NCBI RefSeq assembly: GCF_041146795.1
Contig: NC_135172.1
Span: 37,658,623 to 37,722,622 of the forward strand
DNA length: 64,000 nucleotides
Source of the DNA: Maylandia zebra
Lineage: Eukaryota > Chordata > Actinopteri > Cichliformes > Cichlidae
Direction of reading: 5' to 3'
The position numbers and the translations under genes were made by a program. The notes under the pieces are model-generated. The model worked only from the letters and a program-made list of their open reading frames with translations, was not told where the DNA came from and searched no databases. Below, piece by piece: positions 1-64,000 of the stretch. Numbering within the stretch: position 1 is the first letter of the stretch; every line of letters begins with the position of its first letter.

Positions 1-2575
1 TCGGGGAATTGTAAAGCAAATGTTACTGATCTTTCTCTTTTTCTAAACAGAGCTAAAATTAATCTTCTCTTGTAATGTGAGTTAAGATAATCTTTTACAT
101 AGAAAATATAAGACAAATAAAAGATGTAACTTACAAACACTAAATGCCCTTGTACTACAAAGAAGAATAGTGTGTATCACTGTTGTACTAGGTGTTGTAG
201 ACTTAGAGGTGGACTTGGGATGTTGGGGTACCAAAGGCCAGTTCTCCACAGACAATGTTTGGCTTTTGACTCAGAATTGTGAGGGCAAAAGTTAATCATC
301 TTTTCTGTGTGACTTGTATTCTTACTACTCACAACTATGCGTCTATGTCAAAAGACAAAGATACTGCAAAACAGGATGACTTTGTCTAAAAATATCCACC
401 TCCAGAGGAACCTATAATGCTTTCAACAGAAGATAACAGTAAAACATTTACAAACAGCAGGCGGAAGAGTTAAGCTACATCTGAGTCTGTATAGCCAGAA
501 TGGAAAAGTGTGAGCTCCAAAATGACATGTGTGTATATAGAGTACATAGCGTTTCACATTAACAGAGCACTGTGACTTATTCCATGAATAAACTCACTAA
601 ATAAAAAATAAATACAACCTGATCTATTTTCAATGACTACACCATTTTATCCTTCTATCTCTGAGCCCCTCCCCTCCCCCACAAGTGTTACCATGGAGAT
701 GACCAAATGCATATCATATGCATGCATGAGTTTGTGTGACTGATGCGCTCAGGGCTGGGCAGCAGGCAGAGGGGAGGAGTGGGGGGAGTGGGGCACGACA
801 CAGAAATGTGTTCTACTTAAAATGCTAATTTTACATATTTAATGCCACAGAGCAATTTCTATTGGGAGATGAGTGGAGAAGCAGTGAAGCATAAGGAGAA
901 GAGGGAGAGCACTTATAGCATACACTCAACTGTCCAACAGGAAGGGGTGGGTGGGTGAAAGCACAAATTCCCTTCTCTCCACTTAACTCATTTATTCATC
1001 TGTTTGTACACTCTCCCGTCTTTATCTCACTCCTGCCCTCGTCTCTCTTTCTGCCTCTCAGCATCCCAGGCCTCCTTATATAATTGTTCTGAATGTGTTG
1101 AGACAGGGATTCACTGACAGAGGTCCAGACTGCGCCACTCCAGACATTCGACATCAACCAGACAGAATCTTTGACCTGTTACCAAAAACACCAGCACACA
1201 AGACACCGTAGGGAAAACGCAATGGGCTCCATTGTGTGCAGTATTACTTGGCTTTACAATTTCAACAAATTAATGTTTGTGAAAGGTAAATTGTGAGGAG
1301 GTTTTAGCAAAAATCAGGAAAAGAAAGATTAAACTTGTCACAAACTCTAAGACTAAATGTATAGCAGTTATAGAGAACCTGTATGACAGAAGATAGTCAG
1401 ATCACATCCAGAAAAATCTCTATTAGTTCAATGTCCAAGAGTTCTCTCCAGGTCGCCTTCTGATTGTGCTCCCTGACCCCAGCTAGCATGCAGCCATCAC
1501 TGGTTTCATGGTTGATTACAGCTATTCCTGGATTACTCCTGTGTTGTTTTTGGGGCTAAAGGTAAAACCAGATTAACTCGACTTTGGATCTGTGAACTCA
1601 GCTGGAAGGCCAGAGGGCTGGTTCTCATGGAGAGAGCATGGACACACACATACATAGAGCAAGAGTGCACACACTTCAATAAACAGACAGACGCACACAG
1701 GCACAGGATTTATGTTTCCATTGCTTCAGAGGACAATCAGTCAACAGAAATCGATTAAAGAATCGTCCCTTTTTAATCAAAGCCTAATCTTGATAAACAA
1801 ATATCTGCATGTGAATTTTAAGGATGTGGGCAGATAGTATCCTCTTGTGCACCACACAAACTAACTGGTTTTCATAAAATGCAGTTTCAAAATTTCCAGT
1901 CTGAAAATTCTTTTTGTGTGTGTGTATTTGAAAATGTTGATAGTCACAGAATAGAATGGCTTTAACAAGTCAACTGCTGACTGGATATTCCACTATGTGG
2001 ATAAAATTGTACCCACAGGCCTGAAGTCTGAAGACTAATCAACTGGTTCCAATCAAGTCTTCATCCACAAAACTTTTGTGCATTTGTTTATTAGTCCAAA
2101 AAAACAAAGACTAAAAATTATACTCCCACACTACATGTACAAGTAGACAACAGACATTCATACACACAGACACAAAGTAAGTTAAGGAAAAATAATGGAC
2201 ACATGAAACCACCAAAATGATGGGAGGAGGAACAGAAAAGGAACAGCTCATGAGCCGAAGGCAAAATAATACAGAGAAATCAACCCATGAGTTTCACAAG
2301 GCAATTTTCAAAGGGGTATTTTCAGTGACCAAGTCAGTCACCCGATCTCAGCCCAACAGAGAATGGATTTCACTTATAAAATATAAAACTAAATGAAGAA
2401 AGACCCACAAACAAGCGGCAACAAGAATTGGGTACATTAAAGCCCCGGGGAGAATATTTTGCAAGAGCACATGGGGACAAGACATGAGACAACAGGCATT
2501 CATTAATTGCAAAGGATTTCTAAGTATTAAAAACAATCTTTACATCTAAAATTATGTTAGTTTGTCCAGTTACAA
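1..2575. other. Gene-free sequence, no recognised exon
   Basis: I see no exon with protein homology and no clear transposon here. The stretch at about 660-840 is richer in G and C than its surroundings and holds a perfect 17-nt palindrome (see 707-723), so it could be a non-coding regulatory element. That is inference from composition only. The rest is AT-rich DNA with short CA-rich runs near 1640-1700. Confidence 0.5.
707..723. promoter_or_regulatory. Perfect palindrome made of two octamer-like half sites
   Basis: The sequence ATGCATAT-C-ATATGCAT is an exact inverted repeat around a single C. Each half resembles a POU/octamer-type site (ATGCAAAT-like). It lies in a GC-richer island with C-rich runs on one side and G-rich runs on the other. 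A regulatory role is inference; the palindrome itself is directly visible. Confidence 0.35.
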
Positions 2576-2690
2576 TGTGATAGGCTGGCTACCTGTCCAG
2601 GCTGTACCCCGCCTCTCGCCCTATGGTAGGATAGGATCCGCTCCAGCCCCTCGCTAGCCGGGTAAGGATAAGCAAGCCTATACTGAGCCT
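2576..2690 (-). repeat. Interspersed fish repeat fragment (gtcacagggcgagaggcggg family, reversed)
   Basis: The segment contains 'acctgtccaggctgtacccc' and 'gcctctcgccctatggtagg', the reverse complement of a very common teleost repeat whose forward form reads 'cctatcccagctgtcacagg' and 'gcgagaggcggggtacaccc'. A shorter forward relative of the same family occurs twice near 40.6 and 41.1 kb. The edges are approximate. Confidence 0.6.
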
Positions 2691-5140
2691 CTGAAAGTGG
2701 GTGTCTATGTATAAAAACGTGTAATTAACCCAGAAAGTCTTCATTTCAAACATGTCTTGATTAAAATGTATTATGTTAGAACCAAAATGACAAGCAGTTG
2801 CTCTTTTAAAACTTGGGAAAACATTCAACTTGCTATCAATTAAACTAATTTTGGAGGTTTTTGGTGCACAGTGTTTGGCAGATGGTCATACTTGTTAGAA
2901 GGTTTGACATTATTATAATTAAATCTAAATAAATCATTATCTTTACCATATACTGGACTTTTTTGAGGCTAACTTTACTCATGTTTTGGAACTAGCTTAT
3001 CCAAAACCTACTGCTATGCAGGGTTGATACTACTGTAGCATTAGCTGTATTATTAGCATCTATTATGTACTAATCATACGTTGCCTCTGTTATTTCTTTT
3101 ACTTTTCTGATTGAGACCACATCTCTATTTTATTATATTTTGTCAGATTTTTTTAATTAAACAAAATTATTTTTATGATACAGACAACCCTGGAAAAAAT
3201 TAACACATTTAACTTTTATAGATCTCTGCAGGTAATTTTGATATCAAGTTGTGACTTCCAGTTTTTCCCCTTTTTACTTACCAATCATCAGCAAAGCTTA
3301 ATGATTACACTATGTTTCATAAGGAGTCTTTGGTCCTCAGATCTGAACCCTTCTGCATCACACTGACAGGTTACCTCTGCTGCGATGCTCAGTGGAGCCA
3401 GCGAGTCCTGGGTCTTTTCTGGTTGACAATGTCCATGGCTGGCTGCAGCTATTGACATTTCCTAATACTGACAGCAAAGCAGTCTGCAACTAGAGTCCTA
3501 GATTCATCATCTGTATGTGTGTGTTGTACATGCATGTGTGTGCATTTAACTCAGTCAACTGACTTTTAATTTTCAATCTCCATCTTTCTGTGTGAAGATG
3601 TAGAGTTATTTTAACCCCAAGCCCCCACCACTTATATTGGAGCTAGGTTTGTAAAAGGGGTGGTCTAGGGTCTAGGGTCTCAACTAGATCAAGTGCAACT
3701 TAAACATACATTTATTGATTTTTTTTTTTTGGTGTCATCATCATGCAACATTACGAAAAACAAGTTCAAGTTAAATTTTTAGATTAAACTTAAAATGTTG
3801 TTTGAAAAAAAAAAAAAAAAAGGTCAAAATTAGAGATTAGAGTTATCGTTTCAAGCCAAACAACTGCTACAGGTCCTATACCCTCTACAAATTACTTTGT
3901 GTAGATGAGTTAGTAAAAAGCAATCTGCTGTCCTATTGTGCATATGCATCCTAATAACTAAAACGGACTCTGAAGTATGATTTCACCATGTCATAAAAAT
4001 AAGGCATTTTGTAGAGAATGTAGCACCCGTGGCAGTTGTCTCCACATTTTGACTGTTTTCTCAAAAGAGTATTTCGACTTTTACTTGAAATATTTTTTCC
4101 AACTTTAATTATTTATTCTCAAAATGATCAATAATATATTGTTTTTCTTAATGTGGCCCTAATACTCCTTTATAGCAGGGCGAATGTAACCTACTCCCAA
4201 ATAAAGTCTTAGTCTGGCATTATAGACATCCTCATCATTTCTGAGTGTACAAGATGGCCTTTTGGTCACAGAGGACTCATGTGAGTGTGCCATCTTGGCA
4301 GTCACAGATGTCATTAACCACTATTTTAGTCTAAGGACAGACAAATAACATAAGATAAAACTGACAGGTTAACCTTTTCAATTATCTCGTACCCATGAGG
4401 AAAAACAATGTAGACTGCTAATACAATGTGGCATGGAGGCAATTGAAATATCATTGCTCTCATATCCCGGGGCCTACGCACGCATACAGTGTAGCTCCAT
4501 GAGATACAACACAAAAATGCTCAAACAAAACAGCTGGAATTCTATTCTGTGCATCTGTCCAAAGTTCAGCTCGCCAGTGTCAGTGGGCTCTCTGTGTCGT
4601 ATGCCTCAATAAAACAATCGCCCACATAACACGAAGAACACACACAGACACGCACAAATCTGAGTGAGTGGCCTGCTAGACACACAATTTCCCCAATCCT
4701 CCCACAGGCACCAGTCCAGCCCATGAGGTCATCGCCTGCCGAGACCCTGGATTATAACTCCAAAGGGACCCTTGGAAGCATGTGGTTATACGTTCTGACA
4801 GCCCAGCAGCCTGATTAAGCCCCCTGTTTGCTAATGCTAAGCTAATATTAGCTTTGTTGTCCGCCTAAAGGTGCATTTTTCAATAGCTATGGGCAAAGCA
4901 GTGGTAGGCTAAGCTAAATCTATGCTAATTTCACTGGGCACACCTACGTATTTTGTCATCCAAATGACTTAATGCAATGTGAGGGATTCATCACTGTGTA
5001 ATGAGCTCAATGCACCAAGCTAACACTGGATCACTTTTGTCTAACACAAGATTAAAGGAAGGTCATATGCAGAGGATTTGGCTGCAACTAGTTTGAAGTC
5101 TCAAGGGAACAAATCAAGAAAAACTTAAGTGGAAGGTTAC
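2691..5140. other. Gene-free AT-rich sequence
   Basis: No exon, RNA gene or complete transposon was recognised. Poly-T and poly-A runs occur near 3720 and 3806. Near 4830-4870 there is a cluster of GCTAA/TTAGC motifs of the kind common in percomorph intergenic DNA. Confidence 0.45.
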
Positions 5141-5216
5141 AATAATAATAATAATAATGGATTGGATTTATATAGCGCTTTTCAAGGCACCCAAAGCGCT
5201 TTACAATACCACTATT
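5141..5216 (+). repeat. Interspersed repeat tail (tatagcgctttt family) after an (AAT)n run
   Basis: An (AAT)n microsatellite leads into 'ggatttatatagcgcttttc' and 'cccaaagcgctttacaa', a short sequence found at the ends of several abundant fish retroelements. Only the conserved tail is recognisable, so the parent family is not assigned. Confidence 0.5.
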
Positions 5217-6639
5217 CATTCAAGCATAATACTGTTAGCTGCATTCAGTATAATAACTCCTTAACCAACTGAATGAGCTGAACTGTATAGCACCTGTTCT
5301 ATAGCATAAATATGTAACCTTAAATCCAGTAAGTAAGATAATAACAGCAACTCTCAGAAAATTACTGTTTTTACTGTAGTCCGGTTCTAATTGAAGCCCA
5401 TATGTGACAACTGACCTACATGAGAAGACAATCATAGTTTTCAGTTTTAGTCCGAGTTGTTTATTTGCACAATTGTTTTTCAGTCAAAATCTAGAGGCAC
5501 ACTACACTAAACTCTTTTGTTATCAGATTCCTAAACATTCCATGGTAGAACTTGTTTGGTTTTTCCATAAAAAGAACTTTACTGACTTCATCTAATATGT
5601 GAATCAATTGTGTGATGGCATGTCTTCCAAGTACAGCTGAATACAAACAGATTGAGAGTTTCTAGATATTTAATAGTATTATAATATCAAGACAGACATT
5701 CACATATTTGGGATATTAAATGTTATAATACCTTGCTCATTTTAACTTCTGAAAAGCAATAATCAGTTAAAAGTAAATAGTGACTATCAATATATTCTAT
5801 TAAAACTTCTGTAAAAGAAAGAAAAAAGTATTTTCATCTTAACAACAAAAAAACCCCGATCAATTAAGATTTTTTCTGTCTGCTTTAAAAGAATCCTGCC
5901 CTCAAGTAACATAACTCATCAGCGCTTCAAGTACTGGTTTTAACATCAATTAAAATCCCAGCACCACTTGCTGAGCTGCACTGTGCACTGTCACATCGTG
6001 TTGTGTGATCCCGCCGGGTGATGATCTGTGACAAAAAGCTCCATCATGTTTGGCTGCACCACACAGATACAGAAAAAAAATACTCTCTTCTTAATCTCGT
6101 ATATGCAACTTTCAACCATGTGTCTTGTTCCAATAAATGCACTTGTCTACAATTACACTTAAACTGAATATTCACACATGCCTGCACAAGCAAACACAGC
6201 TACCAGATAATAAGAGCTGGCTGCAAAAACAAACAGATAGTGTCATTGAATACAATGAGAAAGAGACACGCTTGTGTGTGAGAAATCGCCCATTATCATC
6301 TCCACCCATACGAGTTCTCCGCTTCATTCTCCCTGTCCTAACACATTGCCCAGTAAACAGGCTGAGGCCAACGGCTCAACTCAATGCCACCACGTGTTAT
6401 CCCACAGTGCCTACTTTTTCCTCCATGAGTGTAATCAGCTCAGACAAACCAAATATCTGTGGAGTTTAAACCACTTTGACTCATTGGTTGACTTCTAACT
6501 ATGCAACAAATTACAGTTGCTTTCTAACAGCCTTGTGATACTGAATTAAATTATAACAATAATAAATGAAGCTGGAAAAAATGCAAATAAAATAAAAAAA
6601 GATTTGTTTGTCTTTGTTGTAACAACATTTCTTGGCAGT

Positions 6640-6925
6640 ACAGTTTGGCAGTAAACTGCTGGAAAGCCTTAAATGGTGACCTATTTGTATGGGAAATGCA
6701 TTCGTGGGTTAAGCAGCAGAGTTGAGTATTTGGGTTACCAAATCTTCTCTGCCTATCCCAAACACCTTATTATGTGACCAACACAGCACTGGTTGAAGAA
6801 TGGAATGCCATCCCACAGCAGTGATTGACCAAGCTGGTGATCGGCAGTGTATGTTTCTTCAACATACTACTAAGGCCCATGTTTGTTGAGTGAATAAAAT
6901 GTTAAATTGCCACTATGTCTTGTAT
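6640..6925 (+). mobile_element. Degenerate Tc1/mariner relic, transposase C-terminus
   Basis: Translating around 6780-6860 on the plus strand gives TALVEEWNAIPQQ, a stop, then LTKLVIGSV. This matches the C-terminal signature of one Tc1-like family (VEEWNAIPQ). It is followed by 'aaattgccactatgtcttgt', typical of the 3' end of that family. The catalytic portion is missing and frames are broken, so it is a dead fragment. Confidence 0.6.
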
Positions 6926-7752
6926 TTTTAGACTTCAATAATCCAATCCAATAAACTACAACAATCAAAAGTAAATTCCAGAATAAGCCATTTGGCATTG
7001 GCATTGAAGATTTGGCAAGTTGTTAGTGAGCACAACTCATGTACTCAACCGTGCTGCTCAACCCACAAATGCAGGGGAACTCCACTTCCTCTCAAAGGGG
7101 AAATAAAAAGGCAGTGGGGTATAAGAATTATTCCCAATAAAGCAAAAAGAAATAACTGACCAAACACAAATTTCCTTTGTTCTTCTGCGAAGTTTGTGTG
7201 TTCATATATCCTGAACTCTTAAATGAGGACAGCCTTGTAGATGTTATTTTTGGGACTCTACCTACACAAATGAACTCTGGATAGACAAAACATATTACAC
7301 ATTTGTGTAGGAAAAGGAAATGGTCACTGAAAATCAGTGCGAGGTTGTTCTAAGTGATGGGAGTGGTATCTTGATGGGAGTGGTATCTTCCAGGATGATA
7401 CTGTCCTATCCATAGGGAATTAAGGTTTACTGAATGGTTTCATTAGTATCAAAATTGTGTCAATTGCATGCTGTAGCTGTACAGTTATCAAATCCCAACC
7501 CTAATGAACACTTTCAGGAGATTTTGAACCAATGCGTGATGGTGCACACACTAAATGAGTGACTATACTTTGGAAAAACTATTTTTAAAAGTTTGGAAGA
7601 TCTCCAGAGACTTGAAGGATCCAAAGAAACACTGTGGCCCAAGACTTTGCAAACCAATTTAATTTTTTTTATTTAATTTGTCATCTGTCTAGATCTTCAA
7701 ACATACTTCTAGAGGATCTATAACAGGTAACGTTAAAAGTGTAAAGGTTTAA

Positions 7753-8052
7753 CCTCCTAGGACCCGAACTCTTCCACAGCATGCATTTTTAATTTCTCTT
7801 TGATATTTGGGCATATTGGGGCCCGATGAATGTTAAAACAAAGAATTACCAGATTTTTTTTTTTACCTTATTTTTGTTTTTAAGAAAAATAAGAGCCACA
7901 TATGAGGATATTCGTTTAAAATTGTGATAGAACAGTAGCAGTATAATGTCCTCGTAAGTGGATATCAGGCCCTTGTAGAGCAAAATTGAGTATTTTGGTC
8001 TAAATAACCCAAAATGTGATGTTCACATATGTGGACGCCAGGTCCTAGGAGG
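7753..8052. mobile_element. 300-bp MITE with 12-bp TIRs and TTAA target duplication
   Basis: The left end CCTCCTAGGACC is mirrored exactly by GGTCCTAGGAGG at the right end, and both are directly flanked by TTAA (7749-7752 and 8053-8056). TTAA duplication is characteristic of piggyBac-like and Kolobok-like DNA transposons. The interior has no usable reading frame, so this is a non-autonomous copy. Just inside the right terminus, 'acatatgtgg' is common in fish copies of this element. The choice between piggyBac and Kolobok cannot be made from the termini alone. Confidence 0.85.
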
Positions 8053-8554
8053 TTAAAGCTGATTTGATAAACTGTACACTGGATAAGCCCAGCTGCACAT
8101 TTTATTTTTATTTGTGCAACTCCTTTTCTTTTCGATACGTTTTAAATAGCGTCGTAGCGTAGTATAGTAGTAGGTTTATTCTAAGTGTAATAAAGCTAAT
8201 TTAAACATAGGAAATAGCTTGGCATCATCACCGCCACCAGGGCTATTTGTGTGCTCAGTGATGCTGACTATGTGCGTTCAGTGGTGCGTTCACATACTCT
8301 TGCATGACAGCTAAAGTAGCTCCGTCTAACGGCACTGATGTTTCCTGCCATTTGCCTTTAGGGCTTTTCCTCTTTCTCTGCCTCTTTCTAGCTGACTTTT
8401 AAAGTGTTTTTCTGTTTCGTTCTCCCCGAGGAAATATGATCAACAAAGCCTAGCTTTAGAGAGAGCAAGGCCAATGATCTTAGTGTCTGTTTAGTGCGTT
8501 ATCATGGCCCTGCCAAAGGCTTTGGCCAGTTTACATGTCATTCAGTAAAAGTCA

Positions 8555-9290
8555 GGTTGGGTTGAGAATAAGTGAGGCAGAGGTTTAAACCATTATACCC
8601 CGAGTTCCTTTTGTGAAATAAGGCAAAAAAAAGCTGCATAGATGTGAAAAAGAAAGTCGAAAAAAATCGAAATTCTGAATTAATCAGGACATTCACAAGT
8701 GGAAAACCAATCAAGACAGCTACCAATCTTCCCAGGAGTGGACGTCCCAGCAAATACACCTCAAGGTCAGACTGTGCAGTGCTCAGAGAAATCTCCCAAA
8801 AGCTACGTCTCAGACTTTATAGGCCTCAGTTTGTGTGTTAAATATTCAAATCCATGACAACACAATTAGAAAATCTGCAAGAAGGTATGGTTTGTTGAAA
8901 GCTTTGCCAGGAGAAAGCCTATTCTCTCTAAAAAGAGCATTGCAGAATAGCATAAATTTATGAAGTTGGATATGTACACACCACAACACTTCTGGTACTT
9001 CTTTTCTTTGGATGGAGAAGATCAAAGTGGAGATGTTTAGCTATAAATGCTGAGCAGAAACAAGGTGTTGTGATGGTTCAGTCAAAGTTTAGACTTTAAT
9101 CTGACTGAGTAAATGCCTGCAAACCTCAACAAACTAAAGTAACGTTATAAACGAAAGTGGAACAGGATTCTTCTACAACGATATTAGAGACAAATAAAGC
9201 TAGAAAAGTTCTATTTCAAGTCATTGCAGCTAAAGGTGGTTCTTGAATGATGGGGGCACTTAGTTGTTCAAACAGTGCTTTTGCGCTGGC
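8555..9290 (+). mobile_element. Degenerate Tc1-like transposon (N-terminal transposase relic)
   Basis: The stretch near 8690-8800 translates to TATNLPRSGRPSKYTSRSDC, the DNA-binding domain and GRP(R/S) motif of Tc1 transposases. Farther on (about 9110-9240), 'aacctcaacaaactaaagta', 'caacgatattagagac' and 'attgcagctaaaggtggttc' match the C-terminal coding region and 3' end of the same family. Stops and frameshifts intervene and no inverted repeats are recognisable. It is a fossil copy. Confidence 0.7.
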
Positions 9291-9299
9291 ATAGATTTT

Positions 9300-12163
<2,864 letters not shown>

Positions 12164-12947
12164 CTGTTCCTCTTCCCTTGCAGTGTGCAGTGGCAGGCCC
12201 GAGTCTGTAATTGCTGCCTCTGTGGCGTGGACAGACAGGCGAACTGGGGATTGGAGATGACACGCACCCATTATTAGTGGACCAAGTGCTGTTTTTGCAA
12301 TTACTGAGGATTTGGCTGAACACGCTGAATCAGACTCTGGGATTCTCTATTCAGAAGCCATTTCAACTCCAACTGGCTGCACAGCTTCTGTTGGCCCCGG
12401 CCTAAACAGCACTGGGCTGGGCCTCTGTGCGGGCCTGAAAATCTGTTCTGGGGAAACACATTTTGAAGAATATGAACTTGAATTTGTTTTACATTGTGTT
12501 TATTTGGTTATCCTATTGGATCTACCCTTTGACTGGAAAGCACTTATGGGTGAACTCCTGTAGTTGTTTTGTTTATTTGCTTTAGTGTGACTTGATCTGA
12601 GTTTTCTTACATTTTTATCTATGAGATAGCACCAAAAGGGCAGGCAGGCAGAACCACACAGAATTATGAAAAATACTTCAGAATAGGAGCACTGAACCTC
12701 TATTCTACCCATCTACCAACCTCTTATTTGCACTAAAGTGTTGTTTTATATGTTGGGCAATAACTGATGTAACAGAAGAAAAACTACACAATAATAAATA
12801 AATCTTCTTCTTTATTTATTTATTTTTTTTTGCTTTGCCTTTTATTTGTCAATTAAAAATACTTTTGGCTTTTGGAAAATGACTTGGAAAATGTAGTAAA
12901 TAGATGCCCAGCACCTCTGAAGGTCACTTTAATCAGTCACTCCCTAC

Positions 12948-13724
12948 AAGAAGTGGGAAGTAACTAAGTACAAAAATACTTTGTTACTGTACTTGAGTAG
13001 AATTTCCAGGTCTCTATAACATGTGACATCTATGTTTCATACATTTCATTATTTTTCATATTGTGAAATGTGCTGCAAAACAATCTGAGGTAGACTAACT
13101 GTGTTAAAGGTTGCATGAAGAATACTCTGCAGGTGAGTGCAGGACAAACAGGTTAGTTTGCTGCACTGTGATGGATTTCGATCAGCTGTTCACAGCCTGT
13201 ACATTAAGAAAACCTGAAGCTTTCAATAGAAATTATTGTGCATTATGATTATTTTACCCACACTGAGACATTACAACTAATTTTAGGGTTCCCCACCTGC
13301 TGACTCTCACTTTGACCTCTTCCCTACACATTTTCCTGTTTAGAGGCAAAGTCACACTCTACAATGTAGGCAACAGAAAAGAGAGCTGTTATTTTATTTT
13401 CCTTATTTTTCTCTGCTCATGTTCTACTGATATAAGCCAAATACCTTTATTAAAATAAAAATGTAGGCTAAAATGAAGTTTGTATTTCTATCTACAAATA
13501 ATATTTTAGTATTACATTAATATAGCACTAGGTTCAGTTGCCTTTGCATATAAATAAGTGGTAGGAATGTTCTTCAAGGAGCTTCTTTTGCTTTCTTACT
13601 TTGAATACATTTCAGAGCCGGTACTTTTTGACTTTTACTTAAGTAAAGAAGTCAAATCCAGACTTTAACACTAATATCTGTGCTTCTACTCAAGTACAGA
13701 ATGTCTGTACTTTTGGCACCTCTG
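12948..13724. mobile_element. Non-autonomous hAT-like element with 8-bp target duplication
   Basis: The octamer CTCCCTAC occurs immediately before the element (12940-12947) and again immediately after it (13725-13732), as expected of a hAT insertion. The left end 'agtgggaagtaactaagtac' and the right end (reverse complement 'cagaggtgccaaaagtac') are diverged inverted repeats. Both arms contain 'gtacttgagtagaa' pointing inward, a well-known feature of this fish repeat. There is no transposase frame. Confidence 0.75.
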
Positions 13725-13732
13725 CTCCCTAC

Positions 13733-16700
13733 GATACAGTATAATTCATCATTACTGATTTGGTAGAGACATCAAGCTACAAAACACCTGTCCCTTGATC
13801 CACTCATGAGCAGAAAGCACAAAATACAAGCGTAAACAATCACGATGATGGATGGTGAACCAGAACGATGTGTTCTGATGCATCTGCGACAAGTTCGTAA
13901 CAGGTAATGTGTCCCGCATTGCAGCAAATAACCGTTTCCTGTCAATCTGAAAGGATAGTAAAACCGGGACATGTATTTTTGTTCTCAAAACCTTTAAGCA
14001 AATGTGGTACTTGACTGCTGACAGACAGATGTTATAACACTGCAGACTTAGTAGCACAAGTGAAAGTGTTAAACTAGAAACCCTGGAGATACTTGATATA
14101 AAACTAACTATACTAGAAGATTTTCTTCAAGGCACAAATCTGCACAAGCCACAATGCAGCACAAAAGTAAGCCTATCAGCAAAGCTAGCCAAAACAATTT
14201 GGTAGAGGGGTCCTAGACATACATATTAGTTCTGCCCAGCAGATCAGTAAGTGAGGGGGAACGACTAGAAGCCAGCCAGCCATTCAGGCATAAGGACAGC
14301 TTGAACTTGGCTAAGTCTATATGGCCTGGTTCTAGGGCTGACGTTGTGGCGGTTGTGCCAGCAGCCAGTGGCTGCTGCGTACCTGCAATCTCCCTGATGA
14401 TAATGCAACATGGCAGCCCCGAGGGCAAAGCCCATACAACTTTCTCAGCCCTCTCAGAGTAATTGGTGACCCCTGAACTTGCCCTTCATATAAAAGGAGG
14501 GTAAAGGAGAGACAAGAAGAGGAGGGGGGGACAGGACAAGCGATAGTCAACGGAGACACTAGAAAAGGGGAGACAAGGTCATATGAAAGAAAGGAAGACA
14601 GAAGGCAAAAGAAAAGAAAACCCAAGAAGACATGAGCTGGGAGGAAAAGGTTAATCTCTTTTACTGTGGATAGTTTGAAAGTTCATCAGACACACAAAAG
14701 TCTGCAGCCCAGTTGTGTGTGTCCTATATTGGGGGCATAAGAGGAGACCAAACATTTCCAGTGTATTCTATAACTACATACTGTCTAATAAATAGTTACA
14801 GAAATCATGTTTTCTCATTTGTTTATTAGAGCTTTAACAGTGCTAAAGCAAGACTGCCACCAATTTTATTGGCATTTATTCGTATTTTTGGCGTATTTCA
14901 CCAAGCCAGCAAAATAAAACTCTTCTTTCTGTTGTTTATATATCGCTATGTTATCATTGTTCTGTATGAGCTAAACCTTTTTGGCTATTTAGTCTCATTA
15001 AGCAATACAGAACAACAGGCATGTGTTTTCAGACTAACCAAACTGGAAACAATTGCTGGATACCTGACTTTACAAAGCTACTTCAAGCACGGACTGCTTG
15101 ATTCTTCACTGAATGTTCAAACTTTACTGTTTACTTAACTGTTGATATTTTACTTTGGGAGAATTGTAGAGATGCTACAACAAAGCTTTGTTGACAATTT
15201 TTCTTATTTAACCATGGGTGACCATGGTTAAATAAGAAAATTTTCCCAGTGATGCCTACTGGGAAAATTATTAAGAAGAACTTAAACATCTCTTCCCCCC
15301 CCATTTTCTTAACTGCTTATCTAGTGAATGCTGGTATACCTCAAAACTTATTTTTTTAAAGTGCTTGTTTTTTCATATTTACATGTTCACAAAAATCAAA
15401 AATAAAGAAAAAACATAGATAACAAAATTGATAAAAGATTAAAAGTATTTGAACAGTCTTTGTTTTAGACTTTGGTTTGAAAATATTATATTTATCTTTT
15501 TAAAACTTAAATCATGTAATCGCTTGTGATAGAAATGTTTTGGGTTTTTTGTTTTTTTAAAAAACCATCAACATAGAACAGAGACTGTGAGAAAAGACAA
15601 AAGATCCTTAACAGTCTCAGTGTCAAATGTGACAGCACTACCATCTGCCTATAGCCTAAATTGGGGGGGGTTTTTTGGTAAATTTGGTAATGTTCCCTTG
15701 TTTCTACAACTGTTTGTTTAACACATTACTAAAAATCGCCTGAAAATTTTTGTCTGTTACCAATTGTATCACACCAAGCTTACCACTAACCAGTTCTTTC
15801 AACCAAGTAAGTAAAGAAATGCGCTACAGGGCCTTTTTGTGTCCAGTGACTTGCAGACTGAGTCTTGTGTGTGTAGCATGGTTACTTGTGTTTCAGCTTG
15901 GCTCACTACAGACATTAATCTTCATAAAGTTCAAACTTCATCTGTATCAAAAACAATAATTAGAATCAAATTCATTTGAAATATCACTTAATTCTATGGG
16001 GTTTTTTCAACATTTGTAAAAAGATCATCCAGGAGGCATTACTTTTCATTAAAAATTATTTTTAATTGCATATGAGCAGTGCAATAATATATTTTTAACA
16101 AAGTTACGTGTAGATACAAAAGCCTACATTTAAATAAAAAGAGCTTCAATCCAAATTAGTACTGCTGGTAAACTTATATACACATTGCATTTTGGGGTTA
16201 CAAACTATGATTTAGAATAGCACAGCAACCTGTCACTTTAAAACATTATAGTGCATTTACTTGTTGCGGCTCACAGTTATGCATTTCAACACACAGCACA
16301 GTCTTAAGGAAGTGAGATATTTTTGGTCCCTCAATATGTCTATAAAGTTTACCCAAGGATCCCTATACTCCTCATCTCACCTCTTTATCTTTGGGCTATA
16401 CATATTAGTATGTTCCATGGTATTCGTCACTCCAGCCCCGTCTGCGTGCATTTGTCTATGCAGTATGAATCCATTTGTCTCCACTGACGGAAAATAATTG
16501 CAAAGCAAACAAATCATCTCTGCCACATTGAGCAGGCCTCTACTCCTGGGGCATAGGAGCTAGATAGCTATAGGAATGAAAGACTGACTGACGCAGAGGG
16601 AAAGGAAGGCGAGGACGAGAGCAGGATAGAGGAAGCTCAGAGCAAAGTGGTTTGGCATTTGCATTATATATGCAGAGTGTTAAAAAGTGTTATGTTGAAG

Positions 16701-18547
16701 AAACTGATGCAGTCAGATTGAAAGTGACTACATGGTGCACTGGGAAAGCCAGAGAAAGAGAGAGGGCCAGAGACCTTAGTGGAAGACTGCCAGCTGGAAA
16801 CTCACTCCAGGAACATAAGGAGGAGGCATCTGGGAACACACCGCCTTGGAAAAAGAGAAAAAAAAGATAATTATAGCATGATGCAAATATGGCCTTTTCA
16901 AAAAGAAAACCTACATCTAGTATAACCGTGTTCTTGCTTTAATATCAGCAGCACGGTTCAGTGAGGACTCAGAAGAAGAGTGTTTCTAAAATCTACACAG
17001 CCCAACTCAGGTTGCTTCACTGTATTAGTATCACTAGTACTTACTATTTCTACTTTATAGGCTATAGGCCCGAACAGAAGAGCAATGGAGGGGAAGTGCA
17101 CGCTTAAACAACTCTTCCCACAAAACCCACAATACTTCAACCAAACTACCCAGAGGTGAAAAGCATTTAACCTGGAAAGGGGAGAATTAAATCTGTTTTG
17201 AATTAAATATGCCTACAAATTGTTAGGAATTGCGCAACTTACCTCTGTGTGAACATAGCCTATATCACCTTAAAGTTTGCACCTGAAGGAAAGTCATGTG
17301 TCAAACTGAAAAATAGCATTGTTGCGCTGGGCTTTTCTCGCAGATACAAGTCAATAACTTGCCAACTGTCAGTTCACATTCTCCTTTCAGAAACGCAAAG
17401 AGTAATAATGAACGGAGCAGCTGGCAGCATTAACTGTGGTACTACATATATGACTACGGAGTTTGTTAGCAAAACAACTGTCGTTCAATGCTAAAAATCA
17501 CAACAGAGCACCTGGATAAGGCGCAAGGATACAGGACGCACTTGCACACCAGCGCTACATGTTCTTCCGCTGGATAGCTTAAAAACATAAGAATAAAAAC
17601 AACTTCACTGTGACAGCTTATCCTCTCTTCTGGGTATTCCTGAGATTCGCATGGAGCTTTAACTCAACGCAGAAAAATCAGAAAAATCAAAGTGTGGAAA
17701 TTTAATTGAACTGTGAAATGTTTTTCTAACATTTAACAAATTACTAAACACTAGGATAAATAAATGTATAAACTCTTTAATGAAGAATACAAATGGACTT
17801 TACGCTAATTAGAGAATTCATTGTTGAAGTCGACGAAAATGACATTATATGTTCTCTTGCGCCCTCTAGTGACATAATGCGAAAACCACTCCCCGAAGTT
17901 GATTCATTGAAACAAATGAGTGCCAGAAATATTCACTGTTTATTTGTTATGCTTGTGGGGGAAAAGCAAGGCTTTCTACAGTTTTGAGATGGCACAGTGT
18001 TGCTGCTAATCCAAGCTCTATGTCACATGCTGTTACTGATCCAGTGGGCTTACATTTTTTGTGTATTGTATGAAATATGGATAAATGTTACAAGAAATTT
18101 ACTTGTACATGCCCATAAAAAAATAAACATAACAAATCCCAACTCATTTTTTAATGTACACAAATGTGTGCAGATGCAGTGTTGTAAAACTGTAAGCAAA
18201 ATATCAAGTCCCATTTCTTCTATTGTGTTCTCTATTGTGATGAGGTTTTAGGGGATGATTGTGGCATCCATATTTCATTCATTATTCAGTAAATGCTGCT
18301 TCAAAGCAATGCTGCCCCCAAATCTCACTCACAGCCCAAAATTAAATGTGTTGCCCCTTGGAAAAAATGCTAATTCACATCCTTACAGGAAGTACTGCAA
18401 TGTGTTCAGTTACTGCTGGTTAGTGTCACAGCTCCTGCTACATAAACACCTCTGAGAACACCAGTGGGACTGGATGTAAAATGGTCCTTCACCAGTCTCC
18501 TTATGTGGTGGAGGTGGTAATCAGGATCTTTATTGTCCCAAATGTGT
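13733..18547. other. Gene-free sequence downstream of cpz
   Basis: No protein-coding exon was recognised. It includes the tandem hairpins at 15199-15268 and GA-rich or lysine/arginine-coding low complexity (for example 16740-16870) that yields chance frames. An AATAAA on the minus strand at 18529-18534 lies 14 nt past the cpz stop codon and is a possible but very close poly(A) signal. Confidence 0.45.
15199..15268. repeat. Two adjacent perfect hairpins
   Basis: Hairpin 1 has a 19-nt arm (15199-15217, beginning TTTTCTTATTT) and its exact complement at 15222-15240, separated by a 4-nt loop GTGA. Hairpin 2 has an 11-nt arm ATTTTCCCAGT at 15240-15250 and its complement at 15258-15268, with a 7-nt loop. 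Stem 2 starts on the last base of stem 1. I recognise no transposon family here; a decayed foldback element is possible. Confidence 0.7.
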
Positions 18548-19404
18548 CTACACATTTCTCAGCAGCCAGGTTGGAGGTGAGATACCAGACTGGGAGAAGT
18601 AGTTCCACCACCATGGTTTTTCCTCCCTCTCTCTCCCACTATCACCCACATCTGGATCCCTGTATTGCTCAAACTGGTTGTAGGGGTCAAATCGATCCCA
18701 TGTGTCTGATGTGGGGAAGAGGTGGTCATCAATATCGGGCTCCACGGGAACCTGGATGCAGGACATGAGTGAAAATGTTAGAGCAGAGGTGAGGAAGGAG
18801 GTAATATTTAAAAGAAGGTGGTACAGAGGGTACAGCGGGACTTTGAAGACAAACCTTCTGCAGGACAAAGTCAACACGTCCAGCCTTGCTCATGGTGTGA
18901 GGCAAATAAACTCTCTTGCTGACCTTGGAGTATCCTTTGGCTGTGGCTGTCACGATGTGAGTTCCAGGGTTAAGCAACCTCCAATAGTCTCCATCTTCAG
19001 CTGGAAGAAAGGCAATAAGTAGACGCAGAACGGTGGGAGGGAAAGTGAAGAAAGTTAAAAGAAGAAAATCAGTAAAATGTGTATTGTCTAAGGTTAATTT
19101 ACACATTTACAAAAGTAAGACTCCAACACATCAAATACTGACATAGTTATGTATACCTGTGGTGACATCTTTTCTAACACCCCTGATGGAAATTGTTGCA
19201 TCTTTTATTCCATTACCATTACCATCCTTAACTATTCCCTTTATTCCTCTGTGGACCTGTTTAGAGAAAAGGAATACAATGGCAAGATTTGTCAAGCGTA
19301 GTTTTTTCCTGAACAGAGTAATTATCCATGCGTTCAACATTATAATTTAGCAATTCACTTACCATCGATGATTTATAGTATAGTATAGTATAGTATAGTA
19401 TATA

Positions 19405-19466
<62 letters not shown>

Positions 19467-22400
19467 TTATGAACATACTACTATATCTTGTTTAACTTTG
19501 AAATATTATTATTTGAACAGATATTTCTTTTTATTCACAGTTAAGAAAAAAAAAGTGGCACTTACAGATTCAAGAAAACTGAGGAGAGCTTCTTTATTCC
19601 TCTTCCATTCTGGGTAAAGCTCAGCCTCTGAGGGGAATTTGTCGCATCCAAGCTCCACGGTTATCTCAAGACAGTTAGTGTGTAAATAATTAAAGTCTGA
19701 CATACCTGCAAAAAGTAGGAGAGGTGCACACATTGTGGGAAACTTGGGGGAAAAAAATTTACGCAAAGAAGTTTGATTTATGTCTTTTGCTGTGAGAATT
19801 AAGGAGTGGAGTTAAAAGTATCTCACCACCAGCAAAACTGTACCACAGTGCCCCATTGATAATCCCCCGAGTTCGATAAAAGGAGGCACCACACCTCTCT
19901 GTGTCATTGTTTGACATAGTGGCATGAGCATCGGCATATGTGCGAGCCAGCTGCTTGAAGACCTGAGCATTGGCAGATTATTGGCCAAGGTAGACATTGA
20001 TTGTTATTAGAAATCTGCTATCTATAAAATTCCACTCCCCTACCTGTTCATCTGGAGTGGGGGAGAACATCCGCTCCTCAAGAGGATGTCTAGAGTAGTC
20101 AAATGGATAGGAGATCACCAGATCCCCTCCGTGGAGGCTGGCAGACTGAACGAAAGGCAGAGACCTGACCCACTTCATCACTGCGTAAGTCTCTGGTGCC
20201 ACCTACAGTAAAAAGAAAAGATTGAATCATTTTTGGAAGCCAATATGAAATAACTGCTGGAGATTATTTCTGGTAATTGTTAGTAAATTAGTACTACCTT
20301 CTTAAGTCTTGATGCATGCTCAATCATCCATGTACAGAAATCCTAAAAAGTTGCTTCTGGTCATCTGGATGTAGCATTTTCAGTGTGAGAAACTAAAACT
20401 GCTAGTTTCAGTCATTATGCAAATGTTCTGGTAATAAGTTTGGGGAAACCTGCAGTCCGCTGGGACTGAAGAAGTCATTTGGATGACTGACAAAACGTTT
20501 CTGCCACTGAAAAATCTCTACGTCCAGAGGAACAGAGTCAACTTTCTGGTACTGCCTTCTTACCTTCCCAAACCAGTATGCGTCGGGAATCGGGATGTGG
20601 TCAGTACGGTAGTGCCTGCTGCGTCGATTCCGGTACAAGACAGACGTAAGGTCCGGAAAGTTCCGGTTCAGGTCAATATTCTGGGCATTGGTTCGACCAT
20701 TGGTCCAACCATTCAACAAGTGACCCTGAAACATTTAGATTCACACTAAAAGCATTAAAATGTGTAAGGCTGCTGAGACTGATGACAACATTAACTGTAA
20801 CGATGTCATGTCCAGACATTAGTAGGTGCCGTGACTATATTAAGAGCAAGATATTATGATTATTAGTCAGGAATCCAAGAAGGAACATGTTAGACTATGA
20901 CTGTTAATTCTATTGTTAACATGAAGACAAAATCATATATCCGTCAAGAGAAAGAGTAGCGAATAGAAGCAGAAACCATTAAGTCTTAAACATAAGATGA
21001 GATGAGATAAGCATTATTGTCATTGTAAGCACAACCATGCAATAAAATTGGAATGAGCACAACTATTTCTTTATCTCATCCAAATAATCAACAAAGTTAT
21101 TTTTTTGGATTATTTAAATTGTTACATGCTGTAAACATTTATGTATATGTGTCCATATACAGAACACATATTTCAACATTCTGTTTTAACTCTCTCTCTC
21201 TCTTTTTTAAATAAATACAAATGGAAAGTTACCACACTACATGCAGTACATAACATTTAAAATATGGTCATATTGATATAAAATGTGTGATACACTCTAA
21301 ACTGTCATTTGTATTTAAATCATGCTCTCTGGATAAATCACTCAGAGCAGTAAATGTGTTTGTGGGTGCTGCTGTATTTAAATTACTGCACAGTACATGC
21401 AATGACAATGGCAGTTCTAACAGTGGACTTCATAATCTTTTTATCAATCCTGTATCAAACAGATGATACACACATTAAAGCATGGAGACAGTCAGTGTAT
21501 TCTTTTTATGCAGAGGCACAACATCAAGGCTGCATGCCTATGCAACATTTCAAATAAATGTTCCACCACCAGTGTTGTTATTCCGAGTATTCATTAAGAG
21601 ATGCCAGCACAGAAGTCTCGCCATGTTTGAGAATCCAGCATAATGCATGCCAGAATAAACAGAGCTCAGAGACTTCTACAACTACTCAACGGGCTAGATA
21701 AGTGAAGCAAGGTACATGCAGATTTCCCACTGCCAGCTATGATATGTATGCACACTTAATTTCAGAAATGTTGAAACCCTGGCAAATTCAAATCAAAGTT
21801 TATGCATTTGTCTGGGAGTAGGTGGACTTGCCCTGGGCAACAAGACTATGTAGACAGACAAGCAGACAGGCTGACAGAGAAAGAGGTAGGAGGTGGAAGC
21901 CTGGAGTCATTTCGTAGAGCTTCTGTGCTTACACGGTTATGTATTAAATAGTTAAAAGTTTCCTCTTAGGTTTCAAATTTCACAGTCCACAATCCACATT
22001 GAAAAGCTCTGTGCATTAGCTGTTCTTAGCAGATTGACCCACTCTTCCACCTTCACACCTGAAGCTGAGCAGACTAAATAGACCAAGATCAATTAATAAA
22101 TTGAGATCGGATAATGACAGTTTGTCTTTTTTCTGTTAACAATATTTACTTCATGGTTGATGAGCTCCGGGTCATTGTTATCCTCTACCTCTGAGGCGGC
22201 TAGCTCATAGCCATCGGGGTTCATGGAGGCTAGAATATGGATGCGAGTGGTGTTGATGATGGTCTGAATTCTTTGGTTTCCCAGGATATATTCCGAACAC
22301 AGGTACTGGGCCAAATAGATGAGCAGCTGGCGGCCCAGCACTTCGTTGCCATGCATGTTGCCCACCAACTTGATCTCTGGCTCTACTACAGTTCATGGAC

Positions 22401-24108
22401 AGAAGTGCAAATCATTAAATCTGCATTCTCTTATTTATTTTTTTAAACTTTTGCCATTTTGAGCAGAACAAGCAATAAACACAAATCAAATTATGTATTT
22501 AGGTAGTTGTTCTGATGAATTTAATAAATGTGTGTGTATGTTTAAACAACCTAGGAGGGGAGGGGGTCAAAATAACCTTTCAGGTATGTTTGTGTCAATT
22601 ATCTACTTTTAAAGAAAGCACCTGGCTTGTTAGCTGACACTATATTGAGAATATATATATTTAGTGTAGAAAATATAAAGCTAGAAACAATTTTAAGAGG
22701 GCTAATATAAAGCCAAACGAATAAAGATGAGTAAGGGATCTTGCATTTAAGACATCAAGCTAAATAATGGTAAAACCCTGCAGAGCTGATAGGAGGTGCT
22801 ATTCGCTGATAAGATCACAAATAGCAATGCTGTATGTAAAATATCTGACCATTTGTTTTCCCCAAGTCTTAGAGAGGTAAAACCTTTTTTTTTTAAATAA
22901 CATCATACATTTGCATTAACCTTCCTTACTCACATAGCTCATGTTGTCCTGGGTTGTTGGTGAACTCAATCACCAGTAGATCCCTGCCCTCAGTGCTCCG
23001 TCCAATGCTGTAGACGTGGGAGATATGAGAGCACTTGGCTGCTGTTCTCTTCAGGATGCTGTACATCTGTGCATTGGAGGTGTAGGTGAACTGAATGATA
23101 GTACTGGGCTCCTGAGGAGAGAGACTGGACAGTGCTTGCTCCTGTCTGGCTGGAGGAGGGACACCAAGATTTAGGGGAAGCCAAGAAGAGTGCTTCAAAA
23201 GAGCGTCAGACTTACTCAGGCAGTATACAGTGCATTAACATGACCTTTACCTTTCAGCCCTGCCAGAGGATCAAAGCAGCCTTCTTGGTCACTGGCAAAG
23301 AAGCGGTCACAATCCAGGAAATAAGGCCAGGCCATCTCAATGGCCTCAAAGGCATGTGTGCAGTCCTTCCTCAGTGCCTCACATGTGCTCCGGCAGGGTT
23401 TGACCATCTTGTCATCTCTGCAGGGTGAGGCCAGTACTGAGCAACCTACAAGACGAATCTCAGGGGAGCACTCCCCATTCAAAAGGCCATGGATGACACT
23501 TAGGAGGAGGTACTCTGCCCCTGACTCTGCCTCCAAACGAGTCCGATGACCAAGGATGTTAGGGAATATGGTTCTGGATATAATGTATACATGATTTTTA
23601 ACAGCATGATTTACATCAACATGTAAAACAATAAAAACAAAAAAACAAACAAAAAAAAAAACAGCACCTTATGAGACCGTTGTGTAGTTACAGTTTTTGT
23701 TGGCACAGATTTCTTGGCCAAGCCCTGTTACTTACCTAGAGTATTCCATATCATTACAATAGCCCAGGTTCAGCTCTGTGCATTTAGCTGTTGGAGCAGA
23801 ATAGATGTAAAGAAAGATAAGGAGTCAAAAAGAGGACACACATGGTTTGACTAAATCATTATTTTTAAGTATTCTTTACATGTTTTTTTCCCCGCCAGTG
23901 CTCAAATATAAAGACTATACTGTAAATCACATATTTACAAGTAGTTTGAAGATAATGCCTTATCTCTTTGGATACAGTTCATATGGATTACATGGTTTGA
24001 GTTTTTCACCAGCCTTCAGAGCTCTGATGTTGTATGATTATGTGCCATTAGCCCTGACTTGTTATGACTTGTTCACTGTCTCTTGGATGAGAGTCAATGG
24101 GACTCACT

Positions 24109-24139
<31 letters not shown>

Positions 24140-25050
24140 GGGGGCAAGCACCATTTGCTTTTATAAGATTTTGTGGGAAAACTGCTAATTTGTCTGATAT
24201 AGTACCTCATCACAGAATAGACAAGCACAAATCCTCCCATACAGGCTGAGCCTTGGTACTGCATTTTTTTTTCTTTATGTCAGAGATTACAGATCTGTCT
24301 CATCTATCTGGAGCAGATGCATGCTGCATCTTCTAGGTACAGCTCTTCTGTTTTACCTGACTCAAAGGTCAGGCCATGCTCCACGGCTAGGTTTACCCAA
24401 TCGTTATTCAATCCATGCAGTTAAAAATTTGTCCAGTAAAAAAAAAATTCACATACGTTTTTCTTCATATGCACTGTTGCTGCATCTTCCTGTGAAAAAA
24501 ATAAATAATACAAACTCAAAAATATATAAACATCGCTCATTGAACGCTAGATGGAGACATCGTAACAACAATCCAAAGAAGAAACTCCATTTAAAATCAC
24601 CGTTTATTCAGAAACAAACAGCAGCTGGCCATGAGTCTGTCACACACATTTATTCTTAAATCTCCCTTACACGTCTCTGCAGAGTCTAATTTGGCTATTA
24701 TGTAATAAAACTGAGAAATATGCAGACTAAAAAAGCGCCTATTAGCTGTCTCGAAGCAGAGAATTAAAATGAATAGGTAGGCCTTAAAATTATTTGAATT
24801 AGTATCCGGGTAACTTAACATCGGAAGTCGAAAGCAGTCTATCAGCTAAACCGTGTGGACGTTAAGTTACATGGTTTAACTCCCACGGACTCTAAGCATG
24901 CATCACAGGTTTGGGTTTGCACGGTACGCGTATTTGTTTGGACCAGATGACCTTACCTAAATACTCGTCTCCTGGATGGCAATTCTGCTGCGGGACGCAC
25001 AACGAAGTTTTCGCCCAGAAAAGAAACATTACCAAAAGTCCTAGCTGCAT
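18548..25050 (-). CDS. cpz: Carboxypeptidase Z (Frizzled-CRD metallocarboxypeptidase), complete
   Basis: CPZ is a secreted, matrix-associated M14 carboxypeptidase that removes C-terminal basic residues and binds Wnt proteins through an N-terminal Frizzled domain. Twelve coding exons in transcription order: 24957-25050, 23736-23787, 23251-23573, 22934-23149, 22189-22385, 20564-20725, 20044-20202, 19827-19962, 19566-19705, 19157-19256, 18855-19000, 18548-18751; all introns are GT-AG and phases agree, giving about 642 aa (human about 652). Order: signal peptide ([14 protein letters not shown]), Frizzled CRD ([20 protein letters not shown]), M14 domain with the zinc-binding HGNE, the NLNRNFPD-type motif (IDLNRNFPD), the zinc histidine in SASLHGGDL and the catalytic Glu in ITVELGC, then a transthyretin-like domain ([16 protein letters not shown]) and a basic tail (KPWWWNYF). 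All active-site motifs are present. An alternative in-frame donor lies in exon 5 (see findings). It sits beside gpr78 on the same strand, as in human 4p16.1. Confidence 0.96.
19375..19464. repeat. (TAGTA)n and (TA)n microsatellite in a cpz intron
   Basis: A short TAGTA tandem passes into a TA dinucleotide run within the intron between exons 19566-19705 and 19157-19256. It generates spurious IYIYIY frames. Confidence 0.95.
20990..21060. repeat. Possible LINE 3'-end remnant in a cpz intron
   Basis: A degenerate GATGA/GATAA tandem is followed by 'cattattgtcattgtaagca', resembling the TTTATTGTCATTGCACA 3' tails of fish non-LTR elements such as the one near 62.04 kb. It is short and diverged. Confidence 0.35.
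24108..24144. repeat. Poly-T / poly-G run in a cpz intron
   Basis: A run of T leads into 26 consecutive G (24119-24144). The exact length of such a tract is often unreliable in assemblies. The tract lies in cpz intron 1, between exons 24957-25050 and 23736-23787. Confidence 0.9.
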
Positions 25051-26317
25051 GTTGGAGTGCTTTGCGCTGCCAGAAAATTCGGTGTGTGATGTGGCAGTGT
25101 GTGTTTGAAGCTGCCACTTTTCGTTTTCTATGCTGGATGATAATTACCACCCACAGGACGGAAACCTCCTTCCTTTGTTTTATCGGTGCATCCCTGACCT
25201 GTAAAAACTGAGGCGAACCAGGAGCGCGGCTGTGCCGATCATATTTCACTGCACAGAGTGCTGTGCGCGTATGTGTGTGTATGTGGGGTGTGGGCACGAG
25301 GAAGAAACGTGGCTTGTGGGGGTGGGAGTAAGAAAAGTTTGTGTCTCTGCCTATTATTTGACATAATAGCGCTGCAGAGGCTGTTCACACACCAGTGTAT
25401 GGATAGATTTGCACCATTAGGGTATCTGAAAATCTTCACCGACCTTCGTATTCCCGGCTTTGGTAAGAATAATAAGCCATTACCAAGCTGTAACAGGGAT
25501 TTAAAGTGCTTAGCAGCAGTTTCCATGGGCTTAAGAGGTAGCAGCAAAAGATTCAAAAATAAGTATGATAGCTTCACAAGATTCTAGATCACAGGTTTCT
25601 AATTTTTTCGTTTAACCGTTCAATATTGGATACTTCTTGATTTTTATGCATGAACAGAGACACGTGGAAATATAAGTTTAAAATATGTTCAGTTCATATC
25701 AGTTAATAAAAGATCACGATCATAATATTTGACTCACTAGTCTAGACTGATGCAGTATTGCAGTATACACTCACTTTAAGTACTCAAATAGAAGACTCGA
25801 TTTTCATCTGTGGCAGTGGAGTTTATTTTTGAAAGTGCTCTGATATAACAATTTCACACATCTTCTTTGTATCTATTTTTGCACTCTATTTCAGTCATTA
25901 ACACAAACAAAATGTAAGCATAAAACAATAATAAATGAGCAAATGGACAAATCCAGTGTTATCACACTTTATAGATACATTTCCACAGTACTAAACATGT
26001 TGCAGTTTTCATGTGGTTGTGCATCTCCAGGCAAACTAATGAGCCCTATGGAAACAGCAATCTGTAGAGGCTGAAAAGGCTTCGGCACACATCGGACGTG
26101 AGAGGTGCCGTTCAGTATGAATTGTTATGTGTCCTTCACAGCTCTCCCAGTGGAAAATAATGTTCCTTTAACAGTCACATGACACAGTTCTTTGTTAAAA
26201 AGTCCTTGAGCAAGGCATTGACTTCTTTCAATCTGCTGACCTTTTTGACTTTAAAGACTGTGACCTTTTACAAAAAAGATCAAAGCATTAAATCATTTAA
26301 AAATGACCACATCAAGC

Positions 26318-27940
26318 TCAAGTAATCCTGGCAAGACAGCTGTCATCTGTGGTGTCAAATGTGCTGCTTGCACTGGTCACAGACAGTAAGTAGTGATCTT
26401 TTCCTACAACTCGGCTGATAATACTAACCAGGACCTTCCTGTACTGCTGCCGCAGAAGACAGTAGACGAATGGGTCACTGGAAGCCTTGGCATAGAACAA
26501 GCATTTGGTGGCAATGCCCCAGTAACGAGGGATGCGCACAGAGGGCAACAACTCCACCAACCTGTGGGAGTAAGACAGAAAAAGTAAATTCCACTTCCCC
26601 GGATGTGTATTTATAGCATGGAAAGTTATGGAAACAACAAAAGGCATCTGTTGCCTTCATGGGGGTTCTTCCCCTGTTATATTGGTTCAGAGGCAAGTTG
26701 TTTTATATTTTTACTGTTCAAATAAAGGGTCTAATGCAATCCACTGCAACATTCATACAATGAATGAAACCTTATTAGGGCTAATTATGATGCTGTGTTA
26801 CAGAAGTAATGACTCAACTTTAAGGAAGATGTATACATTCTAGATATATTCGCGACTTAATATTATAAAATATAGAAGACATTCACATTTTAAAACAAAG
26901 TTCAGTCAAATGTCACAACGGACTTGGTGCCATGCTGCCATTCCACTTAACTACACTGGAAGGCTTACCTGGTGATAACATATGGTGAAAAGCAGAGGAT
27001 GAAGGAGCCAATGAAGACGCAGATCTTTTTAGTGGCGCGCTGCTTTCTCTTCTTCCGTTGCGCTAGGCACCTCTCCTTCACACTGATAAAAAAAACCACA
27101 TTAATTTCTGACATTAATAATTAATAAACTCATTAACATGTTACCTAATATTACGCAACCGTTTTTTTCAGTATGGCGTAACTGGTAGAGATTTATTTTA
27201 TCCAATTAAGCTGTTTTGAAATCAGAGGCATGTCAAACTTTTTTTTTTTCAAAGAAAACACTCTACCTGGGGTGGATATCAACCAACAGAAGCAAAGTCT
27301 GCACTGTAATTACATCTATCCTCTTGCAGTGTGACTTAGCCACTCTCAAAACTTTCAGGTAAGCGAAGCACAAGACGAGGAGGCAGAGCGCAAAGCTGCT
27401 ACCGTGGAACAGCGCTGTGAAGGTGGCGTAGATTCCCAGCTGAGACACCTGGTCCAAGTCCAGGTGAACTGTGCATGAGGCGTAAGTGTAGCTGTAGCCT
27501 CCCCAGTTCATCATCAGCTGAGTGAGAGAAAAGATGAGAGAGTGAAGCCAGGAGTAGGCCACGATCAGAAAAGCGTCCCTGTAGCGCATCTTGCTGGAGT
27601 ATCTCAGAGGAAATACTACCGCTATCCACCTGTCCATGCTCAGCGCCGCCATGCTCAGCATGGCATTACTGGTGATAAAAGTCTCGGCAAAGCTGACGAC
27701 GTGGCAGAACAAGTCCCCCAAGGGGTTTGCGCCACTGACCACCCCCAGAAAAGTGGCAGGCATGTTGATAATACTGAGGAGGATGTTAGATAAAGAGAGA
27801 TTTATCATAAAGATTCCTGGTACATGGGCTCTTAAATCGCTGCTCTGAACGAAACATAGCAGTACCGACAAGTTGGTCAGCAGAGAAACAACAGCTATTA
27901 TCACAATGGACACTTCCAGAAGGAACTCCGGTATGCTCAT
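26318..27940 (-). CDS. gpr78: Orphan class A GPCR, GPR78 (GPR26/GPR78 family), complete
   Basis: A seven-transmembrane orphan receptor at the plasma membrane. Three coding exons in transcription order: 27267-27940, 26969-27082, 26318-26561, with matching phases, give about 343 aa. TM1-TM5 lie in exon 1 (starts MSIPEFLLEV), TM6 in exon 2 (KKICVFIGSFILCFSPYVIT) and TM7 in exon 3 (CLFYAKASSDPFVYCLLR). The DRY position reads DRW at residues 103-105 (SMDRWIAVV), as is usual in this family. Cys79 and the cysteine in YASCTVH can form the TM3-ECL2 disulphide. The TM7 motif is DPFVY rather than NPxxY. GPR26 and GPR78 are close paralogues; I chose GPR78 because of its position beside cpz and near htra3, matching human 4p16.1. 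GPR26 lies elsewhere in human. Confidence 0.9.
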
Positions 27941-28380
27941 ATCTCGTGGTTCGTGTTAGCAGCAGCTGTGGGGAGGATGTTATGGAGAGTCCGCCATGCT
28001 CTCTCCTTTTGCCCCCCACCAGCTATGACGGATAGTCATTGCCACGTGCCAGACGCGCACTTGTGAGCCAAGCAGAGAGAAAGCGCTGTCCGGTGCTGAA
28101 ATGCCTCAACAAACCTTCACGTCAGTGTTGAGATAAATAACTTAAAAGTTGTTTAAGATTTCTAGGAACTCAAATACTACTGATCGCGCCGATTTCTCCA
28201 CTAATGACAGTAGTTTAGTCCAAATTGAAGAGCTGAGCAAAGGATAACACGAGATTGCCGGGTGGTCTCAGCGCTTACTCGCGATCATGCGCACTATCCG
28301 GCGCCTCCTCTCTCACTGGCAATGCCGTGCGCCCTGCACGTGCGGTCGGTGACTGGCTCATGTGACGCTTGAACAATATC
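27941..28380 (-). promoter_or_regulatory. GC/CpG-richer region upstream of gpr78 (probable 5' UTR and promoter)
   Basis: This segment, directly upstream of the gpr78 start, is richer in CpG than the surrounding AT-rich DNA (for example GCGCACTATCCGGCGCCTCC and CCTGCACGTGCGGTCGG around 28290-28350). A CACGTG E-box-like core is visible. No clear TATA box or transcription start can be placed. Assignment rests on position and composition. Confidence 0.45.
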
Positions 28381-28709
28381 CATGCGGGCAAGAGTTAATG
28401 TGAGAGATGAGGATGTTGTGTTTGCATCCAGCTCTAAGTTTTTATCCCAAAAGAAAAGCTCAGCTGTGCTGTCTGTAACTATGGAAGGAGAGCAGAGCTT
28501 TTCGTGTGTGTGTGCGCGTGTGTGTGTGTGTGAAAAGCTTGACTCATCCTAACCACAGCTGCTTCATGCCTTACTCTAACCTTTTATTCTAGATATGAAG
28601 CACATACTCACCTTATAATCGAATGACCTGCCTCAGCAAACAACCCTTTGTCACCATGATGTAACTGTGAAAGCAGATTTGGGTCCCCATAACATGAGTA
28701 ATATCGGGA

Positions 28710-28710
<1 letters not shown>

Positions 28711-28794
<84 letters not shown>
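28711..28794. repeat. (CA)n microsatellite
   Basis: A pure CA run of about 84 bp upstream of gpr78. It produces spurious CVCV/THTH frames. Confidence 0.97.
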
Positions 28795-28797
<3 letters not shown>

Positions 28798-28799
28798 CT

Positions 28800-30119
28800 C
28801 CATAGCAACAGAAGATCTCTGGTGTCTTCATCACTCTTTGAACTTCATCTTACTTAGCACTGATTTGTTTTTGATTTGTCCTCAAATACCTTCAAGAAGT
28901 CATTTGCCACCGCATGTTCATTTAAGTACACTTCTTGAAAGCATCATATGCTGTGTTACGGATCATATGGATTACAAAGGCAGGTTGAAAGGACAGAAGA
29001 GCTGGCAAATTAAGAGAAGACGGATGGAACCTGAAAAGCTGAAGGGAAACTGGATTGAGGGGGAGGAGGAACACGTGTGGGAGAAATGAAGAAAAAAAGA
29101 TGCTGGTTGTTGTTTTATATACACAGTGCAGTTTCAGATTGCCTTTACGGGCAGTGTATTTCCATTTGAACTCTTTGATAGATTTTAATCATCAGTAAAA
29201 ACAGAAAAATATTACCCCTTTAACGAGTTGGTGGAAATAAGCTTGACGTTACATTACTGTGCCTGATGTTAACTTTTCAGTGTTACATATTCCTACTCAG
29301 AGGCTGTAACTGGGGCTTAGTTTGTTCTCATTTTGGCAATAATGACATGTCTCCATCTTGACATAGAAAAAAGCCCTTTTCACTTCAGTGAAAACCAATA
29401 ACAGTGCTTTAAGTGCAGTATTGACAGGTCTGTTGCACTGAACTGCAGTATTCTGTTTTCTGTGCTAACATTGATTTAAGGTTACATGGATAATTCCTGT
29501 CACATGTAAAATCTAATGCCTGCACAGTTAGTTCAAGCACAGTTCAAACACAATGTGTTTGAAGCCTAAAAACATGCGCGGGCTTGTGAGTGTGACTGAT
29601 GGACATCTTTTTCCTCATTATGCACACATTATTCAGTTTATGTTATCTTAGGGCATGCAAGTGGGCTGTATTTTATTTCCTATTTTCTTCATGTGTTTCA
29701 TCCTCTGTGTCCCCAAAGGCTACATTTATATTCAATTATTAACAGGTTTCTAGAAGATCATATTTACAGTATGTGCTGCAATAGCCCCAGTGATGTACTT
29801 TTTCTTCTTTTGGTGTTTTGTCATGCTGCTTTCAGTGGTATTATTGTTATTGAGTGTGTAATCGAATGGCTAAACTGCTGTGAAGAAAAACCAGCACCTC
29901 TCAGTTGCTAAGAAGAAGGAAGAAATATCGGGAGAAATAGCAGAAGAGAAAGAAGGAGAAATTACCTTCAGAAACAACCCTCTAAGTGATCTCATATTCT
30001 CACTGGGCTTCTGTGGATGGCGAAGCTGTTATGCCAGTATCAGAATAGTGATGGGGAAGCACTTAAGAAGTCCCACTGGCAGGCATCCCACTCAACCTTG
30101 AGCCACTGCCTCTGGCTGC

Positions 30120-30198
<79 letters not shown>

Positions 30199-31285
30199 TG
30201 TGAGTATCTGCGCCATTACGTAACATCACAGTTCCCACAGTCAACAACATAATACAGAGCTCTCTCTTCACCTTAACTTCATCTTTATTAATTCCCCATA
30301 AAATATGACAATATTTTTAGTTTCTGTCCATGCATCCATCTGTTAATGTAGCCTTCATTATTACTACTGCACACAAGTCTTTTGTATATATGAGGTATGT
30401 ATTCCTTTTAATATTTTTTATTCAAGTGTTTGAGAGTTTGTATTTATATTATTTAAGAGTTTTCGCTTTTTTGTTTGAGTACGAGTAAATTTCATTGTGA
30501 TGCCGTGACAGTGGTTTAAGGACAGTCTCTTATCTCTTATGTTAGGTTCCATCATTCTGATATATGGATCCTTGTAGGTGTACTTGGCCTATTTTAAAAT
30601 GAAACCCATTGGTTTTTATACATGCTTATTCCACTATGTTTGGTGTAGTACTATAGGCTGCTAGTGACAGAGAGAAGAAGATTGCTCCTTTTTGACAGCT
30701 ATGACCCTGATCTGTCTGCTCTATTAAAATCAGTTCTACATTAGAAAGACTAAGGAAGGCGCTCTGTGGTGGTGTTGGTAGCATGCCCCTGCTTTGTGAT
30801 AACTTTTCAGCAATGATGCTGATGGTCATGAGAGGAGAAAAAGAGATGGGCTGCCAAGAAGACAAAGACTGTAACCAAATGTCAGGGTGACTGTTTCTGG
30901 AGTGTGAGATTCTGGGTGAATGAACAGGTCGTGACCCTTTGAGCTACAGAACAATCACAAACACTAACTCACTCAGACACTCACATGTCCAGATACACAC
31001 AGGCCATCAGTTTCTCCAAGGTTCTCTGTCAGTCTTCCTGTTCCTTCCTTCTTCTACCTTCCTATTTATTTCACTCTGAGTCACATGTTAACAGTGACTC
31101 TACGATACTGTTAAAGGTGTCACTCTTTTTACACTTGTTAATGAAAGGAGGGGACAGGAGTGAAACTACTTCTAATGATGTGTATCCAGGTCAGAGCATA
31201 CAGACTCAGGTGAAATCTATGATCTATGTATTCATACATAAGTGTAAAAATGATGCAGATATTTATTTATTTGTTGTTTTTAGAT
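28800..31285. other. Gene-free sequence upstream of gpr78
   Basis: No exon or transposon coding remnant was recognised apart from the TA/GA microsatellite noted separately. The lysine/glutamate-rich frames near 28980-29090 and 29890-29970 are low-complexity. Confidence 0.4.
30124..30196. repeat. Compound (TA)n(GA)n microsatellite
   Basis: A TA run of about 44 bp passes directly into a GA run of about 29 bp. Confidence 0.96.
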
Positions 31286-31289
31286 TTCA

Positions 31290-31450
31290 CCCAACAGATA
31301 GATGATAGACAGATTGATACTTTATTGATTCTACAAGGGAAACTGTTGTGTTGTAGCATCATAATTAAGAGCAAAAAAATAGTACAGTCTACAATAAACA
31401 ACAAGTCAGTAGCACAGTTAAATAAATGTGCAATCTGGCAACACATCAGC
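31290..31450 (-). repeat. LINE 3'-end remnant (Rex/CR1-type tail), reversed
   Basis: The motif 'gacagattgatactttattg' followed by 'attctacaagggaaactg' corresponds to the reversed 3' UTR of fish non-LTR elements, whose forward form ends in a short tandem of the ATCTA/GATAG type. Only the tail is present, about 160 bp. Confidence 0.5.
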
Positions 31451-31644
31451 TAATATAGTGATGCAGCCTCAGGGGGCCAAAGGCAATTTTAAAGGCTTCT
31501 GGTGCAGCAAGCACATATTCAAGCCAAGCATCCCCATTCAATCTGAAAGCCACTGTTTACAAATAGACATAAATGAAATAAAACTAATAACAGGCTAAAT
31601 TTTCATATGACTCTGTATATCATTACAGTAAATAATAAATAAAG

Positions 31645-31950
31645 TTGTGAGGTGATTGCAATGCAAGTTTTCAGCTTTAATTCAGAAGGTTTTAAAAAAC
31701 TATTGAATTGCAGTCCTTCTATGTATGGTTCCCCATGTTCAGTGGCTCAAAAGTAATGACAAATGACCAACATGATCATTCATCATTGTATTGTATTGTA
31801 AAAAAAATTAAAGAGATTAAAGATCAATCTGGAGTCGATTTTGAGTGTTGAATTAGCATTTTAGAGCAGTTCACTAGAAATATCGATATGAGGTGCAAAA
31901 AGATGTCAATGCAAGTGAAAGGGGCCATCATGTCACAGTACTGGGTCTGG
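31645..31950 (+). mobile_element. Tc1-like transposon, 5' part (split copy)
   Basis: Terminal-region sequence ('cagctttaattcagaaggtt', 'gctcaaaagtaatgacaa') is followed by the start of the transposase region ending 'gtgaaaggggccatcat'. The continuation of the same gene ('ttaggagtggtcaaatcaac') appears only at about 33766, so the element is interrupted by about 1.8 kb of other repeats. Confidence 0.65.
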
Positions 31951-32041
31951 GACTCAGTGTTTTTTGATCAATTTATATTCTTGGATTTGTTGTTTCTCAT
32001 GGTTTTTATTCTCACTATTGTTTTCTGCTTATTTATAATTC

Positions 32042-32250
32042 AATTCAATTCGATTTGATTTATATAGCGCCAAATCACAACAACAGTCGCCTCAAGGCAT
32101 TTTATATTGTAAGGTAGACCCTACAATAACACATACAGAGAAAAACCCAACAATCAAATAACCTCCTATGAGCAAGCACTTTGGCGACAGCGAGAAGGAA
32201 AAACTCCCTGGTTGGTTCTGAGAGGGGCGGACATCTGCTGCGACCAGTTG
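32042..32250 (+). repeat. Abundant fish interspersed repeat (tatagcgccaaatcacaac family)
   Basis: The series 'tttatatagcgccaaatcac', 'cagtcgcctcaaggcatttt', 'gagcaagcactttggcgaca', 'gaaggaaaaactccctggtt' and 'ggggcggacatctgctgcga' follows the order of a very common percomorph repeat. The internal segment usually found before 'gaggggcgg' is shortened, so this copy carries a deletion. Confidence 0.7.
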
Positions 32251-32689
32251 CGACTGGTCTTTAGGTTTCTGTCTCTGTGCCTCCCGTGTGTTCCTTGTGT
32301 CACGTCTAGTCAAGTTATGTTTTCATGTCTGTGCTTCTCCTTGTTTCAGCGTCAAGTCCGTGTTTCTGTGGCTGTCTACTGTTTCCTGTTTTGCTTTGAC
32401 GGTCTCATGTCCCATGTTAGTGTTTTCAGTTTTGCTTCTTATCGGTGTCGTTGTGTGTGATTGCTCCCAGCTGTGCTCTCCTCCTGTGTCTCATTCCCTG
32501 ATTATCCCTCTGTGTATTTAAGCCCTTTGTCTTCCTCTGTTTGTTGCTGAATCATCTGTGTGTCATTTGCGGCATTCCTCACATCTTAGGCGTCTGCTTT
32601 CTTTTTTTACTTGTTTCTAGTTTTTCTCCCAGTTTAGTCCTTGCCTTCCTCAATTTTTGTTCATGTTTTGCACTATCATAATTAAGTTT

Positions 32690-33235
32690 AAGTCTGTTGT
32701 ATATTCCTTACTGCAGGGGTGAAGGGAGTGCCAAGCATCGCAAAGACCAAAGTCGCTCATATACTGCTTGATTATATTTGTGGACTGCCAATTGCACTGA
32801 GTTCCTGCTGCATTGAGCCTATCAATTTTTCCATTTAGCCCCAGGTTGAAGTCACCCCCAAGAACGATTGTGCAATCTAAGTGTTCAGAGAGTGTACTAA
32901 AAAATCAGTGGAAGAATGAGGGGTCATCAACATTTGGACCATTTATACTCACAATACATAGCTTTTCGTTAAGTATAGATAGTTTAACGATTAGGAATCC
33001 GCCCTCTGGATCTATAACTGTGTCGAGTATTGTGAAATTAATATTTTTATGTATTAAAATTGCTACTCCCCTTTGTCAAGAATTATAACAGGCTGAAAAC
33101 ACATTAGGAAACATCATTCAAACCTGTTACAGGCCCATGAGTCTCTTGTAATAAAACAGTCTGCCTGTAGGTTTTTAAGTTGATTAAGTATTTTTAACCT
33201 TTTTTCTCTGGAGCATAGCTCGTTCAGAATAAAAA
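32690..33235 (-). mobile_element. L1-type LINE fragment: APE endonuclease domain, degenerate
   Basis: Read on the minus strand, the segment encodes pieces of an apurinic-like endonuclease: KNINFTILDTVIDPEGGFLI, then LCIVSINGPNVDDPSFF, then a GGDFNLGLNGKIDR stretch. These correspond to the YGPN and GGDFN motifs of L1-clade ORF2. Stops and frameshifts are present and reverse transcriptase is absent. At its upstream edge it abuts unrelated repeat sequence. Confidence 0.7.
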
Positions 33236-33240
33236 AGTCT

Positions 33241-33740
33241 ATAGTTTATTTATACAGAAACACCAGGTGAAGACATATACAGTGCGACGGGTCAGGAAGT
33301 CCAGGGAAGGAAAGGAAAGGAGTCCACAAAACACACTCCACTCCCACACTCTCCACACTTTGTTCCAAACTCTTCTTCGGGCACTTACGCTCCAATAAAC
33401 TCCACGCCACACTGCCAGACTCGGGGACAGGACAGGAAACAGGAACAGGTCTGGGAATCTATTCATAAATAGAGCACAATCAGAAACCACTGTAGGGTTG
33501 CAGAAACAACGATTACTAAGGTTACTCAATGATCCAGCTAAGAAGCGCACTGAGCCACTGTTTTAAATAGTGGCTCGGCAATCACACAGGTCAGCGGCAG
33601 GTTGATTATGCCAGGTGCGTGGGCCAAGGGCCGGAGCCCAACATGAGCTCTGCTCAGGCAGACAGAGGAGAGGAAGGAGAGAGAGAGAGAGAAAACAATA
33701 ACAATGCAAACATATGGCCCAAAACTAGGTCAGCCAGGAA
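33241..33740 (-). repeat. Unclassified repeat-like segment
   Basis: The minus strand reads like a fish LTR or promoter-type repeat: a G/C-richer region with 'ccactatttaaaacagtggc', then 'tgttcctgtttcctgtcctg', ending 'tataaataaactatagac' against the L1 fragment. A TATTTAAA-type box and a terminal AATAAA-like motif are suggestive. I cannot name the family. Confidence 0.35.
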
Positions 33741-33763
33741 GACACGGGGACCAAGACAATAAC

Positions 33764-34130
33764 AAAAACTTTAGGAGTGGTCAAATCAACAATATGTTAC
33801 TTTCTTAAAAAGAAGGAATGCGCTGATAAATTCAGTAATGCCAAAAGGTCTGAAAGACCACAGAAGACAACTACAGTAGCTGATAGTGAATTCTTTCCGG
33901 GATTAAGAAAAACAGCTTCACAACATCTTGACAAGTCAAAAACACCGTCAAGGAGAAAAGCATATCGCTGTCACAGTCAAGAACATGCGCTGCAAATTCA
34001 CAACACGGTGGATACGTCTGGTTACACGCAAGAAAAGACCAGATTAGTCATTGCTAGAAAACATTTAAAAGAAGAATCTACTGTGGTGGTTTAGAGAGGC
34101 AAAACAAAAGTTGTGCCGTTTTTCAAAGCC
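33764..34130 (+). mobile_element. Tc1-like transposon, 3' continuation of split copy (degenerate transposase)
   Basis: The plus strand encodes a Tc1 DNA-binding region with decayed frames: GVVKSTICYFLKKKECADKF, then KRSERPQKTTTVADSEFFPG, then EKTRLVIARKHLKEE, which corresponds to the family region before the first catalytic Asp. It joins in sequence order to the fragment at 31645-31950. Catalytic residues are missing. Confidence 0.7.
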
Positions 34131-36097
34131 CTAATTGTATATATTTTCTCTCTACTGGCACTTTGACTCACTGCCTTTATGTCATTAGATTATTTTTGGG
34201 GTATCTTGAGTCATCCCAAGTCATGTTAGAATTCTGTATAATTTTAATGTGTGTACAAAAACTGTTTGTATGCTTATATTTACAGACTTAGTTCCTCGAA
34301 AGTGTCATTGAGGAAAGATTTTAATTGCTTTCAATCATTGCCATCTGCACAGTGTTTGCATTTCTTGCCAGGCACCAAAAAACTCTGACAGGAAAACTGA
34401 CAACTTGATGGGTCTTTCGACTTGGCATCACCCTGTAGGTTTAGGTTGTGATAAAGTCAAACAGTGCTGTTTTGGCTTCCAGAAAACTAAACGTGTCAGG
34501 CCCATGGTAGAGATAAAGTCAATTTGTGTCCTCTTGTTGAGTGTACACTGAGCACATTTTCTGATTTCTCTCTGCTAACACTCTGCCAAGGGTTAGCTAT
34601 GAAAACTCTATTTGAATCCCAGACCATTAGAGAGCATATGTTTCTCTTCTTTGCAGTTATGCAAGATTATAGTTCCCGTTTTCCTTGGCTGACTAGTAGT
34701 TTATTTTCACAAAGATACACTCCAGATGTTTCTTATTTGGAAAGGGGATTTCTAGATGCTGCATCCAAAAATTTACTTCATTACTGTGCATCTTGTCAAC
34801 AACATCAGTGATGCTTCACAGATGATAAACACCTATAACAGAATGACCATGCTAAAAGCTAAACATTCAGTTTAGAGGATTTTATTTTCAAACAGCAGTA
34901 AAATGTTGCCTTAGGTATGTACACCAACTTTACCCACTGAACTCTGTGCCCAAACACAGCAGGCATTACTCTCATTAAGCGATTTAACCAACTATCCAGC
35001 TACAGCATGACGCAGGAACACAACGACTGATTACACACATAAAGATACCACATGGCATTAACCACCACATACATTGCCAGTATGAAAGCGCACACTCACA
35101 CCCACACAGAGGATGCAAGATGTGGAAATGTAGCTGAATTATTCAAAATCCAGAGAAATGCTTGTGCAAGAGGAGACAAGGGAAAAGTCCACCGACTAGA
35201 TTTACAAAGAAACAAAGAAAGACAGATAAACACACAAAAAGAGAACGAGAGGGGGAGATGCATGAGTCAGCAGTCTGCCAGAAAACAGGAGTTGAGAGAC
35301 ATAAAAAGAGCTCAGAGGATTTAGCTCTCACTGGAGTGCTGACAAAACGCTCACTTTACTGTGGCTGTTTTGTTTATGCGTACTTGTATTGCTTATGTTG
35401 TGGGGACCTCAGTGTGCTACACGGTCACATTTTGGAGACCAGCCTTCATACTGGGACAATTTCTTTTGATTTTAGGATGAATTTTTGGTTTCAATTAGGG
35501 TACAATGAGACAAAGTCAAGTAATAGTATGGTTGGGTTACAAATGAGCGTAACTCAGTGTTTGTGTGTGCGGCAGTCTGTTTGTGAGCAAAGTCTATTAA
35601 ACATAGGCAAATATTTCCTTCTATATTTCTTTTAAAATATTTTTTCTTACAAGCATGAAGTGAAATTGTAACTTGTAGTAGCCTTAAAGAGACAATTCAA
35701 CATTGTAGAAAAAAACGCATCGTAGTCACAAATATTCAGCCACACCCAGAAAGCGGGTTAGCCTAGCATAGCATGAAAATGAAGCAGAAAAAGCACAATG
35801 TGTAGCTTTTAACACATTCATGTGTGGAAATATAGATATTATAAAAGAGGCAGCTTCACAGTAATGGCAACACTGAAGTGTCTATGTTATTTTTCTTTCT
35901 TTAAAAAAAATAACAGTGAATTATAAAGTGAAAACACTGTAACAATGCTATAAGTGTTGGTTTTGATAATAATTATCACCTAAACCTGAACGCTACATGG
36001 AAAAAGGCACTGAGTCACACCTCTTTGTCAGGTGTTTTCAGTCCCATTGTTACATGTTTATAAAATCAAGCAACTACCGACACAGTCTGCATTTACT
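34131..36097. other. Gene-free sequence
   Basis: No exon or transposon coding remnant was recognised. The open frame around 35162-35635 is A-rich low complexity at its start and shows no homology I recognise. Confidence 0.4.
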
Positions 36098-37862
36098 GTT
36101 GGGAATACATGTACCGGTGTTATGTATTTAAAATACAAAATATAAGTAACTGTATTCTGTTACAGCTACTGGTTAAATAGGTGATAATTAGAACAAAGTT
36201 ACTTTGTTGAAATAAATAGATTACACGGTAGCGTTTTCCTGTTTCATATGTTAGGCTATCCCCTCTCTAATTTTGGAAATTCCACACTGGTGGAAACCCA
36301 AATAAAACATGCAATGAGAGGCTCTAATGTTAGTGTCCTGTTAATGTTGGTAGTGTCAGTTACACAATGGACCCGGAGCCAGGACATCAAAACCAGCAAC
36401 GCACGGGCAGGAATGCATTTCCTACTTAGAAATTCCGACACCACTTTATACTTTAATTGAAAGGAAGGTTGTGTATAGGAAATGAATTACTGCTGTACCA
36501 TGTGTGAAACTAAATAAATAAATAAATGAATGAATAAATATTTAAAGAAGAAAGGGTTGGGAGAAATCTGACAGTGCAACGCAAACTCTGTTTGCCAGCA
36601 ACCAATCTGCTCTCAGCGTCAAAAGACTCCACCTCCAACATCTGGAAGTAAGTTCTTTTTTAAAAAAAAACAACAAAAAAACAAACAAACCTAATATTAG
36701 CCTGCTGCAACTACCTTGTTTTAGTTGTTGTAGCTACCTGGTTTATTGCCACTTCACACAGTATCTTCGATGTACGATTTGTGATTTATTACTATTACTG
36801 AAGGCCACTCGGCACCGAGCTAACATTGTTAGCTGGCGTTAGCTGAGGTTAGTTCATATATGTGCAAACTGTTAGACTTGATGGATAGCATTAACAACCT
36901 GCTAGCTGCAAATAATCACGTGCAGTCCTGAAAGCAGACAGAAAGAAACATATTACTGATACAGAAATAGTTTAAAAAGTGCAGCCTTACCTTATGTTCA
37001 CCCTACTGTTACTCATTTTATATTAAGATTTAAAAATCTAGTAACCATGTAAACCTTTTGGAATACAAGCATGCTGATCCACACAGGTATGCACACAGGT
37101 GTACACACGGGTGTTCACAGACGTGGACTACACCTTTCTTGGCTGCTGCCTCAAAGCACATTGTGCGCTGTCTATCTTGCGTGCTGCACAATATCGTTTA
37201 TTATTTAGTATCTACTGTTATCTACTGCTAGCTAATTTTTTGTGATGGTGCTGTTTTTTTGGGGTTTTTTTTATTATGTTGCTCTTTGTTGTTTGCTTTC
37301 TCTTCTGTTTTTTTTCTCCATACAGGTGATCCAGGTGTTTGTTTGTTTTGTTTTTTCTTTCTTCCCCCCCTTCTCACCGTCTCTTCTCCCCTTTGGTTTT
37401 CTTTCTCTCCCTCTCTTTCTTTCATTCTTTCTCCCTGTCCTATCCCCCAGTCATGTCTGTCCCGTTTGTCGCAACTGAAAATAAAATAAATTCATAATTA
37501 TAATAAAGGTCAATCAAATGGACCAATATGGCAAGGCCATGATGATCCACTTGGTAAAATAAATCCGCTTGGCATCTTTCTTGGCCTTAAGACAACAATT
37601 CTGATGGCTAAAGATCCTAAAGGGACACAAAAAAAAAAAAAAATCTAGTTGGTATTTGTAGCCTTCAGTAATAGTAATAAATCACACAATAGTACATTCA
37701 TGTAGTTGTAAAAAGCTTGATAATATATTAAGTAATCCAAAGTATTCAGAATACATTACTCTCATTGAGTAACTCAACAGAATGCATCACGAATTACGTT
37801 TGGGGGCATGTATTCTGTAATCTGTAGTTGAATACATTTTAAAAGTAACCTTCCCAACACAG
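36098..37862. mobile_element. Possible hAT-like element with 'tgttgggaa' ends
   Basis: The left edge 'ctgttgggaatacatgta' and the right edge (reverse complement 'ctgtgttgggaaggttactt') share an inverted terminus. The right arm continues into a motif series ('gaatacatgcccccaaacg', 'gaatactttggattactt') typical of an abundant fish hAT-like repeat. I found no matching target duplication, and the interior (T-rich around 37230-37440) has no transposase. This could be two independent fragments. Confidence 0.45.
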
Positions 37863-40630
37863 AACATGTGTGGGTAACTGATGACAGAGGATAAAGCAAA
37901 CTAAAAATAGTGGCCGCAGTCTGAAAACCAGAACAATGAGCAGGAAAGACCATAAAATGTTATAGAGCAGATAAGATGCTGCATACTTGGTTCTTTTACT
38001 GTCCATATGTAACTCCTTACTACAAGCTAACCTTTCACATACCAGTTTTGGGAGCTGTTGATAACTTGAAATGTTGACAGTGGGAGTTCAAAATACAGAC
38101 AATATCAGATCCGCTATCATGAGTGTCTGATATTAAAACAATTCTTGCATAAGTTTTAAGCTTAGTGAATATTTATAAATACTGCAATATCAAACAGTAG
38201 GAATGCCAAGCACATTCACAACCAGAAATATTAAATGAGAGGTCTTCCAGAAAAGGGCACCGTGTCTCCTACACAGTTTCCAAGTGTTTTATAAGCTCTG
38301 CAGTTAGTGCCTAAGGGCTATGCATCTGAAAAATAGACACTGGTGACTAATTTTCCTTCTGAAAAACAAACTAGAAGTCAAAGAAAGAAGAGTTACAGGG
38401 AGGGCATCAGCAGCTCTGGCATATGTGCATATGTTAAATGCATGAAATAATGAAAGTAAATGTGTATTCACTCTTTCCCCTTTAGTATAATCAAAAGCAG
38501 CACATCTGTCATTTACTAAACCCACGTGGAACCACTGTTAAAATGGGTTGATAGGACGTATGTGTAGCAAGACAAAGAGAAAAACAAGTGAGAACTCATC
38601 TCCTGTCACTCTGAAAAAGCCAACTCTGAAGTGACTGTGGACTATTTCCAAAAAAGATTTCAATAAAAACAGGCCATACTTTGAGAGGAATGCTTGGAAT
38701 TTAAGCTCTCATTAAATTTTAGAAAACCGACCTCTGGGAAATATAATCTGAAGTGTCCTGAAGTGCACGTCATTCCAAGAATAGCTTTGCACTTCACTGT
38801 GTGATAAACCAACTTAATATGTTTGCAGAAGAGGAAACAAGAAGTCTATTTTCAGCAAAACGCTCAACACAACAGCACATGGGTGTATTTAACTTTTTTC
38901 TAACACTAATTGTCCAGTTGTGGAGCATCACTGTGTGAAAAATGTGGTGTATTGCTGTGTTATCATCCATGCTGAGGATGTTTGTGTGCCTGTGTGGGAG
39001 GTAGGTTGAAAGACTAACAGATTCACTCTGTAAAAGTCTGGTAGCTTTGTCTTTTTGTCTTTTTAGAGTAAATTGCCCACGTTAGTAGTGATCAGTAAGC
39101 CATGAGTCATAGAGAGTAGGATTTGAGACAGATGGGTGTAGTTAGGGCCTGTACTTCTGTAACACCACAATTTAACAGGGTTTCTTTTTTTTAAGCCAGT
39201 GCAAGCTGTCTATGCCAAATGCTCCAATCTGTGGTCTTGACCCTTAAACTTCCTCTAAATATAAAAGTTTACTATAAACGCAGTCTCTTGCTAGAGGTTG
39301 CCAGTAACACAGGTCAAACCTAATACTGTCAAGTGTTTAGTGTTACGGACGTCTCCAGTTCACTTCCTCGATTGGACGAAAACCCACAGATATGCACAAA
39401 TCCAAAATCAGAAGGGTTTTCTTTTCTTTTTATTATTAGATCATTAATTAAACAGTTACATTCCCTACGAACAGATAAATTCATCCCTGGATATTCCGAG
39501 TGGCACATAAAGGTCCTGTGTGTGTTTTCAAGCATTGAGGAGATGATGTTGCTCAGCTTCCATTAAGTGCTGCTGATGGGACTCAAAATGCCATCAGGTT
39601 CTGAGGTCACTGATGACTCACAGTTTGACATTATAAGGGACGTTATGATTAAAGCCTAATATGAATATCTGTTAGCCCTTAACTCACAAAGCATCATAAG
39701 CATCATCACCATTTTTCTGTGAACATGTAATTGAGCTGACGGTCCATTTTTCCCCCTGGCTGCCTCTCCTGGACGTCTAAGGTCTCTGTCTCTGGGCCTT
39801 TACCCTGGACTCTTACCATAAACTGAACACTGACAGATGGGAGCTAAAGTGTGGGTGGCTTTGAATGAAACCCTGGTGTGGAATGAGCGGAAAAAGAGTA
39901 AAAGAGGCAAGGATGAAGATCCCTGAAAAAGTCCTTGAAAATTTAAGAATTTCTCCAAGATGTGAAATATCCCGTGTTAAATGTGCAGCAGTGAGATGGC
40001 TGGAAAAAAAAAGAGAGGTTGTTATTTATTTCACTTCAACACCAAGATATCAGATTAGATTGACAGCACCTTGGTAACATTACATCACACGTGTCATCAG
40101 ACTGTGATTCAAATGCTGATGACGGCTGAGTCATAGAAAACAGAAGACCACAGACAAAAGCACAAATATGGAAATCCATCTATCCTTTGTAAATATCAAC
40201 ACTTCACCGAGTTCTTTTGATTCCTCAGAGGCATCCAATGGAAGACAAAACACTGCTCAGTAGACCATTTAACACTTTATTACTTCTAGAAGGGACATGC
40301 GTCCTTCATGACACGTTGCCACGGATCTCAAAATGGTGGTGTGGCCCTAACAGTTTTATTACAGAAGCTCATTCTAGTCTAAACAACAGTGTCTCAGTAA
40401 CTTTCCACTAGAGATGGTCCCCTCTTATCTACATTTTCCCAAGCAAGCGTGAGCGAGAGTCTACAGCTTTCTACTCCCTAAGGACACATGGTCTCATGCC
40501 TTTATTTTTCAGGGCTGTGTCCACTTAATACTACACTATATAACTTTATAACACTTATTAATAAAAAAGCATAGCATTACTGAGGCACTGTAAATTATTT
40601 AATCCCAACACCTTCCATTTTCTTAAAGTG
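37863..40630. other. Gene-free sequence
   Basis: No exon homology, transposase remnant or structural RNA was recognised. Short frames near 38300, 39330, 39865 and 40217 show no family resemblance. Confidence 0.4.
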
Positions 40631-40631
40631 T

Positions 40632-40738
40632 CACAGGGCGAGAGGTAACATACTACCTAGAGATATCCAGGTTGTATATTATGAAAACCTTATATATATA
40701 TAAAAAAATCAATAAATAAAATAGTTCCATCTGTGTAC
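40632..40738 (+). repeat. Direct repeat, copy 1
   Basis: This 107-bp segment starts 'gtcacagggcgagaggtaac', includes 'gagatatccaggttgtatat' and ends 'atagttccatctgtgta'. It recurs in the same orientation at 41133-41234 with small indels. The leading motif belongs to the same interspersed family as 2576-2690. Confidence 0.85.
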
Positions 40739-41132
40739 AATTGATCTTATTAAGAAAGTGGTTGAGAAATTATTTAACAACAAATAAAAGTGAAAAGATA
40801 CAGCAACAGTACAGATCAATACATGAAAGTTTGACGTTTAAGATACAAGGCGTTATAAAGAATATCAAAATCTGGAATAATGCAAGAGTGTTGTGTTTAA
40901 AAATCTTCAACATCAACAATTTTTTCCACATCTTAAAAGCACAATCTTTGGATTGGATAGAGGAAAAATGGGATGTTTTACACCCATGTGATGTCTCAGA
41001 GTTAATAAAGAATTCTTTTTGTTTATAGCAAATGAGACATTATCCCTATATTGTTTTTAGCACTATGATTAGCACTTGGAATTCATCTATCCTTCCATTT
41101 ACTTATTTTCTTATCCCTAGCCTATCCCAAGT

Positions 41133-41234
41133 GTCACAGGGCGAGAGGTAATATACACCTAGAGATATCCAGGTTGTATATTATGAAAACCTTATATATA
41201 AAAAATCAATAAATAAAATAGTTCCATCTGTGTA
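41133..41234 (+). repeat. Direct repeat, copy 2
   Basis: A near-identical second copy lies about 501 bp downstream of the first and differs by a few indels in the TA/A runs. The intervening 394 bp is not duplicated. It is preceded by 'ttatccctagcctatcccaa', the upstream part of the same fish repeat family. Confidence 0.85.
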
Positions 41235-41239
41235 GTTCC

Positions 41240-42196
41240 ACCTGCACGATTGTCTCTCTGACAGTCTTACATGCTGTTGAAATGTTTAACTGTCTCTTCT
41301 GCTTTAAGTGCAAAAGGATGCAATCAGAAACCAGAGCTATATATAGACTTCTATAGTGCAGCAGTCCTTCAAGATGAGCGTTTGAGCAATTGCCACGTTG
41401 GGAGGAAATTCTTTATTCTCCACCTGCCATCTAGTGGATTCTTTGGGAATCATAAATTGTGTTTATTTCAAACTAAACTATATTTGGCCTCTAGATGGCA
41501 ACACACTGACTGGGTTGCATAGGGAATGCACTAATCTAAAGTACAAACAGTGTACAGAAGAGTATATGTTGTGCTTTATATGCATGCAGAGATATCTGTA
41601 AAACTCTGGCTTTACTGTAAAAACACATGGCCTTTGTTGTTGAGTGAAAGTTTATATTTAGTGTGGGCTTAGATATATTGTTTTAGTGTGGACACAGCTG
41701 TGTCCTCTGTCTGCCTTACTGAAGTAGTCTGGCGCTCAGCTATAACAATCTGTCTTGGCAAGACTAGAAAACACCACCCACACTCCAACAACTGCTCCAT
41801 CAAGTCACACGCTGAGTGCAGCACAGAGAACCATATTAAAATCAGTCTGCGAGGACCGGCTGAAATGGTAGTTATTTGTTCACAGCAGGAGTCACTTATT
41901 AGCTACATTTCCTCCCTGTTTTTCCTGTTTGTGAGCCCAGCAGCCAGTCTTTCCTTTTTGTTCTTCCAGTTTGTCTTTGCTTCCTTGGCCTCTGCTTGTT
42001 CCAGCCAACAGTAACCAGACAGAGTCTATGTTTAAATAAACAGGAAGGGTTTTCTGTCTGGGCTCAGTTTATGATGTGTGGACTTACAGGGAGTTCAAGT
42101 GGGTTACAAGGTCATTTCTGAGGTCATTTCAGCATGGAGGAAGGCTTTTAGAATGATAAATAAACCAAAACAACACTATTCAAAAGTATAAGCATA
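41240..42196. other. Gene-free sequence before the intact Tc1
   Basis: No exon is recognised. The short phrases 'ctgccatctagtgg' and 'cctctagatggc' occur near 41430 and 41500 in opposite orientation, a common short motif in fish intergenic DNA. Confidence 0.35.
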
Positions 42197-42198
42197 TA

Positions 42199-43805
42199 CA
42201 GCGGGGAAAATAAGTATTTGACACATCAGCATTTTTATCAGTAAGGGGATTTCCAAGTGGACTATTGACACAACATTTCCACCAGATGTTGCCATCAAGC
42301 CAAATATTGAAGTCATACAATCAAATCAGAACATATAAGTATACAAGTTAAACCATAATAAATAAAGTGAAATGACACAGGGAATAAGTATTGAACACAC
42401 TTTATTCAATACTTTGTAGAAAAGCCTTTGTTGGTGATTACAGCTTCTAGACGCCTCTTGTATGGATAGACCAGTCGTCTGCATTGCTCAGGAGTGATTC
42501 TGGCCCATTCTTCCACACAAACGGTTTTTAAATCTTGAAGGTTCCTTGGGCCTCTTTTATGAACTTTAATCTTCAGTTCTCTCCATAGATTTTCTATGGG
42601 ATTTAGGTCAGGTGATTGACTGGGCCATTCAAGCAACTTGATTTTCTTTCTTTGAAACCACTTCATTGTTTCCTTGGCCTTGTGTTTGGGATCATTGTCT
42701 TGCTGAAATGTCCACCCTCTTTTCATTTTTAGCTTCCTGGTAGATGGCAGCAGATTTTTATCCAGAATGTCCCGGTACATCTCTCCATTCATCCTGCCTT
42801 CAATAATATGAAGTCTGCCAGTACCCCTTGCTGAAAAGCAGCCCCAAACCATGATGCTTCCACCCCCAAACTTGACTGTTGGTATGGTGTTCTTGGGGTG
42901 GTGAGCAGTGCCATTTCTTCTCCAAACATGGTGTGTAGAATGACTGCCAAAAAGTTCAATTTTGCTTTCATCTGACCATACTATAGTCGTCCAATAATCC
43001 ACAGGCTTCTCCAAATGCTGTTGCGCAAATTTTAACCGAGCCTTGACATGCTTTTTGTTCAGCAATGGAGTCTTGCGTGGTGAGCGTGCATGGATGCCAT
43101 GGCGGTTCAGTGCATTGCTTATAGTTTTCTTTGAAACAACAGTACCTGCTGATGCAAGGTCTTCCTGAAGTTCTGTCCGAGTGGTTCTTGGCTCTTGGAG
43201 AACCCTCCTGATTATTCTTTGGACTCCTCGGACAGGGATCTTGCGTGGAGCACCTGATCGTGGCAGGTTTATGGTGAACTGATGCACTTTCCATTTCCGG
43301 ATAATGGCCCCCACAGTGCTCACAGGAACATTCAGCATTCTGGAAATGCACCTATAACCATTCCCATCAAAATGCTTTTCAACGATAAGATTACGAAGAT
43401 CTTGAGAGAGTTCTTTGCTTTTACCCATCATGAAGTCTTTCCTGTGTGCCTTCTGGGTAATGAGGAGCCTTTATAGGCCATCAATTAGGACTAAAGCAGC
43501 TGATATCAATTAGTACTGATAGGGGACAGGATTTCTCTATCAATACTGACAGATTTCAGGTGATCTCCTGGCTTTCTATGTCATTTTGCCCCTTGTTATC
43601 TCCATGTATTCAATACTTATTCCCTGTGTCATTTCACTTTATTTATTGTGGTTTAACTTGTATACTTATATGTTCTGATTTGTTTGTATGACGTCAATAT
43701 TTGGCTTGATGGCAACATCTGGTGGAAATGTTGTGTCAATAGTCCACTTGGAAATCCCCTTACTGATAAAAATGCTGATGTGTCAAATACTTATTTTCCC
43801 CGCTG
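42199..43805 (-). mobile_element. Complete Tc1 transposon with IR/DR-type inverted repeats
   Basis: A 1607-bp element bounded by TA dinucleotides (42197-42198 and 43806-43807). Terminal inverted repeats of about 197 bp (42199-42395 and 43609-43805) start CAGCGGGGAAAATAAGTATT and differ from each other at only about three positions by my reading. Each repeat carries an outer motif (ggggaaaataagtatttgac) and a similar inner direct repeat (cagggaataagtattgaa), the IR/DR layout known from Sleeping-Beauty-like elements. Between them lies one intact transposase gene. Low repeat divergence indicates recent insertion. It sits between gpr78 and the 3' end of htra3. Confidence 0.95.
42406..43431 (-). 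CDS. Tc1-family DDE transposase, intact, 341 aa
   Basis: Cut-and-paste transposase of the enclosing Tc1 element. The length of 341 aa is the usual full size for the family and there is no internal stop. An N-terminal paired-like helix-turn-helix region (about 1-60, starts [15 protein letters not shown]) is followed by a GRPR-like linker variant (LPRSGAPRK, about 56-64) and a second HTH region with [12 protein letters not shown]. The catalytic DDE domain shows the first Asp in [12 protein letters not shown], the second in [14 protein letters not shown], and the Glu in [15 protein letters not shown], a DD34E spacing by inspection. The domain also has the [12 protein letters not shown] glycine-rich block. 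The first of the two tandem ATG codons is taken as the start. The gene is single-exon and depends on the element's own termini, not on nearby host genes. Confidence 0.95.
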
Positions 43806-43807
43806 TA

Positions 43808-44194
43808 TGTAGTATGTGCAAAATGTCAAGCTACTGAAAGATATTTTTCTGCCATCTTGATTTAATTTGGCTTTTGTATAAGTACTTTCAGGCTACTTCA
43901 GGGTGTGCGACTTTAAGATTCAGGTTATGTTATGACTGAAGATTTTTCATTTCCAAAACAGGAAAGAATACAACCAGCTGTTCCCTGTAACAGGATTTTA
44001 CTCATAGTGCCTGTGTTCCGTATGTGGAGGTGCTGACTTAGGTTTGTTTAAATTAGGAGAAAGTCTTTCCAAGAGAGAGGATGGAGGAGGGATGAGAAGA
44101 CATAAACAAAGGAATGGAAGCTGCCTTCTGGAAAGCAGCTGCTGAACAGACTAGACAGAAAAACACACAACTGCACAGATCCTTCTTCTAAGCT
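43808..44194. other. Gene-free sequence between the Tc1 element and the htra3 3' end
   Basis: No coding or repeat signature was recognised. Confidence 0.4.
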
Positions 44195-44200
44195 TTTATT
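44195..44200 (-). other. Candidate poly(A) signal AATAAA for htra3
   Basis: AATAAA on the minus strand, 218 nt downstream of the htra3 stop codon, is a plausible position for 3' end formation. No transcript evidence is available. Confidence 0.45.
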
Positions 44201-44417
44201 CTAAAGCGCCTTAAATATACAGTGCAATGGATTCTACTGAGCTGTATTTTGAAGTCTGTGTTAAACTACAGTATTTCAAACTCTACCAAAGCATACATCA
44301 TCAGGCTAGTTGGGAAAGGAACTGCTCTTTTCCGTTCTCTTGTTTTAATAAGAAATCAGTACTGGACATATTGAGTCCTGCCTCTTCACAACTAAAAGAT
44401 ATCAATTCTCCCAGTTT

Positions 44418-44737
44418 TCAATGTACCAAAAGCTGTGGGTGGATATTGAAGAGTAAGTCATCGTTCCCTCTGCGAATCTCAAGTAGGAGTGGCTGGTCGC
44501 TCTGCAACACCTCATGGATGTCTTCAGTGGTCCTGACTGGCTTTGCATTCAACTTCACTATAACGTCACCTTCCCTAATCCCTCCTCTAAGACATGGAAA
44601 AGAAAAGAAGCTCGAGTCAACCGTTTACTACAAGTGTGCCAGAAAGAGAAAAAGAAGATTCAGACTTATAATGACATCATTGTCCATAAATCTGCAATCA
44701 CTTTCTGGAAGTATGAAACAGGGTGATATCATTTGAA

Positions 44738-44793
<56 letters not shown>

Positions 44794-47700
44794 TTTGCAG
44801 GTGTGTGTGAGCATACTTTTCTGCTGGAGTGTTAGGTATGACCTGCCGCACCAAAACTCCACTACTGATGTCGGGGAAGTCTGGGTTATGAAGTCGCAAC
44901 TCTTCTACAAGACTGTGGCACACGTAGGACACAATATTAATGCTATTAACACATTTTTACACATTATCATTTCAATTATGTAAAAAAAGGAAGTGCATCA
45001 CATAAAACTAATTCCCTTTTCGGACATACTCAGACATGCAAACATTTGATTTTCTATGAAACAGCTCCTGCTGACAAATCAAAGGTAAAGTTGTTTGGCT
45101 ACAGACAAAGTAGACAAGCAGCAATACCAGCTCCTGAAGCCAACTTATGTTTCCCATAGAATAACACAGAATTTGTCGGTTTGTTTGTTAAATGATTTAT
45201 TCACAAAACAAATGTTGCTCTTAGTATTATTTGGGTATGCCACCTTTATCTGTAGTAGGAAGTGTATTAAAGAACATTAGTGCAAAATTTATTTTCTCCT
45301 TACAGTCTAATATGTGTGTGACTTTGTAACAACTTACGCTTTGGTGATGGTGACCATCCAGATGCCTAAAAAATGTCTCTTAACTAGGGACGCGTCTGAA
45401 AGCACAACAATATAACCATAATTTAAACACAGCCTCATGCAAAGGCTAAGTTGGGCTGACGGGGAAAGATGAGCTGAGGAGACAGTTAATAACTATTTTA
45501 TTAAACACATATTAAAATATAAATGTAGCCATTAAAATTATAGTCCAAATCCTGAGGATTTCATTTGTTATTAAAGATCTATTAACTTTTAGTCTACACT
45601 CTTAACTGCATGTTTTGCCATATATGTAAATAGTTATAATATTTGCACAAAAACGTCTTGTCTCTCACCTGCATCAGACTGTGGTTTGTCCATTTTTCTT
45701 TTCTGCTGTCTCTTTTCTGTCACAACAAAAACCAGTCAGAGTAGTAGGTAATGAAAATTAGAGACATATACTGGGGGGAAATAGTCATTTAAAGATATTT
45801 TAGATAATAAGATGATAAACTTCACAAAAAAAAGTCACCATCTTTCTTGTGTTTAATCTGTGACTCTGAAAGAAAGCGGCTGATGCGGTCTGCCGGTATA
45901 GCGAAGGAAATTCCTGCTGTCACTTTAAGAGTGTTGATTCCAATCACCTCACCATCCTGAAGGAAACACAAACACATGTTGAAAGACAAACACAACATGA
46001 TGGCTGCCAAAAAGGACTTGATGCTGACATAAATATCAGCCAGTAAGAACTGAGAAAAATATGTCAAGATTTTCAGAAAAAAAAACTGCATCAGTTGGTA
46101 TGTAGAGCCGAGCATGTGGCACAACTACAGTTGCTATGATATATTGATAAAAACACAATGCATGTGCCTTTTTAAACGTGCACTCGTTTATGGCGTTATA
46201 AATGTGTCATTACACAGAACACTTTAAAGCATGTGACGCATGATGTGTCACGATTGTGTCCCAGTGTTACTGCAGTCAATAAAAATAAACTGCACGTTTC
46301 TACTTTGAGCTTTTTTATAATTAATATTAGTAGAACTCCAGAATTGGAGTAACAGCTATAGCCGTTAATCACTGGCCACAAGAAAATATGCTTGAACAAA
46401 TCTGTAAATCAATTTTGAGCCATTTTGAGTTCATAGTTCATGGGACACAAGAGGGTTTATAAAACAAGCAAAGACTGTATCATATCGCAGGTTTTTGTGC
46501 TTTGGTTCTGCATTCTGGTTTCTTAGTATTTTTGAGTCTTAGTCATGTTTTATTTTTCTAATGTTTGAAGTTTAGATTTTTTTTTCAACCATATATATTT
46601 AATATGTGTAATATACTGAATTATATTTATGAAATAGAGCCGTTTCTATTTATTAGTGCTCGTTTGCTATATTTTTCAGCCTTGCAATACACTGTATTAT
46701 TTCACTAGTTTAGATAGTTACTCTTTTTGTTATTTTGGAGCAACTGTGACCACATAATTTTCTTAGGGATTAGTAAAGTGTTTTGATTCTGATTTTGTGT
46801 TTGTTGAACATCTGGATTTCCTGTTTTCATTTCTTGTTCTCGTAGAGCGTGAGTTTTATTTTTTTATGATATCTTGTGTTTTGATATTAGCAAGAGTTTC
46901 CATGTGTGTTCGTTTGTTAATTGTTAGTGTTTTACTTTGAAGGTTTGCTTTCTTTTGTGTCTTGCGTCAGTTTTGCTTCCTGTGCTCCTCTCCCTACTGT
47001 TTTCATCAATAATAATTTTTCCGTAATTATAATCCTGTCGTCCCTTTTTACTGTTGATCTTTGGAATTTCCTGTGTGTGCTCCTCCACTTCCCTTTCATG
47101 CTGTCCAGTTTATTTTCTTTGGAATTAACCTGGTTCTTTGTTCTTCTTTCTAGATTCTTTGGGTTTTCGTGACTCTTAACTTTGTGCTTCTTGGAGTACT
47201 GTTCAGCTGGTAAAGCTCACATTTTGTTTGCATTCTGTGCCTTGTTATGCACACATCTACAAAGCTATTTGTGACAGTTAATAGTTTCTTTAAATGTGCT
47301 GCAATACATACAACAAAATCAGGTATAATGTCTGTAGTGTATATCACACTTAAGCTCCCTCTGTGCTTTGGCGAATAATACGTTTGTGATATTCAGGCTC
47401 ATATGACAATTTGGTGACTCATAACTGTTTATGCTGCGTTGGTGAAAACTCCGTTCTTTGTTTGAGGCCAAACTGAAAACACTCCAAAATCAAATGGATC
47501 ATCTACTGTACCTTAGAGAACACCACTTACCAAGTTAACAAGAGGTCCTCCCGAATTGCCGTACTTGACACAAGTATGGAAGATATAAAATAGAAACAAG
47601 CACAACAGTAATTCTTACACATATGGGAATATTAAAAGACAATTATGTAGTTCAATAATGCAATCAATGTGTATAGATGGAGATATTTAAAAATGTTTCA

Positions 47701-50700
47701 CGTTAATAATAGCATCAGTTTGGATGTAGTCCATGTCTGAGTCCTTTATGCCCAGCTCTTTGCCATCTCTTTGTGTAGTGCTGACGATGCCGGTGGTGAC
47801 AGTGTTCTGCAGGGCGAAAGGGCTGCCAATGGCAACCACAAACTCTCCTGGCCTCAGATCAGCCGAACTGCCCAGAGACAGCACGCGAAGTTTCTTCTGC
47901 TACAACAAGCACAAAAAAAACCCACTCAAAAAATACCAGCACACAGGCGAAAACGCGAGTATGTCAGAGCAACACAGATGAAAAGAAGAAAAGACATTTA
48001 GAGGAAGAGGAATAGTTGAAAGCTTACAAAACTCTCCAGGTATTTCAGACAGGGGTGTGAGATTACACACATCAGCGCTCTGTCTGTGACTCACGGAGCT
48101 AGTGTTTATGAAAGTCTTATTAATGTCTAGCAGAAAACTGTCAGATGTTGACAAAGAAATGTGTCAGGATGTGGGGCTGTGTGGTTTATGTGGGCTCATT
48201 TAAGATTTATGGATGTAAAAAAATCTAAAGATTCATGTGTTTATATTTGAAAAGGAGAAGAGGGTAGAGAAGCTTATGATGATAGCATGTCAGGGCTTGT
48301 GCCCTTACCTGTGGATTGACCTTGATTGTAGCAATGTCTGCCTTCCTGTCTATGTCTTTCACCACGGCTTCATATGCATCTCCGTCGTGGAGCTGAACAC
48401 GCAGCTGTGGCCTGCCTGTCACCAAGGCAGCTGTGGTTACCACATGAGCGTTGGTCACAATCACACCTGAGTGGGACACGATGAACCCAGAGCCACTGGA
48501 GAGCCGCATGTGGCGACCTAAAAGAGGATGCCTGGAAACAGAGGGTAAATGAAAAATTATTAAAGCGAACATGATTAATAATAACAATAATAATTAAAAT
48601 GTGCTTTTCTTGCATATATTTCACATTCTGGTTGCCCTATATAGAAGTAATTTTGGCAGCTTGGAGAGTTTTATGCCTTAATGTGATGTGCTTTGGACTA
48701 AATTGTATGCTTAATTTTATGCATGATTTGAATTTTATTTTAATTTTAAGCTTAAATTTGAATGTAATTTTATGCTACTTATAATAGCAGGCAAACAGCA
48801 CTTGATTGGGCCCAATATCCCTAAAACAGCCTGTTGAGGAAACAGGTTGCACTCGTTTTTTCTTACTTGAGATCAAAGCAGACAAATCAAGCCATTATGC
48901 TATAAAACAATATAAATAAGCAATTTTTGTTATTTTTATACACATACACAATCCAAACCTTAAGAACAGCTCAATGTGGACGACAGCAGGGGCTATTTTC
49001 TCCACGACATCAGCAATGAAGTTGAACTTGTATCGAGGGCTGCTGAGACGAATCAGGGTACGACCTATACTGACAAGAAAACCCCACCAAAACATTAATA
49101 CAGACAGCAATCAATCTATCTATAGCTACAGTTAGGTCCATAAATATTTGGACAGAGTCAACTTTTGAAACAACTCACACTTTCAGCTTTAATTTAGTGG
49201 GTTGAACAAAAAAGATGCATAAAAATGTGAGAAACTAAAGCATTTTTGTAACACAATCCCTTCATCCCAGGGGACTCAAAAGTAATTGGACAAATTAAAT
49301 TACTGAAAATAAAATGTTAATTTCCCATACTTGGTTGAAAACCCTTTGCTAGCAATGACAGCCTGAAGTCTTGAACTCATGGACATCACCAGATGCTGGG
49401 TTTCCTCCTTTTTAATGCTCTGCCAGGCCTTCACTGCAGCAGCTTTCAGTTACTGTTGTGGACCTTTCTGTCCACAGTTTAATCGTGAACAAGTGAAATG
49501 CATGCTCAGTTGGGTTAAGATCAGGTGACTGATTTGGCAACACAAGGATATTGCACTTCTTTGCTTTAATAAACTCCTGGTTTGCTTTGGCTGTATGTTT
49601 TGGTTCATTGTTTATTTTTATTATGAAACACCGGCCAATCAATGTGACTCAGTTTAGCTGGATTTGAGCAGATACATCTTCAATAAACATTAGTGTCCCT
49701 GTCCGCCACTGGCAGCCATGCACGCTCAAGCCATCACACTGCCTCCGCCATGTTTTACAGATGATGTGGTTTGCTTCGCCATACTTTTTTCTTGCCATCT
49801 TTCTGGTAGAGGTTGATCTTGGTTTCATCTGTTGAAAGACTGTTCTTCCAGACCTTTGCTGGCTTTTTTAGAATTTTTTTTTTTTTTAGCTTGTCCAACC
49901 TTTTTATTCTTGAGGTTTATGATTACAACTTCCTCCTGGAGAGTCTTGCTCACTCGGCTGGCTGTTGTGAAGGGGTTTCTCTTCACCATGAAAATGATTC
50001 TGCGATCATCCACCACTGCTGTCTTCTCTGGACATCCAGGTCTTTTTGCATTGCTGAGTTCAGCAGTGTAGGTTTTGCCACTTCTAATATTGTAGCAATG
50101 TCTCTGATGTTTTTTTTTCTGTTTTCACAGCTTACAGATGGCTTGTCTCACCTGCATGGAGCGCTCCTTTGATTGCATGTTGTCTGTTCAAAGAAAAATC
50201 TTCCCAATGCAGGCAGCACACCTCAAATCAATTCCAGGACTTTTATCTGCTTAACTAATAATGACATAATGAAGGAATTGCCCACACCTTCCTTTGAATC
50301 AATTTTCCAATTACTTTTGGTCCCGTTAAAAAGAGGGTGGCATATGTTAAGGAGCCGAAACTCCTAAAACCCTCATCCAACCTGAATGTGATATCCTCAA
50401 ACGAAAGCTGAGAGCCTACACATTATGTCCATTATATAACTATAATTGGAATATGTTTCAGTAAACAAAAAATAAAAAACCAACCTTGCCTCAGTGCCCC
50501 TAATCTAGATATTTTATACACACGTATGCGCACACGAATGCGCACACGTATGCGCACACAAATATGCGTACACAAATATGCGTACACAAATATGCGTACA
50601 CAAATATGAGTACACAAATATGTGTACACAAATATACACATATACACATATATGTGTATATATACCCATATATAGGGGAGACCGGGGATAGTTGTAACAT

Positions 50701-51556
50701 TTTTGACATTTCTGTCTGTAAATTGAAGCTCTTTTAAGGTAGTGGATTCAAAATGTAATGCAAAGTATTTACATGTCTCTGCTATTAAATAGTGCAGCTA
50801 TTTTCTCTGCAGCACAATTACCCATTGCATGGTATGGTCTCAAACACAAAGAGTGAAATGTTACAGTTAACCCCATAGTCTGGGTTAGTTAGCAACACAG
50901 AGAACCTGTATAAAAAAGCCCAAAGCCGACTGTACTTCCTCAGGAGGCTGAGGTCTTTTAACATCTGCAGGAAGCTCCTGAGGATGTTTTACCAGTCAGT
51001 GGTTGCTGGAGTACTTTTCTATGCTGTGGTGTGCTGGGGGAGCAGCACAGCAAAGAAGGACTCATCCAGGCTGGAGAAACTGATCAGGAGGGCTAGCTCT
51101 GTGGTCGGCATGAAGCTGGACACTCTGGTGACAGTGGCAGAGAAAAGGACACTAAAGAAACTGATGGACATTATGGACAATGCTGGGCATCCTCTGCACA
51201 CGGCCATTAACAACCAGAAGAGTCTGTTCAGTGACAGGTTGCTTCTCCCCAAGACAAGAACTAACAGACTTAAAAACTCCTTTGTCCCACACGCCATCAG
51301 ACTGTTTAACTCCTCTCTGGAGGGGAGAGGGAGGGGAAACAGGAGGACAAAGGAGGGGGGAACAACTAAGCTGTAGTGCCTCTTCACCTCACTGTACAAT
51401 ACCTTTTGTGCAATACTTTTGTAAATAGTCAACGGTGCAATAGACTCAATACTTGAAATGTGCAATTCACTTGTATTTTTATTTCTATTCCTATTTATTC
51501 TATTTATCCCCTTCGTATATTTTATTTATATTGTCTCTGTATTTATATATGTGTGA

Positions 51557-51610
<54 letters not shown>

Positions 51611-53333
51611 CTGTAACTCTGTAACTTCTGTCGGTGCTGTGCTTTTTTTGGAAATCGAATTTCCCAGAGGAACCCACCCGAGGGATTAATAAAGTTCTAT
51701 CTAATCTAATCTAATCTAATCTAATCTAATCTAATCTAGTTGTAACATATCCTGGGGTAAAATGTAACACAATGAAATAAGGGTACTGACAAAATATTAA
51801 CATGTAATCTTTGTTTATTCAACACATGAATGCACTTAGAGCCATTTATATAGCTGTGTGTGTGTGTGACAGAATGCAGAAATCTAGCTTTTGAACATAT
51901 TCCAACCCCCCAAAAAAGACAAATTATGGAATTTTCTGCAACTGAATATTTCATTAATTTTGGTTGGTCTTCCTTGAGTTTGGCCTCATTGGCACAGTGG
52001 GCATTATAAACTACAGCTCTTGCACCAATTTTGAACATAACAATGAAGCTGAAAAAATGTAGTTGTGCACCAGCATCGCAATTCCATTACTTTTTACCAT
52101 GGCTTACCATGGCTTTGCAAACCACACCAAGTGTGGTTTGCAAAGTGCTTCAGAAAGATGAGGAAATCTGTTTCTTGCACCCATCCTGACTTATTTCCAC
52201 TACCAGTACTTCCTACTGGTCCATCTCTGACACAGTGGTCTGCATAATGTATGTGTGGGAACACAAACAGTGGAGGAATTGTGTTGCCAATGGCATTAAC
52301 CGCATATACAAAAGCGACCAGTGAAGCTCTCTCTGCTGATGTCGTTGCCCCAACTTGTTTAATATAAGTTAAAGTAATAGTGTGGCAAGTTGTAACATCT
52401 GCATTATTGTTACAACTAACCCAGACTGTTGCTGTTACAACTGACCCAGACTCCTATAGCCATGAACTAGCTTACATTACAGCCAACGGCTAAAACACTA
52501 GCACTAAAGACTTACACAGAATATATCCCCATAGACATACAAATAACATAATTTAAATTTGATGAGTTTAACTGCAAAGCAGATAATGCTATTAAACATT
52601 GAAATAAAGTAGAAAAACTTACTTTTTGGTATACAAATTACTTTTTTTCATGTTAAATTGTCTGTGTTTGACAAAATGTGCTGATTTTTCACATGTGATA
52701 GCAGAACTGAATTGGGCATGCACAGGATGAGTCACATCATTTGAAACTTAGCCCTGATTGGAGAAATTGGAAGTGTTACAACTGACCCACGTTACAACTA
52801 TCCCCGGTCTCCCCTACATACATATACACATATATACCAAATCCGGGAAAAAAAACTATTCTACCCTGTACATTCTAGGTTTGTGGCGACCTTAAAGCAA
52901 CCCTACCTGCTCCTAAAGGCGAACAGGGTCCTTTGTGCGCTTGGCTGACCGCGGGTCTCCCCTTGAGTAGAGTTTTCCGACTGGCTGCTCTCATCTTACA
53001 CACATTTCCATACGTTTTCCCGTCGCTCCCACACACTTCATGGTCCATCTTACACCGACAGACCCCTTTGGAGCCTCGCCGCTTCCCCGCAGCGAATAAC
53101 TTGCACTCCAATCCATCCCCGCAGGGCAGGTCGTCTTTGCGGCCGCAGGGGTCTCCTTCACGCGGGGAACACACCAGGCAGCAGTTACATCTGTCCGGAA
53201 CGTAGCCACCGGGACAGCTGGGGCTCGGGCACGAGCTCACATCGCACCGGGAGGTGCACTTGTCAGAGCGAATGGCTTCGGTGATTTCGTGCGCAAAGAA
53301 AAACGCAGCCACAAATATAAAGAGCTGCATCAT
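44418..53333 (-). CDS. htra3: Serine protease HTRA3, complete
   Basis: A secreted HtrA-family serine protease of the extracellular matrix. Ten coding exons in transcription order: 52907-53333, 48959-49064, 48309-48531, 47702-47896, 47531-47563, 45839-45956, 45669-45716, 45338-45395, 44817-44912, 44418-44586; phases agree and total 1473 nt, 490 aa (human long form about 453). Order: signal peptide ([13 protein letters not shown]), IGFBP-type domain ([16 protein letters not shown]), Kazal-like domain ([18 protein letters not shown]), trypsin-like domain with catalytic His207 (TNAHVV), Asp243 (KADIATI) and Ser321 ([11 protein letters not shown]), and a C-terminal PDZ domain (about 390-485) ending [16 protein letters not shown]3 is preferred to HTRA1 or HTRA4 by sequence ([29 protein letters not shown]) and by neighbours. 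Oddities: a lysine-rich 48-nt exon before the PDZ, and tandem acceptors at exon 2. Intron 1 is about 3.8 kb and mostly transposon. Confidence 0.96.
44739..44789. repeat. (TG)n microsatellite in the last htra3 intron
   Basis: A TG run of about 50 bp reads as (CA)n in the htra3 transcript. It starts about 27 nt after the donor of exon 44817-44912, inside a 230-nt intron. Confidence 0.96.
45669..45716 (-). other. htra3 48-nt lysine-rich microexon (possible cassette exon)
   Basis: The acceptor 'gttgtgacag' precedes an exon encoding [16 protein letters not shown], followed by a GTGAGAG donor. Its length is a multiple of three and its flanks are phase-compatible, so skipping it would keep the frame (GAT G|AC). 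The comparable stretch of mammalian HTRA3 between protease and PDZ domains is shorter, so this exon appears to be additional. Confidence 0.75.
46480..47190. repeat. T-rich repeat-like sequence in htra3 intron 5
   Basis: A long T-rich stretch with motifs such as 'gtgttcgtttgttaattgtt' and 'ctttggaatttcctgtgtgt' resembles the diverged interior of fish LTR-type repeats and parts of 32290-32640. There is no coding content and the family is not assigned. Confidence 0.3.
49129..50505 (-). mobile_element. Degenerate Tc1 transposon in htra3 intron 1
   Basis: The left terminus, next to a TA, starts CAGTTAGGTCCATAAATATT, the classic end of a widespread fish Tc1 family. The minus strand around 49410-49640 encodes a decayed catalytic end including [15 protein letters not shown] and [12 protein letters not shown], where the catalytic Glu is retained within TEHAF. 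The right inverted repeat is badly eroded (approximate end). It lies only 64 bp upstream of htra3 exon 2. The second half of the gene has multiple frameshifts. Confidence 0.85.
50517..50670. repeat. Tandem minisatellite, 12-14-nt units
   Basis: Units evolve along the array from TGCGCACACGTA-like 12-mers through TGCGTACACAAATA 14-mers (three near-identical copies) to TGTGTACACAAATA, and then run into TA/CA-rich simple sequence. Confidence 0.9.
50891..51736 (+). mobile_element. 5'-truncated Rex1/CR1-like LINE inserted in the pogo element
   Basis: A plus-strand frame from about 50894 to 51376 encodes the C-terminal end of a non-LTR reverse transcriptase polyprotein: [38 protein letters not shown] and [13 protein letters not shown] 3' UTR with TG/TA microsatellites follows, ending in a (TCTAA)n tandem (51698-51736) typical of fish Rex/CR1 elements. 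The pentamer TAGTT occurs just before (50886-50890) and just after (51737-51741), fitting a short target duplication. Truncation at the 5' end is usual for LINE copies. Confidence 0.88.
52127..52360 (-). pseudogene. Pogo/CENP-B-type transposase fragment
   Basis: The minus strand reads [20 protein letters not shown], then [20 protein letters not shown], then [20 protein letters not shown], the central DDE_1-type region of fish pogo-like transposases. The frame is open across about 78 codons with no helix-turn-helix or complete catalytic set. An exact 13-bp inverted repeat (tttgcaaaccaca and its complement) overlaps its end near 52114-52144. Confidence 0.8.
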
Positions 53334-53679
53334 GTCAATAGTGCCAGAAAGCTTAAATAAATATGATATAGATATATATATGCCCTCACAAAATCATATT
53401 AAATTACTACATTGAAAACATTGGGGTTGCTTCTTTAAGAACTAAAAAGTAATCTAAGTACAATCTCCCGTGGCTCTTCTGGCTAAAAAGGACTACAAGC
53501 CAAGCCGTCTATGTCTGCATATTTTTACAGCCTTGTGACTTTAGTCGTTCTCAAAAGTGGTGTAAACTCATCGCCTTGAAGTGCACTTCCGACGGCAGGC
53601 AACTAAAATAAAACAGATACTGCGCGCCATCTAGTGGAAACAAAAGCTCATAACAGACATAACTGCAGGGAAGCTTGTA

Positions 53680-55114
53680 CACGTCAGAAATTTACATACA
53701 CTCATCATGGGCATGAATGTCCTGGTAGTTTGGGCTTCTGATTCCTTTGAAACGGTCTTTATCTTCAAAAAACCAAGAACTGGGTGCACTTTATTTTTTT
53801 TAATTTTGCATTTTCTCCAGTTCTTGCAAAGTCACAAAGTGTAGATACAGGCTCAGATATAGACGTACATTTATTTAAATATTTTAATAAGCAGTGCTGA
53901 AGGTTCTACATTATACTTTTACTTGACAAATGAAAGTCCTGTTAAATTTTCATTAGTGTTCATGATTGATTACTTGGTTGTTTTTCCTTTGCCAGTACTC
54001 ACTGGATTGAGCAATACTTCGAACAACAGGAAAGCCCAAGAAATTCAGTGACAATTTAAGAAGCGGAATTGTAGATTTACACAACTTAGGAAGGTCTTTC
54101 AGGGCCATTACGAAAAAACTGCAGATTACAAAACCATTAGCTCAAGTTACTGTATCTATGTATGAGTTAGTGAGACGTGTCACCGCATTGCCAGGATCTG
54201 GAAGAAGATCCAAACTGTCATCCTGGGATGAGAATAAACTGGTTAGGATGTTCTGGAACAGCCCAGGAACCGTCAAGGTTAAAGCGTGAACTGGAAACTG
54301 TTGAAACTCCAACATCACTGTCCACAGTAAAGCAAGTTTTACATCCCCATGGAACGAGAGACTGCCAACCCAGAAAAAAAAGCCCCTGCTTCAAAATCGA
54401 CACGTCATCACTGATATTTTCACTTTCCCACCACAGGCATGAGCCTAATGCCTTCTAGAGGAAAGTTTTATGTTCAGATGAAACAAAGATTGGGCTGTTT
54501 GGTCACTATGACAAGAGGCATGTTTGTAGGGGTAAAGGTGGGGCTTACAAACCTAAGACACTGTACCAACCCTCAAACATGATGGTGGCAGCATCATGCT
54601 CCGGGGGGAATTCTTCAAATTCTTCAGCTTCACCTCAAATCAACACTTAGAGAAATCTAACTTGGACAGAGTTGAGTGTTCCAGCAGAAAAATAACCCTG
54701 AACAGACATCAAACTAGTTTTAGAATGGATAAAACAGGTGAACATCAAGCTTCTGGGATGGCCCTCCCAAAGCTTCAACTTAAAGCCAATTGAAAATGTA
54801 TGGATTATGCTTAAACACCAAGTCTATTCCAGGAAACCGACCAAATATCCAGCCAAAATTATGTCAGAAGTTTGTTGATTGCAACCAAGAGCGACTTGCT
54901 AAGGAACATTTAACCAAATAGTGGGTTGTGTGTATATATTTGACCCAGTATGGATCAGATTAAAATAAAAAATAAACTCAAACTTGACTTTTGAAGTAAG
55001 TAAAGGTGTATGCTGTACAATCATTCCACCGTGGATAAAGAGCCGTTTAAAAAAGCCCCAAATTACCAGGACATGCATGCCCATGAAGAGTGTATGTAAA
55101 CCTTTGACCACAGC
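53680..55114 (+). mobile_element. Degenerate Sleeping-Beauty-like Tc1 transposon
   Basis: Left-end sequence 'agaaatttacatacactcat' with 'gggcatgaatgtcctggta' is mirrored at the right end by 'aaggtttacatacactcttc' with 'gggcatgcatgtcctggtaa' in reverse complement, and TA lies at both outer edges. The interior plus strand holds a heavily mutated transposase region (about 54050-54890) with recognisable blocks such as 'gggctgtttggtcactatga' and 'catgatggtggcagcatcat'. No intact frame remains. It occupies most of the htra3-pi4k2b intergenic space. Confidence 0.8.
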
Positions 55115-57226
55115 TATATATACACACAAGCAGAGTACAGAATCATACGTTTGGTTATTATAGTGTTTTAAAAGACCTGGTACTCTATTTTAGAAGACTG
55201 CCTATTTTTTTTGTGGTGACTTGAACCCATTAACCTGAGGTTATAAAGAAAACTTTCCACATGAGGGCACTGTTGTGCAAGGCTCCGTGTCACACTACTG
55301 CTAAGATGACGAGACATCCTGGTAGTATTGCAACAGCTCTTTTCACATTTTATTTCCTCTCCAGATGTGTGTCGCTTCTTAGCGAGAATGTGTGGTGACC
55401 TTATTCAGCTGTGCTTCACATCTACCACCACCTTGGTGTATATTGGTTTGAAAACCTCTGCTATACAAAGAACACACGCCACAATTTCAAGGCACACCTG
55501 TAGGAAATATTCTGTTTGTCCTTTGAATGACATCACTGACATTCTCGATTGGTCAGATGAACCCGGGCACCTTTTTGTTTTTTTGCTTTACAAAAGGCCC
55601 CATTAGCTTGTAATCTTAAACCGCTCCCTTTGTCACTTTCACACTATTAAACATTTTCCATGGCTCTGGTTTAGATCTTGTACCTTTGCAATCGGCAAAG
55701 TTTCTCTCAGATAACCTTTAATTGCTGATAACCTTTTTAATAATTTCTCAAGCTAAAAATTCACTGATTTCAATATTTTGCGTGTGAAGATCTGTTGTTT
55801 TTGTTTTCATCCTTATTACCTGGATATCTTTGGGCTTTAGCAGGTTGGGTGGGAATTACTGTTGACATCTTTAATCTTAAAGTCAATAGGCATTAATCAG
55901 GTGCATGAGAACTGTCATCCTGCAGATAGAGCTCTGCTGAACATACCTTTGTCACTGCTGAACTCCAGCTTGGTGCACTTCATTCTTTATGCCTTCAAAT
56001 TAGCCTTTTCCTATAAACTAGAACATGTACTAGTGACAACTACAAAATACTTGATTTTGCCAAATTTTATTGTTTTTTTTAATCTGTTAAATATACAACT
56101 TATCCCATATAGTTGCAGAGTTGGAATAAAAACTTCAAGATGCATACATAAGAAAACAGAATGGCATCAAGCAAGTCTCCTCAATTTAGTTTTTCCTCTT
56201 CACAGAGTACAATATAAAAAGCAAGGAGAGTTGCGACCCCCCCCCATGCCAGAAGATTCAAGAGAAAGCTGCTTACCAGCAATTAAATACAAGTCAAACA
56301 ACAAATACATTCATAGTAATGAGAAGTCTATTTCTTACAGAATTCTCTTGTACTGAAATGTTTAGGAGCAAAATTCTGTGTATAAACGGTAAACAGATTA
56401 CATTCAAGCGAAGTGTTTATTCGCAGTCCTCCACTTCCTACAAATTCAAGTTTCAACAATTTTCTTGTCTTGAAGCTCTTCAATATTCCTTCAACAAAGA
56501 CTTTGGCAGCACTGAGAATTGAAGACACTGTCTTTGTTTAACACGTGGTTTTAAAGCTGGGTAAAGTGTGTTTTGGCCCAGCTGGGTGGAACTGGTCAAA
56601 CACTTCCAGCAGTGTAAGTGCACATCTATATTTCACTAAGTAATCCTATAAGGCAAAGCAAATATTTTGGACTTTATCCCAGATGAGGAATAATGTCGAC
56701 CAAGAGAAACTTCTTTAAGATTCCCAAACACTACCAGGACCACTGTGCTGTTAGCTTGTGGTATTTAGGTGCTTGCTCTTTGGCCATCAACGCACTATAT
56801 TATCGAGAGACCTTCAGTAGGTAGCTTGAGTGGTTTGGAAAAAAAAAAGAAAAAAAAACAACTTTCAGCTTCCTAACAATAAACAAAGCCCACCTCTGTG
56901 AAAAAGCTGATTATCTAATCAAGTTGCCATAGTAACCACAAACAGCCCCAAGGTCTCTCTAGGAGACGGCGGTATGCTAATCTCTCCAGCTCCCACGGTT
57001 CCCTGCACTCTCCTCAAATGAGGAATTGGCCTCAAGTCAATTTCCTCACAAAATATTTCTCATCTTATTTTCCATCATCACCGTATCCTTCTTCACTTCC
57101 TTCCTGCCGAGGACAAATATGAACAGTTTCCAGTGTAAGCTTCTCTCTCACTTTCTTTACGTCAGGAGTGATGTGTGGACAAAAAGCAGATGCTTCTCCT
57201 CTGCTCCCCTCGTCATCCTTCTCTGA
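55115..57226. other. pi4k2b 3' flank / probable 3' UTR side; no other gene seen
   Basis: No exon homologous to a known protein was recognised. The near-start part contains a frame at 55328-55606 without family resemblance. Sequence adjacent to 57226 on the minus strand is presumably pi4k2b 3' UTR; an AATAAA occurs on that strand at about 56416, with no transcript support. Confidence 0.4.
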
Positions 57227-63706
<6,480 letters not shown>

Positions 63707-64000
63707 CTAAACTTGCAATCTGACATACAGCCCAGGTCAGAAAACAGAAAGCGTGAGAACTAATTTTACCACGCATATTAGTGTTGCTTCAAGCTCCTTA
63801 CAAACACAATTAAAAAGCCAAAGACTAATAGTGTAACTATAAGCAACAAATGTAAAGCGTGAGGAATGCGTCTGACATCTTGGGCTCACCATCTTCCCAG
63901 TAATTACCTGTAGATGCCAGTGATCTGCTGTTATCAGCTGAACCATTGCTTTTTGAATAATTAAACAAGAATCATAATCCTGTGGATTTCCATATTCCTT

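Follow-up and report, generated by a model that had tools for sequence, protein, structure and literature searches.

Positions 42199–43805 of the window, a 64,000-nucleotide stretch of contig NC_135172.1 of Maylandia zebra, hold a DNA transposon. We interpret it, with a probability of about 0.9, as an autonomous cut-and-paste DD34E Tc1 element with IR/DR ends, and as a member of a single, very young family that has 35 insertions in this African cichlid genome. All 33 uninterrupted copies of the family are intact and nearly identical, which makes it a good place to watch transposon invasion and silencing in a fast-speciating group. Comparable young families of the ZB transposon have been published (PMC9777934; PMC7913693, excerpt), which limits the surprise; the element is ordinary in kind and unusually clean in degree.

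Organisation of the element and its transposase

The complete element is 1607 bp long, the same as 32 other genomic copies, and carries its transposase on the reverse strand (42199..43805, −). It extends from CAGCGGGG at 42199 to CCCCGCTG at 43805 and adjoins a TA target-site duplication on the left (42197..42198) and on the right (43806..43807). With these termini and flanks, the boundaries given in the preliminary description are exact. Inverted repeats of 201 bp are positioned on the 5′ side (43605..43805, −) and on the 3′ side (42199..42399, −) of the transposase. The repeats align without gaps and differ at four positions, three of which are within the first 197 bp, in agreement with the earlier account of 197-bp repeats with about three differences. 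Each repeat contains an outer and an inner direct repeat, also recognised before, which are spaced by 174 bp and share the core AATAAGTATT. The outer and inner direct repeats are located at 42209..42225 (+) and 42383..42399 (+) in the left arm, and at 43779..43795 (−) and 43605..43621 (−) in the right arm; these are the only four sites of the core within the 64-kb window. By its layout, the element can be assigned to the IR/DR subgroup, which is defined by inverted repeats of about 200 bp with outer and inner direct repeats.

The transposase is encoded by an open frame of 341 residues (42406..43431, −). It is composed of an HTH_SB (PAI) DNA-binding domain (residues 2–53; 43273..43428, −; Pfam PF25787), an HTH_Tnp_Tc3_2 domain on the RED side (residues 72–140; 43012..43218, −; PF01498), and a DDE_3 catalytic domain (residues 150–301; 42529..42984, −; PF13358). 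All three score above the Pfam cut-offs, and the protein thus combines paired-like helix-turn-helix domains with a DDE_3 domain. The catalytic domain contains the triad D154, D245, and E280, with 34 residues between D245 and E280, which defines the DD34E type; the triad is the same in all 33 uninterrupted genomic copies. The full-length frame and the three DDE residues reported earlier are therefore both present. An AATAAA motif overlapping the TGA stop codon of the transposase (42401..42406, −) may serve as the element's own polyadenylation signal. Scans of the window for Rfam families and tRNAs gave no matches.

A structure model of the transposase was calculated from 80 sequences, with a mean pLDDT of 83.7 and a pTM of 0.57. 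Its best structural match is the catalytic domain of Sleeping Beauty (5cr4), followed by Mos1. For the protein alignment, the window protein was combined with 79 of the 120 matches listed from a total of 6923, picked by eye; the 41 listed matches left out were mainly over-long, fused, or partial. Of the 134 columns with a conservation of 90% or more, the window protein deviates at two, compared to zero to 14, with a median of three, among the 79 relatives. The two deviating residues, S156 and K251, occupy columns with 95% threonine among the aligned relatives, which weighs somewhat against an autonomous element, yet every one of the 33 uninterrupted copies carries them, and they are common to the public protein clusters P0001 and P0002.

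Copies of the family in the genome

The genome, comprising 962 Mb in 63 contigs, was searched for copies using a 31-bp terminus as a probe, with up to two mismatches allowed. The probe matched 35 sites in the forward and 35 in the reverse orientation, with zero mismatches in all 70; its reversed control had no match in the genome. Pairing of the termini resulted in 35 elements spread over 17 contigs, 33 of which are exactly 1607 bp long and two longer. The 33 uninterrupted copies align without gaps, and the 341-residue frame is open in each of them. They contain 46 variant alleles, 41 of which are singletons, and encode 15 distinct proteins, the commonest of which is shared by 19 copies and is identical to the window protein. 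When calculated for 32 copies, without L033, the mean distance to the majority sequence is 2.06 differences in 1607 bp, corresponding to 0.13%. The pairwise distances among these copies average 3.8 differences (0.23%) and reach a maximum of 11; 30 of the 496 pairs are identical. Two positions separate the window copy from the majority sequence: one variant is common to eight other copies, and the other is private and silent (42526, −; sense position 1280).

The preliminary description regarded the window copy as intact and recently inserted, and the alignment of genomic copies, with all 33 frames open and a mean distance of 0.13% from the majority, supports this view. A departure from the family consensus at essential residues had been named as evidence to the contrary; such a departure is absent, as the window copy encodes the majority protein. 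Its intactness does not set the window copy apart from the other copies of the family.

The argument for recency that the preliminary description drew from the similarity of the inverted repeats fails. The two repeats differ at five sites in 21 of the 33 copies, at six sites in two, at four sites in four including the window copy, at three sites in four, and at two sites in two. The mismatch states are family-wide and predate the insertion in the window. Moreover, among ten variant alleles located in the repeats, six are identical to the base in the opposite repeat, for which the chance is about 0.8% per variant. Alleles of the opposite repeat were found at sites 65, 113, 123, and 158, in copies L026, L037, and L042, and in L040, L043, and L044. 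Site 113 has the states C/A in 27 copies, A/A in three, and C/C in three. The C/C state occurs on two backgrounds, with 294C in L037 and with 65T in L026 and L042, which suggests that one end of an element has repeatedly been converted by its other end. In L040, L043, and L044, the A/A state may result from conversion or may be ancestral. We rejected inverted-repeat identity as a measure of age, and it must not serve as an insertion clock in such families.

Conversion between the ends of one element raises the alternative that the family is old and that gene conversion between scattered copies has preserved its uniformity. We consider this highly improbable, since none of the 70 termini has a mismatch, right up to the TA, and the prevalence of singletons among the variants argues against homogenisation by conversion. 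Furthermore, a nucleotide search of the genome, in which 40 of 763 candidates were scored, identified no intermediate or decayed copies of the family. The next-best matches among the scored candidates, after the young copies, are four pieces with 72–80% nucleotide identity. The jump from 99–100% to 80% suggests a recent arrival, or regrowth from one copy, in line with a young family.

The coding changes among the copies comprise 20 replacement and ten silent changes. The neutral expectation is 21.5 replacement changes out of 30 (P = 0.55), and the counts reveal no purifying selection among the copies. The chance of finding zero stop codons in 30 coding changes is 0.28. The frames are open in all copies because the family is young, and selection is neither needed nor visible. 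The function of each single copy is therefore a prediction. The copies could have been moved in trans by another transposase, with their own proteins inactive, as the lack of visible selection on the coding sequence and the unusual K251 would allow. This explanation is quite improbable, given that all 33 uninterrupted copies have the open frame and that the terminus search found no shorter derivatives with both ends, every paired end enclosing 1607 bp or more.

The TA target-site duplication characteristic of Tc1/mariner elements flanks the window copy and is present on both sides of 31 of the 33 copies. Copies L019 and L038 have TG on the right flank, which reflects either a change in the duplication after insertion or an atypical target site. 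The target sites of the 33 copies show a palindromic, AT-rich preference, with A at position −3 in 28 copies and at −1 in 21, and T at +1 in 26 and at +3 in 29. Target sites of ZB and Sleeping Beauty are likewise palindromic and AT-rich (PMC9777934). We propose that the transposase, by means of its paired-like helix-turn-helix domains, would bind both direct repeats in every inverted repeat, cut at the ends of the element, and reinsert it at a TA within such a site. Copies L013 and L031 (G000:C3:28264230 and C3:28293623) are about 29 kb apart on one contig and perhaps represent a local hop.

Clade, age, and mobility

The window element shares with Sleeping Beauty (SB100X) the domains and fold, the DD34E triad, and the IR/DR ends. 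The identity of the two proteins is 57% for the 227 catalytic residues compared, 45% for the 99 DNA-binding residues, and 53% for both sets combined. Members of the Sleeping Beauty clade have more than 80% coding identity within the clade (PMC9777934), and the 53% amino-acid identity over the pieces compared places the window element outside of it. In addition, the window element is natural and intact, whereas Sleeping Beauty was rebuilt from dead copies (PMC9777934).

A closer likeness is to ZB (Tc1-8B_DR), a DD34E/Tc1 transposon of zebrafish from the clade of Passport (PMC7913693, excerpt; PMC9777934). ZB is 1597 bp long, compared to 1607 bp here, and both elements have a 341-residue transposase, 201-bp repeats, and TA target sites, matching the ZB layout of about 1.6 kb, 341 residues, and terminal inverted repeats near 201 bp. 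The two were likened by layout; they come from different hosts and probably differ in sequence. Intact full-length copies account for 19 of 20 ZB copies in zebrafish (PMC7913693, excerpt) and for 33 of 33 uninterrupted copies here, and both families are young. ZB is active in cells, according to the same excerpt. It has been reported from 193 species of Cichliformes (PMC9777934).

In the protein tree, the window element belongs to an 11-row clade (100/100) that includes all five 341-residue proteins among the 120 matches listed. A separate clade of 56 rows consists mostly of 340-residue members and includes proteins from Xenopus and Salmo. Layout and tree position together make it most likely that the window element is a member of the ZB clade. 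It is rather unlikely that it belongs instead to the ZB-like sister clade or to another clade of the Passport lineage. In favour of this reading, the layout of ZB-like elements is similar (PMC9777934, Table 1), and ZB was compared by description. However, the ZB transposase has 341 residues, the length that within the listed matches is confined to the clade of the window element. The hosts of the 56-row clade fit the range of the ZB-like clade, which reportedly covers Anura and many fishes (PMC9777934).

The nearest relatives of the window protein among the matches listed are two clusters of the public protein set, P0001 and P0002, with 98% and 96% identity and 97 and 31 members, respectively. 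Both differ from the window protein at residues 49 and 148, which are V and T in the 33 copies, and P0001 differs also at residue 21, which is F in the 33 copies; P0002 starts later than residue 21. A first age estimate based on F21, V49, and T148, from the comparison of the window protein with P0001–P0008, was dropped, as none of the three residues varies among the 33 genomic copies.

Substitution rates for dating were borrowed, one of them being 3.5e-9 per generation. The other, 4.13e-9 per site per year, is the rate applied in PMC7913693 (excerpt). Private changes correspond to approximately 0.19–0.22 million years or generations, and the total distance to 0.32–0.37 million, at these borrowed rates. 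The window copy alone gives 0.15–0.18 million years or generations, with 95% limits of about 0.004 and 1 million. The family is thus roughly 0.2–0.4 million years old on borrowed rates. For scale, the divergence quoted for species pairs of Lake Malawi is 0.1–0.25% (PMC11753138, excerpt), and 15 recently active families have been described in A. calliptera (same excerpt).

We propose that the family would have arisen by amplification of one or a few copies, roughly during the past few hundred thousand years. Because horizontal transfer has been reported for 252 of 313 ZB species (PMC9777934), it is reasonable to suppose a similar origin here. There is close to an even chance that a ZB-clade transposon reached the cichlid lineage horizontally no more than about a few hundred thousand years ago and that its invasion continues, in view of the intactness of every uninterrupted copy and the lack of old or intermediate family members among the scored genomic candidates. 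If so, insertions should segregate within and among sister species.

It is distinctly possible, if short of probable, that the burst is already over and that the intact copies have been silenced by piRNA or methylation and no longer move. The private changes per copy, of which there are up to five, imply that not every copy dates from the present day, and piRNAs directed against transposons are expressed in the gonads of cichlids (PMC11753138, excerpt). On the other hand, 13 of the 33 copies have no private change, and in Astatotilapia latifasciata the Tc1-Mariner superfamily, the level to which the observation is limited, is among the most expressed DNA transposons (PMC6027319, excerpt). The window copy is probably still mobile, or was so until very recently, and judged by its sequence it is a strong candidate for present mobility.

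Other mobile elements and neighbouring genes

The two longer copies of the family are interrupted by other insertions. L046 (G000:C2:18482545-18487278) contains at 749–3256 a 2508-bp element with the ends CAGTGGCGTGTC and GACACGCCATTG, flanked by the 8-bp duplication TTTGATGG. The duplication and the short inverted ends are presumably the signature of a hAT-type transposon. The insert has at least 37 further near-full-length places in the genome at 96–99% identity, with 40 of 4165 candidates scored. L051 (G000:C16:34726658-34729627) is interrupted at 1821–2577 by a 757-bp LINE-like piece with a poly-A tail, without a clear duplication and probably truncated at its 5′ end. The insert of L046 must have arrived after the Tc1 family had spread to that site, and so did that of L051. 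Tc1-Mariner, hAT, and LINE-Rex-Babar elements make up most of the difference in recent activity between M. zebra and O. niloticus (PMC6447674, excerpt).

Within the window, a blastn search with the element matched only the element itself. A tblastn search identified four relics with 27–46% amino-acid identity and in-frame stop codons in each, located at 2329–2439 (+), 49327–49797 (−), 54264–54839 (+), and 58100–58234 (−). The dead Tc1 remains that the preliminary description had taken for other copies thus belong to other families. Viral contigs contained no exact match to a 26-bp terminus, and neither of two pattern matches to the protein alignment was confirmed as a relative. Three matches to a 19-bp piece in prokaryote contigs, from two bacteria and one archaeon, were taken as chance. 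The terminal sequence of the element was not found in the main text of the papers searched.

The exons of an HTRA-type protease, with IGFBP, Kazal, trypsin-like, and PDZ pieces, extend over 44418–53393 of the window (−). We tentatively take the gene to be htra3 on the basis of synteny. The transposon starts 612 bp past the stop codon of the protease (44418–44420) on the same strand, with an AATAAA at 44195 between them. Exons of a carboxypeptidase Z-like gene with an Fz domain, and a receptor of the GPR26/GPR78 type, are located at 18729–27955 (−), and we take the receptor to indicate an African cichlid host distinct from O. niloticus. Among 120 listed of 453 matches, the receptor exon shares 98% identity with a cluster headed by Oreochromis niloticus and 92% with Amphilophus citrinellus, and the other named matches with at least 97% query coverage are at 85% or lower. 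Several residues of the exon product are not those of the O. niloticus protein.
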